From the NCBI RefSeq assembly GCF_019801465.1, contig NZ_JAHVJA010000002.1, positions 372,001-436,000 on the forward strand: DNA of 64,000 nucleotides, given 5' to 3'. Positions 1 through 64,000 of this stretch are shown here, piece by piece. Position 1 is the first letter of the stretch. Each line of letters starts with the position of its first letter. This DNA comes from Leisingera daeponensis. GTDB taxonomy: Bacteria; Pseudomonadota; Alphaproteobacteria; Rhodobacterales; Rhodobacteraceae. Made by a program: the position numbers and the translations under genes. The notes below the pieces were generated by a model. The model had not been told where the DNA came from. It ran no database searches and worked only from the letters and a program-made list of their open reading frames with translations.

Positions 1-806
1 CGCCCGTAGAAAAGTGCGGCGACACCGCCGCAAAGCGACAGCAGACCCAACCCAGCCCCGGTCATAAGCGCGCTGTTGAGGCCCTGGGCGGCAAAGAAGA
101 AGGGCAGCTGTGTCGGCATCATGAAGAACAGGCCGTTGGTCAGCATCTGCAGCGCCGAAACAGCTAGGACCAGTGGCAGCCAGGCCGGGTGGCCCGGAGC
201 CTCTGCCTGCCCTGCCCCGCCGGTGCTGCGACGGGGTTCGGGAGCGTGGCGCCAAACGGCGTAGAGGCACAGGAAAGCCAGCCCGTAGATCAGAAACGGC
301 AGCCGCGGCGACTGCGTGGCCGCCAGCCCGGCAGTGCCGATGAACAGCAGCCCGCCGAAGTTGCGCGCCGAGATCTGCAGGCCGGTTAGCGCCTGGCGGC
401 AGGCACCGGTGAAATAGTCGCCGATCAGCGCGGTCTGCGCGGTCATGATCAGCCCGACAGAGATACCGAGGCCAAAGCGGCTGGCGAGCATTAGCTGCAG
501 GTCTGGCAGGTAAAAGCCCGCGGTGCCGCACAGGAGGAACAGCCAGATGCCCGCCAGAAGAACGCGCCGCCGCCCGTTGCGGTCAGTGAGCCAGCCTGCC
601 AGCGGCGCGGTCAGCATCACCCCCAGCGAGGGCGCGGTGACCAGCAGCCGCACCATAAAGCCCGCATCAGGCACCTCTGCAAACTCCTGCTCCAGCCCTG
701 CCAGCGCCGGGCTGATAGTGGCATTGGCCATCACCGTGAGGCTGGCCGCCATCAGGAGCGCCAGTGCCTGCGGCTGCCGCCAGAGGGGTGTTTCGAATGG
801 TGTCAT
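1..806 (-). CDS. MFS transporter, partial (C-terminus beyond the left edge)
   Basis: The minus-strand frame opens at an ATG at 804-806 and stays open to base 1, giving the first 268 residues of a major facilitator superfamily exporter. Alternating hydrophobic helices are visible. The loop between helices 2 and 3 holds the MFS signature-like stretch GWLTDRNGRRRV, around residues 61-72. An Arg/Pro-rich polar loop near residues 180-200 matches the usual central loop between the two six-helix halves. It is divergent from a MerR-type regulator 68 bp away, so it is probably that regulator's target. Drug or metabolite efflux is the family expectation; the substrate is not readable. The fold is clear, but the protein is truncated by the window. 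Confidence 0.85.
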   Translation of the reverse strand, partial: MTPFETPLWRQPQALALLMAASLTVMANATISPALAGLEQEFAEVPDAGFMVRLLVTAPSLGVMLTAPLAGWLTDRNGRRRVLLAGIWLFLLCGTAGFYLPDLQLMLASRFGLGISVGLIMTAQTALIGDYFTGACRQALTGLQISARNFGGLLFIGTAGLAATQSPRLPFLIYGLAFLCLYAVWRHAPEPRRSTGGAGQAEAPGHPAWLPLVLAVSALQMLTNGLFFMMPTQLPFFFAAQGLNSALMTGAGLGLLSLCGGVAALFYG

Positions 807-841
807 GCTGAAAATCCTTGTCCGATCCGTTCAAGGCTGGC

Positions 842-872
842 AGCCTGCCAATTAAAGCCAGCTTGAGGTCAA
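842..872 (-). promoter_or_regulatory. Candidate MerR-type promoter for the MFS gene
   Basis: On the minus strand, TTGACC (867-872) and CAGGCT (842-847) are separated by 19 bp. MerR-family activators characteristically use such over-long spacers. The spacer carries CTCAAGC near its start, in the region where these proteins bind. The element lies between the divergent MFS and merR genes. The -10 match is weak, so this is a candidate only. Confidence 0.45.
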
Positions 873-874
873 GG

Positions 875-1276
875 ATGAAACTTCTGGATATCGGCGAGGT
901 GGCGGAACGCTCCGGCGTGGCCCCCTCGGCGCTGCGCTACTATGAGGAAATCGGGCTGATCGCCTCGGCCGGGCGCAAGGGGCTCAGGCGGCAGTACGGA
1001 GCGGCGACCCTGCTGCAGCTGTCGCTGATAACGCTGGGCAAGGCGGCGGGGTTTTCGCTGCAGGAGATCGCCGGCATGTTCGGCCAGGACGGCCGGCCCG
1101 ACCTGCCGCGGGACCAGCTGCATGCGCGCGCCGATGCGCTGGAGGCGCAGATCCGCGAGCTGACGGCCCTGAAGGACGCGCTGCGCCATGTGGCGGACTG
1201 CCCGGCGCCCAGCCATCTGGAGTGCCCCAAGTTTCAGAAGCTGCTGCGGGCCGGGTCGATTACGGCGGAGGTTTAG
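875..1276 (+). CDS. MerR-family transcriptional regulator
   Basis: This is a 133-residue regulator. The N-terminus KLLDIGEVAERSGVAPSALR is a MerR winged-helix start: a recognition helix followed by the RYYEEIGLI wing. A coiled-coil dimerisation helix follows around residues 80-115. I chose the ATG at 875 over an in-frame ATG at 818 because MerR proteins begin a few residues before this motif and because the MFS promoter lies between the two ATGs. C-terminal Cys residues (ADCPAPSHLECP) resemble the metal- or redox-sensing cysteines of SoxR/CueR relatives, but the exact pattern is not one I recognise. It probably controls the divergent MFS gene. Its 3' end overlaps the next convergent gene by 4 bp. 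Confidence 0.85.
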   Translation: MKLLDIGEVAERSGVAPSALRYYEEIGLIASAGRKGLRRQYGAATLLQLSLITLGKAAGFSLQEIAGMFGQDGRPDLPRDQLHARADALEAQIRELTALKDALRHVADCPAPSHLECPKFQKLLRAGSITAEV

Positions 1277-1623
1277 CCGACGTCCCAGTCATCGGCATGG
1301 GGCAGCTCGCCGATGGCCAGCCAGGCAGCCCGCAGGCGGGCGGCGCGGCTGTCGGCCCAGGTGCGGAAAACGATGTCGAAGCCGTGGCAGGTGATGTTTT
1401 CCGCCACCAGTTCGGCGCGGATAGCGGCGGAAGTGTCCATGTCCCAGAGCGACACCGACACATGCACCGCGGGCGGGCGGGCATAGGCCTCGGCGAATGC
1501 GACCGCCTTGCGCCGCACCCTCGGGCCGGAGCCGGTCCACATCTCGCCGCCCTTCTCGAAGTCCGAGAAGACTTCGACATCCCCCTGTTCGATCCCGGTG
1601 CGGGGATTGCGCAGTCGTTTCAT
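1273..1623 (-). CDS. H-type lectin domain protein
   Basis: This is a 116-residue cytosolic-looking protein without a signal peptide. The body matches the H-type lectin fold: a sheet with the pattern VHVSVSLWDMDTSAAIRAEL, then GFDIVFRTWADSR and ARLRAAWLAIG at the C-terminus. The ATG at 1621-1623 was chosen because the upstream in-frame extension is Cys/Arg-rich and unrelated. H-type lectins were first described from Helix and Dictyostelium agglutinins and bind carbohydrate at subunit interfaces; short bacterial members of unknown role exist. It overlaps merR tail to tail. The domain call is good and the function is unknown. Confidence 0.7.
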   Translation of the reverse strand: MKRLRNPRTGIEQGDVEVFSDFEKGGEMWTGSGPRVRRKAVAFAEAYARPPAVHVSVSLWDMDTSAAIRAELVAENITCHGFDIVFRTWADSRAARLRAAWLAIGELPHADDWDVG

Positions 1624-1911
1624 TCCCGTCCTCAAGCTGTTCGGCCGTTTCTCAGGGTAAGTCATACAGCGCGGGAATCCAGAGACCAGCACAAACGCCG
1701 TGCGGCCCGTTTCCGGCGGTGCAGCTGTTTTTCCTGAGGGGCAAAAACACCATCTCCAATCGGAAACTTTTCCCGGTTTGCGCACGCAAATCCCCCCATG
1801 TCGCAAAAGATACAGATTCCGGCGCACAGGGATCGTGCCCGGGACCGCGATCTCTGGTGTGTGGCTGCATCCGCCGCACGCAGGCGATCTGACCTTAAGG
1901 AGGAGACACCC

Positions 1912-3384
1912 GTGTCACCAAATGATCCCCCCCTTGCCAAGCCCGGTTTCTGGCTGGCGCTGCTGCCCATCGTGCTGACGCTGGCCGTGCTGGGCATGCA
2001 ACTGTTCTACTTCGGCGATTTCACCCCGCATATCCCGCTGGCGATCGGCATTGCCCTCACCGGGCTGGTGGGGCTGTCGCTGGGCCACAAGTGGGACAAT
2101 ATCGAACAGGGCGTGTTCCACGTCGTGACCATTTCGCTGCAATCGCTGGCGATCCTGATCACCGTGGGCATGATCGTCGGCATCTGGATTGCCAGCGGCA
2201 CCGTGCCGACGCTGATCTATTACGGGCTGAAGATCCTGTCGCCGGAGCTGTTCCTGGCCGCGGGCATGCTGCTGTGCTCCATCGTGTCAGTGTCGCTGGG
2301 CACCTCCTGGGGCACCGTCGGCACCGTCGGCCTGGCGCTGATGGGCATCGGCGCGGGTTTCGGCATCCCGATGTACTGGACCGCCGGCGCCGTGGTCTCG
2401 GGCGCCTTCTTCGGCGACAAGATCTCGCCCCTGTCGGACACCACCAACCTGGCACCCGCCGTCACCGGCACCAACCTGTTCGACCACATCCGCAACATGC
2501 TGCCGACCACCATCCCGTCGATGCTGATCGCGCTGGTAATCTACCTGGCCGTGGGCTTCACCCTGATCGACACCTCGCAGGTGTCGTTCGAGCGCATCGA
2601 GGCGATCACCGCGGCGCTGGACGAGGCGTTCTGGATTTCCCCCGTCATGCTGCTGCCCGCGCTGCTGGTGATCGCGCTGGCGGTGAAGAAGCAGCCGCCG
2701 GTGCCGTCGCTGTTTGCCGGCGCCGTGCTGGGCGGCATCATGGCCATCGCGTTCCAGGGCGAAGGCCTGCACGAGACTTTCACCTACGCCAACAGCGGCT
2801 TCTCCATCGACACCGGCGTGCCGGAGATCGACCCGCTGCTGAACCGCGGCGGCATCCAGTCGATGATGTGGACCATTTCGCTGGTGCTGCTGGCGCTGGG
2901 GTTCGGCGGCGCGCTGGAGCGGACCGGTTGTTTGCAGGCGATCATCGAGGTGATCATCGCCCGGGTGAAAAGCTTTGCCGGCATCCAGACATCGGCGATC
3001 CTGACCTCGGTGGCGACCAACACCGTGGCGGGCGACCCCTATCTGTCGATCGCCCTGCCCGGCCGCATGTACGCGCCGGTCTACCGCGGCATGAAGTATT
3101 CGCCGCTGAACCTGTCGCGCGCCGTCGAGGAAGGCGGCACGCTGGTATCGCCGCTGATCCCCTGGAACGCCGGCGGTGCCTTTGTGATCTCGGCGCTGGC
3201 GCTGGGGATCGCCGACGGCAATTTCGAGAACCTGCTGTACATCCCGCTGGCCTTTGCCTGCTGGCTGTCACCGCTGATCGGTATCTTCTATGCGGTGACC
3301 GGGCTGTTCTCGCCCAAGGCCAGCGACGCCGAGGTCGCCGCCTGGGAGGACACCGGCGAAGCGGTGTCCGAAGTTCCCGCCTGA
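1912..3384 (+). CDS. nhaC: NhaC-family Na+/H+ antiporter
   Basis: This is a 490-residue integral membrane protein with 11-12 predicted helices, fitting the NhaC branch of the ion-transporter superfamily. Recognisable blocks are LGTSWGTVGTVG (around 140-151), FFGDKISPLSDTTNLAP (around 165-181) and TSVATNTVAGDPYLS (around 363-377). The acidic and polar residues in these helix breaks form the cation path in the family. The start is a GTG at 1912, placed 6 bases after a strong AAGGAGG ribosome-binding site; the upstream in-frame ATG at 1798 has none. The expected reaction is exchange of cytoplasmic Na+ for external H+, or amino-acid-linked exchange as in some NhaC homologues. A GlxA-type regulator follows 69 bp downstream on the same strand. 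Confidence 0.85.
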   Translation: MSPNDPPLAKPGFWLALLPIVLTLAVLGMQLFYFGDFTPHIPLAIGIALTGLVGLSLGHKWDNIEQGVFHVVTISLQSLAILITVGMIVGIWIASGTVPTLIYYGLKILSPELFLAAGMLLCSIVSVSLGTSWGTVGTVGLALMGIGAGFGIPMYWTAGAVVSGAFFGDKISPLSDTTNLAPAVTGTNLFDHIRNMLPTTIPSMLIALVIYLAVGFTLIDTSQVSFERIEAITAALDEAFWISPVMLLPALLVIALAVKKQPPVPSLFAGAVLGGIMAIAFQGEGLHETFTYANSGFSIDTGVPEIDPLLNRGGIQSMMWTISLVLLALGFGGALERTGCLQAIIEVIIARVKSFAGIQTSAILTSVATNTVAGDPYLSIALPGRMYAPVYRGMKYSPLNLSRAVEEGGTLVSPLIPWNAGGAFVISALALGIADGNFENLLYIPLAFACWLSPLIGIFYAVTGLFSPKASDAEVAAWEDTGEAVSEVPA

Positions 3385-3453
3385 ACACACGGCGCGCCGG
3401 GGCCGGCCCCCGGCGCGCCTTGATGTGATCCACGCATCTGGTAGGGTACCGTC

Positions 3454-4470
3454 ATGCATCCCCGCAGCTTTGTCCCGAAAGGTGCGGCCAGTTTCCGGGT
3501 CGACTACGACGGGCCGCCCAAAGACATCTATTTCCTGCTTCTGCCGAAGCTGACCATGCTGGCCTTCAGCGCCGCGGTGGAGCCGTTGCGGATTGCCAAT
3601 CAGGTCACCGGCAAAGAGCTGTACCGCTGGTTCCTGATGAGCGAGGACGGCGCGCCGGTGGCCTGTTCCAACGGCATCGAAATCAACACCGGAATGGGGC
3701 TGGAGGACCTGCCGCGCGGCAGTTTCGCCTTTGTCTGCGCGGGCACCGAGCCCGCCGCCAGCGCCAGCCCCAAGGCGCTGGCCTGGATCCGGCGCCAGTA
3801 CGCCCACGGCAGCCGGTTCGGCGGCATCTGCACCGGCGCCTTCGCGCTGGCGCAGACCGGCATCCTGCAGGCGCAGCGGTTCACCCTGCACTGGGAGAAC
3901 CAGCCCGCCTTCACCGAGCACTTCCCGGAACTGGAGCCGAGCGCCAACCTCTATGAGATCGACGGCGGGCTGATGACCTGCGGCGGCGGCAATGCGGCCA
4001 CCGACATGATCCTGGAGATGATCGAGACCGACCACGGCAAGGACCTGGCGGTGATCGTGTCGGACATGTGCATCCACTTCCGCTCCAACAACCGCGAGGC
4101 GCTGCAGAAGTCGGCCTATTCGGTGGCGCTGAGCAGCCGCAACCAGCATCTGATCACTGCGATGCAGTACATGCACGACACCATCGAGGAGCCGGTGGAA
4201 GTCGGCGCGGTGGCCGAGCATGCCGGCATTTCGCGGCGCCAGCTGGAGCGGCTGTTCCAGCGCTATGTCGGAACCTCGCCGGTGCAGTTCTACATCGACT
4301 TGCGGGTGGGCCGGGCGCTGGCACTGCTGAACGAGACCAACATGACAGTAGCAGAAATATCCGCCGCCACCGGTTTCAGCAGCGCGACGCAGCTGTCGAT
4401 CCGTTTCAAGAAGCGCTACGGGCAGTCGCCCGCGTCCTTCCGCAAGAGCTGGGCAGAGCAGAAAACCTGA
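3454..4470 (+). CDS. GlxA-type AraC-family regulator (DJ-1/PfpI domain plus HTH)
   Basis: This is 338 residues. Residues about 25-200 form a DJ-1/PfpI (class I glutamine amidotransferase-like) domain with the nucleophile-elbow sequence FGGICTGAF around Cys126. Residues about 235-335 hold an AraC-type double helix-turn-helix (VGAVAEHAGISRRQLERLF and VAEISAATGFSSATQLSIRF). This architecture is that of GbdR/CdhR/ArgR regulators, which sense glycine betaine, carnitine or arginine in Pseudomonas. The window also has two BCCT carriers, but they are 39 kb away, so a link is only inference. It could regulate the adjacent nhaC. The ligand is unknown. Confidence 0.85.
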   Translation: MHPRSFVPKGAASFRVDYDGPPKDIYFLLLPKLTMLAFSAAVEPLRIANQVTGKELYRWFLMSEDGAPVACSNGIEINTGMGLEDLPRGSFAFVCAGTEPAASASPKALAWIRRQYAHGSRFGGICTGAFALAQTGILQAQRFTLHWENQPAFTEHFPELEPSANLYEIDGGLMTCGGGNAATDMILEMIETDHGKDLAVIVSDMCIHFRSNNREALQKSAYSVALSSRNQHLITAMQYMHDTIEEPVEVGAVAEHAGISRRQLERLFQRYVGTSPVQFYIDLRVGRALALLNETNMTVAEISAATGFSSATQLSIRFKKRYGQSPASFRKSWAEQKT

Positions 4471-4483
4471 CCGCGGCGGCCGG

Positions 4484-5701
4484 TCAGGCCTCCTCGCTGG
4501 CGAGCGCGTTGCTGAGTTCGGAGATCCGTTCGAGCCGTGCCGATATCCGGTCCTGGAACAGGCCCAGCTCGTCGATGATCGAGTTCAGCGATTCCCCGAC
4601 ATTGCCCAGGCGGGCGCATTCGATCTTGCACAGCACCCGGGTGGTGGTCAGCGCCATGAAATGGCGGTGCAGCGTCTGGCAGGCCTTCTGGATGCGCCCG
4701 GCCTCGAAGCGGACGTCCTGCAGGCTGCTGCGGGCCTTGCCGAACTGGATCTCGGTGAGCTGGTTCAGAATGCCCTGCTCGCGGAGGATATCAACCGCTG
4801 CGGTGGTGCCTTCCTGCTCCAGCTGGCGGGCGCATTCAGTGAGGATGCGGGCCAGGCCTTCGACGAAGATGGCGGCTGTCACCGTGCCCTTGATGGCGCG
4901 GAAATTGCTGTCCTTGCCCCAGACGTGGGCTTCGAACCAGCTCGACATGTCGCGCGACATCGAACTGTAGTTCTGCGACAGCACCGTCACCGGGCCGCCT
5001 GCCGGCTCGATCCGCGAGGCAATGACCCGCAGGTTATGGGGAATGGTGCGCATGGATTCGAATTCCTGCACCAGCGCCTCGGTTTCCCCGACCAGCGTGC
5101 CGGCGGTGCCGTGCATCGCGCGGCGTTCAGCCAGGCGGGCGCAGGCCGGGCGTTTCAGGCCGGCATCGCGGGCCAGAAGCTCCTCGGCCAGGGCGTGGCC
5201 GGCAAAATCATCGTAGGTGGCATAGCCGAGCTCCTTGAGGCGGGCCAGCAGCCGGTCCGCGCTGTCCTGCGGGCTCAGCGCCCCGGCCTGTTCCGCCTGA
5301 TGCAGTCTGGCATATTCCTGCTGCACCGTCTTGAGCAGCGGGCTGGTCGGCTTGATCCGGGCCGACAGGTAGCCGCCCTCGCAGGGGGTGACCACCGCAA
5401 AGACCCAGTAATAGCTGCCGTCGCGGGCGCGGTTCTTGACATAGGCGCCGACGGTGCCGCCGCCCTTGATGGTGTCCCACAACAGCTGGAACACGGCACG
5501 CGGCATGTCCGGGTGGCGGATCACCTTGTGCGGCGCGCCCAGAAGCTCCTCCATCCGGTATTTGGCGACCCGGCTGAACACGGCGTTGCCGGCCTGGATC
5601 ACACCGCGGGGATCGGTGCGGGAAAAGAACACTTCATCGAGGGCAAAGGCCGATTCACGGCCCGAGGATTGAGCTGCCAGAGCGCGGTCTTCAAAGGACA
5701 C
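4484..5701 (-). CDS. Aer-type PAS-domain sensor, soluble MCP-like
   Basis: This is 405 residues starting with GTG, with an AGGAAC ribosome-binding site upstream. Residues about 22-125 form a PAS fold of the Aer/aerotaxis type: FFSRTDPRGVIQAGNAVF, VIRHPDMPRAVFQLLW and GSYYWVFAVVTPC. In Aer this fold binds FAD and reports redox state. The remaining 280 residues are helical with heptad character and resemble a decayed chemoreceptor stalk. I see no membrane helix, no HAMP domain and no canonical hairpin tip for CheW/CheA. It may be a soluble redox or oxygen sensor with an altered output. It converges with the GlxA-type regulator. Confidence 0.75.
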   Translation of the reverse strand: MSFEDRALAAQSSGRESAFALDEVFFSRTDPRGVIQAGNAVFSRVAKYRMEELLGAPHKVIRHPDMPRAVFQLLWDTIKGGGTVGAYVKNRARDGSYYWVFAVVTPCEGGYLSARIKPTSPLLKTVQQEYARLHQAEQAGALSPQDSADRLLARLKELGYATYDDFAGHALAEELLARDAGLKRPACARLAERRAMHGTAGTLVGETEALVQEFESMRTIPHNLRVIASRIEPAGGPVTVLSQNYSSMSRDMSSWFEAHVWGKDSNFRAIKGTVTAAIFVEGLARILTECARQLEQEGTTAAVDILREQGILNQLTEIQFGKARSSLQDVRFEAGRIQKACQTLHRHFMALTTTRVLCKIECARLGNVGESLNSIIDELGLFQDRISARLERISELSNALASEEA

Positions 5702-5818
5702 GTTTCGGTTCCTGTCGGTGGTTGTCTCGTGGTGCCACCTGTCTAACGGCCAGTGCTTGTCAAATCGCTAATGCGGGGCGGGGTCCGCAGGCTTATCCCG
5801 CCCCGGCGGCGCAACAGT

Positions 5819-7438
5819 TCAGGCCGCGGCCTCCCGGGCCTGCGCCGGGGCCTGCCCGCGGTCCTCCAGCGTCAGGCCGAGGCTTTCGCAAAGCGGCAGC
5901 CGGCGGGCCGCGAAATTGCCCGCGCGGGCGCGCAGGAGGGCAAGGTTTTCCTCCGCGGTCCCCAGAACCCGGCCGTCATACTGCAGCCGCTGGCCCTGCG
6001 GCGCCAGGATGCGCCAGACCAGCTCCGCCCACTCCGACGGGGTTTGCAGCCCCTCGCTGCGGGCCAGCAGGAACAGCTGCTCGAACCGGTCCAGCTCCAC
6101 TCCGCCGCCGGTGACAGGGGACGCGAGATAGCGCAGGGAATCGCTTTCCTCGGCCCGCTTGCAGACCGCGAGGTTGAAGGCGCGGCAGGCGGCGGCGCGG
6201 CCCTCAAGCCCTTCCGGCGGCAGGGCCGGGACGATCTGGCCGGTGCCGGCCAGCACCGTCAGCATCCGGGTGATGGCGGACCACTCGAGGGCTCCGAAGG
6301 CCCCCTGGTCCAGCAGGCTGCGCACCGTGGCCGGGCCTTTGGCCAGCGCCTGCAGCACCGGCGCGTAGTCTTCCTGCGCAAGCGGCACATCCCGGCCGCG
6401 GTGGTGGAACCGGAGCGCGCCGCCGCCGTAGGGGCGGGCCAGCGCCAGCGCCGCGCCAAACCAGGCGCCGATTCCGCCGCGCGGGGTGTGCGGCAGCCTT
6501 CCCTTGACGAAGATGTCAGTGCGGAAGTGCTCGTTCAGCAGCACGTCGCGCAGGCCTTCGCGGCGGACCGGCTCGCTCTCGCTTTCCAGCAGCGCGCGCT
6601 GCTGCGGCGTGAAGCGGACGCAATCGAGGTTGTCCAGCAGGCTGACGGAGCCTGCAATGCTGAGCTTGGCAGCGCCCAGTTCGGCGGCGAGATCCTCAAA
6701 GAAGAACGGAGTCCAGTCCTTGTTGAAATACTCATGCGCCACATAGTTTTCCGGCATCGAGGCCATGTGGTCCAGACGGGCCGTGACGGACGGGTTCCTG
6801 CCGAAATAGCCGCCTCCGGCGGTGGCCAGCCGGCGCGCGAAGTCCATCGCTTCGCTGATCCGCTCCTCCAGGGGGCCCCTGCCCTGTTCGGCCCGGGCAG
6901 CGAGGATCCGGCGCAGGGGCACGGCAGCGGCCCAGCCGGGCTGGGCGTTGCTGCTGACATAGACCAGGCCGCCCGGTTTCAGCCGGTCGGCGATGAAGCG
7001 CAGGATGTGCTGGCGGTTCTCTTCGGAGACCCAGCTGTAGACGCCGTGCAACGCGATGATGTCGAAGGCTGCCGGCAGGCCGGACGTTTCGCCGAAGTTC
7101 TCGAAACTGCGTTCGTGGAAGTGCATGTTCTCCAGCGCCGCCTCCTGCGCCAGTTCGCGGGCGCCTGCGATATGCGAGGGGCTGAAGTCCATCGCGTGAA
7201 ACTGGATATGCGGGTTGGCGGCTGCCAGCAGGTTGGCGGAGAACCCCTGGCCGCAGCCCAGCTCGCAATAGGTGAGGCCATCGCCGTCCAGCCCGTGCCG
7301 GAGGCCCTGGGCGGTTGCGGCAAAGCCCAGCAGCGCGGGGGTCAGCTGGCGGTGGAAGTCAAAGGTGTAGTCAATGCCGGCGACATAGCCGGAGGTCCAG
7401 TCGGTCACGGAGGCTCCTGCAGATTGGGTAGATGTCAT
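5819..7438 (-). CDS. Class I SAM methyltransferase with methyltransferase regulatory domain
   Basis: This is 539 residues. Residues about 25-150 hold a Rossmann SAM-binding domain: motif I YCELGCGQGFSANLLAAA, then FHAMDFSPSHI and FDIIALHGVYSWV. The middle part (around 200-300) matches the 'methyltransferase regulatory domain' family that follows such domains in bacteria. The C-terminal 200 residues are a helical, winged-helix-like region (VRSLLDQGAFGALEWSAITRML). I chose the ATG at 7438 because the upstream in-frame extension is low-complexity and unrelated. The family is often found near surface-glycan or RTX genes; here an RTX gene lies directly upstream on the same strand. The acceptor is unknown. 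Confidence 0.8.
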   Translation of the reverse strand: MTSTQSAGASVTDWTSGYVAGIDYTFDFHRQLTPALLGFAATAQGLRHGLDGDGLTYCELGCGQGFSANLLAAANPHIQFHAMDFSPSHIAGARELAQEAALENMHFHERSFENFGETSGLPAAFDIIALHGVYSWVSEENRQHILRFIADRLKPGGLVYVSSNAQPGWAAAVPLRRILAARAEQGRGPLEERISEAMDFARRLATAGGGYFGRNPSVTARLDHMASMPENYVAHEYFNKDWTPFFFEDLAAELGAAKLSIAGSVSLLDNLDCVRFTPQQRALLESESEPVRREGLRDVLLNEHFRTDIFVKGRLPHTPRGGIGAWFGAALALARPYGGGALRFHHRGRDVPLAQEDYAPVLQALAKGPATVRSLLDQGAFGALEWSAITRMLTVLAGTGQIVPALPPEGLEGRAAACRAFNLAVCKRAEESDSLRYLASPVTGGGVELDRFEQLFLLARSEGLQTPSEWAELVWRILAPQGQRLQYDGRVLGTAEENLALLRARAGNFAARRLPLCESLGLTLEDRGQAPAQAREAAA

Positions 7439-7607
7439 GCAGGGCAATTTCGGAAAATTTGATGAGAATAGGGTTAAGGACGGAGGAATGGTTCCGCGGA
7501 GGTATGCATGCCTTGGAAGGAGGTCGGCGGTACCACAGCCCCGCCGCTCTTGCCGTCGCGGGCTTTGGATGAAATTACCTGAATCAGCTGCGCCGCCACG
7601 GACCCGT

Positions 7608-9887
7608 TCAATAAATCCAGATTGAGAGCTCGAGTTCTGCAAGATTAGTCATCCCATTGAGGGTGACAATGTCGCCTTTGCCGAAGTCAAAAACCACAAC
7701 ACCAGAATGTTCCTCACCAAACCGGTCGATAATGTCTCTTGCGGTGAGATGGCCGGTCCAAAGGTTTTTATCTAGTCTCAGCACGTCTGAACCAATTGAA
7801 AAATCGGTCACGACATCAGAATCATAACCTGCCTTGAAGATAAACACATCTCTACCCTCGCCGCCGGTGAGCGTGTCACTACCTGCTTCCCCGTACAGGA
7901 CATCATTACCAATGCCGCCACGTAACAGATCGCTGCCAGCACCGCCGCGCATAAAGTCATTGCCAGCTTCGCCAATCAACCGATCGCTGCCACCGCCGCC
8001 GAACAAGACGTCAGCGCCCGCTTCACCGTTCAGGGTATCAGACCCTCTACCCCCGAACAGAGAGTCAATGCCGTCCCCGCCATTCAGGACATCCAAGCCA
8101 TTGCCGCCATTCATCGTGTCCGCTCCAGCTCCGCCGATCAGGTAATCATTACCGTCGTCACCTCGCAGGCGATCAGTTCCGCTGTTGCCTAGCAAGGTGT
8201 CATTGCCGCTTCCGCCAGAAAGCATGTCACGACCGTTGCTGCCATTCAGGTGATCGTTTCCCTGCGCCCCAACTAGAGTGTCATTGCCGTCTGCCCCAAT
8301 CAGAACATCCGCATCACTGCCACCATTCAAAACATCGTTCCCGATAGCACCATTCAGAAAGTCACGCCCTGAGCCGCCGAACATACTGTCATTGCCAGAA
8401 CCGCCGCGCAGAGTATCGCTGCCTCCGCCACCGAATAGCCAGTCATTTCCGGCGCGACCATCAAGCGTATCTTTGCCGCCTCTACCGTAAAGTGAGTTGT
8501 CTTCGGCATTTCCAAAAAGCCCGTCCGCTCCGTAGTGGCCTTCTGCGCCTTCTATACCGAAAAGGAAATCGTCGGCAGCCAAACCTGTGCTCCTTGCCGG
8601 ATCAGCGAGATCGACAACAGTACCGTTGCCATCGAGGTAAACGGCTATGTCGTGCCCTTCTCCTCCTCTGAGAGTATCTGCCCCTTGGCCACCGTTGAGA
8701 CTATCATTGCCGCCACCGCCGTGAAGGCAATCATCGCCGTCATCTCCGGTCAGGTAATCGATGCCAGCGCCACCGTTGAGAATGTCGTTCCCCGTGCCTC
8801 CATTAAGCAGGTCCTTTCCGGCACCCCCTGATAGAGTGTCCCGCCCTCCGTCACCGAAGAGGCTATCAGCGCCACTGTTACCATTCAGACTATCCGATCC
8901 GCCGCCGCCAAACAGCTGATCGCCAGCAGAAGCGCTGCCGGAATTAGAGCCTACTATCGTGTCGTTGCCCGCTCCGCCGTGCAGTTCCCCGCCTCCAACC
9001 AAGACGAAAATGAAATCGTTGCCGCTGCCCCCAAAGACAGTGTCAATTCCGTGCCCGGAGTAACCCCTGATTGTATCGCTTCCGGCGCCTCCAAGGATGC
9101 GGTCATTTCCGCCGCCACCTGAAATCATGTCGTTGCCGTCACCACCGAAAATCAAGTCATTCCCGTCGTCGCCGTCCAGACCGTCATTGCCACCACCGCC
9201 AAAAAGCGTGTCGTCACCGTCATCACTCATCACCTGATCGTTGCCTGAGCCGCCGTAAATCAAGTCATTGCTCCAAGCAGTAGCGATGTCGTCGTTACCG
9301 CCGCCGCCATAAATCGTGACAACTTCACTACTGCCGCCGCCGTGGATTGTGTCGTGGCCTCCCAGCCCCCGAACGAGACGCCCTCCGGTTCCAAACTCAA
9401 TTCTGTCTGAAAACTCGGATCCGTCAAATTCAGCAACATCAGAAGGCAAGGCATAATTATAGCCCAAGCTTCGGTATGCTATCGTATACTCAAAGAGTTG
9501 ACCTTCACGGCCGCTCGTTATTGAAAAATGAAGCGGGTTGTCAGGCCCGAAAGATATGCGCTCAGGAAATTCGTGAACAGTGAGTGTTCCATATGTTCCG
9601 CCTTCCGGCGCAGGCGCCCAAGGCTGAAACTCCAGATATGTAAAATATCTATCTAATACAGGGGCAAACACTTCCAACCCAACATCCGGTCCAGCTGACC
9701 TCCCGCCTTCGTAAGAACAGGTGAAAGTGATTTCATAAATTCGATTTGGGTCCATAGAGATTTCAACCCAATCGGATCTTTCGTTCGCAGTAATGCTTCC
9801 CTCGAAGGTGTCGCCGTCTGAAATTGTATAAACAGTCGCTTCCGAATCCGCTGCAGCAACAGCTTCAGTTTCTTGAACTAACGCCAA
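7608..9887 (-). CDS. Large RTX (hemolysin-type) calcium-binding protein
   Basis: This is 759 residues. Residues about 20-165 form a beta-rich domain resembling the bacterial pre-peptidase C-terminal (PPC) fold. Residues about 180-680 consist almost entirely of RTX nonapeptides of the GGxGxDxLx type, in several blocks that would bind Ca2+ as parallel beta-rolls outside the cell. There is no Sec signal, and the last 60 residues (DVVTDFSIGSDVLRLD onward) look like a type I secretion C-terminus. The start is TTG (9885-9887) after an AGGGAG site. GC is visibly below that of neighbouring genes, with AT-rich codons. No HlyB/HlyD/TolC genes are in the window. An extracellular matrix or adhesion role is inference; no catalytic domain is seen. 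Confidence 0.88.
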   Translation of the reverse strand: MALVQETEAVAAADSEATVYTISDGDTFEGSITANERSDWVEISMDPNRIYEITFTCSYEGGRSAGPDVGLEVFAPVLDRYFTYLEFQPWAPAPEGGTYGTLTVHEFPERISFGPDNPLHFSITSGREGQLFEYTIAYRSLGYNYALPSDVAEFDGSEFSDRIEFGTGGRLVRGLGGHDTIHGGGSSEVVTIYGGGGNDDIATAWSNDLIYGGSGNDQVMSDDGDDTLFGGGGNDGLDGDDGNDLIFGGDGNDMISGGGGNDRILGGAGSDTIRGYSGHGIDTVFGGSGNDFIFVLVGGGELHGGAGNDTIVGSNSGSASAGDQLFGGGGSDSLNGNSGADSLFGDGGRDTLSGGAGKDLLNGGTGNDILNGGAGIDYLTGDDGDDCLHGGGGNDSLNGGQGADTLRGGEGHDIAVYLDGNGTVVDLADPARSTGLAADDFLFGIEGAEGHYGADGLFGNAEDNSLYGRGGKDTLDGRAGNDWLFGGGGSDTLRGGSGNDSMFGGSGRDFLNGAIGNDVLNGGSDADVLIGADGNDTLVGAQGNDHLNGSNGRDMLSGGSGNDTLLGNSGTDRLRGDDGNDYLIGGAGADTMNGGNGLDVLNGGDGIDSLFGGRGSDTLNGEAGADVLFGGGGSDRLIGEAGNDFMRGGAGSDLLRGGIGNDVLYGEAGSDTLTGGEGRDVFIFKAGYDSDVVTDFSIGSDVLRLDKNLWTGHLTARDIIDRFGEEHSGVVVFDFGKGDIVTLNGMTNLAELELSIWIY

Positions 9888-10241
9888 TTAATTGCTCCCT
9901 TGGTCGATCTCCCAATTGAACCGAGCCAAGTAATCTGAATGGTGTAACCTGTCGCAACGCGATCAGCGCACGCTTACCGCCGAACACGTTATAGATGTAA
10001 TTTCCTGATGGTTATCAGCCGATTATCTAGCTGTCCAGTCGCACTGCCGCAGTTCAAATGAATACGTTGCGCCGTAAGGAGAGCGAACGACCGCAAGGTC
10101 CAACCGATTTACACGAGATTCGCAGCACCCATCAGGCAATAGAATGGTTTCCACCCAGCCTGTTCTCAATACCCGCACGCCTAAAAAGAAAACCGGCCCC
10201 CAAAGGGAGCCGGTTTCCAAATCGTCCAATCCGCGCTCGGA
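9888..10241. other. 354-bp intergenic region between the RTX gene and atpC
   Basis: This non-coding stretch is AT-richer than the surroundings. It holds the upstream region of the RTX gene on one side and the ATP synthase operon terminator on the other. A 68-codon minus-strand frame at 10023-10229 runs across the terminator, has no family resemblance and was not accepted as a gene. Confidence 0.6.
10183..10219 (-). terminator. Intrinsic terminator of the atpHAGDC operon
   Basis: On the minus strand the stem GAAACCGGC/GCCGGTTTTC closes over a short loop and is followed by TTTTT. It lies 22 bp past the atpC stop codon. Confidence 0.85.
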
Positions 10242-10655
10242 TCAGAGGGACATGTGGGTGCCCAGGGCTTCCATGTCGGCGAGCAGCTTGGCTGCGTCCT
10301 CGACCAGGCCGTGCGGCTGGTCTTCCTCTTTCGCGGTCTTGTACATCTCGCGGGCTTCCTCGATCAGCGCGTTCATCTGATCGCGGGTCATTTCGGCCAT
10401 CGGGATCGCGCGTTCGGCCAGTACCGACAGGCTGTCGCCTGCGATTTCGGCAAAACCGCCGGTCACCAGATACTCCGAGTTGCCTTCCGGGCTTTCGACC
10501 TTCAGCACGCCGGGGCGCAGGGTGGTGATGGTGGGCGCATGCTGCGGCATCGCCGTCATGTCGCCCTCAGCACCGGGGATCTGAACCGCGCTGGCCTGCA
10601 GCGACGCCAGGGCGCGCTCGGGGCTCACGAGGTCGAATTGCATCGTTTGTGCCAT
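10242..10655 (-). CDS. atpC: F1-ATP synthase epsilon subunit
   Basis: This is 137 residues, the normal length. The N-terminal beta-sandwich ([45 protein letters not shown]) and the C-terminal helical hairpin are both present. Epsilon sits on the central stalk, couples rotation to catalysis and can lock the enzyme against ATP hydrolysis. It is the last gene of the operon, 56 bp after atpD with a G/C hairpin in the gap, and is followed by the operon terminator. As is usual in Rhodobacteraceae, the F0 genes are not in this operon and lie elsewhere. Confidence 0.96.
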
Positions 10656-10675
10656 TGGGGCCTCCTTTCAGGGTC

Positions 10676-10700
10676 CCCCCGCACCGCGAGGGCGCGGGGG
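10676..10700 (-). other. G/C hairpin between atpD and atpC
   Basis: The arms CCCCCGC (10676-10682) and GCGGGGG (10694-10700) pair perfectly. The hairpin lies in the atpD-atpC gap and has no T-run. It probably tunes relative atpC expression or mRNA stability rather than terminating the operon. Confidence 0.6.
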
Positions 10701-10711
10701 AAAATCCGTTC

Positions 10712-12157
<1,446 letters not shown>

Positions 12158-13033
12158 TTAGAGCGCCTCAGCGCCCGAAATGATTTCAATCAGCTCGTTG
12201 GTGATCACGGCCTGACGGGAACGGTTGAACTCGATGGTCAGCTTGTCGATCATCTCGCCCGCGTTGCGGGTCGCGTTGTCCATCGCGCTCATCCGGGCAC
12301 CCTGTTCGGATGCGCCGTTCTCCAGCAGGCCGGAGAAGATCTGGGTCGCCACGCCGCGCGGCAGCAGGTCCGCGAGGATCTGCTCTTCGCCCGGTTCATA
12401 GTCGTAGACGGCGCCAGAGCTTTCACCTTCCTCGGCCTCGAACGACGCCGGGATGATCTGCTGTGCGGTCGGGATCTGGGTCACGACGTTGACGAACTCC
12501 GAGAAGAAGATCGTGGCAACATCGAATTCACCAGCATCGAACCGGGTCAGGATGTCCTTGGCGATGGCCTGCGCATTGGCGTAGCCGATGCGCTTGACGT
12601 CGCTGAGGTCCACATGGCCGACGAAATCACTGCCGAGGTCGCGCTTCAGGGCGTCGCGGCCCTTCTTGCCGACGGTCAGAACCTTGACCGTCTTGCCCGC
12701 GGCCTTCAGCTCGGCCGCCTTTTGGCGGGCGAGCTTGGCAATGTTCGAGTTGAAGCCGCCGCAGAGGCCGCGTTCGGCGGTCATGACCACCAGGAGGTGA
12801 ACCTGGTCCGAGCCGGTGCCGCGAAGCAGCTTGGGCGCGGAGTCGCTGCCGCCGACCGAGGCCGCCAGCCCTGCCATCACGGCGTTGAACCGCTTGGTGT
12901 AGGGCCGGGAATCCTCGGCAGCTTCCTGGGCGCGGCGAAGTTTCGCCGCGGCCACCATTTGCATGGCTTTGGTGATCTTGCGGGTCGATTTGACCGACTC
13001 GATCCTGTTTTTAAGGTCCTTGAGAGAAGGCAT
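12158..13033 (-). CDS. atpG: F1-ATP synthase gamma subunit
   Basis: This is 291 residues. The N-terminal helix [21 protein letters not shown] and the C-terminal [15 protein letters not shown] helix are the two long coiled-coil strands of the rotating shaft. The central [13 protein letters not shown] segment is highly conserved in the family. It couples proton flow in F0 to conformational changes in the beta subunits. It lies 15 bp after atpA. Confidence 0.97.
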
Positions 13034-13048
13034 GTCCCGACTCTCTCC

Positions 13049-14587
<1,539 letters not shown>

Positions 14588-15148
14588 TTATCCGACCTCT
14601 TTCATTGCATTCTGTAGGGAGTTGAGCTTGGAGCGGATCGAGCTGTCGATCATCTTCGAGCCCACTTTAACGACAAGACCGCCGATGATGGAGGCATCGA
14701 CGGAAGCATTGATGGTAACTTTCTTGCCCACGCGCTCGGCCAGGGTCTTGGCCAGTTTCTCGCTCTGGGTCTTGGTCAGCGCCTTGGCGGAGACCACTTC
14801 GGCGGTCACTTCGCCGCGGGCATCGGCCAGGCGGGCGCGCAGCGCCTCGATCAGCGCAGGCACCACGAACAGGCGGCGCTTGTCGGCCATCAGAGCCAGG
14901 GTATTGCGCAGGACGGGATCAATGCCCATCTTGTCCGCCACCGCGGTGATTGCGGCGCCCTGCTCTTCGCGCGACACGAGCGGCGAGTTGATCAGGCTGT
15001 TGAGCTCTGGGCTGTCAGCCAGGGCGGCTGCCAGATCATTGATGCTGGTTTCAAGGCTGTCGAGCGCCTTGTTCTCTTCCGCGATGTCGAACACCGCCGT
15101 AGCATAGCGCGCGGCAATGCCTGCAGAAATCGAAGCTGGTTCGGACAC
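14588..15148 (-). CDS. atpH: F1-ATP synthase delta subunit
   Basis: This is 186 residues from the GTG at 15146-15148. A second GTG two codons upstream (15154) would touch the ribosome-binding site, whereas AAGGG stands at a proper 5-base distance from the chosen one. Delta-family features are the N-terminal helical domain (ARYATAVFDIAEENKALDSLETSINDLAAAL) and the C-terminal VNASVDASIIGGLVVKVGSKMIDSSIRSKL motif. Delta joins the alpha/beta head to the peripheral stalk. It is the first gene of the operon. Confidence 0.95.
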   Translation of the reverse strand: MSEPASISAGIAARYATAVFDIAEENKALDSLETSINDLAAALADSPELNSLINSPLVSREEQGAAITAVADKMGIDPVLRNTLALMADKRRLFVVPALIEALRARLADARGEVTAEVVSAKALTKTQSEKLAKTLAERVGKKVTINASVDASIIGGLVVKVGSKMIDSSIRSKLNSLQNAMKEVG

Positions 15149-15520
15149 GTCCACCCTTCCGATATGTTTTTGGCCCCGGTTGGCGTACCTGGCTTCAGGA
15201 GGCGTCCGGGGGCGTGAGACATCCCCCTTGGCAGCGGGGCGTTGAAATCAGCGTGGGTCTAGCAGAGCGGATGCGACCTATCAACTGCCTATAACGGTAA
15301 CAGGGAAAAGCATGTTTCATTTGTTTTCAAAGGCTTGCAGCAAGTGCGGCCCTTTGACCACAGATGAATTATAAAAAAGTGCGGCCGAACTGCAGGATTT
15401 GGCGATTCCGGAAAGCGGCATTTGCGGCAAAAAGCGTCACATAACGGTGCCGGAGCCGCCGGAAGGCCCGTTTCGGCCGATTTCGGGAATCGAAATCCGG
15501 TGCCGCATTCGCGGCTTCCC
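15149..15520 (-). promoter_or_regulatory. atp operon leader and promoter region (372 bp)
   Basis: This gene-free region lies upstream of atpH. Two candidate minus-strand promoters can be seen. One is TTGATA-N17-TAGACC, with the -35 near 15283. The other is a perfect TATAAT -10 hexamer at 15368-15373 with a poor -35. The decamer AAGTGCGGCC occurs twice as a direct repeat, at 15342-15351 and 15378-15387, flanking the TATAAT. Which promoter is used cannot be decided from sequence. Confidence 0.4.
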
Positions 15521-16267
15521 TCACACCGGTTCCGGCATCGGGTTGGAGAGGCCTTCCAGCACCCGGATGCGGTTCGGGGCCTTGGTGCGGGTCATGTGGC
15601 CCTTCTGCGGGTAGGTCTGCTTGCTGACCTCGACCATGAACACGCCGCCGGCCAGCATCGCGGGCAGCTTGCGGCCCATCTTTTCCAGCATGGCCCCGGA
15701 TTTCAGCCAGAACCGCTTGTGGCTGGGCAGCCGGTACAGCGCCGCGGTATGCTGTTCGATGGCGAACTGGTGGTCGCGCAGCTGGCCCTCCAGCTGGCGC
15801 AGCGTGTAGGGCCGCCCGAACCCGAACGGCGTGAGATCCGAGCGCGCCCAGAGTCCCGCCCGGTTCGGCACAATGAAAATCGCCCGGCCGCCCGGCCCCA
15901 GCACCCGCCAGCATTCCTCCAGCAGCTTGCTGGGCCGCTCGGAGGTTTCCAGCCCGTGCATCACCACCAGCCGGTCGGCGCGGCCGGTGTCGATGGGCCA
16001 GCTGGTCTCCTCGCACAGGATCGAGACGTTGGGCATCCCGGCAGGCCATTGCATCACCCCCTGCGGGCCCGGCATCAGCGCCATCACCCGGCGCGCCTCC
16101 GGCAGGTAGGGCCGCAGCAGCGGCGCGGCAAAGCCGAAGCCTGCCACCGTCAGCCCCTCCGCCTCCGGCCACAGTTCCAGCAGGCGGCCGCGGATCGAGG
16201 CCTGCGCCGCGCGCCCCAGGGTGCTGCGGTAGTAGAAGTTCCTGAGATCCTGAACATCAAGATGCAT
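15521..16267 (-). CDS. SAM-dependent methyltransferase-like protein
   Basis: This is 248 residues. The fold resembles a class I (methyltransferase type 11) domain: strand 1 [17 protein letters not shown], then [40 protein letters not shown]. Motif I reads GFGFAA rather than the usual GxGxG, so SAM binding may be altered. A C-terminal extension of about 80 residues includes a hydrophobic [14 protein letters not shown] segment. The ATG at 16267 avoids overlap with the divergent gloB. This methyltransferase paired with gloB is, to my knowledge, common in alphaproteobacteria. The substrate is unknown. Confidence 0.7.
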
Positions 16268-16322
16268 TGCGGGCGCCTGCTGCTTCGGCCAATCTGGGCG
16301 CAGTTTAGCAATGTAAAGGCGA

Positions 16323-17096
16323 ATGACCATGCCTCTTGAGATCGTCACCCTGCCCTGCCTGTCGGATAACTATGCCTTTTTGATCCATAATCCGGCCTCC
16401 GGGGAAACCGCGCTGGTGGATGCGCCCGAGGCCGGCGCCATCAGGGCCGCCCTGTCGGAGCGCGGCTGGGGGCTGGACCGGATCCTGCTCACCCACCACC
16501 ACTGGGACCATGTGGACGGGGTGGCGGAGCTGCGCGAAGCCTATGGCGCCAAGGTGATCGGCGCCGCGGCCGACGCCAGCCGGCTGCCGCCGCTCGACAT
16601 GGCCGTGGAGGATGGCGGCACATACCCCCTGCTGGGCGAAGAGGTGCAGGTGATGGATGTCTCCGGCCACACGGTCGGCCACATCGCCTTTTACATTCCG
16701 GGCGCGGAGGCGGTGTTCACAGCCGACAGCCTGATGGCGCTGGGGTGCGGGCGGCTGTTCGAGGGCACGCCGCAGCAAATGTGGGCCAGCCTGTCGCAAC
16801 TTGCCGCGCTGCCGCCGCAAACTATGGTTTACTCCGGGCATGAATACACCCAGGCTAACGGTGCCTTTGCGGTCACCGTGGACCCCGGCAACCCGGCGTT
16901 GCAGTCGCGGATCAGCGATATCGCGGAGGCCCGGGGAAACGGCCTGCCGACAGTGCCGTCCTCCCTGCAATTGGAACTTGACACCAATCCGTTCCTGCGG
17001 GCCGCCGACAGAGCCATCAGAGCCCACCTGGGAATGCAAGATGCTGAAGATGCAGAGGTTTTTGCCGAAATCCGCAAGCGCAAAGACAATTTCTGA
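16323..17096 (+). CDS. gloB: Hydroxyacylglutathione hydrolase (glyoxalase II)
   Basis: This is 257 residues, a metallo-beta-lactamase fold with the dinuclear metal motif [10 protein letters not shown] (residues 57-66) and a further metal His in [11 protein letters not shown]. The YSGHEYT motif supplies another metal His and a residue of the glutathione site. The C-terminal helical domain ([15 protein letters not shown]) binds glutathione in known enzymes. It hydrolyses S-lactoylglutathione to D-lactate and glutathione, finishing methylglyoxal detoxification. A second ATG two codons later (16329) has better ribosome-binding spacing and may be the true start. Confidence 0.92.
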
Positions 17097-17272
17097 GCAA
17101 ATCAAGGGCATCGGGGCGCAACAGGGAGAAAATAATTGTGACCCCAAAATGAAGAAAAGACCTTGAAGCCGGCGCGCTATCAACCAAACTCTAACCTTAT
17201 AAGCACATGGTTGAACTGAGGGGTTGGTTAATACCGCCCCACCGGCCAACCCAAGATCAGAGGAGCACGCCC

Positions 17273-19597
17273 GTGCCTTCATTCTCGAGCACCCTGGAAC
17301 AGGCCATTCACGCAGCGCTGGCGCTGGCGAATGAACGCCGTCATGAATTCGCAACCCTGGAACATCTGCTTCTGGCCCTGATCGACGAGCCCGATGCCGC
17401 CCGCGTGATGCGCGCCTGCAGCGTCGACCTGAGCGAATTGCGATCCTCCCTGGTGGAATTCGTGGATGAGGACCTTGCCAACCTGGTGACCGATATCGAC
17501 GGATCGGAGGCGGTGCCGACCGCTGCCTTCCAGCGCGTCATCCAGCGCGCCGCGATCCACGTGCAAAGCTCCGGCCGCACCGAGGTAACAGGGGCGAATG
17601 TGCTGGTCGCCATCTTTGCCGAGCGCGAGAGCGACGCCGCCTATTTCCTGCAGGACCAGGAGATGACCCGCTATGACGCGGTGAACTTCATCGCCCACGG
17701 TGTGGCCAAGGACCCGGCCTACGGGGAATCCCGCCCGGTCACCGGCGCCACCGAGCAGGAAGAGGACAACCTGACCGCCGCCCCCGAGGGCGAGAAGAAG
17801 GAGTCGGCGCTGGCCAAGTACTGCGTCGATCTGAACGCGAAATCCCGCGACGGCGACATCGACCCGCTGATCGGCCGCGACCACGAGGTCGAGCGCTGCA
17901 TCCAGGTGCTGTGCCGCCGCCGCAAGAACAACCCGCTGCTGGTGGGCGACCCCGGTGTCGGCAAGACCGCCATCGCCGAAGGTCTGGCGCGCCGCATCGT
18001 GTCCGGCGAAACCCCGGAAATCCTGTCGGAAACCACCATCTACTCGCTCGACATGGGCGCGCTGCTGGCGGGCACCCGCTACCGCGGCGATTTCGAGGAG
18101 CGGCTGAAGGCCGTGGTCACCGAACTGGAGGATCACCCCGACGCGGTGCTGTTCATCGACGAGATCCACACCGTGATCGGTGCAGGCGCCACCTCCGGCG
18201 GCGCGATGGATGCCTCCAACCTGCTGAAGCCTGCGCTGCAGGGCGGCAAGCTGCGCACCATGGGCTCCACCACCTACAAGGAGTTCCGCCAGCATTTCGA
18301 GAAGGACCGCGCGCTGTCCCGCCGGTTCCAGAAAATCGACGTGAACGAGCCGACGGTGGAGGATTCCATCGAGATCCTGAAAGGCCTGAAGCCCTATTTC
18401 GAGGAGCATCACGGCATCAAATTCACCTCGGACGCAATCAAGACCGCGGTGGAGCTGTCAGCGCGCTACATCAACGACCGCAAGCTGCCGGACAAGGCCA
18501 TCGACGTGATCGACGAGGCCGGCGCCGCGCAGCATCTGATCATCGAAAGCAAGCGCCGCAAGACCATCGGCGTCAAGGAGATCGAGGCCGTGGTCGCCAA
18601 GATCGCCCGCATTCCGCCCAAGAACGTCTCGAAAGACGATGCCGAGGTGCTGAAGGACCTGGAGAAATCGCTGAAACGGGTGGTCTTCGGCCAGGACGAT
18701 GCGATCACCGCGCTGTCGAGCGCCATCAAGCTGGCCCGCGCCGGCCTGCGCGAGCCGGAGAAGCCGATCGGCAACTACCTGTTTGCGGGCCCCACCGGCG
18801 TCGGCAAGACCGAAGTGGCCAAGCAGCTGGCCGACCAGCTGGGCGTGGAGCTCTTGCGCTTCGACATGTCGGAATACATGGAGAAACACGCGGTCTCCCG
18901 CCTGATCGGCGCGCCTCCGGGCTATGTCGGCTTTGACCAGGGCGGCCTGCTCACAGACGGTGTCGACCAGCACCCGCACTGCGTGCTGCTGCTGGATGAG
19001 ATCGAGAAGGCGCACCCCGATGTCTACAACATCCTGCTGCAGGTGATGGACAACGGCCAGCTGACCGACCACAACGGCCGCACCGTGAACTTCCGCAACG
19101 TGATCCTGATCATGACCTCCAATGCCGGTGCGTCGGACATGGCAAAGGCCGCGATCGGTTTCGGCCGCGACCGCCGCGAGGGCGAGGACACCGCAGCGAT
19201 CGAGCGCACCTTCACGCCGGAGTTCCGCAACCGTTTGGACGCGGTGATCTCCTTCGCGCCGCTGGGCAAAGAGGTGATCCTCCAGGTGGTCGAGAAGTTC
19301 GTCCTGCAGCTGGAAGCGCAGCTGATGGACCGCAACGTGTCGATCGAACTGACCCGCAAGGCCGCCGAATGGCTGGCCGACAAGGGCTACGACGACCGCA
19401 TGGGCGCGCGTCCGCTGGGCCGGGTGATCCAAGAGCACATCAAGAAGCCGCTGGCCGAGGAGCTGCTGTTCGGCAAGCTGACCAAGGGCGGCGTCGTCAA
19501 GGTCGGCATCAAGGACGGCAAGCTGGACCTGCGGCTGGAGGGTCCGGGCAAGCCGCGGATCTCCGGCGACAAGCCGCCGCTGCTGACCGCGGACTGA
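17273..19597 (+). CDS. clpA: ATP-dependent Clp protease ATP-binding subunit ClpA
   Basis: This is 774 residues. The N-terminal Clp repeat domain is at about 1-145. AAA+ module D1 has Walker A GDPGVGKT (225-232) and module D2 has Walker A GPTGVGKT (506-513), each with Walker B and sensor motifs. There is no ClpB-type long coiled-coil middle domain, so this is ClpA. It unfolds substrates for ClpP. The start is GTG at 17273 after AGAGGAG; the upstream in-frame ATG has no such site. clpS, often adjacent, is not seen here. The stop codon overlaps the start of the next gene. Confidence 0.95.
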   Translation: MPSFSSTLEQAIHAALALANERRHEFATLEHLLLALIDEPDAARVMRACSVDLSELRSSLVEFVDEDLANLVTDIDGSEAVPTAAFQRVIQRAAIHVQSSGRTEVTGANVLVAIFAERESDAAYFLQDQEMTRYDAVNFIAHGVAKDPAYGESRPVTGATEQEEDNLTAAPEGEKKESALAKYCVDLNAKSRDGDIDPLIGRDHEVERCIQVLCRRRKNNPLLVGDPGVGKTAIAEGLARRIVSGETPEILSETTIYSLDMGALLAGTRYRGDFEERLKAVVTELEDHPDAVLFIDEIHTVIGAGATSGGAMDASNLLKPALQGGKLRTMGSTTYKEFRQHFEKDRALSRRFQKIDVNEPTVEDSIEILKGLKPYFEEHHGIKFTSDAIKTAVELSARYINDRKLPDKAIDVIDEAGAAQHLIIESKRRKTIGVKEIEAVVAKIARIPPKNVSKDDAEVLKDLEKSLKRVVFGQDDAITALSSAIKLARAGLREPEKPIGNYLFAGPTGVGKTEVAKQLADQLGVELLRFDMSEYMEKHAVSRLIGAPPGYVGFDQGGLLTDGVDQHPHCVLLLDEIEKAHPDVYNILLQVMDNGQLTDHNGRTVNFRNVILIMTSNAGASDMAKAAIGFGRDRREGEDTAAIERTFTPEFRNRLDAVISFAPLGKEVILQVVEKFVLQLEAQLMDRNVSIELTRKAAEWLADKGYDDRMGARPLGRVIQEHIKKPLAEELLFGKLTKGGVVKVGIKDGKLDLRLEGPGKPRISGDKPPLLTAD

Positions 19598-20586
19598 TGC
19601 GCCTCGCAGCGCTGCTGACATCTTTATCGCTCGCCGCGCCCGCCGCGGCGGGCGATTTTCGTTTGCAGTTCCCGCTCGACTGCACCCTGGGCGAGGACTG
19701 CCACATCCAGCAGTTCACCGATCACGACCCCGGCAAGGGCGCCACGGATTTCACCTGCGGCACGCTCAGCTACGACGGACACAAGGGCACTGATTTTGCC
19801 CTGCCCTACCTGTCGGACATGCAGGCGGGCGTTACCGTGCGGGCCGCAGCAGATGGGGTTGTCCGCGGTATCCGCAACGCAATGCCGGATCAGTATGCTG
19901 ACGGCGCGAACGATGCCGCCATCGACGGCAAGGAATGCGGCAACGGCGTGGTGCTGAGCCACGGCGGCGGCTGGGAAACCCAGTACTGCCACATGAAGCA
20001 AGGCTCTGTCCGGGTGGAAAGCGGTCAGAAGGTCCGGGCCGGCGATGTGCTGGGCGAGGTTGGGCTTTCCGGCAAGACCCAGTTTCCGCATCTGCACCTG
20101 TCTGTGCGCAAGGACGGCGCGGTGGTGGATCCCTTCGCCCCGGACAGGCCGGGCAGCTGCGGCGGCGCCCCGGCGCGGACGCTGTGGGCCAAACCGCCCC
20201 CCTACCAGCCGGGCGGCCTGCTGGGCGCCGGGTTTTCCGCTGCCATTCCCGGGTTCGGCGCGATCAAGGCGGGTGCGGCTGACCAATCGCCTCTGGCAGC
20301 GGACGCGCCCGCAATGGTGTTCTGGGCCTATGCCTTCGGCAGCCGGGCGGGCGACAGGCTGGAGCTGGCAGTGACCGGGCCGGGCGGCGAGGTGGTCTCG
20401 CACAGCGAGGCGCTGGAGCGGACCCAGGCGCAGCTGTTCCGCGCGGCCGGCCGCCGTCTGCGCGGCGGCCAATGGCCGGCGGGAACCTATACCGGCACCG
20501 CCCGGCTGCTGCGCAACGGCGCGGAAGTGGACAGTTTCTCCCGCAGCATGGTGATCCCGCCCGCGGCGGACGCGGCCTCTCAGTAG
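19597..20586 (+). CDS. Secreted M23-family (LytM) peptidase
   Basis: This is 329 residues with a signal peptide (LAALLTSLSLAAPAAAG, cut near 19). The LytM zinc site is present: HKGTD gives His62 and Asp66, and HLHLS gives His165 and His167. The domain cleaves peptidoglycan cross-links in known members or, when degenerate, activates amidases. Six or more Cys residues suggest periplasmic disulfides. About 150 C-terminal residues form a separate beta-rich part. The start ATG shares a base with the clpA stop (TGATG), so the two are translationally coupled, which is an unusual partnership of cytosolic and periplasmic functions. Confidence 0.85.
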   Translation: MRLAALLTSLSLAAPAAAGDFRLQFPLDCTLGEDCHIQQFTDHDPGKGATDFTCGTLSYDGHKGTDFALPYLSDMQAGVTVRAAADGVVRGIRNAMPDQYADGANDAAIDGKECGNGVVLSHGGGWETQYCHMKQGSVRVESGQKVRAGDVLGEVGLSGKTQFPHLHLSVRKDGAVVDPFAPDRPGSCGGAPARTLWAKPPPYQPGGLLGAGFSAAIPGFGAIKAGAADQSPLAADAPAMVFWAYAFGSRAGDRLELAVTGPGGEVVSHSEALERTQAQLFRAAGRRLRGGQWPAGTYTGTARLLRNGAEVDSFSRSMVIPPAADAASQ

Positions 20587-20898
20587 CGCAGCGACCGCAG
20601 CCGCCGGGGCGTCAGCCCCGGCGGCTGCGCGGCCCAACGGGCGCGGCGCACCCTAAGGGCAGCCTGGCGCCGGGCGGGAGGCCCCTGCCCGCAAGCCGTG
20701 CCGGCCCTGTCAGCCGCTTCAGATTTGATAACCCCGTAAATCGCAATAGGTTATAAGGCAGCCCTACTGCCCGGTGGGGCAGCAACCCGTGTGTAACTAG
20801 TAGCTTGTCTCCTTTAGTGAAGCGGGTTGCACCCCGCGGGCCGTGGCAGGGGTCATCTCCCGCTCAACGGGTCCGCCGCAGCCTGCCGTCCGTCTGGC
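20587..20898. other. 312-bp convergent intergenic region with several hairpins
   Basis: The gap separates the M23 gene (+) from the MotB-like gene (-). It holds a perfect 14-bp hairpin at 20597-20628, a 6-bp inverted repeat ATAACC/GGTTAT, a CTGCCC/GGGCAG hairpin at 20767-20782, and a long-range GCAACCCG/CGGGTTGC pairing (20782-20789 with 20823-20830). A weak plus-strand promoter TTGATA-N16-TAGGTT precedes the last two (20725-20752). No coding frame is convincing. Confidence 0.55.
20597..20628 (+). terminator. Strong hairpin after clpA-M23, probable terminator
   Basis: Perfect 14-bp arms GCAGCCGCCGGGGC/GCCCCGGCGGCTGC enclose a GTCA loop, 10 bp after the M23 stop codon. No T-run follows, so it may act as a Rho-assisted terminator or a 3'-end stabiliser. 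Confidence 0.6.
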
Positions 20899-22740
20899 TC
20901 ACTTCTCGGTAAATTTCAGCTCGATCCGCCGGTTCTGGGCGCGCGCCTCCGGCGTGTCCGCCGGGTTCACCGGCTGGTATTCCCCGAACCCGTTGGCGGC
21001 CAGCCGCGACGGCGGCACTCCCAGCGCTTCGACCATGTAGCGCACCACTGACAGCGCCCGCCCCTGGCTGAGCTCCCAGTTGTCGGCAAATTTCGGGTGC
21101 GCCCCCAGCGGCGTGCTGTCGGTATGCCCGTCCACCCGGATGATCCAGTTGATCTCCGGCGGGATCGCCGTCACCACGCTTTGCAGGATCGACACCACCT
21201 TGGCGATCTCCACCCGCCCTTCCGGCGACAGCGTGGCGCTGCCCGGCGGGAACAGAACTTCGGAGGCAAACACAAACCGGTCGCCCTGGATGCGCACGCC
21301 TTCCTGAGTGCCAAGGAGATCCCGCAGGCGCCCGAAGAACTCGGAGCGGTAGCGCTCCAGGTCCTGCGCCTTGCTGGCAAGCCGTTCCGCCTCGGCCTGC
21401 AGCCGCTTGCGCTCCTGCTCCTCCAGAAGCCGCCGCTTGCGCTCTTCCGAAGCGGCGCGGGCCAGCGCCGCGTTCAGATCCTGCCCCAGGTTCTGCAGCT
21501 GCACCTGCTGCGCCGCGTCGCGGGCCTGGTAGTCGTCCAGAATCGCCTGCAGCCCCCCCAGCTGCTCGCGCAGAGCGGCCACTTGCTGGTTCAGGAGCGC
21601 TGTTTCGCGGCGGGCTTCCTCGGAAACGGCCCTTTCTTGCGACAGGGCATCCCGCGCCTGCGCCAAAAGGGCCGCGCGCTCTTCCGCCTGGGTCAGCCGC
21701 TCCGAGGCTGCTGCCTCTGCCGCCTCCTGCGCCGTCACGGCTGCCAGCAGGCGCTGGCGCAGCACGTCCAGGTCTTCCGCTTGGGTCTCTGCAGCAGCCA
21801 GGGCGGCCTTCGCCTCAGCCAGCTCGGCTGCCATCCGGCCGGCTTCCGCATCAGAGCCTGCGCGAGCGGCTTCCAGTTCCGAAAGCTGCGCGTCCAGCTG
21901 TTTCTTCGCGGCCTCCGCTGCTGCCAGCAGGGTGAGAGTGTCTTCCGCCTGCTGCCGCTGGGCTTCCAGTGCCAGAGTCATCGCGGTCAGCTCGGCATCC
22001 GCCGACTGCAGTTTCGCCCGCAGGGCCTCCGCCGCCGCTGCCTCCACCAGGCGGGCGGCCTCTTCGGCGCTCAGCTGCTCCTGCAGACCGGCGATTTCCT
22101 CGGACCTGGCGGCTTCCTCCGCTTCCCGGCTGGCAATCAGCGCCTCCATCGCCTCACGCTCTGCCGCGGCCAGCCGGGCGGCCTCGGCCTGAGCGTCGAT
22201 CTCGCCGCGGGCCTGCGCTAGTGCCAGGTTCAGGGCCTCCTGCTCGCTCAGCAGGGCGTCGCGGGCGGCTTCCAGGCTTTCACGGTCGGTGTTCAGCTCG
22301 GCAACCCGCGCCTGTGCGGCGTCGCGGCTGGCAATCAGGGCGGCCACTTGCGCCTCGAAACCGGTGATGCGGCTGGCGGCTTCTGCCAGCTCGCCAGCCT
22401 GGCGGTCACGCTCAGCCGTGAGCGAGGAGATCAGGCTGCGCGCCTGGGTCAGGTCTTCTTCGGCAGTGTTCAGGGTCGAGGCCAATGCCCCGAGCCGGGC
22501 GTTCAGGCGCCGGTTTTCGCGCTCCTCCAGCCCCAGGGCAGAGGCCAGCGCGCTGACCTCGGCTGACAGTTCATCCAGCTGGCTTTCCTGGCCGGTAATT
22601 GTCTCGCGCAGCACGAACTGCACCACCATGAAGATGGTCAGCACGAACATCAGCACCAGCAGGAGCCCGGTCATCGCATCGACGAATCCGGGCCAGATCG
22701 AGGCCTGGAACCGCTGTCCTGTGCGCCGGGAAAGGGCCAT
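20899..22740 (-). CDS. MotB-like protein with long coiled coil and OmpA domain
   Basis: This is 613 residues. A single N-terminal membrane helix (about 19-43) begins FVDAMTGLLLVLMF, with Asp21 placed like the proton-carrying Asp of MotB/ExbD. Residues about 50-470 are a continuous Ala/Glu/Arg-rich coiled coil. The last 140 residues are an OmpA/MotB peptidoglycan-binding domain (IRVDGHTDSTPLG, NWELSQGRALSVVRYM, NRRIELKF). It should form an ion-driven stator with the MotA/ExbB-like gene 3 bp upstream. Flagellar MotB linkers are short; this one could span a large part of the periplasm. No flagellar genes are nearby. The pair also resembles ZorA/ZorB of the Zorya system, but no zorC, zorD or zorE is present. 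Confidence 0.85.
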   Translation of the reverse strand: MALSRRTGQRFQASIWPGFVDAMTGLLLVLMFVLTIFMVVQFVLRETITGQESQLDELSAEVSALASALGLEERENRRLNARLGALASTLNTAEEDLTQARSLISSLTAERDRQAGELAEAASRITGFEAQVAALIASRDAAQARVAELNTDRESLEAARDALLSEQEALNLALAQARGEIDAQAEAARLAAAEREAMEALIASREAEEAARSEEIAGLQEQLSAEEAARLVEAAAAEALRAKLQSADAELTAMTLALEAQRQQAEDTLTLLAAAEAAKKQLDAQLSELEAARAGSDAEAGRMAAELAEAKAALAAAETQAEDLDVLRQRLLAAVTAQEAAEAAASERLTQAEERAALLAQARDALSQERAVSEEARRETALLNQQVAALREQLGGLQAILDDYQARDAAQQVQLQNLGQDLNAALARAASEERKRRLLEEQERKRLQAEAERLASKAQDLERYRSEFFGRLRDLLGTQEGVRIQGDRFVFASEVLFPPGSATLSPEGRVEIAKVVSILQSVVTAIPPEINWIIRVDGHTDSTPLGAHPKFADNWELSQGRALSVVRYMVEALGVPPSRLAANGFGEYQPVNPADTPEARAQNRRIELKFTEK

Positions 22741-22743
22741 CGC

Positions 22744-23934
22744 TTACGCCCCCGCGTCCCGGTCCGGCAGGCCGCCGCGCGACAGGCCGCGCGGCCGGGC
22801 AAAAGCCTTGATCATCAGATCGATGTCCTTGCGCAACTCGCTGAGGCTTTCCTGGCGGCCGGCCGAGATTTCCTCGAGGATGCGCAGCATCTGCACGTCG
22901 ATCGAGCGCAGCCGCATCCGGCTTTCGGCGTCGATGCCGCCCTGTTCGCCCTGGGCGCGCAGGATCTCGGTCAGCGCCTCCTGCCCCACCGCGACCCGGT
23001 CCAGCGCCGCGGTGATGGTGCCGGTATGCTCCTGGCGGCGGTTCATGTCCTGGATGGTTTCGACCAGGTCGCCCAGTTTCCGGTCCACCGCCGCGCGGCC
23101 CTCGGAGGTTTCGGCGAACATGGCCTGCAGCGCGTCCATCTGCTCGGCCATGGTGTCGAGCACCTGGGAAACCACGCCGCTGTCGCCGGCGCCGTCCTCG
23201 CCCGAGGAGAAGCTGACGCGGGTGATCGAGGAGAGCCATTCCTCCAGCTCGCGGTAGAACCGGTTCTGGCCGTGGCCCGCGAACAGTTCCAGCAGGCCGA
23301 CGATCAGCGAACCCGCCAGGCCCAGCAGCGAGGAGGCGAAGGCGACGCCCATGCCGCCCAGCTGCGCCTCCAGCCCCGTCATCAGGCGGTTGAAGACCGA
23401 CAGGCCCTCCTCGCCCTCCTGCGGGGCCAGGCTGCGGATGGTGTCGACGACGGCGGGAACGGTGGTGGCGAGACCATAGAAGGTGCCCAGAAGGCCCAGG
23501 AAGATCAGCAGATTGACAATGTAGCGGGTGATTTCCCGGTCCTCGTCGATGCGGCTGGCAACCGAGTCCAGGATCGAGCGGGTCGAAGCCGAGCCCAGCT
23601 GCATGCGCGCGCTGCGCGTGCCGAGAAGCGAGGCCAGCGGCGCCAGCATCGAGGGCGGGCGGCGGTGCTCCTGATTGTCGCCCGCGGCAAAGCGCTCGAT
23701 CCAGCGCACCGAGCCGATGAGCTGCACCACCTGCCAGAAACAGGCCAGGACACCGATGACGAAGACCAGTACGATGAAGCCGTTGAGCCAGGGGTTGGCC
23801 TCAAACACCGGCAGCACCCGCGGCAGCGCCACGAAGGCGCCGAAGCCCGAAAGCCCCAGCGCGATCAGCATCATGATGATCTGCCGCACCGGCTGGGAGA
23901 ACTGCGGCCGGGTCTTGCGGTCTGGCTGCGCCAT
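22744..23934 (-). CDS. MotA/TolQ/ExbB-type proton channel protein
   Basis: This is 396 residues. Two N-terminal helices (about 18-38 and 48-75) are followed by a cytosolic segment. The MotA/ExbB core comes next, with helices at about 165-185 (NLLIFLGLLGTFYGLATTVP) and 210-240 (MGVAFASSLLGLAGSLIVG). The C-terminal 150 residues are soluble and helical. The ATG at 23934 was chosen over an in-frame upstream ATG that would add an unlikely Cys-rich tail. With the MotB-like gene it forms a probable torque-generating or energy-transducing complex. Its biological output is unknown. Confidence 0.85.
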   Translation of the reverse strand: MAQPDRKTRPQFSQPVRQIIMMLIALGLSGFGAFVALPRVLPVFEANPWLNGFIVLVFVIGVLACFWQVVQLIGSVRWIERFAAGDNQEHRRPPSMLAPLASLLGTRSARMQLGSASTRSILDSVASRIDEDREITRYIVNLLIFLGLLGTFYGLATTVPAVVDTIRSLAPQEGEEGLSVFNRLMTGLEAQLGGMGVAFASSLLGLAGSLIVGLLELFAGHGQNRFYRELEEWLSSITRVSFSSGEDGAGDSGVVSQVLDTMAEQMDALQAMFAETSEGRAAVDRKLGDLVETIQDMNRRQEHTGTITAALDRVAVGQEALTEILRAQGEQGGIDAESRMRLRSIDVQMLRILEEISAGRQESLSELRKDIDLMIKAFARPRGLSRGGLPDRDAGA

Positions 23935-24012
23935 ATTGCTTGGCTCCTGACACTTTTGACTGCTCGTATTGCGTTCGCAGCCTATAAGCAAAGTGTCAGA
24001 AGCGCCAAGGCT

Positions 24013-24543
24013 TTATGCGGTGATTTCCCGCACCCTTCCCGCCAGCCAGTCGAGATCGCGGTCGTGCAGGCCGATCTCGGCGAGATGCTCGGCGGTGTTG
24101 TAGAGGTATTCGGTGTTGGGACCGCGCCCGCCCACCGCACGGGCGATGATCTGGGCCTGTTCCTCGAGGCTGAGACCACCGCAATACTGCACATGGTTCG
24201 GATCGATCACATAGGTGACGGCGGTGACGCTGGAACCGTCACCCAGCTCCACCGCCAGGTCCCGCTCCAGGTAGGCCGAGGAGATCAGCTCGCGCTCGCG
24301 CAGGTCTGCGAGGGTCTGCTCCTCGTGGCCGGCTTCAACCGCCAGCGCGATGCCTTTGCAATGGGCGCCGTCCGTTTCGTCCAGCGCCAGCACCAGGCCG
24401 GGCTTGTCCTCGCTGCCGCGGTGGTGGATCGAGGACATGCAGAAAGAGCGCGCATAGCCGTGCAGCACCGCCACCTCGCGCCGGGCCACCGGGAAGCCCG
24501 GGTTCCAAAGAAGCGATCCGTATCCGAATACCCACATGGTCAT
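24013..24543 (-). CDS. chaC: ChaC-like gamma-glutamylcyclotransferase
   Basis: This is 176 residues with the family signature VFGYGSLLWNPGF at the N-terminus, YARSFCMSSIHHRGS and the LRERELISSAY helix carrying the candidate catalytic Glu. ChaC enzymes cleave glutathione to 5-oxoproline and Cys-Gly in the cytosol. A second ATG two codons on (24537) is equally plausible. Its 5' end faces the divergent DUF2125 gene 67 bp away. Confidence 0.85.
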   Translation of the reverse strand: MTMWVFGYGSLLWNPGFPVARREVAVLHGYARSFCMSSIHHRGSEDKPGLVLALDETDGAHCKGIALAVEAGHEEQTLADLRERELISSAYLERDLAVELGDGSSVTAVTYVIDPNHVQYCGGLSLEEQAQIIARAVGGRGPNTEYLYNTAEHLAEIGLHDRDLDWLAGRVREITA

Positions 24544-24610
24544 GTCATCTGGCCCTTTCCGTGCCCTCCCTATAAACAGCAATCCTGATCCGGACAAAAG
24601 AGGCTATCCG

Positions 24611-25609
24611 ATGCGCCTGGCAAAACTGCTGATTGCCGCCCTCCTGGTGTGGAGCCTTTACTGGGCGGCGGCGGCCTGGGGTCTGAAGAACGGCATCGCC
24701 GCCTGGTTCGAGGCGCAGGAAAGCCGGGGCTGGCAGGCGGAGTACGCGGCGCTGGAAACGCAGGGGTATCCGCTGCGGCACCTGACGCGGATCAGCCGCC
24801 CTGCCTTGGCCGATCCCCGCACCGGCACCGCCTGGCGAGCGGACTGGCTGGAGCTGTCGAGCCCCGCCGCCTGGCCCGGGAAGCTGGAGCTTCACTTCCC
24901 CGCCGCGCCGCAAAGGCTCTCCTACTTCGACCGGACGGCGGTGATCGCTACAGAGGGGCTGCAGGCCAGCCTGCACCTGAAGCCGGGAACTGCGCTGGAG
25001 CTGCAGCAGATGGCACTGGTTGCGGACCGCTGGCAGATCGCGAAGGACGGAGAAGCGGTGCTGAGCGGTGCCGCGCTGGACCTGCGCATGGAGCAAACGG
25101 AGGCCCCCGAGACCTACCGGATCAGCGCCGGAGCAAGGGAATTCGCGCCGCGCGCCGCCTGGCGGCGGCTACTGGCGGCCAGCGCGCCGCTGCCGGAACG
25201 GTTCGACACGCTGATGCTGGAGATGGCGGTTGCCTTCGACGCGCCCTGGGACCGGTCCGCGCTGGAACAGAAGCGGCCGCAGCCGCGCCGGATCGACCTG
25301 AAGCTGGCCGATGCCCGGTGGGGGGATCTGAGGCTCAAGGCCGCGGGCAAGCTGACGGTGGACGAAGCCGGCCTGCCGGCAGGCGAGATCGCGCTGCAGG
25401 CGGAGAACTGGCGCGGCCTGGTGCTTATGGCGGAGCGCAGCGGCGCGCTGCCGCCCTCCCTGCGCGGCACGGTGGAGCGGGTGCTGGGGCTGCTGGCAGA
25501 GGCCAGCGGCAACCCGAACAACCTCGATATCACGCTGGGCTTTGCGGATGGCTATGTCACGCTCGGCCCGCTGCCGCTGGGCCACGCGCCGCGGCTGATC
25601 ATCCGCTGA
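24611..25609 (+). CDS. DUF2125-type membrane-anchored periplasmic protein
   Basis: This is 332 residues. An N-terminal hydrophobic helix (LAKLLIAALLVWSLYWAAAAW) acts as a signal anchor and is followed by a long beta-rich body. The pattern ESRGWQAEYAALETQGYPLRHLTRISRPALADP matches alphaproteobacterial DUF2125 proteins. The start is ATG 24611 with AGAGG upstream. No enzymatic motif is visible; a role in the envelope is inferred from the anchor only. Confidence 0.7.
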   Translation: MRLAKLLIAALLVWSLYWAAAAWGLKNGIAAWFEAQESRGWQAEYAALETQGYPLRHLTRISRPALADPRTGTAWRADWLELSSPAAWPGKLELHFPAAPQRLSYFDRTAVIATEGLQASLHLKPGTALELQQMALVADRWQIAKDGEAVLSGAALDLRMEQTEAPETYRISAGAREFAPRAAWRRLLAASAPLPERFDTLMLEMAVAFDAPWDRSALEQKRPQPRRIDLKLADARWGDLRLKAAGKLTVDEAGLPAGEIALQAENWRGLVLMAERSGALPPSLRGTVERVLGLLAEASGNPNNLDITLGFADGYVTLGPLPLGHAPRLIIR

Positions 25610-25684
25610 CCGGGGAACCCGCCTGTCAAGGGCCGTGCAGCGCGCGCCGTTCACCCTTTGCAGGCAAACCCCAGTACACTTAAC

Positions 25685-25714
25685 GCGCTTCAGCGAAGAC
25701 CTGCGCTGAAGCGC
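25685..25714. terminator. Hairpin after the DUF2125 gene
   Basis: Perfect 11-bp arms GCGCTTCAGCG/CGCTGAAGCGC enclose an 8-base loop, 75 bp past the DUF2125 stop, in a convergent gap. Confidence 0.5.
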
Positions 25715-25764
25715 TTGTCAGCAATAACCCCGCGCGCGGAGCGCGCCCGGCCCAAGGCTGTAAT

Positions 25765-25784
25765 ATGCCCGTCAGGGCATTTTC
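25765..25784. terminator. Short bidirectional terminator-like hairpin
   Basis: The stem ATGCCC/GGGCAT has a GTCA loop and a short T-run on the plus strand. It lies between the convergent DUF2125 and extensin-like genes. Confidence 0.45.
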
Positions 25785-25802
25785 AGGCGCGGGAGCCAGC
25801 CG

Positions 25803-26621
25803 TCAGCGGCAATAGGTGCCGCCGCGGTGCCGGGCCACGTCGAGGTGGAAGTGGTCCTTGTGATAACGGTCGGACTCCGGTCCCAGCACGGTGCCGAAGG
25901 GGCCGCAGGCGGCGCGCCAGATCTTTTTCAGCTTTTTGCGGGTCTTGCGGTTCTGCCAGCCGCGCAGCACCGACACGGTCTCGCCGCTGGCGAGCGTAAA
26001 GCCGGAGATGTCGATGGCCCGCGCCTTGCCGTGCTCCGAAATCCTGGCGCCGGGGCGGTTGTTGCGGGTGCGGCAGGTGTAATGGGCCGCGACGCGCAGG
26101 GACACCACCTTGTTGCGGCGCCCGAAAGCGGTCTCGACCTCGCGGCGGATCCAGGTCTTGAGCGCGCGGGCGGTGTTGCAGGTCATCAGGGAGGCCTGGC
26201 TGAGCCGCACCCCGGCAATCTCGCGCACCCGCACCGCATCCTTGGCGCCGCAGCCGGGCAGCGTGCCCGAAACATGGCCGACATTGTCGCCCTGAATGCC
26301 GATGTCGCCGCAGACCGAGCCCTTGCGCAGCTGGCGGCGTTTGAACAGCACCTGTTCGGCAAGGCTGTCGGGCCGTCCCGACGGCAGCAGGGACTCGCCA
26401 GGTGCCAGCAGCGGCAGGTCCGCGGGCCGGGCTGCTGCTGCCAGACGCTGCTCCGATTGGGGCCGGGTTTCCGGCCGCATGCCGGATGCGGGCGCCCAAA
26501 CGGCCCCGCTCCCCGCCTCTGCCGCCGCGTGCAGGGGCGCTTCCGGCGCGGTTTCCAGGGCCGAAGCCGCAGCTGCGCTGCCAACAATGGCGGCCAGCAG
26601 CAGAACGCCCGCGCGGCTCAC
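25803..26621 (-). CDS. Extensin-like C-terminal domain protein, exported
   Basis: This is 272 residues starting with a GTG that overlaps the tyrC stop codon (GTGA). A signal peptide (AGVLLLAAIVGSAAAASA) leads to a Pro/Ala/Arg-rich linker of about 65 residues. The bacterial extensin-like domain follows: several Cys, ARISEHGKARAIDISGF, and YHKDHFHLD near the end. The His/Asp pattern resembles D,D-peptidases of the Hedgehog/LAS type (compare HxxxxxxD and HxH), so a peptidoglycan hydrolase is plausible. That is inference. Coupling to aromatic amino-acid genes seems to be by position only. Confidence 0.8.
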   Translation of the reverse strand: MSRAGVLLLAAIVGSAAAASALETAPEAPLHAAAEAGSGAVWAPASGMRPETRPQSEQRLAAAARPADLPLLAPGESLLPSGRPDSLAEQVLFKRRQLRKGSVCGDIGIQGDNVGHVSGTLPGCGAKDAVRVREIAGVRLSQASLMTCNTARALKTWIRREVETAFGRRNKVVSLRVAAHYTCRTRNNRPGARISEHGKARAIDISGFTLASGETVSVLRGWQNRKTRKKLKKIWRAACGPFGTVLGPESDRYHKDHFHLDVARHRGGTYCR

Positions 26622-27538
26622 TTCTTCTGCCCCCGGCCGAAATCCGGCGCATCGGTATCCTGACCCGCCTCGATGATGCTGCGCCGGATGGCACGGGTGC
26701 GGGTGAAGTAATCGTGCAGATGCGCGCCGTCGCCGGTGCGGATGGCGCGCTGCAGGGCAAAGAGCTCCTCGGTGAAGCGGCCGAGGATTTCCAGGGTGGC
26801 GTCCTTGTTGGTCAGGAACACATCGCGCCACATGGTGGGGTCCGAGGCGGCGATGCGGGTGAAGTCGCGGAAACCGGCGGCGGAGTACTTGATCACCTCG
26901 CTGTCGGTCACCCGGCGCAGGTCGTCGGCGACACCCACCATAGTGTAGGCGATCAGGTGCGGCGTGTGCGAGGTGACAGCCAGCACCAGATCGTGGTGAT
27001 CGGCGTCCATCTCATCGACGTTGGCGCCCATCCCCTCCCACAGCGCACGCAGGCGGGCGGTGGCCTCCGGATCGGTGCCCTCGACCGGCACCAGCAGCGA
27101 CCAGCGGTTGTCAAACAGTTCGGCGAAGCCGGATTCGGGGCCGGAATGCTCGGTGCCCGCCAGCGGGTGGGCAGGCACGAAATGCACACCCTCGGGAAGA
27201 TGAGGCTGCACCGCCTCGATCACATGGCGTTTCACCGAGCCCACGTCGGAGACCGTGGCGCCGGTTTTCAGAACCGGCGCGATGTCCTCCATCACCGGCC
27301 CCATGGCGCCGACGGGGACGCAGAGCACCACCAGGTCGGCGTCCTGCACCGCCTCGCGCGCGCTGTCGCAGACACGGTCGCACAACCCGATGCGGCGGGC
27401 GGTGGCGCGGGTTTCCGCGCTGCGGGCGTAGCCGGTGACCTCGCCTGCCAGCCCGGCGCGTTTCATCGCCCAGAACATCGAGGACGCGATCAGGCCCAGG
27501 CCGATCAGCGCGACGCGGCCGTAGACTTGCCCGCTCAT
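26618..27538 (-). CDS. tyrC: Prephenate/arogenate dehydrogenase
   Basis: This is 306 residues. The N-terminal Rossmann motif [12 protein letters not shown] binds NAD(P). [23 protein letters not shown] and [17 protein letters not shown] are the conserved TyrA active-site blocks (His in [11 protein letters not shown]), and [11 protein letters not shown] follows. It oxidatively decarboxylates prephenate or arogenate in tyrosine synthesis. The start overlaps the hisC stop by ATGA. No ACT domain is attached, so tyrosine feedback through that domain is not expected. The choice between arogenate and prephenate is not resolved. Confidence 0.9.
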
Positions 27539-28620
27539 GCCTGGCCCTCTTTGAAGGCCTTCACCGCTGCGGCCACCCGGCGGCAGGAGTCTTCGTCGCC
27601 GATGGTGATGCGCAGTGCGGTGGGCAGGTTGTAGCCCGCCACCCCGCGCACGATCAGCCCCTGCGCCTGCAGGTACAGGTCGCAGGCCTCCGCTTCTGCC
27701 CGGCTGGTGAAGCGGGCCAGGATGAAGTTGGTGCTGGAGACATCCGAAGGCACGCCGAGTTCCGCCAGCGCATTGGCCAGCCAGGCGCGCCATTTGGCGT
27801 TTTCGGCGCGGCAGTGATCGACATAGTCCGTATCCCGCACCGAGGCCTCCGCCCCCGCCAGCGCGGTGCTGGAGACGTTGAACGGCCCGCGCACCCGGTT
27901 CAGCACATTGATGATCTCCTTAGGGCCGTAGCCCCAGCCGATCCGGGCGCCGCCCAGCCCGTAGATCTTTGAGAAGGTGCGGGTCATGAAGACGTTATCG
28001 CGGGACCGGATCAACGCGGCACCGGCATCAAACCCCTCAACGTATTCCGCATAGGCGCCGTCCAGCACCAGCAGCGCACCATCGGGCAAGCCATCGGCCA
28101 GGCGGGCCACCTCGGCCTCGCTGATCATGGTGCCGGTGGGGTTGTTGGGGTTGGCGATGAACACCAGCCTGGTCCGGGCGGTGCAGCCCGCCAGCAGCGC
28201 ATCCACATCGGTGACCCGCTCGCGCTCCTTCACCTCCACCGGGGTGGCGCCGGCAGCCAGCGCGCTGATGCGGTACATGGCAAAACCGTGTTCGGTGTAA
28301 AGCACCTCGTCGCCCGGGCCGGCATAGGCCTGGCACAGGAAGGCGATGATCTCATCGCTGCCAGCGCCGCAGATGATCTGCTCCGGCTCGAGTCCGTGCA
28401 CCTCGCCGATCGCCTGCCGCAAAGCGCCGTGGTCCGAGCTGGGATAGCGGTGCATATTGGCCGCCGCCTCCTGCATCGCCTGCACGGCGCGCGGGCTGGG
28501 GCCGAAAGGGTTCTCGTTCGAGGAGAGCTTCACAACATTGCTCACCCCTTTCACATGGGCAGCCCCGCCCTGATACAGAGCGATGTCCATGATACCGGGC
28601 TGCGGTGTGAGTTGGGTCAT
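27535..28620 (-). CDS. hisC: Histidinol-phosphate aminotransferase
   Basis: This is 361 residues, a fold-type I PLP enzyme with [13 protein letters not shown] at the substrate site, ANPNNPTGT, and Lys218 in [20 protein letters not shown] as the PLP lysine. It transaminates imidazole-acetol phosphate in histidine synthesis. Linkage to tyrC suggests that it may also serve aromatic amino acids, as reported for HisC-type enzymes in other bacteria. It is the first gene of the overlapping hisC-tyrC-extensin unit. Confidence 0.92.
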
Positions 28621-28741
28621 AATACGGGCTCCTTAATTCCAACCCGTCATAACGGCCCAATCGCTGGCGGGGAAGCACCAAGATGACGCTTCCCCCATGC
28701 TGCCGCCCCCGCCGGCAGCCTGCCCCAGCCGCAGGGCCGCG

Positions 28742-30388
28742 TTAATGCGCGGATGCAGACTTGGGCATGTTGCGCTTAGCCTCGGCCATGATGATCTTCT
28801 GGATCTTCTTACGCAGGTCCATATCCTTGCGCATCGCTTCATTGGCCTGCTTTTGCATCGTTGCAGCCGATTGCGAGCCGTCGGCGCCGTTCAGCGCCTC
28901 GCCCGCGTATTTGCTGAGCGTCTTGCCGGATATCTGCTTGGCGATCTCGCCATAGACCGCATCGCCGTGCAGCTTGATGAAATCCTCGGTGGCCTTGGTG
29001 CCGTATTTGGCGATCAGGTCCTTCTTGACCGCGCCTTCCATCGCGGCTGGCGCCAGCTTGGTCTTGAGGAAACTCTCCGCGCCGGAAGTGAAACCGGAGG
29101 AGAATTTCTCCAGCGCCTTGCCTGCGCCGGCAGACATGATGCCTGCGGTCAGGATCTTGGCAACGGATTCCTTGATTTCCTTGGAATTGGGCGGGCGGCC
29201 TTTTTCGATCAGCGGCTTTGCCAGGCCAATGGTCTCCTTCAGCGCCTCGGTCACCATGGCCTCCCCGGCCTTGGACTTCAGGAACTTCTCGAAGAAGACC
29301 TTGACCGCCTTCTTCGGCATCTCGCGCGACAGCTTGGAAGCCGCGGCCTTGGCCAGATCGTCGGCAAGCCCTGCGGACAGTTTGGACGTCAGCTTGCCGC
29401 CAGCAGCCCCTGCCAGCCCGGCGATAAAGCTGTCGATGAACACTTTCTTGGCCGCGTCATCCCATTTCACCTCATTGCCGGCCAGATGCTCGCCCAGCTG
29501 GCCGGCACTCGATTTCAGCGCCTCGGTGCTGGCGGCGGCGATGGCGTGGGCCTTCGCGGGCGACATGCCCTTGGTCGCCACCAAACGTGCGGTCATATAG
29601 GTTTCGACCACGGCAAAGGAGACCTCGCGCACCACTTCCAGCTTCCAGATGATGGCGCCGGCGGTGCTGATGCGCTGGTCGATGAATTTCTTGAAGGCCT
29701 TGCCGCCCTTGTTATAGGCCTTGGTCGCCTTGACGTCCTGCTTGTAGACCTTTTTCCAGTCCGGCTTCTTCTTGCTGGTCAGGGTCTTCAACAGGCTCGC
29801 CTCGGAGCGCGCGTTCAGGATCGCGGTCCAGGGCGGGTCGGTCTTGTCGTTGACCATGCTGACGGCGAATTCCGTCAGCGCATTCATAAAGGTCTCGTTG
29901 CCCTGACGGGTCTTTTCAACGTCATTGCAGAAATCCACCCAGGCTTCGGCCTGGCCGTACATCATTTCGGCCTTGGCCAGGAGCTTGCGCCGCAGCTCCT
30001 CCTGCCCGGATTCGAATTCGGCCACGGTGATCAGTTTTGTCTTGCCGTTCTCAACGACTTCGACCCGTTCGATCTTGGCGTCGGCGGACACCTGGGCGGC
30101 CAGCTTGGGCAGGCCTGCGTTCCAGGTCCGCATACCCGGGTCGACAATACCGTCGGGTTTCCTGAACCCCAGCTTCTTTTTCTGGAAATCGCGGATGGTG
30201 CTGATCAGTCCGGCATCGCATTTGGTGCTGATCTCGACGGAATAGCCGTTTGCCTTGAGCATCAGGCGGACCAGTTCGACATCCGCGGGGGCGTTCTTGA
30301 CCGGTTTGAATTTGCTTTCGCCGGTCTTGGGGTCCGGTTTGGTGATGCGTTTCTTGTCACCAACAGGGGCAGAAAGCTTGAGGCCCAT
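28742..30388 (-). CDS. Unrecognised 548-residue protein with peptidoglycan-binding-like N-terminus
   Basis: I do not recognise the full-length family. Residues about 34-90 (APADVELVRLMLKANGYSVEISTKCD, IRDFQKKKLGFRKPDGIVDPGMRTW) match the three-helix PG_binding_1 pattern. Residues about 90-280 are charged and helical. Residues about 300-470 contain Gly/Ala-rich amphipathic helices (FIAGLAGAAGGKLTSKLSAGLADDLAKAAASKL, ILTAGIMSAGAGKALEKF) of the glycine-zipper sort found in pore-forming or chaperone-held toxins. The tail is very Lys-rich. There is no signal peptide. The gene stands alone, 121 bp from hisC. A type VI-type or other envelope-targeting effector is a possibility, without direct proof. 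Confidence 0.6.
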   Translation of the reverse strand: MGLKLSAPVGDKKRITKPDPKTGESKFKPVKNAPADVELVRLMLKANGYSVEISTKCDAGLISTIRDFQKKKLGFRKPDGIVDPGMRTWNAGLPKLAAQVSADAKIERVEVVENGKTKLITVAEFESGQEELRRKLLAKAEMMYGQAEAWVDFCNDVEKTRQGNETFMNALTEFAVSMVNDKTDPPWTAILNARSEASLLKTLTSKKKPDWKKVYKQDVKATKAYNKGGKAFKKFIDQRISTAGAIIWKLEVVREVSFAVVETYMTARLVATKGMSPAKAHAIAAASTEALKSSAGQLGEHLAGNEVKWDDAAKKVFIDSFIAGLAGAAGGKLTSKLSAGLADDLAKAAASKLSREMPKKAVKVFFEKFLKSKAGEAMVTEALKETIGLAKPLIEKGRPPNSKEIKESVAKILTAGIMSAGAGKALEKFSSGFTSGAESFLKTKLAPAAMEGAVKKDLIAKYGTKATEDFIKLHGDAVYGEIAKQISGKTLSKYAGEALNGADGSQSAATMQKQANEAMRKDMDLRKKIQKIIMAEAKRNMPKSASAH

Positions 30389-30518
30389 AACTTTGCTCCA
30401 ACCAATTAACTACTGGTTCAAGCCTGCCACACCAATGCCAGCGCCGTCGCGGGGATTTGGAATAGACTTTCCCCCTTTTAATGGCAGGGGCCGGTGCCTA
30501 CATATCACAAGCATGTGA

Positions 30519-30545
30519 GGTGCTTCCCCGGCGCGGGAAAGCACC
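30519..30545. terminator. Hairpin after the class-V PLP gene
   Basis: Arms GGTGCTT/AAGCACC are extended by CCCG/CGGG around a mismatch. The hairpin lies 15-41 bp past the stop codon of the minus-strand PLP gene. There is no T-run on the minus strand. Confidence 0.5.
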
Positions 30546-30559
30546 CTTTCAGACTGAGT

Positions 30560-31984
30560 TCAGGCCGCCTGAGCCTTGAACCGCGCAGTCACGGGGTCGG
30601 CGTCATACCGCGCCGCAATCTCCTCCGCCTTCACCGACAGCTCATTGACGCAATCGATGATGTATTGCGCGGTCTCCTCCTCCATCAGGTAGGAGAAATT
30701 GAGCCGCACCCAGCCCGGCTTCTTCATTTCCTCGCCGGCCTGCAGGTCCGCAAACAGGGTTTCCGATTCCGGCCGGCTGATGCCCAGCAGGCGGTGCGCG
30801 TAGGGTCCGGCGCAGGCGCAGCCGCCGCGGGCCTGGATGCCGTAAACGTCGCTCAGCATGCGGGTGAACAGCTGCTGATGCACTGGGTTGCCCGTGCCGT
30901 CGGAGACCAGGAAGGAGAAGATCGGCAGCCGGTGCGCCGTGCGGTGGCCAAGTATGCGCAGCCGCGGGTTGGCGGACCAGCCGTCCCAGGCCATCTGCGC
31001 GAACTTCGCCTCGCGGACCTCGATTTGCGTCTGGTCCACCGCCTCCTTGACCAGAAACGCCAGGGCGGCGCGGATGTCGCCGATCACGTTGGGGGTGCCG
31101 GCCTCTTCGCGGGCGGCGAGGTCGCAGCTGTATTCATGCCGCCAGGGGGAGACAAAGCTGACGGTGCCGCCGCCGGGCCAGGAGGGGCAGCGGCGGCGCA
31201 CGGCGGCGGTGTTGACGATCAGCACGCCGGAAGCGCCGGGACCGCCCGGGAACTTGTGAGGGGATACCACAACGGCGTCCTTGCGCGCAGCCCCGTTGCC
31301 GCCCATGTCGACCGGCAGATAGGGGCCGCCGCCGGCATAGTCCCAGACGGCCAGCGCACCATATTCGCGAAGCAGGCGGCTGACCGGGTCGGGACCGGTC
31401 ACGATGCCGGTCACATTGGAGGCGGCTGAGAAGCTGCCGATTTTCAGATCGCTGTCCGCATGCTGCTGGAGCGCCATTTCCAGCGCCGCCAGGTCCGGGC
31501 CGCCCTCCTCCGCTTCGGGGATCTCCACCACTTCCGCCTTGCTCTCGCGCCAAGGCAGGATGTTGGAGTGATGCTCATAGGGACCGATAAAGACAACCGG
31601 ACGGACAGCCTCATTGACACCGAACAGGCTGACCAGCCGGTTGAGGCCCGCGGTAGCGCCCGATCCGGTGAAGATCACCGCATCCTCCGCCGTGGCGCCG
31701 GTGATGCGGGCGATCTCGCTGCGCGCCTCGCGGCGCAGGCGGGTCATCTGCATGCCGCAGTAGGAGGCCTCGGTATGGGAATTGGCGTAGAAGGGCAGCA
31801 CCTGGCCTGCCACGAAGTCCTCCACCTGGCGCAGCGCCCGGCCGGAGGCGACGTAGTCGGCATAGACCAGCGGCACCTCGCCATCGAGGCCGGGGATCAT
31901 CACCCCGTCGCCGATCACGCTGCGGCCCAGGGTTCCGTCCTGTGCCGCTTGCCGGATTGTTTGTTTGAATGCTGCCAGGGTCAT
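30560..31984 (-). CDS. Class-V aminotransferase / cysteine desulfurase-like PLP enzyme
   Basis: This is 474 residues with the class-V PLP fold: FTGSGATAGLNRL, GPYEHHSNILPW, SFSAASNVTGI, VWDYAGGG and the Schiff-base Lys244 in VVVSPHKFPGG. A Cys-rich loop RGGCACAGPY (Cys389, Cys391) lies where desulfurases carry the catalytic Cys. At 474 residues it is longer than IscS or SufS (about 400). No iron-sulfur assembly genes are adjacent. It is divergent from an Lrp/AsnC regulator 104 bp away, so it probably acts in amino-acid catabolism or sulfur transfer under that regulator's control. The exact substrate is unknown. Confidence 0.8.
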   Translation of the reverse strand: MTLAAFKQTIRQAAQDGTLGRSVIGDGVMIPGLDGEVPLVYADYVASGRALRQVEDFVAGQVLPFYANSHTEASYCGMQMTRLRREARSEIARITGATAEDAVIFTGSGATAGLNRLVSLFGVNEAVRPVVFIGPYEHHSNILPWRESKAEVVEIPEAEEGGPDLAALEMALQQHADSDLKIGSFSAASNVTGIVTGPDPVSRLLREYGALAVWDYAGGGPYLPVDMGGNGAARKDAVVVSPHKFPGGPGASGVLIVNTAAVRRRCPSWPGGGTVSFVSPWRHEYSCDLAAREEAGTPNVIGDIRAALAFLVKEAVDQTQIEVREAKFAQMAWDGWSANPRLRILGHRTAHRLPIFSFLVSDGTGNPVHQQLFTRMLSDVYGIQARGGCACAGPYAHRLLGISRPESETLFADLQAGEEMKKPGWVRLNFSYLMEEETAQYIIDCVNELSVKAEEIAARYDADPVTARFKAQAA

Positions 31985-32088
31985 GTCGCGTCTCCGAATT
32001 CTGTGGAAGCATAATGAACGGCTCTTGGCGCAGAAACTTAATCATTTACTGAGTGGATTCCTAAATTTTTGTGTCATATGATCGTCCA
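31985..32088. promoter_or_regulatory. Divergent promoter region, PLP enzyme / Lrp regulator
   Basis: This 104-bp, markedly AT-rich gap separates two divergent start codons. It is the likely operator of the Lrp-type regulator. No clean inverted repeat could be assigned. Confidence 0.5.
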
Positions 32089-32550
32089 ATGAGCAAAAAT
32101 GCAGACAAGATTGACCGCGCCATTCTGCGCGCTCTGCAAAGGGACGCCAGCCTGTCGCAGCGGGAGCTGGCGGACCAGGTGGGACTGTCGCAGAACGCCT
32201 GCTGGCGGCGGCTGAAAGCGCTGAACGACAGCGGGCTGCTGAAGGGCTCCACAGCGCGGCTGGACCGCAAGCAGCTGGGGCTGGATCTGGTGGTGTTCGT
32301 GCTGCTGCGGACCCGGCATCATTCGGCGGACTGGCTACAGAAATTCCGCCGCCATGTGCTGACCATTCCCGAGGTGGTGGATTTCCACCGCATCGGCGGC
32401 GACTACGACTATCAGCTGAAAGTGGTGACCGAGGACATGGCCAGCTACGACAGGGTCTATCAGCGGCTGATTTCAGGCGTCGAGCTGGACAGCGTGACCT
32501 CTTACTTCGCAATGGAGGCCATCGCCGAAGGGCGGCCGCTGCCCCTGTGA
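32089..32550 (+). CDS. Lrp/AsnC-family transcriptional regulator
   Basis: This is 153 residues. The N-terminal helix-turn-helix is KIDRAILRALQRDASLSQRELADQVGLSQNACWRRLKAL, and the C-terminal RAM effector domain includes EVVDFHRIGGDYDYQLKVV. The ATG at 32089 gives the usual Lrp N-terminus; a GTG at 32071 is an alternative. It probably senses an amino acid and controls the divergent PLP gene, the common arrangement for one-target Lrp proteins. Confidence 0.88.
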   Translation: MSKNADKIDRAILRALQRDASLSQRELADQVGLSQNACWRRLKALNDSGLLKGSTARLDRKQLGLDLVVFVLLRTRHHSADWLQKFRRHVLTIPEVVDFHRIGGDYDYQLKVVTEDMASYDRVYQRLISGVELDSVTSYFAMEAIAEGRPLPL

Positions 32551-32593
32551 GGGCAAAGGCAGGGGGCGGCCCCCTGCCCTGCGGTTACGGCTG

Positions 32594-33166
32594 TCAGTGC
32601 CCGAAGGCGCTGTTTTTCATCCATTTCGGGCGCTTGCCGTCCGGCCCCATGCGCATATGCAGGCAGGCGGTGCCAAGGCGCTGGAAATAAAGGATATCGA
32701 CCGGGTACCAGCCGGCCGAAGGCACCTCGACCTGGGTCACGATGGTGCTGTCGCAGGACTGGCGGCCGTCAAATTCCCCCACCACCTGGCCGCCGATCTT
32801 GGCCAGCAGGCCGTCGTTGGTCAGAAAATCGATGTTGTGGATGCCCGGCGTGTCCAGTTTCACATAGCCGGTGATGCGCGCCGCCACATGCATCGGCCGC
32901 TTGGCGGTCAGCGTGTTCTGCCCCTCCTCGGTATCGCGGTTGTCCAGGCCGGCAATCGGACGGCCCGGCTCGCTGCCGATTTTCAGCGCCGAGGAGGCTT
33001 CCGCCAGAGACTTCACGTCCTGCGGATAGGCGTAGACCACCGCCAGGCCGGGCTTGAGGCCGGAGGGCTGCGGATTTGCAGGTGTGAGTTTCAGCGGCGC
33101 GGCACCGGCTGCCGCCGCCAGAACCGTGAGCGCGGCGGCGGCCGCTGCTTTCATCAAGATCTTCAT
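32594..33166 (-). CDS. Small secreted PA14-like protein
   Basis: This is 190 residues with a Sec signal peptide (MKAAAAAALTVLAAAAGAA). The mature part is beta-rich: RITGYVKLDTPGIHNIDFLTNDGLLAKIGGQVV, then VPSAGWYPVDILYFQR. These stretches resemble the sugar-binding PA14/GLEYA barrel core (small ligand pocket, disc-like strands). Two Cys may form a disulfide. It starts at ATG 33166 after AGGGAG. It is monocistronic, and its role is unknown. Confidence 0.6.
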   Translation of the reverse strand: MKILMKAAAAAALTVLAAAAGAAPLKLTPANPQPSGLKPGLAVVYAYPQDVKSLAEASSALKIGSEPGRPIAGLDNRDTEEGQNTLTAKRPMHVAARITGYVKLDTPGIHNIDFLTNDGLLAKIGGQVVGEFDGRQSCDSTIVTQVEVPSAGWYPVDILYFQRLGTACLHMRMGPDGKRPKWMKNSAFGH

Positions 33167-33261
33167 TGGTCACTCCCTGTCGTTTTGGATCAGGATAGTA
33201 CCAATGGCCCTGCCGGACCACAGCTTTTGCACCGCCTGCCCCGGCACGGGGATACGCCAAA

Positions 33262-33292
33262 GGAAAAGGGCTGCCCAATGGACAGCCCTTCC
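33262..33292 (-). terminator. Intrinsic terminator of rpsD
   Basis: On the minus strand AAGGGCTG/CAGCCCTT closes over nine bases and is followed by TTCC, with two more T from the stem end. It lies 26-56 bp past the rpsD stop codon. Confidence 0.75.
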
Positions 33293-33317
33293 GCCAGTTG
33301 CCCCGGGGGCAGCAGGC

Positions 33318-33938
33318 TTAGTTCTTGGCGTAGAATTCGACGACCAGGTTCGGTTCCATCACAACCGGGTACGGCACGTCGCCCAGCGACGGGGTGCGCA
33401 CGAAGGTTGCGGTCATCTTGGAGTGGTCGGCTTCGATGTAATCCGGCACATCGCGCTCTGCCAGCTGAACGGCTTCCAGAACGGCAACCATCTGCTTGGA
33501 CTTGTCGCGGACCTCGATCACGTCGCCTTCTTTGACGCGGTAGGAGGGGATGTTGACGCGCTTGCCGTTCACCAGGACGTGGCCGTGGTTGACGAACTGG
33601 CGGGCCGCAAAGACGGTCGGCACGAACTTGGCGCGGTAGACGACGGCGTCCAGGCGGCGCTCGAGCAGGCCGATCAGGTTTTCACCGGTGTCGCCCTTGA
33701 CGCGCTCGGCTTCGCCGTAGATGCGGCGGAACTGCTTTTCGGTCAGGTCGCCGTAGTAGCCCTTGAGCTTCTGCTTGGCGCGCAGCTGGATGCCGAAGTC
33801 GGACAGCTTGCCCTTGCGGCGCTGGCCGTGCTGGCCCGGGCCGTAGTCGCGGCGGTTGACCGGGGACTTCGGGCGGCCCCAGATGTTTTCGCCCATGCGG
33901 CGGTCGATTTTGTACTTGGCAGACGTGCGTTTGGTCAC
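33318..33938 (-). CDS. rpsD: 30S ribosomal protein S4
   Basis: This is 206 residues, the standard length. The N-terminus [36 protein letters not shown] is typical of alphaproteobacterial S4. The S4 RNA-binding domain is present ([45 protein letters not shown]). It is a primary 16S rRNA-binding protein of the small subunit. It stands alone with its own promoter and terminator, as is usual in this lineage. Confidence 0.98.
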
Positions 33939-34039
33939 GGCTGATCTCCTTCGTTTATGGTTTCGAAGGGCGTTGTCCTCTTGCCTTGCGGCATGACAGG
34001 GATCCCCTTGCGGGGGCCACCAACACCAATGAAGCCGCG

Positions 34040-34067
34040 CTTATATAGGGGGACGGGGCAGAGTCAA
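34040..34067 (-). promoter_or_regulatory. Sigma-70-type promoter of rpsD
   Basis: On the minus strand TTGACT (34062-34067) and TATAAG (34040-34045) are 16 bp apart, about 100 bp upstream of the rpsD start. A G/C-rich stretch follows the -10, as in stringently controlled ribosomal promoters. Confidence 0.7.
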
Positions 34068-34155
34068 CACGGCGACTGCCAATTTGCCTGGAAATCTGCA
34101 GACGGCAGCCGGATCCGCGCCCCGGATAGCGCCCCGGCCCTGATGCGTAAAGCCC

Positions 34156-35217
34156 TCAGGCTGCTTCATGCCCCAGAATCGCGGCTTCCGATGCGCTCAG
34201 ATTGCGGCGGGCATAGGCGCCGTATGACAGCGGGTTGCGCTCCAGCTGCGGCTGCAGGCGGAACAGGCGCGCCCGGTCTGAATCACTGAGCGCGGTGAGC
34301 GACGCATTGGACGGGTGGAAGCTCTCGGTCTCCACCCCGTTGGCCCAGAGCACCTGGTGATCGGCCAGCATGAGGTGAATATAGGTGACCTCACGCACCG
34401 AGGCGTCCGGCTGGATGGTGCCGCCATTGACCAGATCGCTTGCTGCCACCAGCACTTCAGGCGTGTTGAACAGCGCCCGCACCCGGTCGCCGCGCAACAG
34501 CATACGATGATCCGGCGAGACCAGAAGCTCCTGTTCCGGCCGGTCTATGCCCAGCGCGCCGGCGTGAATGCGGATCGGCCGAAGCCGCGGCATGACAAAG
34601 AGCCGCGCGCCGCTGATCCGGCGGGAGCCGATCCAGAGGATCTCCTGGGCGCCGTTGTCACGGGTCTGGACCTTTTCGCCTTCGCGCAGCTGCTCGACCC
34701 GTTTCGGGCCGCTTGGCGTCGCGATGACCGTGCCAGGCGTGAAGCAGATCACCCCGCTTTCTCCCTGAGGCCGTTCGGCGCAAATGGTGCCCAGAGAATG
34801 ATGCACAACCCACAGGTCGGTGCCGCGCGGCGGCAATTCGTCCACGAACATCAGCAGCGGACGCTGGTCCGGGCCGACCTCGATCAGGGTGACGGTGTAG
34901 CTTTGCACGCCGTTGGTCACGACAAAGCTGCTGTCCATCAGCGGCTCATCGACTTCCACCGCGTCCACGTCGGTGCGGTTCTGCACCGCAGCCCCCACCA
35001 GCCTGCGCACCGACCGCGCAGCCCGGCGCCGCAACTCTGCCTCGCCGTTTGCCATATCCAGCCGCAAAAGCCCCGCCGGCCCGTCCACCCGCACAGCATC
35101 GCCATGCCAGGACCAAGCCGCCCCCACATCCAGAGCGTCCACCGGTGCGGCCGGGAGGCCGTCAATCTCGGTTTGCGACCAGGAAACAACAAACGTGCCA
35201 CGAAAGCCCGTTTTCAT
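34156..35217 (-). CDS. Hint (Hedgehog/intein) domain protein
   Basis: This is 353 residues. Residues about 155-310 form a Hint module: the nucleophile Cys158 in VICFTPGTVIATPSG, the block VEQLREGEKVQTRDNG, and VSPDHRMLL. Many roseobacters encode such single-Hint proteins of unknown role. The 150-residue N-terminus is a beta-rich domain (GTFVVSWSQTEIDGL). I see no C-terminal Asn-Cys/Ser splice junction, so only autocleavage, or no cleavage, is likely. The ATG at 35217 is preferred to a TTG at 35238. An exact CtrA-type box lies 32 bp upstream. Confidence 0.82.
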   Translation of the reverse strand: MKTGFRGTFVVSWSQTEIDGLPAAPVDALDVGAAWSWHGDAVRVDGPAGLLRLDMANGEAELRRRAARSVRRLVGAAVQNRTDVDAVEVDEPLMDSSFVVTNGVQSYTVTLIEVGPDQRPLLMFVDELPPRGTDLWVVHHSLGTICAERPQGESGVICFTPGTVIATPSGPKRVEQLREGEKVQTRDNGAQEILWIGSRRISGARLFVMPRLRPIRIHAGALGIDRPEQELLVSPDHRMLLRGDRVRALFNTPEVLVAASDLVNGGTIQPDASVREVTYIHLMLADHQVLWANGVETESFHPSNASLTALSDSDRARLFRLQPQLERNPLSYGAYARRNLSASEAAILGHEAA

Positions 35218-35248
35218 CTGCCTGTATGCCTGCTTCAATTTATAATTA

Positions 35249-35264
35249 TTAACGAAACGTTAAC
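35249..35264 (-). promoter_or_regulatory. CtrA-type box upstream of the Hint gene
   Basis: The sequence TTAACGAAACGTTAAC is TTAAC-N5-GTTAAC, an exact match to the CtrA motif described for roseobacters (TTAA-N7-TTAAC core). It also contains the perfect inverted repeat TTAACG/CGTTAA. It lies 32-47 bp upstream of the Hint gene start codon. Confidence 0.7.
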
Positions 35265-35420
35265 AAAGCGGCGGGCGGCAGGAAACAATGAAGCGGATAA
35301 AATGGCTGTGAGCGTGCCCTTTACGCACCAATCCTCAAGCAGTTGAAGTTGACGCAAGGGCACTCAATCCAGAATGGTCCGCTGCCGGGCGCATCCGCTC
35401 CTCCGGTGCGGGACTGGGCG

Positions 35421-36336
35421 TCAGCGCATTGTTTCATAGGTGGAACGCAAGCTGTCTGCGGCCTGCCGGACCACGTCGGCGACCTGCATCAGCTGCCGTG
35501 CAAGCGGGTTGCTGCGGCGCCAAATCATGCCGATGGTGCGCGACGGCTGCGGATCGCGGAAGCGGGCCACCGAAACCACCGCGGACCGGGTCTCCACCGG
35601 AACGGCCATTTCGGGAATCAGCGTCACCCCGATTCCGGCGCTGACCATCTGCACCAGGGTGGACAGGGAACTGCCATCCAGCAGTTCCCGCGGAGCGGCG
35701 GATTGCATATTGCAAAAGGACAGCGCCTGATCCCGGAAGCAATGCCCCTCCTCCAGCAGCAGCAGGCGCATCTCGCGCAGACCCTCGGGGCCGGGCACCG
35801 GGGTGCCCGCATCCGCGCCGGGGCGCACCAGAACAAAGTCCTCGGAGAACAGCGCCACCTCCTCATAAGAAGGCTCTGAGACAGGCAGCGCCACAATGGC
35901 CGTATCCAGCCGCCCCTCGCCCAGCTCTTCCAGCAGCTTGGGGGTCACGGTTTCACGCACACGGACGTCCGCCTCCGGGTACTGCCGGGTCAGGTTCCCG
36001 ACGATGGAGGGCAGCAGGTATGGCGCAATTGTGGGAATCACCCCGATCCGCAGCCGTCCCGCCAGGCCGTCGCGCGACGCGCGCGCCAGTTCGCCCAGCT
36101 CATCCACCGAGCGCAGGATGCCGCGCACCCGCAGGGCGAGATCCTCTCCAAAACTGGTGAGCCGGACCTGGCGCGCAGCGCGCTCCACCAGCTGCACCCC
36201 CAGCTCCTCCTCCAACTCCTTGATCTGAACAGACAAAGCCGGCTGAGAAACGGCGCAGGCATCTGCTGCCCGGCCGAAATGGCGGTGCAGGGCCAGCGCC
36301 TCGAAATAGCGCATCTGGCGGAGGGTCACGTTTATC

Positions 36337-36338
<2 letters not shown>
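35421..36338 (-). CDS. oxyR: Hydrogen-peroxide sensor OxyR (LysR family)
   Basis: This is 305 residues. The N-terminal LysR helix-turn-helix includes HRHFGRAADACAVSQPALSVQI, very close to E. coli OxyR. The peroxide-sensing cysteines are Cys200 and Cys209 in EEGHCFRDQALSFC, matching E. coli Cys199/Cys208. Oxidation to a disulfide turns it into an activator of antioxidant genes. It is divergent from katG, its classical target, with 207 bp between the start codons. Confidence 0.95.
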
Positions 36339-38762
<2,424 letters not shown>

Positions 38763-38782
38763 GCCGCCGGACCGGACAGGTG

Positions 38783-38820
38783 AAAGGGCGTCCCGGCATT
38801 TCCGGGGCGCCTTGCCTTTT
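38783..38820. terminator. Terminator-like hairpin after katG
   Basis: The stem AAGGGCGTCCCGG/CCGGGGCGCCTT, with minor bulges, is followed by GCCTTTT on the plus strand. It may also serve the convergent CoA-transferase gene. Confidence 0.6.
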
Positions 38821-38846
38821 GCTTGTACTGCGTGCCGGTGCCCGGA

Positions 38847-41312
38847 TCACTCCGGCAGGTATTTCTCAGACCAGCGCTCCCCGGCTGCGCCACTGGCGAT
38901 CATCGCTTCCGTTTCGCCGGCAGAGTAGCCAAGCCGTGCCAGGATCGCCCGGGTATGGGCACCGTATTTGGGCGCGGACCCGGGGATGGTGATCCGCCCG
39001 GCCTGCGGGCGCACCGCGTTGGGCGCCACCAGATCGCACCATCGCCCCATCGGGTGCCGGTCGTGGCGGATCACCCGGAAGGTTGCCTGCGTCAGATCGA
39101 TATTGCCGGCGGTTTCCAGCTGCAGCGCCGCGTCGCGGGTGTCATGCAGCGAGGACAGCGGCACTGCCGTTGCCGAGGTACCGGCAAAGGCCGCGCGCCA
39201 ATGCGGCAGCGGCTGCGACCTGAAGCGTTCAGACAGCGCCGCGTGCAGCTGGTCCTCCGGCAGCTCTGCCAGATCCGCCAGTTCCGGGACCCGCGCCAGG
39301 GTGGCAGTCCGTTCGGTGGGGGCGGCGAAGAAGAACCAGCAGTCCGCCGCCTGATAGCAGTGGTAGAACGCCCCCCAACCCAGCGCCGCGCGGCCCGAGG
39401 GCTCGTCAAAGGGCGCCCTGCCCTCATGGTCATACATGAACTGCGCCTGGATCAGGTTGCCGGCCGCCGCCAGCGAGGCACGCGCCACCCCGCCCTTGCC
39501 GGTTTCGTTCAGCCGCAGCAGGGCACCGCCCAGGGCCACGCAGGCGCAGAAGCCGGTCAGCACGTCGATGGTGCCGAAATGGGCGTGTTCTTCGGGCGTT
39601 TCCATGCCGCCGCCAAAGCGCAGCATCACCCCGGTTGCGGCCTGCGCCAGATCGTCATAGCCGAGATGGTCGGACTTCGGCCCGCGCATCGGGCCGCCGA
39701 AGGCATCGAGCTGCACCAGGATCAGACGCGGATTGATCTGTTCCAGCCGTTCCGGCGACAGTCCCAGATGATCCCGCTGCTGGTCGGTGCCGTTCATGGT
39801 GATGACATCGGCTTCGGCGATCAGCCGGGTCAGCGCCTCCTGCCCTTGTTCACTGCGCAGGTTCAGCAGGATGCTCTCCTTGCCGCGCTGCGCGTGGATC
39901 CCAAAGACGACGGTGTTCCAGGGGTCGACCGACGGGTCCACCGGCTGCACCAGCGTCACCTCGGCGCCGTAGCGTGCCAGGGTCGAGCCGATGGTCGGCC
40001 CGGCGATCACATTGGTGAGGTCCAGCACTTTCAGCCCGTCGAGCCAGCCCTTGCCCGCCTGCCCGCCGGCCCCGCCGCGCTCCGGCTCCGCCAGCAGCGC
40101 CGCCAGGTCTGCCTCCGCCGCACTGGATTTCCGTGCCGCGCCCTCGTCGCCGGACAGCCAGGCCACATTGCCCATCTGCTGCATCAGCCCGTGCCTGGCG
40201 TCCTCCACTTGCAGGATCAGCCCCGACGCCAAGGCGTGCGGGTCGTGCAGCCATTCGCTGGTGAAGCGCTGCGCGGTGGCGGGTGCCTTGGCGGCGCCGA
40301 ACAGCTCCTCCCACTCGTGGGAAGGTTTGGTCAGGAAAGCCGCCTTCATCGCCGAGGACACCCGTTCCCGGTCGGACGCCCCCACCGGGTAATTTCGCAT
40401 CGACCATTCGGCGGGCCAGTCCCTGGTATCAAGGTAGGCGGAGAAATCCGGCAGTTCGTCCGCCAGATCCTTAAGCCCCAGGGTCTCCAGAACCCGGCGC
40501 GGATGGGTGGCGACCGAGCCGCTCACCACATAGAAGCCGCGCCCGTCAGCGCAGGTATAGGTGCGGTAGAACGGGTCGAGGAATTCCGACAGCTCCTCGA
40601 ACTTCAGGTTCATCGGCAAGCCTTCGGCTTCGCGGCGGTCCAGCTCTACCTCGCGCGGGGATTTGTAGCGCGCGGGGTAGTCTTCGATCTGTTCGCAGTT
40701 ATAGACCAGCCCCTCCAGCAGCGCGGCGGCCAGCGGCACCTCGATATGGTCGCCGCCGTTCTGCTCGCGGGCGTTCAGGGCAAACAGCACCGACATGGCG
40801 CCGAAACTGGCACCATAGGCCGAAGCCAGGGTCAGCGGCGAGAAGGACGGGTTGATGCCCATCAGGCGGCGGTTCAGGCCCATGTCTGTGAACTGGCCGG
40901 TGTAGGCGGCGATCACCGCCTCCCAGGCAGGCAGGTCCGACAGTTCCGGATCGGTGGAAGCAAAGCCCGGCATCGACAGATAGACCAGCCGGCTGTTGGC
41001 GGCCCGCAGTGCCTCCGGCCCCAGGCCGAGGCGCTGCATCACACCGGGGCGGAAGTTCTCGATCACCACATCTGCGCGCTTGGCCAGCTCAATGGCAGCG
41101 GCGCGGCCTTCGTCCGACTTCAGGTCCAGCTCCAGCGCCTGCTTGCCCCGCGACAGCATGTCGAAGGCCGGGCCGTCAAACCCGGTGCCGCCCGGTGGGG
41201 TGATGCGGATCACCTCGGCGCCCATGTCGGCCAGCATCATGCCGGTCAGCGGGCCGGCCAGGTAATGGCCGAAGTCGAGAACGCGGATATGGGAAAGGGG
41301 GCGCTGCGGCAT
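38847..41312 (-). CDS. Tandem-fused CaiB/BaiF-type CoA-transferase
   Basis: This is 821 residues made of two class III CoA-transferase halves. The first is about 1-400 (IRVLDFGHYLAGPLTGMMLADMGAEVIRI, ENFRPGVMQRLGLG, ASAYGASFGAMSVLFAL). The second is about 430-821 (LKVLDLTNVIAGPTIGSTLARYGAEVTLVQ, GTIDVLTGFCACVALGGAL). Single-domain family members are about 400 residues and act as interlinked homodimers; the fusion supplies both chains. They move CoA between carboxylic acids. The catalytic Asp is not obvious in either half. It is divergent from a LysR gene that probably regulates it. The substrate is unknown. Confidence 0.88.
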   Translation of the reverse strand: MPQRPLSHIRVLDFGHYLAGPLTGMMLADMGAEVIRITPPGGTGFDGPAFDMLSRGKQALELDLKSDEGRAAAIELAKRADVVIENFRPGVMQRLGLGPEALRAANSRLVYLSMPGFASTDPELSDLPAWEAVIAAYTGQFTDMGLNRRLMGINPSFSPLTLASAYGASFGAMSVLFALNAREQNGGDHIEVPLAAALLEGLVYNCEQIEDYPARYKSPREVELDRREAEGLPMNLKFEELSEFLDPFYRTYTCADGRGFYVVSGSVATHPRRVLETLGLKDLADELPDFSAYLDTRDWPAEWSMRNYPVGASDRERVSSAMKAAFLTKPSHEWEELFGAAKAPATAQRFTSEWLHDPHALASGLILQVEDARHGLMQQMGNVAWLSGDEGAARKSSAAEADLAALLAEPERGGAGGQAGKGWLDGLKVLDLTNVIAGPTIGSTLARYGAEVTLVQPVDPSVDPWNTVVFGIHAQRGKESILLNLRSEQGQEALTRLIAEADVITMNGTDQQRDHLGLSPERLEQINPRLILVQLDAFGGPMRGPKSDHLGYDDLAQAATGVMLRFGGGMETPEEHAHFGTIDVLTGFCACVALGGALLRLNETGKGGVARASLAAAGNLIQAQFMYDHEGRAPFDEPSGRAALGWGAFYHCYQAADCWFFFAAPTERTATLARVPELADLAELPEDQLHAALSERFRSQPLPHWRAAFAGTSATAVPLSSLHDTRDAALQLETAGNIDLTQATFRVIRHDRHPMGRWCDLVAPNAVRPQAGRITIPGSAPKYGAHTRAILARLGYSAGETEAMIASGAAGERWSEKYLPE

Positions 41313-41406
41313 TGGAGGGGCCTCTGACTGTTACGGTATGCTGTTTTGCTTGACGCAGATTATCCTTGCGCGCGGCGATATCCACTGGCCTAGAAGCTAT
41401 GCTTCC

Positions 41407-41423
41407 CATAACAATTTATTATG
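41407..41423. promoter_or_regulatory. LysR-type inverted repeat over the regulator start codon
   Basis: CATAA-N7-TTATG is a perfect inverted repeat containing a T-N11-A core. Its right arm covers the ATG of the LysR gene at 41421. Its position in the divergent gap suits autorepression and control of the CoA-transferase. Confidence 0.4.
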
Positions 41424-42347
41424 CAACGCTCGATACGCCCTACCTCCGGATCGCTGAACTCCCTCCTGGTTCTGGAGGTCGCCGTGCGGCATGCCAGCTT
41501 GTCCCGCGCCGCCGCTGAGCTGGGGATGAGCCAGCCCGCCGTGTCGCGCCACATCTCCACCTTGGAGGGGCGGTTGCGCCAGCCGCTGTTCGAGCGCAAC
41601 AACAACCGGATCGCGCCCACGGCCAATGCAACCCGGCTGGCAGACGCGGTGGCGCTGGGGCTGGGCCATGTGGATCAAGCCTGGAGCGAAGTGCTGGCGG
41701 CGCCGGAGACGGACGAGGTCACACTGGCCTGCACCTTCGGGTTTGCCGATCAATGGCTGATGCCGCGCTACTCGGATCTGCGCGCCAGCCTGGGCGGCAC
41801 GAGAGTCAGGGTGGTGACGACGGATCAGCTCGGCGATATCGATCTCAGCCGTCTGGATGCGGCGGTGGTGTGGGACCCGGCGCGGATGCCGGAGCGGCCG
41901 TATTTTCCGTTGGTACCGGCGGAAACTTTTCCGATCTGCAGCCCCGGCTTTCTGGAGGCATATCCGGAGGCGGCTGAGAACCTGTCCGCGCTGCCGCCGA
42001 ACCTGTTCCTGCATTTCGACACCGGCACTTCGGGGTTCCTGACCTGGCGGGGCTGGTTTGAGCAGGCAGGGCTACCACAACCGCGCTTTGGCAAAGCACC
42101 TGAATTCGACGCCTATCCGTTCCTGCTGCAATCGGTGCGGCGCGGCGAAGGAATCGGGCTGGGCTGGACCGGGATCGCCGACAATGCCCTGGCCTGCGGC
42201 GAGGTGCTGAGGCTGGGGCCTGCGGTTTCGGACAGGCCGTACAGCTATTTCGTGCAGCATCGCGCGCCAGCCGCCAGCAGCAGCGCGCTGGAGCAACTGC
42301 TGGACTGGTTCAGGTGTCAGTCGCCGCTGCTGCAAAGCCAGCCATAA
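41421..42347 (+). CDS. LysR-family regulator (GcvA-like)
   Basis: This is 308 residues. The N-terminal helix-turn-helix is LNSLLVLEVAVRHASLSRAAAELGMSQPAVSRHISTLE, followed by a periplasmic-binding-like effector domain with FADQWLMPRYSDL and AYPFLLQSVRRGEGIGLGW, typical of the GcvA/AmpR subgroup. It is divergent from the CoA-transferase, 108 bp away, which is its likely target. The ligand is unknown. Confidence 0.88.
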   Translation: MQRSIRPTSGSLNSLLVLEVAVRHASLSRAAAELGMSQPAVSRHISTLEGRLRQPLFERNNNRIAPTANATRLADAVALGLGHVDQAWSEVLAAPETDEVTLACTFGFADQWLMPRYSDLRASLGGTRVRVVTTDQLGDIDLSRLDAAVVWDPARMPERPYFPLVPAETFPICSPGFLEAYPEAAENLSALPPNLFLHFDTGTSGFLTWRGWFEQAGLPQPRFGKAPEFDAYPFLLQSVRRGEGIGLGWTGIADNALACGEVLRLGPAVSDRPYSYFVQHRAPAASSSALEQLLDWFRCQSPLLQSQP

Positions 42348-42359
42348 CAGAGCAGAAAA

Positions 42360-42385
42360 AAGCCGGAGGATGGCTCCTCCGGCTT
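42360..42385 (-). terminator. Intrinsic terminator ending the BCCT operon
   Basis: Perfect 11-bp arms AAGCCGGAGGA/TCCTCCGGCTT with loop TGGC are followed on the minus strand by a T-run. It terminates the minus-strand operon and also lies just past the LysR stop codon on the plus strand. Confidence 0.85.
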
Positions 42386-42417
42386 CCCCGCCCCCCCGGA
42401 GGGAGGCTGTTTTTTTA

Positions 42418-42449
42418 CACCGGGCACACCGCAGCTGCGTTGCCCGGTG
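42418..42449. other. Hairpin just downstream of BCCT transporter B
   Basis: Perfect 9-bp arms CACCGGGCA/TGCCCGGTG enclose a loop containing the nested inverted repeat CGCAGCTGCG. It stands 7 bp after the BCCT-B stop, ahead of the T-tailed terminator. It probably protects the mRNA 3' end. Confidence 0.55.
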
Positions 42450-42455
42450 CAGGGT

Positions 42456-44279
42456 TTATTCGGCCGGAGCCGCGGCCTTCTCGCGCTGGCCGTCGCGGAA
42501 CAGCGCCTTGGCCAGCGAAATGCACATCAGTCCCATGACCATGGTGAACGGCAGAGCACCGATTATCATCGCGCTCTTCAGCGCTTCCATCGGGTCTGCT
42601 GCGCCATTGGTCTTGCCTGCGAACAGCAGGGTGCCGATGACGGCGGTCAGAATCAGGCCCCAGACGATCTTGTGCTTGTTGCCGATGTTCTGGTCGCCGC
42701 CGGACATGATGGTGTTCATCACCAGGATGCCGGAGTCCGCCGAAGTGACCAGGAAGGTCATGATCAGAACCACGCACATGATGGTGATGCCGGACAGCAG
42801 GCCGCCGTCGATCATGCTCTGCAGGGTCACGAACAGCTTGGCGGTGTTGGAAGCGCCGATGATGGCGCCTTCTGCCGCGCCGGACACTTCCAGGTCGATG
42901 GCGGTGCCGCCGAGGATGGCCATCCAGGCAAAGCAGACCATCGCCGGCGCGATCACGCAGCCGAGGATGAACTCGCGCACCGAGCGGCCGCGCGAGATGC
43001 GTGCCAGGAACAGGCCGACGAAGGGCGAGAACGCGATCCACCAGGCCCAGTAGAAGGTGGTCCAGCCGGCCTGCCAGCCGAACTGGCGCTGCGGCTCGCC
43101 CGCTGCATAGGCTGCTGCCAGAACCTCGTCGGACAAGGTAGCGGCTTCGCCTTCCAGGCCGGATTTGAAGCCGTCGAAAGAGCCCCAGGCATTGGTCGCG
43201 CCACCGCGCAGAGCATCTGCGTAGGGGGCTGCGTCAGCGGGAAGCGCTGCGGCGAACTCAGCCGGCGATTGCGGTCCGTAGGCACCGAAGCTCAGCGAGG
43301 TGAAGTGCAGGATGTAGTCCACGAAAGCCGACGCATAGGTGGTCATTGCGAACATGAAGGAGCCAAAGACCACGAAGGTCAGCAGCAGGATAATCGACAG
43401 AACCAGGTTCAGGTTCGACAGATACTTCACGCCGCGGCCGACGCCGGAAACTGCCGAAACGACCGACAGGCCCATGATCGCGAACAGGCCGGCCAGCAGG
43501 CCAACGGTGCCAGGCGCAGGCACTTCGCCGCTCATATCCATCATCCATTCCATGCCGGTGATGGCATAAACGCCGTCCACGAACTGCGACACGCCGAAAC
43601 CGATGGTCACGGAGACGCCCAGGATGGTGGCGACAACCCCCAGCACGTCAACGACGTGGCCCAGGAAGCCGTTCATCAGCTTGCCGAACAGCGGCGTCAG
43701 CGCGGTACGGATGGTCAGCGGCATGTCGCGGGTATAGGCGTAGTAGGCCAGCGACAGGCCGGTCACAACGTAGATCGCCCAGGCGTGGAAGCCATAGTGC
43801 AGGAACGTGTAGCGGAAGCCCGACTGGATGGCTTCTTCGGTGTTCGGTGTCACTTCCTGCGCAAGCACCACCGGGTTAGAGCCCCAGAGGCCCAGAGGTT
43901 CCGCGGTGGCGAAAACCATCAGGCCGACGCCCAGGCCGGCGCCGAACATCATCGAGAACCAGGAGAAATCGGAGAACTCCTTGCCCTGGCCCGGCCCCCC
44001 CATAATCCGCTTACCGGTTTGCGGCAAGGCGGCGACCACAAACAGGAAAAAGGCGAAGAAACCGACGATGATGATGTAGAAGGCGTTGAAATCCTCAAGG
44101 ATCCGCCAGTTGAGGCTGCCCAGCACGCCAGTGGCGTTTGCCGGCCAGACCAGGGCCCAGAGAACCAGGGCGACCATGATCCCCTTGCTGAGCAAGGCGA
44201 TCTCGACGCTGTGCCCCTTATAGAAGCCATCGTCGGAGGTCTTGATCTCCAGATCCGTAAAAGGTTGCTTTATTGACAT
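42456..44279 (-). CDS. BCCT-family transporter B (betaine/carnitine/choline type)
   Basis: This is 607 residues with 12 membrane helices. It has the canonical BCCT blocks: FSMMFGAGLGVGLMVFATAEP (Gly-rich helix) and FYWAWWIAFSPFVGLFLARISRGRS, whose Trp residues build the aromatic box for quaternary ammonium or sulfonium substrates. A loop insertion near 330-390 makes it longer than BetP-type cores. The start is ATG 44279 after GAGGAAA. It is the last gene of the seven-gene unit, after the Ldh-type oxidoreductase. Substrates of the family include glycine betaine, carnitine, choline and DMSP; which one applies here is unknown. Confidence 0.9.
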   Translation of the reverse strand: MSIKQPFTDLEIKTSDDGFYKGHSVEIALLSKGIMVALVLWALVWPANATGVLGSLNWRILEDFNAFYIIIVGFFAFFLFVVAALPQTGKRIMGGPGQGKEFSDFSWFSMMFGAGLGVGLMVFATAEPLGLWGSNPVVLAQEVTPNTEEAIQSGFRYTFLHYGFHAWAIYVVTGLSLAYYAYTRDMPLTIRTALTPLFGKLMNGFLGHVVDVLGVVATILGVSVTIGFGVSQFVDGVYAITGMEWMMDMSGEVPAPGTVGLLAGLFAIMGLSVVSAVSGVGRGVKYLSNLNLVLSIILLLTFVVFGSFMFAMTTYASAFVDYILHFTSLSFGAYGPQSPAEFAAALPADAAPYADALRGGATNAWGSFDGFKSGLEGEAATLSDEVLAAAYAAGEPQRQFGWQAGWTTFYWAWWIAFSPFVGLFLARISRGRSVREFILGCVIAPAMVCFAWMAILGGTAIDLEVSGAAEGAIIGASNTAKLFVTLQSMIDGGLLSGITIMCVVLIMTFLVTSADSGILVMNTIMSGGDQNIGNKHKIVWGLILTAVIGTLLFAGKTNGAADPMEALKSAMIIGALPFTMVMGLMCISLAKALFRDGQREKAAAPAE

Positions 44280-44356
44280 GCGTTTCCTCCCGTTTCGCAC
44301 GTGCCGCACCTGGGTGCGGATGGTCCGGCGGTTCGCGCGACCGCCGGTATCTGGCG

Positions 44357-45367
44357 TCAGCCCAGCAGGGCTTCGATCCTGGCCAGTGTTGCTGCACTGA
44401 CCGCGACGCCGTCCTTGCGGGCCTGCAAGCGCTTTGCCCGCCGCCCGTCTCCGGGCAGGTGTGCGCCCTCTTGCCCGCGCACCGCTTCCACGATTCCGGC
44501 CATTCCAGTGCGAAAGCCGTCATTTGATGTCGCTGCCGGGTCGATTGCGATGAACATCTGGCCGGTTTTCGGCGGGCCGCCCGCGGTGCCGGAGAACGGC
44601 GAGGCATTGATGCCGAGGGTGGCGCCGGTCAGCGCGGCGGCCATGATTTCGGTCAGCAGCGCCACGCCGACGCCCTTGTAGCCGCCCGAGGGCGCCATCG
44701 AGCCCTTGAGGCCGGCGTCCGGATCGGTGGTCGGATTGCCATCGGCATCCAGCGCCCAGCCCAGCGGGATCTCCTTGCCTTCGCGGGCGTGTTTCATCAC
44801 TTCGCTTTTGGCGATGGTGCTTGCGCTCTGGTCGATCAGCATCTCCGGTTCGCCGCCTTCGCCCGGCACCGCAACCGAGAACGGGTTGGTGCCGACCACC
44901 GGCTTCTTGCCGCCTGACGGCGCAATCGACGCCGGCGCATTGGTAAAGCCCAGGCCGACCAGCCCGGCGCGGGCCAGGCGGGCGGTGTGATAGCCCAGCA
45001 CCCCGCAGTTATAGCTGTTGCGGATCGCAAGCACCGCAATGCCCTGCTCCCTGGCGGCCGGGATCAGCTCCTGAAACCCCATGTCGATGGCGGAATGGGC
45101 AAAGCCGGTGGCTGCGTCGACTGCCACGACGCCGGGACGCGGGCGGCTCAGCACCGGTGCCGCCTGCCCGTCCACCTTGCCGCATTGCACGTGCTCGGCG
45201 TAGATCGGGATATAGGCAAGGCCGTGGCTGGCCACGCCGTCCGCTTCGGTTGCCGCGGTCGCGACGGCCAGCGGCCGGGCATTGGCCTCGGACGTGCCTG
45301 CTGCCACCAGGGCGCGGAAGGACAGGTCCTCGATTTCAGCAAGGGTCATGGTTCTGGTTTCGGTCAT
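44357..45367 (-). CDS. Ldh-family (type 2 malate/lactate dehydrogenase-like) oxidoreductase
   Basis: This is 336 residues of the NAD(P)-dependent Ldh_2 family, with ATEADGVASHGL (catalytic His48), NSYNCGVLGYHTARLA and PVVGTNPFSVAVPG. Members include malate, sulfolactate and ureidoglycolate dehydrogenases and the reductase of cyclic imines (pyrroline-2-carboxylate / piperideine-2-carboxylate). The start lies 12 bp after the DUF3726 gene. Together with the aldehyde dehydrogenase of this unit, an imino- or keto-acid step in catabolism of an imported compound is plausible but not shown. Confidence 0.85.
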   Translation of the reverse strand: MTETRTMTLAEIEDLSFRALVAAGTSEANARPLAVATAATEADGVASHGLAYIPIYAEHVQCGKVDGQAAPVLSRPRPGVVAVDAATGFAHSAIDMGFQELIPAAREQGIAVLAIRNSYNCGVLGYHTARLARAGLVGLGFTNAPASIAPSGGKKPVVGTNPFSVAVPGEGGEPEMLIDQSASTIAKSEVMKHAREGKEIPLGWALDADGNPTTDPDAGLKGSMAPSGGYKGVGVALLTEIMAAALTGATLGINASPFSGTAGGPPKTGQMFIAIDPAATSNDGFRTGMAGIVEAVRGQEGAHLPGDGRRAKRLQARKDGVAVSAATLARIEALLG

Positions 45368-45379
45368 GTCGATGCCTCT

Positions 45380-46009
45380 TCAGTCGTTGTCCGACAACCC
45401 GGCGCCGGCGCCGAGACGGCGCGACTCCTCGGTGGCCGGAGCGTAGGTTTTATGGGCGAAACGGTTGAGAACGGCCCAGGCCGCCTCCTCCGGTTCCGCG
45501 CGGGTGCAGTTGGGGTTTGCGCTTGCGAGGCTTCCCGCAGCGCGGATGGTCAGCTGTGCCGCCGTATCCGGCAGTGCGCCTTCGCACCGCAAGCCGATGC
45601 CATCGGTGACAGCCTGGAAGCCCTCCCCCTCGACGGTGACGCAGACGCCTATCTGGCGTGCGGCCATCGCAGCAAACGGAAGGATCATTGCAGGCCGGAA
45701 CACCGGTCCGGCTTTCAGCGGCGCCTGCAGCAGCCGCGCCGCACAGTCGGACAGGGCCGCACCGGACGCCAGCGGGCACAGCGGCGCTTGCGCAAGCCAG
45801 TCCCCTTGCAAGTCTTGCGGCACATGGGCGGGCAGACCGGCGGCAAAGCCTGCGTCCAGCACCCCCGCCAGCACTGCGGCCCCGTCCAGCCCCTGCGCGC
45901 AGAGCCAGCGGGCGGCTTTCGCGGCTTCCTCGGCCAGGCCCCAGTCATAGCCTGCGCCGCGGGCGGCGCGTTTGGCGGTGGCTTCCACTTCGTTCAGCGC
46001 ATAGCTCAT
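45380..46009 (-). CDS. DUF3726-type protein
   Basis: This is 209 residues resembling DUF3726 proteins: SYALNEVEATAKRAARGAGYDWGLAEEAAKAARWL at the N-terminus and FAHKTYAPATEESRRLGAGAG at the C-terminus. No catalytic motif is evident, though Cys and Asn residues cluster in the last third. The ATG overlaps the stop of the preceding 557-residue gene (ATGA), so the two products are probably made together and may interact. The function is unknown. Confidence 0.65.
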   Translation of the reverse strand: MSYALNEVEATAKRAARGAGYDWGLAEEAAKAARWLCAQGLDGAAVLAGVLDAGFAAGLPAHVPQDLQGDWLAQAPLCPLASGAALSDCAARLLQAPLKAGPVFRPAMILPFAAMAARQIGVCVTVEGEGFQAVTDGIGLRCEGALPDTAAQLTIRAAGSLASANPNCTRAEPEEAAWAVLNRFAHKTYAPATEESRRLGAGAGLSDND

Positions 46010-47679
46010 TGGTCGGCCTCCGGATAGACCCACAGGTCGGCGTTGGCGGTGGTCAGGTCTTCGGGATACGGCGCGCCCGCATACATGCAGATCCGCACCC
46101 AGCGGTCGGAGCGCGGGTCGAAATGCGTCGCCCCGAAGAACGACAGCTTGGCCCGCAGCATGTCGATCGGCAGCACCCTGTCGCTGATGGTGTTGCTGCG
46201 GATCTCGCCATAAGGCGCGGCCTGGCTCATCTGCGCCCGGCGCACGGTGTGGCGGTGTTCCGGGTGGTGCAGCAGAAAGGCCGCAACCGGCGCGTCCGCG
46301 TCCCAGCCCGCCAGCGCCGCATGGGCGGCCGCTGCGTCCCGGGCCGGGGCCAAGGGCTGCTCGTAGTCGGCAATCGGCTCTTCAAAGCGCTCGCCCATGC
46401 GCGGCTCGAGCTTCTCTTCCGAGACATACCAGGCCCGGGCGCAGTTTTCCCGGGCGCTCCAATCCAGCTCCAGCGCCCAGCCGAAACTGTTCATGATCAG
46501 CTCCCGCACACGTGCAACCGGCATTGCGCCGTCGATGATGAACGCGTCCTTGTTGGTATCCGCCATGCAGTCGGACAGGCCGTCCACCAGCTCGGCATAG
46601 GGCTCCAGGATCAGCGAGGCCGCCAGTTCCTGTCCTTCCAGACCCAGCGCGTCCTCGCTCCAGCGGATCAGGCGGTCCCAGGGGCGGTTGCCGAGCAGAT
46701 CATCCGCGGCCACCCAGGCGGCAAGCGCCTCAAGATCCTTGGCCAGGCCTGCCAGCTTCTCGAGCTGCACCGGGTGTTCCGAGTGCCACCGGGCTGCCGA
46801 CAGTTCGCTCCGCCGCAGCATCCGGCGGAAAAAATCCGCTGCCTCCGGTGTGGCGGTTTCGACCGAGCGCACCCGGGCAATCGCCTCCTCCCGCGCCATG
46901 ATCCAGTTGTTGAACAGCACCGGGTGGTTGACGATGTAGGGCGCCATGCCGAGGCCGGTGGAATTGCCGATGCCCAGCCGCCGCGCAGTTCCGGGCGCCA
47001 GCGGCACCGCCTGATCGCCGCCCTTGGCACGGGCCATGTGCTCGACCAGATCACGCACAAAGACCCGCGTCAGATAGACCGACAGCATCTCGGCCTGGAA
47101 CGGGGTGCTGAGTTCGGGGCGGTCGGCAATCGCCTCCCGGTCGGCAGCACCCAGCTTGCCGGAGCCGTAGACGGCGGTGGTCCGCATCAGATAACCGACA
47201 GCCTCCACCTGGGCCGGGTCCGGCTGGCGGCCCTGGGACAGCGCGTCGACGAAATGCGCCCACAGGCGCACGGAGCGGTTTGCCCGGGACACCGACAGCG
47301 ACTTCTCGTCGACCCGTCCGGCTTCCTGGTACGGCACATTCTTTGCGAGCCGCGCGATGTCCGCATCCGTTGGCACCCCGTCGAACAGGGTAAAGGTCGC
47401 ATCCCAGGCAGTGGCGATCACCCGGTCCGAGCGCATTTCCGGCGGCAGGTCGTGGGCAAAGGCGATCAGCGAATAGGTGCGCGCGGGGCCGGTGGCGGTA
47501 TAGACCGCCACGCCCACACCCTTGGCGTCGATATCGAACTTGGGCCGCGCAAAACTCCAGTTCTCGCGGGCCATCCGGCGGGTCAGCACCCGCATGAAGG
47601 ACAGCCGGGACTGGTGCAAGGATCCAAGCCGCGCAAGGCGCATAACCCGGTCCGGATCGCGGCGCGCAATATCGCTCAT
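46006..47679 (-). CDS. Unrecognised 557-residue protein of the BCCT operon
   Basis: I do not recognise this family. The protein is soluble-looking, without a signal peptide or membrane helix. It is rich in conserved-looking Arg/Trp/Asp (FMRVLTRRMARENWSFARPKFDIDAKGVGVAVY, RVIATAWDATFTLFDG). The middle has LGIGNSTGLGMAPYIVNHPVLFNNWI. The C-terminus has HFDPRSDRWVRICMYAGAPYPEDL. Its size and the buried polar motifs suggest an enzyme. It is coupled to the DUF3726 gene by an ATGA overlap and follows BCCT-A after 67 bp. It is a prime candidate for the novel step of this pathway. Confidence 0.7.
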   Translation of the reverse strand: MSDIARRDPDRVMRLARLGSLHQSRLSFMRVLTRRMARENWSFARPKFDIDAKGVGVAVYTATGPARTYSLIAFAHDLPPEMRSDRVIATAWDATFTLFDGVPTDADIARLAKNVPYQEAGRVDEKSLSVSRANRSVRLWAHFVDALSQGRQPDPAQVEAVGYLMRTTAVYGSGKLGAADREAIADRPELSTPFQAEMLSVYLTRVFVRDLVEHMARAKGGDQAVPLAPGTARRLGIGNSTGLGMAPYIVNHPVLFNNWIMAREEAIARVRSVETATPEAADFFRRMLRRSELSAARWHSEHPVQLEKLAGLAKDLEALAAWVAADDLLGNRPWDRLIRWSEDALGLEGQELAASLILEPYAELVDGLSDCMADTNKDAFIIDGAMPVARVRELIMNSFGWALELDWSARENCARAWYVSEEKLEPRMGERFEEPIADYEQPLAPARDAAAAHAALAGWDADAPVAAFLLHHPEHRHTVRRAQMSQAAPYGEIRSNTISDRVLPIDMLRAKLSFFGATHFDPRSDRWVRICMYAGAPYPEDLTTANADLWVYPEADQ

Positions 47680-47746
47680 AGAAGTGGCCCCCAGTTGGAG
47701 TTACGATGATGTGCGGCCGGGCTCCCGCAGGCGCCCGGCCCTGTGT

Positions 47747-49294
47747 TCAGCCGGTCTTGCCCTTGGCCAGGGTGATGCGCAGCGCATCCCACAGCGAGGG
47801 CAGCAGCAGCAGCGACACCGGAACGGCGGTCACCACGATGAAGCTTTGCAGCTTGGACACCCCGCCGGCGCCCACCGAGATCAGGATCACGGCCATCAGG
47901 CCCATCGCGGCGCCCCAGAAGATCCGCACCGGCATCGACGGGTGGCCGTCGCGGCTCATGGTGACAGAGATAACATAAGTCATCGAGTCGCCGGTGGTGG
48001 CCACGAAGATGGTGGTCAGGACCAGGAACAGCACCGAGACCAGGAACCCCATCGGCAGCTGCTGGGTGATCGCCAGCAGTGCGGCCGGCAGGTTGAAGCC
48101 CTCAAACGCCGCCGCCACGGTGCCGGGGTTCTCCAGCTCAAAGGCGATGCCGGAGCCGCCGACGATGGTGAACCAGAAATTGGTGACGATGGGGGCGATG
48201 ACCGACAGCATGATGATAATCGAGCGGATCGAGCGGCCGCGCGACACCCGCGCGATGAACATTGCCATCAGCGGCCCGTAGCCCATGAACCAGCCCCAAA
48301 AGAACACGGTCCACCAGCCCAGCCAGCCCGGCGCGCCGAACAGGCCCGCATCGCCGCGGTAGAGCGCCATGCCGAAGAAGCTGCCCAGATACTCGCCGAA
48401 GCCCGAGAAGAAAGTGGAGAAGATGAATCCGGTCGGCCCCGCCACCAGCATGAACAGCAGCAGACCGGTGGCCAGCACGACGTTGATCCGGCTCAGCAGC
48501 TGGATGCCCTTGGACAGGCCGGTCATTGCCGAAACGGTATAGAGCAGTACCAGCGCGGCGATCACTACGGCCTGGGTGGCGAAGCTGTTGGCGACGCCGA
48601 ACAGGTCGCTCAGCCCGTAGCCGACCTGCAGGCCCAGGAAGCCGATCGGGCCGACGGTGCCCGCCACCACAGCGATGATCGAAGAGGCATCGGCAATCAG
48701 GCCGATCGGGCCGTTGATCGCCTTGTCGCCGAACACCGGATACAGCAGCGTCCGCGGCGCCAGCGGCAGGCCTTTCTCATAGTGGTAGTGCATCAGCATC
48801 ACGGTGCTGAGAGAGCCGAGGATCGCCCAGGCCAGGAACCCCCAGTGCATGAAGCTTTGCGCCATCGCCGGGTTCACCGCGGCCGCGGTGCCGGCTTCGG
48901 CGCCGAACAGCGGCGGCGGCGACAGGAAATGCGCCATCGGCTCGCCTGCGGCCCAGAACACGCCGCCGCCGGCCAGCAGCGTGCACATGATCATCGAGCC
49001 CCACTGGAACACGGTGAACTCGGGCCGGGCCAGACCGCCCAGGACGGCCTTGCCGCCGGGCAGCACGCACAGCAGCAGGCCGATCAGGAATGTCGCCAGC
49101 AGCAGGAGCTGCCAGTAGAAGCCGAAATAGGTGGCGGCGATGTTGAATCCCCAGTCGACGGCGCCGGAGAGCGCGTCGAGGTTGAACAGCGCCAGCAGGC
49201 AGAAGCCTGCGATGAAGCCGCCGGAGATCAGGAACAGCGGCAGGTTGACCCTGCCGCCGTCCTTCGCCCCGATTTCAAGTGATGTGTCCGTCAT
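47747..49294 (-). CDS. BCCT-family transporter A (divergent)
   Basis: This is 515 residues with 12 membrane helices and BCCT landmarks: FQWGSMIMCTLLAGGGVFWAAGEPMAHF and FMGYGPLMAMFIARVSRGRSIRSI. In place of the usual WxPFVG segment it reads YGPLMA, and the Gly-rich helix reads LAGGGVFWAAGEP. The substrate pocket therefore differs from BCCT-B of the same operon. ATG 49294 was chosen over an upstream in-frame start with an Arg-rich, non-membrane extension. Confidence 0.88.
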   Translation of the reverse strand: MTDTSLEIGAKDGGRVNLPLFLISGGFIAGFCLLALFNLDALSGAVDWGFNIAATYFGFYWQLLLLATFLIGLLLCVLPGGKAVLGGLARPEFTVFQWGSMIMCTLLAGGGVFWAAGEPMAHFLSPPPLFGAEAGTAAAVNPAMAQSFMHWGFLAWAILGSLSTVMLMHYHYEKGLPLAPRTLLYPVFGDKAINGPIGLIADASSIIAVVAGTVGPIGFLGLQVGYGLSDLFGVANSFATQAVVIAALVLLYTVSAMTGLSKGIQLLSRINVVLATGLLLFMLVAGPTGFIFSTFFSGFGEYLGSFFGMALYRGDAGLFGAPGWLGWWTVFFWGWFMGYGPLMAMFIARVSRGRSIRSIIIMLSVIAPIVTNFWFTIVGGSGIAFELENPGTVAAAFEGFNLPAALLAITQQLPMGFLVSVLFLVLTTIFVATTGDSMTYVISVTMSRDGHPSMPVRIFWGAAMGLMAVILISVGAGGVSKLQSFIVVTAVPVSLLLLPSLWDALRITLAKGKTG

Positions 49295-49352
49295 AGCGTC
49301 CTCCCGTCGCGGCGCGGGACGGCGCCGCCGCATGGCCTTCAGCCTGATCCCC

Positions 49353-50333
49353 TCAGGCGGCAGTGAAATTGTCCTTGAAGAAGCGGTACCAGTTGCCGCC
49401 CATGATCCCTGCGACCTCTTCGGCATTCATGCCCGTGGCGCGCAGGCCCTCCTCGATGTTGCCGAAATCGCGGTTGTCCTTGAACCAGCCGGGCATTTCC
49501 GGGAAGCCCGGTGCGGCGGCTGATCCTTCGCCGTAGTCGATCTCCTTGGTCCAGCGGCCGACCCGCATCCACTCGACCACGCTGTCGGGCTGGTCTTGGC
49601 AGAGGTCGGTTCCGATGCCGAGGTGCTCAACCCCGTATTTCTCGGCGGTGCGGGCAATCATCTCGCAGAAGCTCTGCAGGGTGCAGGCAGACTTGTCCTT
49701 CAGGTGGTGCGGATAGACCGAGAAGCCCAGCATGCCGCCGTGGCCGGTGACAGCCCGCAGCACATCGTCCTTCTTGTTGCGCAGCGCCGGCGACCAATCA
49801 TGCGGATTGGCGTGGGTGATGGCGATGGGCCGGGTGGATATCTCCGCCGCCTCGATGGTGGAGCGGTCGGCGGAGTGGCTCATGTCCACGACCAGGCCGA
49901 CCCGGTTCATCTCCTTGATCACCTGCTTGCCCATGCGGGTCAGCCCCATGTCCTCGGCCTCGTAACACCCCGTGGCCAGCAGCGACTGGTTGTTGTAGGT
50001 GAGCTGCATGAAGCGAGCGCCGAGCGTGTGCAGGATCTCGACCAAGCCGATGTCGTCTTCCATCGGCGAGGGGTTCTGGAAGCCGAAGAACACCGCTGTG
50101 CGGCCGGTTTCGCGCGCCTTGTCGATGTCCGAGGCCCATTGCCCCTTCATGATCAGGTCCGGGTACTGCTCGAACCAGCGGTTCCACTTCTCGAAGTTCA
50201 GAACCGTTTCGCGGAAGTTCTCGTGATAGGCAATGGTGACATGGATCGCGTCCACGTTGCCCTCGCGCAGCTGGCGGAAGATCTTTTCCGACCAGTTGGC
50301 ATATTGCAGGCAGTCGATACGGTATCCGGTCAT
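49353..50333 (-). CDS. M19 (membrane/renal dipeptidase) homologue lacking key zinc ligands
   Basis: This is 326 residues with the M19 TIM-barrel layout: LGARFMQLTYNNQS, GLTRMGKQVIKEMNRVGLVVDMSHS, AITHANPH and LGIGTDLCQD. In human renal dipeptidase the zinc ligands are His20, Asp22, Glu125, His198 and His219. Here the first motif reads IDCLQYANW (no HxD) and the Glu125 region reads FFGFQNPSP (Gln86). The His152 equivalent is Tyr113. His153, His174 and Asp243 remain. Classical dinuclear dipeptidase chemistry is therefore unlikely. A dipeptidase-annotated gene is, as I recall, also linked to dimethylglycine catabolism in Pseudomonas, which would suit a betaine pathway. It lies between the aldehyde dehydrogenase and BCCT-A. 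Confidence 0.82.
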   Translation of the reverse strand: MTGYRIDCLQYANWSEKIFRQLREGNVDAIHVTIAYHENFRETVLNFEKWNRWFEQYPDLIMKGQWASDIDKARETGRTAVFFGFQNPSPMEDDIGLVEILHTLGARFMQLTYNNQSLLATGCYEAEDMGLTRMGKQVIKEMNRVGLVVDMSHSADRSTIEAAEISTRPIAITHANPHDWSPALRNKKDDVLRAVTGHGGMLGFSVYPHHLKDKSACTLQSFCEMIARTAEKYGVEHLGIGTDLCQDQPDSVVEWMRVGRWTKEIDYGEGSAAAPGFPEMPGWFKDNRDFGNIEEGLRATGMNAEEVAGIMGGNWYRFFKDNFTAA

Positions 50334-50470
50334 TCAAGCACCTCGGTTTTCAAAGTCCAGCGCCCGGCCTTCTGGCAGCGGGCAGGAGGCGCCCGCCGCA
50401 GGGGAAACGAAGAGGGCGGGCGCTTCCGCAATCTGGCAAGCCGGTGTCCGGCACTGCCAGGGTTTCAGTC

Positions 50471-51916
50471 TCAGGCCGGTTTGCCGGCGCTGATGTAGGC
50501 GGTCTTGACGGTGGTGTAGAATTCCGCCGCTGCCTTGCCCTGCTCGCGCGGGCCATAGGAGCTGTCTCCGCGGCCGCCAAACGGCACGTGGTAGTCGGTG
50601 CCTGCGGTCGGCAGGTTGACGGTGACAACACCGGTGCGCGCGTTGCGACGGAAGTGGGTGGCGCGGGCCAGCGACTGGGTGACGATGCCCGAGGTCAGGC
50701 CGAAGTTGGTGTCGTTCACCACGCTCAGCGCCTCGTCATAGCTGCCGACCTTGATAACGGAGGTCAGCGGCGCGAACATTTCCTCGCGGTTGATGCGCAT
50801 GTCGTTGGTGGTGTTCAGGAACACGCCGGGCGACATGTAGAAGCCCTCGTGCGGCATCTCCAGGCGTTGGCCGCCGCAGGCCAGCTCGGCGCCTTCGGAT
50901 GTCCCCAGATCGACATAGGCCAGGTTCTCGTTCAGCTGCTGTTCGCTGACCACCGGCCCCATCTGCACGCCCGCTTCCAGCGCGTGGCCCACTTTCATTG
51001 CCTGCGCACCCGCCACCAGTTTTTCAACAAAGGCGTCATGCACGGCCGCGTGGACCACGAGCCGGGAGGAAGCAGTGCATTTCTGACCAGTGCCGCCAAA
51101 GGCGCCGCCCAGCGCCAGAGTGACGGCCAGATCCAGGTCGGCGTCGTCCATGACGGCCAGTGCGTTCTTGGAGCCCATCTCCATCTGCACCTTGGTCAGG
51201 TTCTGGATGGCGGCAGCGGCGATGCCCTTGCCCACCGGCACCGAGCCGGTGAAGGAGATCGCGTTCACCTTGGGGCTTTCGACCAACCGCTGGCCGATCG
51301 AGCGGCCCGAGCCCATAACCAGCGAGAACAGGCCCTTGGGGATATCCTGGCGCTCGATGATTTCGGTCAGGGCCACGGCAGAGGCCGGGGTGATGTTGGC
51401 GGGCTTCCAGACAACCGCGTTGCCGTAGCAGAGTGCCGGCGCAATTTTCCAGGACGCGGTTGCGGTCGGGAAGTTCCAGGGCGAGATGATGGCAACAACG
51501 CCCACCGCCTCGCGGCGCACGTCCACCTCGATGTCGGGGCGCACGGAGTCGGCGTTTTCACCGATCTGGCGCAGGCATTCGGCGGCGTAATAGGTAAAGA
51601 ACTGCCCGGCCCGGTAGACTTCGCCCTTGCCCTCGGCCAGCGGCTTGCCTTCTTCGCGCGACAGCAGCGTGCCCAGCTCTTCGGCGCGCGCCATCAGCTC
51701 ATTGCCGATGTTCATCAGAACCGCCTGCTTGCGCTCCAGGCCGTAAGCAGCCCACTCTCGCTGTGCAATCTGCGCCTGATCCAGCGTCGCCTCCAGCTGG
51801 TCGGTGCTGGCCTGGGCAAACATGCCGACCAGATCGCTCAGGTCCGAAGGGTTGCGGTTTTCGATTTCGCTTTCGCCCGCCAGCCATTCGCCGGCAATCA
51901 GGTTCAGTTTGGTCAC
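50471..51916 (-). CDS. NAD(P)-dependent aldehyde dehydrogenase
   Basis: This is 481 residues from the GTG at 51916, which gives the normal ALDH N-terminus (TKLNLIAGEWLAG); an in-frame TTG at 51988 is the alternative. It has the cofactor fold FTGSVPVGKGI, the general base Glu246 in QMEMGSKN and the catalytic Cys280 in GQKCTASS. Overall it resembles 2-oxoglutarate-semialdehyde and succinate-semialdehyde dehydrogenases. It is the first gene of the seven-gene operon, divergent from a LysR gene. Confidence 0.9.
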   Translation of the reverse strand: MTKLNLIAGEWLAGESEIENRNPSDLSDLVGMFAQASTDQLEATLDQAQIAQREWAAYGLERKQAVLMNIGNELMARAEELGTLLSREEGKPLAEGKGEVYRAGQFFTYYAAECLRQIGENADSVRPDIEVDVRREAVGVVAIISPWNFPTATASWKIAPALCYGNAVVWKPANITPASAVALTEIIERQDIPKGLFSLVMGSGRSIGQRLVESPKVNAISFTGSVPVGKGIAAAAIQNLTKVQMEMGSKNALAVMDDADLDLAVTLALGGAFGGTGQKCTASSRLVVHAAVHDAFVEKLVAGAQAMKVGHALEAGVQMGPVVSEQQLNENLAYVDLGTSEGAELACGGQRLEMPHEGFYMSPGVFLNTTNDMRINREEMFAPLTSVIKVGSYDEALSVVNDTNFGLTSGIVTQSLARATHFRRNARTGVVTVNLPTAGTDYHVPFGGRGDSSYGPREQGKAAAEFYTTVKTAYISAGKPA

Positions 51917-52002
51917 GGAGAAGCCCCAGATGCTGAATTTCAGGTCTGCAGCAGGATGGACTCCCCGGAGAGCATCAGTCAAACTCAATTAACTGAAAGC
52001 AA

Positions 52003-52019
52003 CTTCAGGAAAGTTGAAG
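52003..52019. promoter_or_regulatory. LysR-type site ahead of the BCCT-cluster regulator
   Basis: CTTCA-N7-TGAAG is a perfect inverted repeat with a T-N11-A core (TCAGGAAAGTTGA). It ends one base before the LysR start codon at 52021, in the 104-bp gap shared with the aldehyde dehydrogenase gene. Confidence 0.45.
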
Positions 52020-52020
52020 A

Positions 52021-52905
52021 ATGGCCCTGAAAATCGAAATGCTGCGCGCCTTTTGCACCGTAGCGCAGACTGGCAATCTGTCCGAGGCCGCGAACCGTTT
52101 GGGACGGACCCAATCGGCGGTGTCCATGACGCTGAAGCAGATGGAGGACCATCTTGGCAAGAGGCTGTTTGAAGGGGAGCGCAAGAACCAGTTATCGCCG
52201 CTGGGCGAGCAGGTTTTTGAGTTGGCGCAGAAGCAGGTGCGGCGCTTCGATCAAACCGTGCAAAGCATTGAACTGGCGGCAGAGGCCGCACATGGCCTGC
52301 TTCAGATCGTCTCGGTCCCATCCGTTGCCGCGCTGGTTTTTCCGCCAGTTCTGGAACACATGACGGCACGCCATCCCGGCCTCAAGGTGGAATTGCGCGA
52401 CACCGACACGCAGGAGGTTCTGGATGCGCTGGCAGAGGGCAAGGCTGATATCGGCATCGCCTCCGGCTATCATCCGCTGAACGGTGTCAGGGCAGTGCCG
52501 TTGTTCGCGGACCGTTTCGGGCTGGTCTGCGCGACGGACCACCCGCTGCACCGGCAGGAGACCGCGCCCACGATAGCCGATGTGATCAGCTCGTCATTTG
52601 TCCGCAATGCCCTGTGCGGCCTGATCCGCAACGAGCGCTTTGTCGAGGCGAGCAGCAATGCGGATGTGACAATCCACAACACGCATTCGCTGATCACAAT
52701 GGTCCGGACCGGCAAATGGGTCACGGTGCTGCCGCAGACCGTTGCCCGCTTCATGCCGGAAGCAACCGCCTTCCGGCCGATAGCCGACCTGCCCGATAAG
52801 CGGGAGGTCTACCTGTACCAGCGCGAACGCTCCCGCTTTGCGGCACTGGCCGAGGAGTGCTGCGCCTTCATTCAATCCTGCGACCTGTCCGGAGATCCCG
52901 GCTGA
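52021..52905 (+). CDS. LysR-family regulator of the BCCT cluster
   Basis: This is 294 residues. The N-terminal helix-turn-helix is LRAFCTVAQTGNLSEAANRLGRTQSAVSMTLKQMEDHLG, and the effector domain has ELRDTDTQEVLDALAEGKADIGIAS. It is divergent from the aldehyde dehydrogenase that heads the seven-gene operon, so it is the likely inducer-responsive regulator. Two adjacent Cys near the C-terminus (AEECCAF) are unusual but may not matter. Confidence 0.88.
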   Translation: MALKIEMLRAFCTVAQTGNLSEAANRLGRTQSAVSMTLKQMEDHLGKRLFEGERKNQLSPLGEQVFELAQKQVRRFDQTVQSIELAAEAAHGLLQIVSVPSVAALVFPPVLEHMTARHPGLKVELRDTDTQEVLDALAEGKADIGIASGYHPLNGVRAVPLFADRFGLVCATDHPLHRQETAPTIADVISSSFVRNALCGLIRNERFVEASSNADVTIHNTHSLITMVRTGKWVTVLPQTVARFMPEATAFRPIADLPDKREVYLYQRERSRFAALAEECCAFIQSCDLSGDPG

Positions 52906-52949
52906 CTGCCTTGGCAAGGCACGGCGCTGATAGATGTGCGGCGGCGGCT

Positions 52950-53711
52950 TCAGGCCAACTGGAAGGATAAAAAGGGAGCATCGCCCGCGGCATCCCGGGC
53001 CCAGCGGGCCTTGATACCGAAAAACTCGGAAACTGTTTCGGGAGCCAGCGCCTGCGCGGGCGCCCCCAGGGCCACCAGGCGCCCGTGCGACAGCACCGCC
53101 ACCCGGTCGCAGGTCAAGGCCTGATTGAGGTCATGCAGAGCCACCACGGTGGTCACTTTCAGGTTCCGGATACAGTTCAGAATCGACAGCTGGTGGTGGA
53201 TATCCAGGTGGTTCGTCGGCTCATCGAGAAGCAGAAGCCCCGGACGCTGTGCAAGGGCACGGGCGATGTGCAGCCGCTGCCGCTCGCCGCCGGACAGGGT
53301 GGACCATTCGCGCGGCGCAAATTCCTCCATTTCCACCGTGCGCAGCGCCTTGTCCACATGTTGCGTGTCTTCGCCGCTCCAGGGTTTCAGTGCCGACAGC
53401 CAGGGGGTGCGGCCCAGCTCGACGACAGACCGTGCGGTGATGCGTTCGGCCGTGTCGGCCTGCTGTTCAACAATTGCGATCCGCTGGGCAATTTCCCGGC
53501 GGGTGAGCCGGGCCAGCGGCTGATCCGCCAGCAGCACGTCGCCCTGCGAGGGCTTGGCCAGCCCGGACAGCAGCCGCATCAGGGTCGACTTGCCAGAGCC
53601 GTTAGGACCGACCAGCGCCAGCGTTTCTCCCGGCTGCACGGCCAGCGACACATCCTGCAGCAGGGTCTTGCCGCGCACAGAAAAGGACAGGCTGCGGGCT
53701 TCGATCTTCAT
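52950..53711 (-). CDS. btuD: Cobalamin-type ABC importer, ATP-binding protein
   Basis: This is 253 residues of the FecE/BtuD ATPase type: Walker A GPNGSGKS, signature LSGGERQRLHIARAL, Walker B LLLLDEPTNHLD and the switch His in VVALHDLNQA. The start overlaps the permease stop by ATGA. It powers uptake with the two genes upstream. The btu assignment rests on the cobalamin riboswitch ahead of the operon; iron-chelate specificity is the alternative for this ATPase subfamily. Confidence 0.85.
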   Translation of the reverse strand: MKIEARSLSFSVRGKTLLQDVSLAVQPGETLALVGPNGSGKSTLMRLLSGLAKPSQGDVLLADQPLARLTRREIAQRIAIVEQQADTAERITARSVVELGRTPWLSALKPWSGEDTQHVDKALRTVEMEEFAPREWSTLSGGERQRLHIARALAQRPGLLLLDEPTNHLDIHHQLSILNCIRNLKVTTVVALHDLNQALTCDRVAVLSHGRLVALGAPAQALAPETVSEFFGIKARWARDAAGDAPFLSFQLA

Positions 53712-54757
53712 CGTGCCGTCCTTTGGCCGCGCACCAGGATCACCGCAAAGGACGGCGCCCCGATCAGGGCTGTAACCACTCCGATGGGCAGCACCTGCCC
53801 GGGGATGATGATGCGCGACACGATATCGGCCGCGATCAGGAACACTGCCCCGGTCAGGGCCGCGACGGGCATCAGCCTGCGGTGGCCCGGTCCGACCAGG
53901 AACCGCGCCGCGTGCGGGATCACCAGGCCGACAAAGCCAATGGAGCCGACGATCGAGACCATAACCGCGGTGGTCAGAGCGGTGGCAAAAATCAGCACCA
54001 GCTGCACGCGGCGGACCGGGATCCCCAGCGAGGCTGCGGAGTCGCTGCCAAAAGTGAAAGCGTCCAGGGCACGCGCGTGAAACCGGCAGATCATCCAGCC
54101 TGCGATTGCCAGCGGCACTGCCAGCCATACGTCCGGCCAGCGCACGCCGCTGAGGTTGCCCATCAGCCAGAACATGATGCCGCGGGCCTGATCCGCATTG
54201 GCGGATTTGGCGATAATGAAAGCGGTCAGCGCATTGAACAGCTGCGAGCCGGCAATGCCTGCCAGCACAATCTGCGCCGCCGCAGCGCGGCTGCCCCCTG
54301 CCCCGGCGGCCCGTGCCAGAATGGCGACAAAGCCGAAGGCCAGGAGCGCCCCGTTGAAGGCGCCGAAGGACAGCGACAGTGCGCCGCCGCCAAGACCGGC
54401 AATGGTGACCGCAACCGCCCCGGTCGAGGCCCCTGCCGAGATGCCCAGAATGTAGGGGTCTGCCAATGCGTTGCGCAACAGGGCCTGCAGCACAACGCCG
54501 GCCACCGCCAGCGCCGCGCCGCACGCGCCCGCCACCAGCGCCCGCGGCAGCCGGTAGCTCCAGATGATGCCCTGATCCACCGGATCCACCGGCAGGCCGG
54601 CCCCGGCCAGCTTGTTGGCCAGAACCGAGAGCACCAGGTCAGGCGCAAGCGAGGTTTCCCCGATCATTGTGCCTGCCAGAACCGCCGCAGCCAGCACCGG
54701 CAGAGCCAGGCAAGCGCCCCGGGCGCCCTGCCATGCAAGTGCGGCGGCTGCGCTCAT
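53708..54757 (-). CDS. btuC: Cobalamin-type ABC importer, FecCD/BtuC permease
   Basis: This is 349 residues with about ten helices and FecCD-family blocks: LPRALVAGACGAALAVAGVVLQALLRNALADPYILGISAGAS, LAGIAGSQLF and SIGFVGLVIPHAARFLVGPGHRRLMP. The last of these holds the coupling segment for the ATPase. It overlaps its neighbours at both ends by ATGA, as expected for a tightly made transporter. Confidence 0.88.
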   Translation of the reverse strand: MSAAAALAWQGARGACLALPVLAAAVLAGTMIGETSLAPDLVLSVLANKLAGAGLPVDPVDQGIIWSYRLPRALVAGACGAALAVAGVVLQALLRNALADPYILGISAGASTGAVAVTIAGLGGGALSLSFGAFNGALLAFGFVAILARAAGAGGSRAAAAQIVLAGIAGSQLFNALTAFIIAKSANADQARGIMFWLMGNLSGVRWPDVWLAVPLAIAGWMICRFHARALDAFTFGSDSAASLGIPVRRVQLVLIFATALTTAVMVSIVGSIGFVGLVIPHAARFLVGPGHRRLMPVAALTGAVFLIAADIVSRIIIPGQVLPIGVVTALIGAPSFAVILVRGQRTAR

Positions 54758-55764
54758 TCGCCGTTGCCGATCGCGCTGAGTTCAGCGGCCAGGTCTTCCA
54801 GCGCCGGGATCGCACGGATGGTAGCGTCCATCGCCTGGGCGTCCATCACCACGATCCGGTCGTTCTTGACCGCATCCATCTGGCTGGCAACCGGGTCGGT
54901 GCGCAGGAATTCCAGCTTCTTCTGATAGTCATCGGCGGCAAAGCGGCGGCGGTCCATACGGGCGATCACGATCACCGTCGGGTTGGCCTTGGCGATGGTT
55001 TCCCAGCCGACGGTCGGCCATTCCTCGTCGGTCTCGATGACGTTCTTCAGCCCCAGCTGTTTCATCATGTAGCCCGGCGCGCCTTTCTGGCCGGCCACGA
55101 ACGGGTCGCTTTCCATTTCCGGGGAAGAGAACCAGAACACGGCGGAGGCATCCTCCAGCGCAACCTCCTGAGCCTTGGCAACAGCCGCAGCCTCGCGGGC
55201 CTTGTAGTCGGCGACCAGCTCGGCACCCTTATCGGCCTCGCCAAAGATCGCAGCCAGTTCTTCGATCCCCTGGTAGAGGCTGTCGGTGGTGAACATTTCG
55301 GTCCGGGTGCCGTCGCCGCCGGTGGTGTTGTCCTTGCCGACGCAATCAGCGGGCATCACGTAGGTCGGGATGCCGAGGTCGTGGAACTGCTCGCGCTTGG
55401 CGACGATGCCTTCGGGGCCGACGTGCCATTCATACTGGGCAGCCACCAGGCCGGGCCGCTTGGCCACCACGCTTTCAAAGCTGGGGTCGTTGTCGGCAAG
55501 GCGCTCGACCTTGGCATTCAGTTCCGCATATTCCGGCAGAACCTCGTTGAACCAGACCGAGGTCCCCAGTACCTTGTCGCCCAGACCCAGGGCATAGAGC
55601 ACCTCGGTGGCGGCCTGGCCGACGGTCACGGAGGACGCAACCGGCGCCTCGAAGGTGACGGTTTCGCCGCAGTTTTGAATGGTCAGCGGAAATTTGTCGC
55701 TGGCGGCGGCAGCCTGGGCCGCAGCGATGAAGGAAAGGCCCAGAAGGCCGGAACGCAGGAACAT
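54754..55764 (-). CDS. btuF: Cobalamin-type ABC importer, substrate-binding protein
   Basis: This is 336 residues. A signal peptide (SGLLGLSFIAAAQAAAA) precedes a class III (BtuF/FhuD-like) binding fold: VGQAATEVLYALGLGDKVLGTSVW, LVAAQYEWHVG and VFWFSSPEMESDPF. The ATG at 55762-55764 follows a cobalamin riboswitch; an in-frame upstream extension runs through the riboswitch and is not real. It probably binds cobalamin or a corrinoid in the periplasm. Confidence 0.85.
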   Translation of the reverse strand: MFLRSGLLGLSFIAAAQAAAASDKFPLTIQNCGETVTFEAPVASSVTVGQAATEVLYALGLGDKVLGTSVWFNEVLPEYAELNAKVERLADNDPSFESVVAKRPGLVAAQYEWHVGPEGIVAKREQFHDLGIPTYVMPADCVGKDNTTGGDGTRTEMFTTDSLYQGIEELAAIFGEADKGAELVADYKAREAAAVAKAQEVALEDASAVFWFSSPEMESDPFVAGQKGAPGYMMKQLGLKNVIETDEEWPTVGWETIAKANPTVIVIARMDRRRFAADDYQKKLEFLRTDPVASQMDAVKNDRIVVMDAQAMDATIRAIPALEDLAAELSAIGNGE

Positions 55765-55888
55765 GATCTTCGATCTCCATGTGTCAATGACCGGAGAACG
55801 GGTGAAAGGGCATTGACCGGCAAGACGGAGGGCCAGTCCCCCCTTTTGCGGTGCCGGGTAGCGGCAGCGCATCTTACCGGCAACCTCC

Positions 55889-55906
55889 CCGGACAACCCC
55901 GTCCGG
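55889..55906 (-). other. Candidate expression-platform hairpin of the riboswitch
   Basis: CCGGAC/GTCCGG around a six-base loop lies 11 bases beyond the aptamer on the minus strand and is followed by GGAGG. It could act in termination or Shine-Dalgarno masking. Confidence 0.45.
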
Positions 55907-55917
55907 TGTGTTTCGGT

Positions 55918-56088
55918 TTTCACCGGCAGGTCTCCTGACTGGCGGGTCACTGTCTGCCCCGTCTTCCCGGACCGTTCGGCCCAGTGACACGATGGGACAG
56001 CACTCGCCGCCTACAGTTGCGGGGGCAGTTCCGTTTGGCGCCTTGCGGCACCGCGGATTCCCTCTTAGCCCTTTCGGGACCGGTGAAA
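55918..56088 (-). ncRNA. Cobalamin (adenosylcobalamin) riboswitch
   Basis: On the minus strand the conserved cobalamin aptamer can be read in order: GAGGGAATCC, TGCCCCCGCAACTGTAGG, GCGAGTGCTGTCCCATCG, GTCACTGGGCC and GCCAGTCAGGAGACCTGCC. The closing P1 stem TTTCACCGG/CCGGTGAAA pairs 56080-56088 with 55918-55926. In the family, coenzyme B12 binding shuts off the downstream uptake gene. Its place ahead of the btuFCD-like genes identifies their probable substrate. Confidence 0.93.
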
Positions 56089-56346
56089 CGCGGGTAGCGC
56101 ATCCCATTTGCCGCGGCAAGAAAAAGTTCATGCCCCCGGCCGCGCCCGGCGGCAGATGACGACCGGTTTTGCCTCTGGTGGAGAATTCCGGAAACGGCCT
56201 GGGCTGCACGTTGAAGAACACATCAAAGGGCTGAGAGCTCTGGTCAGAGCCGGTGGCCTTTTCCGGTTTGATGCCGCAATGAACACTTCGTTGCCCAAAG
56301 GCAAAGGCATGAACTGGCAGCGCCGATATCTTGCATGAACGCCTCC

Positions 56347-56377
56347 GACCGGCGCAGATTTTTTGTCTGCGCCGGTC
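56347..56377. terminator. 12-bp hairpin after the phosphonate-type permease
   Basis: Perfect arms GACCGGCGCAGA/TCTGCGCCGGTC enclose a T-rich loop, 29-59 bp past the permease stop codon. The T-run is in the loop rather than after the stem on the plus strand. Confidence 0.55.
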
Positions 56378-56405
56378 TCAGCAATTCACCTGACGGAAAC
56401 AGCCG

Positions 56406-58421
56406 CTAGCGGCTGCGCCAGGCCTGGGTCTTTTTCAGGATGCCGCGGGACGCAAGCAAGTGGATGATCCGGGCCAGCGCGTTGGTGTAGAAGATCATCA
56501 TCCCCATGGCAGCAGCCGGAGCGATGTCGCCTGCGTCATCCATGTTCAGCACCGCAATCGATGCCAGCGTGGTCTTGGGCGAATAGAGGAACACCACCGC
56601 AGACACGGTCGTCATCGCGTTAACGAACAGATAGATGGATATGTCCAGCACCGCGGGCAGGCAGACCGGCACCGTGACGCGGGCAAACAGCTTCATGGTC
56701 GGCTGTTTGAGCGAAGCCGCCACCGATTCAAACTCCCGGTCCATCTGCTTCAATGCCGTCACGGCAGTCAGGTGCGACACCGTGTAGAAGTGGGTGACGG
56801 TGCAGACCACCAGGATCGCCATGGTGCCGTAAATCGCATTGAGCGGATTGGCCGGATTGTTGAAGAAGAAGATGTAGGCCAGCCCCAGCACCATCCCCGG
56901 GATGGCCATCGGCAGCATGGCAAACATCTGGAAGAGGGCGCGGCCGGTGCGGAAACCCTTGGACTTTTCCACCAGATAGGCGCCGAAGAACACCACCGCA
57001 GTGCCGGCAACAGCCGTCATCAGCGCCAGTTTAATTGAGTTCACATAGGACCCCCAGCCGCCGCCATCCATTCTATCGAACTGGTAGTTGTTGAGGCTGA
57101 GACTCAGGTCATAGGGCCAGAACTTTATCAGCGCGGCAAACTGGCAAACCGCCAGCAACCCGGCGATGAAAATGCCGATCAGGGTGCAATAGGCAAAGAA
57201 GATCCGGTCCATCTTCTTGTTCGGCTGCGGCTCATACGGGACCGAGCGGGCGGACAGCAGCGCCACCTGCTTGGACTGCACCAAGCGGTCGATGGCAAAG
57301 GCGAGGATCGCCGGGATCACCAGCACCACCGAGACCACCGCGCCCATTTCGAAGTTCTGCTGGCCAATCACCTGCTTGTAGATATCCACCGCCAGGACGT
57401 TGAACTGGCCGCCGATCACCTTGGGCAGGCCAAAGTCGGTGATCACCAGGTTGAAGACCACGAAAGCTGCCGAGATCAGCCCGTAGCGCGCGCCCGGCAC
57501 GGTAACCGTCCAGAAGGTGCGCCAGGGGCTGGAGCGCAGGCTGGCCGCAGCCTCGTAAAGGCGGGCGTCAGAGATCGCCAGCGCGGTGGAGATGATGATG
57601 AAGGCGTGCGGGAAGGTGAAGAAGACAGAGCCGATCACGATGCCTATCGGTCCGTAGATACTGGCTCCGAACAAAAGCTCCTTGATCATGCCCTGGTTGC
57701 CGAACAGGTAGACCAGCGCGATACCGGGCAGCAGCGACGGCACCAGGATCGGCGCCATGGCAATGAGGCGGAACACGCCCTTGTATTTCATGCAGCTGCG
57801 GTTCAGCGCGTAGGCGAACCAGAAGGCCAGTGACACGGTGACAACCGTGCTCAGCACCGCAATCCACAGCGAGTTCTTGATCGAGTTGAACAGCGCGGGC
57901 GTCGAGAAGTAGGAGACAAAGTTATCAAGTCCCTGCGCCTTAACGGGCCGCAGCTGCACCCGGCGGAAGGTGTTGGAGTCGAGCGTGACCCAATCGGTGC
58001 CGGTCTGCAGGTTGGAACCGATCAGAAAGCGGCCCGTATCGGTGGTATTGCGGATCTGGTACATCACCGGGCTGCGGAAGCTGAAGTCCGGGAAGAAACC
58101 GGTGACTGGCAGCCGCCCGTCGGCGCCGGTGGACAGATCGGCGTCGGCAAAGGTGTTTGTACGGGCGTTGAGTTCAGCACCGGTCAGGATGGTGCCGTCG
58201 AACCGTCCCGCCTCGTTGCTCACCTGGAATTCATATTGCGAGAGTTCCACCCGGTAGGTGGAGAAGGATTTCGACAGCATCGCATAGAGCGGGAAGACCA
58301 GCGACACGACCAGATAAAGAGCAATGATGATCATGCTGCCGCGCATGATGATGTCGTCGCGGCTGAGCTTGCCTTTAACCGCCGGGCCGGAGGGCAGCAT
58401 GTCCTGTGCGGTATCGGTCAT
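56406..58421 (-). CDS. Fused double permease of a 2-aminoethylphosphonate-type ABC importer
   Basis: This is 671 residues with two complete binding-protein-dependent permease halves in one chain. EAA-type coupling loops occur twice: YEAAASLRSSPWRTFWTVTVPGA (first half) and FESVAASLKQPTMKLFARVTVPV (second half). A periplasmic insert of about 100 residues follows helix 1. The pattern matches the family annotated as putative 2-aminoethylphosphonate permease; Fe3+-type importers also use such fusions. The start overlaps the ATPase stop by ATGA. Confidence 0.85.
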   Translation of the reverse strand: MTDTAQDMLPSGPAVKGKLSRDDIIMRGSMIIIALYLVVSLVFPLYAMLSKSFSTYRVELSQYEFQVSNEAGRFDGTILTGAELNARTNTFADADLSTGADGRLPVTGFFPDFSFRSPVMYQIRNTTDTGRFLIGSNLQTGTDWVTLDSNTFRRVQLRPVKAQGLDNFVSYFSTPALFNSIKNSLWIAVLSTVVTVSLAFWFAYALNRSCMKYKGVFRLIAMAPILVPSLLPGIALVYLFGNQGMIKELLFGASIYGPIGIVIGSVFFTFPHAFIIISTALAISDARLYEAAASLRSSPWRTFWTVTVPGARYGLISAAFVVFNLVITDFGLPKVIGGQFNVLAVDIYKQVIGQQNFEMGAVVSVVLVIPAILAFAIDRLVQSKQVALLSARSVPYEPQPNKKMDRIFFAYCTLIGIFIAGLLAVCQFAALIKFWPYDLSLSLNNYQFDRMDGGGWGSYVNSIKLALMTAVAGTAVVFFGAYLVEKSKGFRTGRALFQMFAMLPMAIPGMVLGLAYIFFFNNPANPLNAIYGTMAILVVCTVTHFYTVSHLTAVTALKQMDREFESVAASLKQPTMKLFARVTVPVCLPAVLDISIYLFVNAMTTVSAVVFLYSPKTTLASIAVLNMDDAGDIAPAAAMGMMIFYTNALARIIHLLASRGILKKTQAWRSR

Positions 58422-59533
58422 TGCTTTGCCCCTTCCCCGCCGGCAACGGGAAAGGCCATCAGCCGGTTGTCGGGCAGTTCGATTTCCATCTGGCAGCCGG
58501 CCTCCAGTCCCAGGCGCCGCACTGCATTGATAGAGAAGTCGGCGATCAGCTCCTTGCCGCCGAAACGTTTGTTGGTCAGGCGGCAGCGCCAGAACGAACC
58601 CAGAAATTCCATTTCGGCCAGCTGAACGTCGATGCAGTTGCGGTTGCCGCTGGTTTCCAGATAACCGGCCTCATGCGGGATCACGTCCTCGGGCCGGACC
58701 GCGGCGATCACCGGGGTGCCGTCAGCTAACCCGTGCGGCAGGCAGGCAAAGGTCTTTTCACCCACGGCCAGGCGGCCTCCTTTGGCAACCGAAGAACCGA
58801 TCTGATTCATTTCGCCGATGAAGTCGGCAACAAACAGATTGGCGGGCTCGCGGTAGATTTCCGTGGGGGAGCCGACCTGCTCAATCACGCCGTGGTTCAT
58901 CACCACGATGCGGTCGGCCATGGCCAGCGCTTCTTCCTGGTCATGGGTCACCATAATGGTGGTGACGCCCAGCTTGCGCTGGAGCTCCTTGATCTCGTGG
59001 CGAAGGTGGACGCGCACCTTGGCATCCAGCGCCGACAGCGGCTCATCCAGCAACAGAAGGCCGGGGTTGGTGGCAATGGCGCGCGCCAGGGCAATCCGCT
59101 GCTGCTGGCCGCCGGACAGCTGTGCCGGGTACTTGCGCCCCTGGTCAGGCAGGCCGACCAGCTCCAGCAGTTCCCGCACGCGGGCCGTGATTTCCGCCTT
59201 GCTGCGGCCCGCGTTTTCCAGGCCGAAGGCAATGTTCTTTTCGATCGTGAGGTTCGGGAACAGCGCATAGGACTGGAAAACGATGCCGAAGTCCCGCTCC
59301 GACGGCGGCAGATTGGAAACGTCCTGGCCGCCTTGGGTCACCGTGCCCTTGGTTTGCAGGTCCAGGCCCGCAATGGCGCGCAGCAGAGTGGTCTTGCCGC
59401 AGCCGGAGGGGCCGAGGAAGCAGATGAATTCGCCTTCCTTCACGTCGAGGGAGATGTCCTTCAGCGCGATGAAGCTGCCGAAGGCTTTCCAGAGGTCGCG
59501 TATGCTCAGGTAGGTTTCTTTTGGCGGGATCAT
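58418..59533 (-). CDS. 2-aminoethylphosphonate-type ABC importer, ATP-binding protein
   Basis: This is 371 residues: Walker A GPSGCGKT, Q-loop FQSYALFPNLT, signature LSGGQQQRIALARAI, Walker B LLLLDEPLSALD and the switch His in MVTHDQEEALAMADRI. A C-terminal TOBE-like domain follows (VIAAVRPEDV onward). A GTG three codons upstream (59542) is an alternative start. It pairs with the fused permease and the binding protein; substrate assignment follows those neighbours. Confidence 0.88.
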   Translation of the reverse strand: MIPPKETYLSIRDLWKAFGSFIALKDISLDVKEGEFICFLGPSGCGKTTLLRAIAGLDLQTKGTVTQGGQDVSNLPPSERDFGIVFQSYALFPNLTIEKNIAFGLENAGRSKAEITARVRELLELVGLPDQGRKYPAQLSGGQQQRIALARAIATNPGLLLLDEPLSALDAKVRVHLRHEIKELQRKLGVTTIMVTHDQEEALAMADRIVVMNHGVIEQVGSPTEIYREPANLFVADFIGEMNQIGSSVAKGGRLAVGEKTFACLPHGLADGTPVIAAVRPEDVIPHEAGYLETSGNRNCIDVQLAEMEFLGSFWRCRLTNKRFGGKELIADFSINAVRRLGLEAGCQMEIELPDNRLMAFPVAGGEGAKQ

Positions 59534-59638
59534 TTGAAGCACGTCGTCAGTCCTTGCATATGCCGGCGCCGCACCTTGGCTGTCATCAGCAGGCGGCAGG
59601 GCTCAGGGCATGGGGCAATTTGATACAGGAAGGCGGAA

Positions 59639-59664
59639 GGGGCGAAGGGCAGGCCCTCCGCCCC
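59639..59664. other. Intercistronic hairpin between binding-protein and ATPase genes
   Basis: GGGGCGAAGGG/CCCTCCGCCCC pairs with one mismatch directly after the binding-protein stop codon. Such hairpins often protect the upstream mRNA so that the binding protein is made in excess. Confidence 0.6.
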
Positions 59665-59671
59665 GGAAGGC

Positions 59672-60691
59672 TTATTGCGCCTCCGACTTTCCGTCGTAGC
59701 GGGCCTGCCATTCCTTCAGGATTGCAGCGCGGTTGTTCGCGGCGAACTCGAAATCGTTGTCGATCATCGCGTCCAGCAGGCCTTCGGGGAAGTGCTCCAC
59801 CGGCTTTGCAACCCCGGGATAGGCCACCACGGCATAGCCGGTGTTGTACATCTCGTTGGCTTCCTTGGTGACAGTGAAGTCGACGAGCTTCTGCGCTGCT
59901 TCCAGATTTGCTGTGCCCGCGACAATAGCGGTTGCCTCCATATCCCAGCCGACACCCTCGGACGGAACGATGATTTCCAGCGGCGCGCCCTCTGCCTTGG
60001 ACTTGGCGCCGCGGAAGGCGAAGGAGATGCCGATCGGGATCTCACCTGCGGCAGCCAGTTTGCACGGCTTGGAGCCGGAATGGGTGTAGCGTGCGATATT
60101 TTCATGCAGCGCATCCATGAACTTCCAGCCCTCCTCCTCGCCGAACATCTGCAGCCAGCTGGAAACATCCAGGAAGCCGGTGCCGGAGGAATTCGGGTTC
60201 GGCATGATCACATGGCCGGCATACTGGGGATCGGTCAGGTCCTTCCAGGACGTGGGCGGCGTCAGCCCGAGCTTTTCCGCCTCAACCGTATTGTAGCAGA
60301 CCGAGGCCACCCAGGCGTCCATCCCGACCCAGCTGGGCGGGTTGTCGCCATCGACGAATTTGGGGTCGAGGTTTTCAACACCGGCCGGGGCATAGGGCTC
60401 CAGCATGCCTTCGGATTTCAAGAGCAGCAGCGAGGTCGCCGCCAGCCCCCAGACCACATCGGCCTGCGGATTGTCACGCTCCGCCAGCAGCTTGGCGGTG
60501 ATGATCCCGGTGGAATCCCGCACCCAATTGATATGGATGTCCGGATGGCTCTGATTGAAAGTCTCCGCGTACCGCGCAAGATCTTCCGCCTCCACCGCCG
60601 TGTAGACGGTCAGCTCTGTTTCTGCCAGCCCGGCGCTGGCGGTTGTCATAGTCAAGGCCAGTGCGGTTAAGAATGACGCTTTCTGTTTCAT
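59672..60691 (-). CDS. 2-aminoethylphosphonate-type ABC importer, substrate-binding protein
   Basis: This is 339 residues. A signal peptide (FLTALALTMTTASAGLA) precedes an iron/phosphonate-type (family 1) binding fold: ELTVYTAVEAEDLARYAETFNQSHPDIHINWVRDSTGIITAKLLAE, GVGWDMEATAIVAGT. The sequence is of the kind annotated as putative 2-aminoethylphosphonate binding protein (compare AepX). The ATG at 60691 was chosen for its signal peptide. It is the first gene of a three-gene operon. No phosphonatase or phnW gene is in the window. Confidence 0.85.
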   Translation of the reverse strand: MKQKASFLTALALTMTTASAGLAETELTVYTAVEAEDLARYAETFNQSHPDIHINWVRDSTGIITAKLLAERDNPQADVVWGLAATSLLLLKSEGMLEPYAPAGVENLDPKFVDGDNPPSWVGMDAWVASVCYNTVEAEKLGLTPPTSWKDLTDPQYAGHVIMPNPNSSGTGFLDVSSWLQMFGEEEGWKFMDALHENIARYTHSGSKPCKLAAAGEIPIGISFAFRGAKSKAEGAPLEIIVPSEGVGWDMEATAIVAGTANLEAAQKLVDFTVTKEANEMYNTGYAVVAYPGVAKPVEHFPEGLLDAMIDNDFEFAANNRAAILKEWQARYDGKSEAQ

Positions 60692-60802
60692 GGATTTCCT
60701 CTGTTGGCATGGTGTCGTTTTTGCACGCCTTCTGACGAGGCGCTTTGGACTTATTGCTTTTGGTGACTGGCAGTTTGACAGAATTACAGAGCAAGAAAAA
60801 TC

Positions 60803-60835
60803 GATTATACACATCACATCATAGGCTCAGCCTAT
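60803..60835 (-). promoter_or_regulatory. Promoter with palindromic operator ahead of the phosphonate-type importer
   Basis: A perfect TATAAT -10 lies at 60804-60809 on the minus strand. The -35 area is occupied by the palindrome ATAGGCTGAGCCTAT (60821-60835, 7-bp arms) instead of a consensus hexamer. This suggests activator-dependent transcription. No regulator gene is adjacent. Confidence 0.6.
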
Positions 60836-60914
60836 AACCATTTTTTTGGTCAGGGCGGCGATCCCGCGTCAGCCCCGACCGTTTCATTTTCCGGAAATGC
60901 AAGGCCAACCCGGG

Positions 60915-62486
60915 CTAGCTCAGCAGATCATCATTGGCTGCGGGAGCGGAAACCACGCCCCAATAATCGGCTGGAACAAACCAGTCGAAACTGTCAAATG
61001 CGGTTGCGATGCCGCCGCGGCCTGCAATTGCGTGAATGGCCTCGATACCAAACACGGTGATACCGAGATCGCTAAGAACACCATTCGCATTGCCAGCCTT
61101 GAAGGCGGCGTAGCTGGCATCATCCAGGACAAGATACAGGGTGTCGTTTCCTGTCCCGCCGCGGAAAACATCCTGTGATGGCCCGCCGCCGCCAATGAGT
61201 GCGGATTCAGTGAAGACAAAAGTGTCGTCGCCCGCCCCGCCGAACACCAGGTCATCGCCGCGTCCGTCTGCGATCACGTCATTGCCAACCGCGCCGCGCA
61301 ATAAATCCGCACCGTCACCGCCGCTGATGACATCATTTTGACTGCCACCGTTCAGGGTGTCATTGCCGCTGCCGCCGATAAGAATATCTTTGCCCTTTGC
61401 TCCATAGACCCTGTCATTTCCGCTGCCGCCGATCACGACGTCAGCACCGCCGCCTGCATTGACGGTGTCATCACCGCCCAGTGCAAAAACAGCGTTTGCA
61501 GCGCCCCCTTCGCGCAGGAGCGTGCCGCGATCATCCAACAGGGATGTCCTGCCGCCGCCCATTACGAATTCGGCGTAGGCGCCCCAGATCTGGTGCGGCG
61601 TTTCCGCCGGGTGGATGGAATCCCAGGCCAGAACCTGATCGCTGCCGAACGCGCTTCCATCGATCAGATAATCCGTCCGGTCCGCGAGAAGGCCAAATCC
61701 CGCAGGATCCTCAGTGATCGCCTGAGACACCGCAAACAGGTCAACGGCCCTGGCATCGCTTCCCTCGGCGACGAGGACTGCAATGGCTTCCGCGATCCTG
61801 CCATTGAAAGTGTCGACTAAAAGATCCGCGAAACCGGCCTGAACCGGGGAGAGTGTATCGAACTCCGGATAAAACCCGTCCGCAGGCTGGGTGGCGAGAA
61901 ACACTGTGCCGACCCCGGCCCCAATGGCGGTACGGGCGGCGGAGAGGATCTGCGCGATCAGCCCCTCTATGACCGGTGTTGCAAGGGACAGGAAATCGGC
62001 CTGGGTCGTGATTTGCTGCTCCTGAACGGTGTCCAGCAGGTCAATGAAGTCATTTCCCCCAATGAGAAAGAACGCAGCCGAATCCGCCGGGACACCGCCC
62101 GCGGCATCCTCGGTGAAATCCGCGACCTGGGCTTCGAGGTCTATCAGGTCTTGCAGAATGCTGTCGCCCAAGGCAGTGGCCGTTGCCACCGCATAATTCA
62201 CCACCTCAAACCCGCCGAGAGCGGCCGCATAGCTGGCATGGGTCAGCGCGTTGGTTATTGCGCCTTCCGGGCCGGCTTCGGAAAAACTGTCTATGATGGT
62301 CTGCCGGGCGGCAACTTTGGCTTCGGCCCGCAGACGGTCCAGATCGCCTGACGATGGGAAGCCGCCGAAACTTGCGATCAGATCCAGCAGGATGAATGGT
62401 TCAATGGCCGACGCCAGAAGATCAACAGCGTTGCCTTCGTCAGTCAGGCTGTCGCCGAAGTAATAGACCCGCGAAAATGGTGTCAT
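60915..62486 (-). CDS. GDSL/SGNH hydrolase fused to RTX repeats
   Basis: This is 523 residues. Residues 1-300 form a GDSL hydrolase: block I FGDSLTDEGN with Ser13, block III GGND (Asn145) and block V DSIHP with Asp289 and His292. Residues about 335-430 carry RTX nonapeptides (GGSGNDRVYGAKGKDILIGGSGNDTLNGG). There is no Sec signal, so type I secretion is expected. It is likely an extracellular lipase or esterase folding on Ca2+. The start is ATG 62486 after GGAAGGGGGG. No secretion genes are nearby. Confidence 0.9.
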   Translation of the reverse strand: MTPFSRVYYFGDSLTDEGNAVDLLASAIEPFILLDLIASFGGFPSSGDLDRLRAEAKVAARQTIIDSFSEAGPEGAITNALTHASYAAALGGFEVVNYAVATATALGDSILQDLIDLEAQVADFTEDAAGGVPADSAAFFLIGGNDFIDLLDTVQEQQITTQADFLSLATPVIEGLIAQILSAARTAIGAGVGTVFLATQPADGFYPEFDTLSPVQAGFADLLVDTFNGRIAEAIAVLVAEGSDARAVDLFAVSQAITEDPAGFGLLADRTDYLIDGSAFGSDQVLAWDSIHPAETPHQIWGAYAEFVMGGGRTSLLDDRGTLLREGGAANAVFALGGDDTVNAGGGADVVIGGSGNDRVYGAKGKDILIGGSGNDTLNGGSQNDVISGGDGADLLRGAVGNDVIADGRGDDLVFGGAGDDTFVFTESALIGGGGPSQDVFRGGTGNDTLYLVLDDASYAAFKAGNANGVLSDLGITVFGIEAIHAIAGRGGIATAFDSFDWFVPADYWGVVSAPAANDDLLS

Positions 62487-62653
62487 CGGTCCCCCCTTCC
62501 GAGTTCCGGCAGAGCAGAATCACAGTTGCTGGATCGAAAGAGAACAAGGCGCGGCACTTTCAACCCAGTGCCCTGCAGCATGTTTTTTGTGCGCGCCCCT
62601 GCTGAATATGGAGCGCTCGGTCGGCAAGGCAAGCTTGCTCTCCGCGGCCGCTG

Positions 62654-63646
62654 CTAGCCCGAGGACTGGCTATACAAGTCGGGGTAGTCAACGCCGAGGC
62701 GGCCCGCGTCAAAGCTGTCCAATTTCTTGCGCCAAACCCGGCCGGGCCACAGCAGTTCCGCTGTCAGGTCGCAGGGATGATACGCCGCCGTGTAAAGCGT
62801 GCCGAACCCTTTGTCGAAAGCCAGCGAATAGAGCGGCGGCTTCAGGAACGACCCGGTGAATTTATCCTTGGTTTCCGGATGCAGGGTCAGGCGCTGCAGC
62901 AAAAATCGCTCCCGCTCCACCGAGGCTGTCAGCCGGGCGTGGCTGGTCCATTCGACGCGTTCCTGATGGTTGGTGGCTACCGCCGCCCGGGTGATGACAG
63001 TGGGCCTGTCGGGCGCAAGGTAGGCGGTAAAGAAGTTCCGCCTGCGGTCCAGCACTGTCACGTTATAGCTCATATGGCAGGGCACACGGCGCAAAACGTC
63101 CTCCGCCTCATCCAGTGCGGTACAGGTCTGCAAGATGTATCGCAGGATCAGCGGCACGCCAAAGCCGTCCCCCATCGCGCGGCGCCCGCCGAAAGTGAGC
63201 GACACCGTGAGCCCAGCGTCGTTCATTCCGTCCAAGAGGCCGAACAGCCCGTCGGTGCTGCCCATCACCTGCCGTCCGCCCCAGCCGGACTTCAGGAACA
63301 CCGCGTCGAAGGCCGCGGGGTTGTAGTCATAGTTGCGCACCAGCAGCGGCTCCCTGCCTTGCCAGATGGCCTGGCTGCACCCTGCCAGATAGCGCGGCGG
63401 GCAGTAGAAGCTCAGGAAGCGCGCTTCCATATCGCCGCCGCCGGCCGCGGCGCACAACTGGTCGTAGATACCCAGTATCTCAGGCATATACGCATTGAGC
63501 GCCCGGCGGCACTCCGCATATGTCGGGCGGCCCGTCAGCCCCTCCCCCGCCCACCAGTTCAGGTAAGCGGTACGGTATTCATAGAAGAGCCCGGCCAGTT
63601 GCTGTCCCGGCTCCGCCTCCTCGACGGCGCGGAATGTCAGTTTCAT
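62654..63646 (-). CDS. C45-type autoproteolytic acyltransferase/hydrolase
   Basis: This is 330 residues resembling the acyl-CoA:6-aminopenicillanic acid acyltransferase (C45, Ntn-hydrolase) family. The probable autocleavage site and nucleophile is Cys90 in RYLAGCSQAI, followed by REPLLVRNYDYNP, GSTDGLFGLLDGMNDAGLTVSLTFGGR and AVATNHQERVEW. These are the usual Ntn sheet motifs. Cleavage before Cys90 would activate it. Bacterial members hydrolyse amides or transfer acyl groups; the substrate is unknown. It lies 5 bp after the partial gene upstream and is probably co-transcribed with it. Confidence 0.85.
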   Translation of the reverse strand: MKLTFRAVEEAEPGQQLAGLFYEYRTAYLNWWAGEGLTGRPTYAECRRALNAYMPEILGIYDQLCAAAGGGDMEARFLSFYCPPRYLAGCSQAIWQGREPLLVRNYDYNPAAFDAVFLKSGWGGRQVMGSTDGLFGLLDGMNDAGLTVSLTFGGRRAMGDGFGVPLILRYILQTCTALDEAEDVLRRVPCHMSYNVTVLDRRRNFFTAYLAPDRPTVITRAAVATNHQERVEWTSHARLTASVERERFLLQRLTLHPETKDKFTGSFLKPPLYSLAFDKGFGTLYTAAYHPCDLTAELLWPGRVWRKKLDSFDAGRLGVDYPDLYSQSSG

Positions 63647-63651
63647 GCAGC

Positions 63652-64000
63652 CTACATAATCTTGAACGCCGGATCCTCAAAGGCCTGCGCCGAAGGCAGC
63701 GGCCGCGCCGAATAAGCGTTCTTGATGCCGTCGATCCAGCGTTTCGATTTCTCTGTCAGCTGGAAGCCCTTGGTCATCGACCGGCCGCGGGTGACCAGGA
63801 TGCCCAGATCAGCGCCTTCGTAGCGGTAATCCCCAGCATTGGAAATGCGCAGGAAGAAGGCTTCATCCTCGCTTTCCACCGCACGGCGGTGGTAATCGAA
63901 GCGGTCAAAAACCACCTGGCCGTCCGGCAGCATCCTGTAGATGCCGGACTCCGGGGCTTTGGTCACGATGTCCACGGTGTCCTCCGTGTGCTTGATCACC
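63652..64000 (-). CDS. C-terminal fragment of an unidentified protein (runs off the right edge)
   Basis: The minus-strand frame is open to the window end; 115 or more C-terminal residues are visible. They include GIYRMLPDGQVVFDRFDYHRRAVESEDEAFFLRISNAGDYRYEGADLGILVTRGR, a beta-rich, charged segment. An ATP-grasp or biotin-carboxylase-type C-terminus is possible, but I could not confirm it. It is probably in one operon with the C45-type gene 5 bp downstream. Confidence 0.55.
   Translation of the reverse strand, partial: VIKHTEDTVDIVTKAPESGIYRMLPDGQVVFDRFDYHRRAVESEDEAFFLRISNAGDYRYEGADLGILVTRGRSMTKGFQLTEKSKRWIDGIKNAYSARPLPSAQAFEDPAFKIM

Follow-up and report, generated by a model that had tools for sequence, protein, structure and literature searches.

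Which compound is taken up and broken down by the products of a Leisingera daeponensis gene cluster that holds two BCCT carriers and five enzyme genes? The cluster is located at positions 42,456-52,905 of the stretch of DNA that we analysed, hereafter the window (64,000 nt; assembly GCF_019801465.1, contig NZ_JAHVJA010000002.1). An earlier note on this DNA took it for a candidate catabolic unit for an onium compound, belonging to a possibly undescribed pathway. We suggest that the cluster is an operon for catabolism of homarine (N-methylpicolinate) by a route leading to N-methylglutamate, and put the probability of this reading at roughly three in four.

The genes and their products

The gene order is LysR, ALDH, M19, BCCT-A, U557, DUF3726, Ldh and BCCT-B, followed by a T-tailed hairpin. 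All seven minus-strand genes listed in the earlier note were found as open frames at the stated coordinates, all but U557 with agreeing Pfam names, and the intergenic gaps, put at -4 to about 140 bp, range from an overlap to 137 bp. The LysR-type regulator (52021..52905, plus strand; Pfam HTH_1 and LysR_substrate) is divergent from the operon, as had been noted, and probably regulates the pathway. On the minus strand follow an aldehyde dehydrogenase (ALDH; 50471..51988, Pfam Aldedh, likely start GTG 51916, giving 481 aa) and an M19 amidohydrolase-like protein (49353..50333, Pfam Peptidase_M19). Next are the BCCT-A carrier (47747..49426, Pfam BCCT, likely start 49333 or 49294) and U557 (46006..47679). 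The 557-residue product of the latter is indeed unrecognised: there was no family match in Pfam (E ≤ 0.1) and none in NCBIfam (E ≤ 0.01). For the DUF3726 protein (45380..46033, PF12525) the probable start is 46009, which gives a 4-bp overlap; it is followed by an Ldh_2 family reductase (Ldh; 44357..45367, Pfam Ldh_2) and the BCCT-B carrier (42456..44309, Pfam BCCT, likely start ATG 44279). The likely true starts make ALDH, BCCT-A and BCCT-B each somewhat shorter than its open frame.

The T-tailed hairpin past BCCT-B (42355..42386, minus strand), proposed earlier as the end of the operon, is seen in the sequence and in the folding of its surroundings. For a 109-nt stretch with this and two more hairpins the folding energy is -66.1 kcal/mol, where shuffled sequences average -44.7 (z -5.4). 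A simple consensus scan did not include the hairpin among its 7 sites, where 7.9 are expected by chance.

The best NCBIfam model for the ALDH is the alpha-ketoglutaric semialdehyde (KGSA) dehydrogenase, at 478 bits and below the cut-off of 770. Judged by sequence, the ALDH is thus nearest to the five-carbon KGSA dehydrogenases. The nearest solved chain to the Ldh is 1wtj, DpkA (1.6e-55, 192 bits), and the next chain scores 5.3e-39 and 138 bits. This places the Ldh, by its similarity, nearest to DpkA, a piperideine-2-carboxylate and N-methyl-amino-acid (imine) reductase. According to a passage in PMC6110843, DpkA is a reductase of piperideine-2-carboxylate that also produces N-methyl amino acids.

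The M19 protein scores over its Pfam family threshold, but the full di-metal ligand set of M19 dipeptidases is not present. Relative to the dipeptidase 3id7, His153 and His174 are kept and Gln86 stands at the position of a Glu that is a metal ligand in such dipeptidases. The N-terminal HxD motif of the family was not seen in the cluster protein. The nearest solved chain, 2i5g (9.1e-54), is an M19-like amidohydrolase with the same Gln in place of the 3id7 Glu. We therefore regard Gln86 as a subfamily trait. The metal site is altered, as proposed earlier, but a defect unique to the cluster protein is ruled out. Presumably 2i5g comes from Pseudomonas and is associated with glycine betaine genes; PA5396 was not found in the literature searched.

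Conservation and exchange of carriers

A search for the genes in other genomes, which the earlier note had proposed, showed that they do co-occur. Partner genes were counted around U557 in 58 well-flanked named loci, with identity thresholds of at least 35% for LysR (within 8 kb of U557), 50% for ALDH and 40% for Ldh. DUF3726 and M19 were both found beside U557 in 58/58 loci, an ALDH relative in 50 and a LysR relative in 49. An Ldh relative was present in 31 loci and not found at this threshold in 27. Two small AT-rich genomes carry ALDH-M19-U557-DUF3726 with a divergent Ldh and no recognised LysR. U557 relatives, distant ones included, occur in 181 of 395 sampled Rhodobacteraceae genomes, and the module may therefore handle a sizeable carbon flux. 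Phages gave 0 matches in 50,697 records.

The carriers vary beside these enzymes. Both BCCT proteins are well over the PF02028 cut-off (469 and 495 bits against 27), and they are 28% identical to each other. Among the 58 loci, BCCT-A is found in 12 and BCCT-B in 16, never both in one locus, and 30 loci have neither. Of 18 same-genus loci with widely read flanks (two more same-genus genomes are outside this count), 17 have U557 directly after M19, with 37-39 bp between the matches. BCCT-A is absent from that site, which rules it out as a core gene; it is a variable passenger, and M19 and U557 can stand without it in between. A glycine betaine ABC system of the OpuAC type is located in the same gene run in two of the 58 loci (L082 and L088), in Aminobacter, Roseateles and Shinella, and in the two small AT-rich genomes. 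Five of the 58 loci encode an OpuAC-type protein within 8 kb; in three of them (L071, L074 and L078) it lies beyond the gene run and is 28-34% identical.

Since one set of enzymes is accompanied now by BCCT-A, now by BCCT-B and now by an ABC system of the glycine betaine type, an onium compound is well supported as the substrate. The conserved arrangement and the interchange of carriers bear out the view of the cluster as one catabolic unit for such a compound. In line with the earlier note, the cluster does not show the signature proteins of the known choline, carnitine, glycine betaine and DMSP routes: with the NCBIfam models for these, all seven genes stay below the cut-off. The two carriers score 378 and 316 bits with the betaine BCCT model, where 650 are needed, and the ALDH scores 386 with the betaine-aldehyde dehydrogenase model, where 668.6 are needed.

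A putative route from homarine to N-methylglutamate

Homarine is an abundant algal pyridine betaine, and its seven carbons would balance as the six of N-methylglutamate plus one. From the gene content and its relatives we infer this substrate, the single reactions and their order. In brief, a BCCT carrier would bring in the pyridinium betaine, and U557 and DUF3726, acting as one two-subunit enzyme, would begin the attack on the ring and open it at C5-C6. The ALDH may then oxidize the resulting five-carbon semialdehyde, and the M19 protein may take ring carbon 6 off the nitrogen as formate. What is then left, a C2=N-methyl imine, would be reduced by the DpkA-like Ldh, giving N-methylglutamate. 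From this, an N-methylglutamate dehydrogenase (Mgd) whose genes lie at another place in the genome would produce glutamate and methylene-tetrahydrofolate. We recognised no oxygenase among the cluster genes, although one might seem necessary for opening a ring.

A homarine operon described in 2026, homABCDER, reportedly consists of five structural genes and a regulator, occurs in Rhodobacterales and SAR11 and yields N-methylglutamate. The cluster likewise has five enzyme genes and a LysR gene in a member of the Rhodobacterales, and in L. daeponensis it has two BCCT genes in addition. Because the evidence points to homarine, the catabolism of which was published that year (Nat Microbiol 2026, 11:1531, in the reference list of PMC13390433), the earlier description of the pathway as undescribed is probably wrong. 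Within the literature searched, no paper names homarine together with the other cluster names.

The neighbours of related loci in several genera would fit the Mgd step. Operons for a heterotetrameric 'sarcosine oxidase' lie close to the cluster in only 6 of the 80 named loci (5 among the 58), and they also occur in 3 of the 8 plasmid regions that we opened around U557 and in P. inhibens M619. In a 17-row tree of the alpha-subunit, with Mgd references defined by gene context, 7 of 8 cluster-adjacent rows group with Mgd references, and we reject a true sarcosine oxidase for these seven. The Roseateles subunit groups with a gmaS/mgs-linked Rhizobium enzyme (support 100/100), and six roseobacter subunits fall in a 10-row group (100/99) with a dmm-linked Paracoccus yeei enzyme. 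The subunit near L174 has a long branch and does not join the Mgd group; the long Vibrio and Leis_C1 branches may join falsely. In the Roseateles operon purU and folD are next, and purU is found in Shinella. The nearest Mgd homologue of L. daeponensis is on a different contig from the cluster. A dmm-tmaR-mgd gene order in R. pomeroyi is given in a passage of PMC13390433, which also cites the 2026 report for a part of Mgd in homarine catabolism.

The N-methylglutamate pathway (GmaS, Mgs, Mgd) has the Mgd step in common with the proposed route. It starts from methylamine, whereas the cluster would derive N-methylglutamate from a ring compound, and gmaS, mgsA and mgsB gave 0 matches in 136 loci (E ≤ 1e-25, half of the query). 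N-methylglutamate therefore seems to be made directly.

Another N-methylated betaine, such as proline betaine or glutamate betaine, could be degraded via N-methylglutamate or another N-methyl amino acid, with the ALDH acting on N-methylglutamate semialdehyde. In that case one would expect to see the same carriers and Mgd neighbours, and glutamate-semialdehyde dehydrogenases are among the weaker model matches of the ALDH. We nevertheless consider this unlikely: the cluster encodes no Rieske demethylase, one Rieske query gave matches in only 2 of 136 loci, and the enzyme to which the Ldh comes closest reduces a six-membered, 2-carboxylated ring.

In North Pacific surface waters homarine was reported to account for as much as 3% of the particulate carbon (PMC8269262), and a later author correction states that homarine had been overstated (PMC10134881). 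For R. pomeroyi the excerpts conflict, as growth was poorer on homarine than on trigonelline in one (PMC8269262) and homarine drawdown was fast in another (PMC12817926).

The U557-DUF3726 pair and its other settings

U557 and DUF3726 adjoin in 125 of the 128 loci read. Among 47 U557 members there was no Pfam match at E ≤ 0.001 (best 0.0048). The AlphaFold model of U557 has a pLDDT of 90.3 (80 in an earlier model), and fold searches with both models found nothing in the PDB at E ≤ 0.001, nor any viral match. Profile searches gave weak matches only, the best being a V-ATPase subunit for U557 (0.011) and one of 0.077 for DUF3726. DUF3726 proteins keep a C-terminal SR..AG tail at 17-22% identity; no mention of DUF3726 was found in the literature searched.

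The module is also found in unlike settings, namely with phosphonate-type genes (L046), with PALP, M24 and racemase genes (L042) and in a luciferase-like monooxygenase run (L084), so its substrate may vary. M19, U557 and DUF3726 might then be a unit for repair or demodification in general, which several pathways have taken up, with a substrate that differs by locus. Such a unit would suit these contexts and the U557-DUF3726 pairs without a recognised M19 in L054-L056, but it appears very improbable given how regularly LysR and ALDH accompany the module in the closest well-flanked named loci (49/58 and 50/58).

Trigonelline is, like homarine, an N-methylpyridinium carboxylate, and its tgn pathway includes an ALDH and an amide hydrolysis step. 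The Marivita locus L084, where a luciferase-like monooxygenase and an ALDH precede M19-U557-DUF3726, would fit degradation of trigonelline or another N-methylpyridinium with release of methylamine, yet we give this the least credence of all: the known route opens the ring by TgnA/TgnB, according to a passage in PMC8269262, the cluster has no such pair, and gmaS, mgsA and mgsB are unmatched in the 136 loci. The luciferase-like monooxygenase was not adopted as the operon's missing oxygenase either, because it sits in a separate set of its own in the L. daeponensis genome.

Returning to homarine, we propose U557 as the catalytic subunit and DUF3726 as its partner. It is possible, if rather doubtful, that they form a two-subunit enzyme of new fold, with no flavin, haem or iron-sulfur site that can be recognised, which opens the N-methylpyridinium ring, and that paralogous pairs in other operons (U557 about 29-43% identical) carry out related reactions in soil and marine bacteria. 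Once the reaction of U557, the central protein without family or fold, is named, many catabolic loci would become readable. In five same-genus genomes, U557 and DUF3726 have apparently been exchanged together as one unit.

Cluster content and distribution

The cluster is a genuine, conserved onium catabolic operon. Its gene content is as the earlier note had it, with an aldehyde dehydrogenase (ALDH), the amidohydrolase-like protein M19, the carrier BCCT-A, the 557-residue protein U557 (46006..47679), DUF3726, an Ldh_2 family reductase (Ldh) and the carrier BCCT-B, all on the minus strand and opposite a divergent LysR gene. The T-tailed hairpin claimed for the end of the cluster was also recovered from sequence and folding; a simple consensus scan of the window for terminator-type sites did not list it.

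A search at E<=0.001, counting distant paralogues and the window genome itself, gave relatives of U557 in 27 of the 61 near genomes, 181 of the 395 genomes of the family and 53 of the 385 of the class. Plasmids have them too (168 records of 72,556); 50,697 phage records gave no hit. Some of the U557-bearing class genomes resemble SAR11 in size and composition (1.2-1.4 Mb, AT-rich, with 28-36% G+C in the stretches read).

Neighbours were counted in named genomes, using the best 80 loci of at least 588 stretches, a set biased toward close relatives. Only the 58 loci with more than 6 kb on each flank were counted; the other 22 were dropped. Every one of the 58 has DUF3726 and M19 no more than 8 kb from U557 (identity cut-offs for the other neighbours 50% for ALDH, 45% for BCCT, 40% for Ldh and 35% for LysR). 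ALDH is that close in 50 loci, LysR in 49 and Ldh in 31. Of the transport proteins, BCCT-B occurs in 16 loci, BCCT-A in 12, and an OpuAC-type binding protein in five; 25 loci have none of the three. BCCT-A and BCCT-B occur together in none of the 58 loci within this distance, and the window is unusual in carrying both.

A double CaiB/CoA-transferase III protein (38847-41312) adjoins a LysR gene (41421-42347); this neighbourhood beside BCCT-B is retained only in part of the genus members.

The U557-DUF3726 pair

The interesting part of the cluster is the U557-DUF3726 pair. U557 matches no Pfam or NCBIfam family, and its nearest relative among the named matches listed is from Leisingera sp. ANG1 (91% identity). 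Its structure is predicted with pLDDT 90 and pTM 0.92; compared with PDB chains the model gave no match at E<=0.001 (best 0.1, TM 0.09).

Of 128 loci read, 125 have a DUF3726-type partner behind U557 in the same orientation. Of the other three, L125 is cut at that point, and L183 and L186, both below 36% identity, show none. The far relative in L183 lies within an 868-residue open frame. The two genes stay together even where none of M19, ALDH and Ldh is recognised (L054-L056), and so do their distant counterparts in Sinorhizobium and Variovorax. By sequence, L054 (8426-10920), L055 and L056 carry a paralogous pair, the U557 relative being 42-43% identical and accompanied by a separate DUF3726-type partner, confirmed by Pfam in the case of L054. 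The C-terminal SR..AG tail of DUF3726 is retained down to 17-22% identity.

In five of 18 same-genus loci U557 is only 68-69% and DUF3726 43-45% identical to the window, with ALDH, M19 and BCCT-B at 93-98%. Ldh is at 92-94% in four of the five; in the fifth, L041, it is down to 75%, followed by an Ldh fragment 85% identical to that of the window. This full gene and the fragment of a second Ldh (L041, 7179-8493) look like the scar of a block replacement. Of the four loci with Ldh at 92-94%, L044 and L050 were compared base by base, and there similarity breaks off no more than about 80 bp from the joints M19-U557 and DUF3726-Ldh. The simplest reading is that the pair was swapped as a block, as expected of two subunits that have to match each other. 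A less likely account is that the genes changed at uneven rates.

Carriers and adjoining operons

BCCT-A lies upstream of U557 wherever it is present in the 58 loci. BCCT-B is on the downstream side in all but one of its 16 loci, the exception being L110, where it sits between M19 and U557. An OpuAC-type protein belongs to the gene run in L082 and L088, where it comes after Ldh; in L071, L074 and L078 it stands apart from the run. Beyond the 58-locus set, a glycine-betaine ABC system is encoded after Ldh in Aminobacter, Roseateles and Shinella, and ahead of ALDH in L170 and L171. NMT1-type binding proteins replace these carriers in L079 and L090. Since distinct carriers of one substrate class are swapped beside the same enzymes, there is good evidence that the substrate is an onium compound.

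In several genera an operon for a four-subunit 'sarcosine oxidase' lies near the cluster, in most treed cases of the N-methylglutamate dehydrogenase (Mgd) type. In Ruegeria sp. TM1040 such an operon, with a helix-turn-helix regulator, is next to the cluster. In Roseateles XES5 it lies past LysR and a GlxA-family regulator, and purU and folD follow the carrier genes; Shinella WSD5-1 is similarly arranged, with purU. Such operons are near the cluster in six of the best 80 named loci (L069, L082, L083, L088, L101 and L102), three of them clipped by the stretch end. Among eight opened plasmid regions centred on U557, three have one (H7, H54 and H57) and five do not (H6, H55, H59, H64 and H88).

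In an alpha-subunit tree of 17 rows, with Shinella, L101 and L102 left out, the Roseateles subunit pairs with a Rhizobium enzyme (support 100/100, 72% identity) that adjoins glnT and glutamate-synthase-like genes (gmaS-mgs set). The six cluster-adjacent roseobacter subunits group with a Paracoccus yeei operon (support 100/99; the split closest to them 88/89), which adjoins dimethylamine monooxygenase genes. PMC13390433 gives the same order, dmm-tmaR-mgd, for R. pomeroyi. The cluster-adjacent subunit of L174 is not within the Mgd group, and a Vibrio operon that has methionine synthase and DUF1852 genes nearby is separate from the Mgd groups; long branches join the Vibrio row and a second Leisingera copy, a join the tree tool flags as possibly false. 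Two distinct Mgd lineages beside the same cluster suggest that the link may have been selected repeatedly, and these neighbours point to N-methylglutamate as the pathway product. The closest Mgd homologue of the window genome is on contig C10, away from the cluster (78% identity to that of TM1040). In Ruegeria THAF33 (L217) an Mgd-like operon has a Rieske oxygenase, a reductase and a BCCT carrier in its vicinity and may represent a different N-methyl betaine route.

Homarine as the probable substrate

The most likely substrate of the operon is homarine (N-methylpicolinate), and the pathway has thus probably been described already. A 2026 paper reportedly describes a homarine operon, homABCDER, that yields N-methylglutamate and is carried by SAR11 among others. 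The fit is close, given five enzyme genes plus a regulator, a DpkA-like Ldh, the ALDH type and an amidohydrolase-like protein. PMC13390433 cites the 2026 paper for a role of Mgd in homarine catabolism. Ldh is nearest by sequence comparison to DpkA, an enzyme that takes a six-membered ring carboxylated at position 2 and also produces N-methyl amino acids (PMC6110843). ALDH is nearest to five-carbon semialdehyde enzymes (NCBIfam models). M19 would release the lost ring carbon, and U557-DUF3726, assigned by elimination, would open the ring, the weakest step of the scheme. In one study R. pomeroyi grew more poorly on homarine than on trigonelline (PMC8269262); in another it drew homarine down rapidly (PMC12817926).

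The module also has other company (phosphonate-type genes, PALP/M24/racemase genes, or a luciferase-like monooxygenase set), which leaves room for related substrates. In L046 (5749-15770) U557-DUF3726-Ldh adjoin an aminotransferase V, a phosphodiesterase-family protein, perhaps a phosphonoacetate hydrolase, and ALDH, with a zinc alcohol dehydrogenase in the M19 position. In L084 (2896-10273) a set of AA_synth, hydrolase, luciferase-like monooxygenase and ALDH runs on into M19-U557-DUF3726; in the window genome the monooxygenase set is separate, on contig C11, close to a further sarcosine-oxidase-like operon. Plasmid pPGA1_262 of Phaeobacter inhibens DSM 17395 has two U557 places, and in the one read (L194) the cluster adjoins a DMSP demethylation gene set.

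Elsewhere, the window encodes two ORFs of 548 and 493 residues (28742-30388 and 36402-37883) without a Pfam family at E<=1e-5, a Hint_2-domain protein (34156-35238) and a GDSL-lipase protein with RTX calcium-binding repeats (60915-62486).
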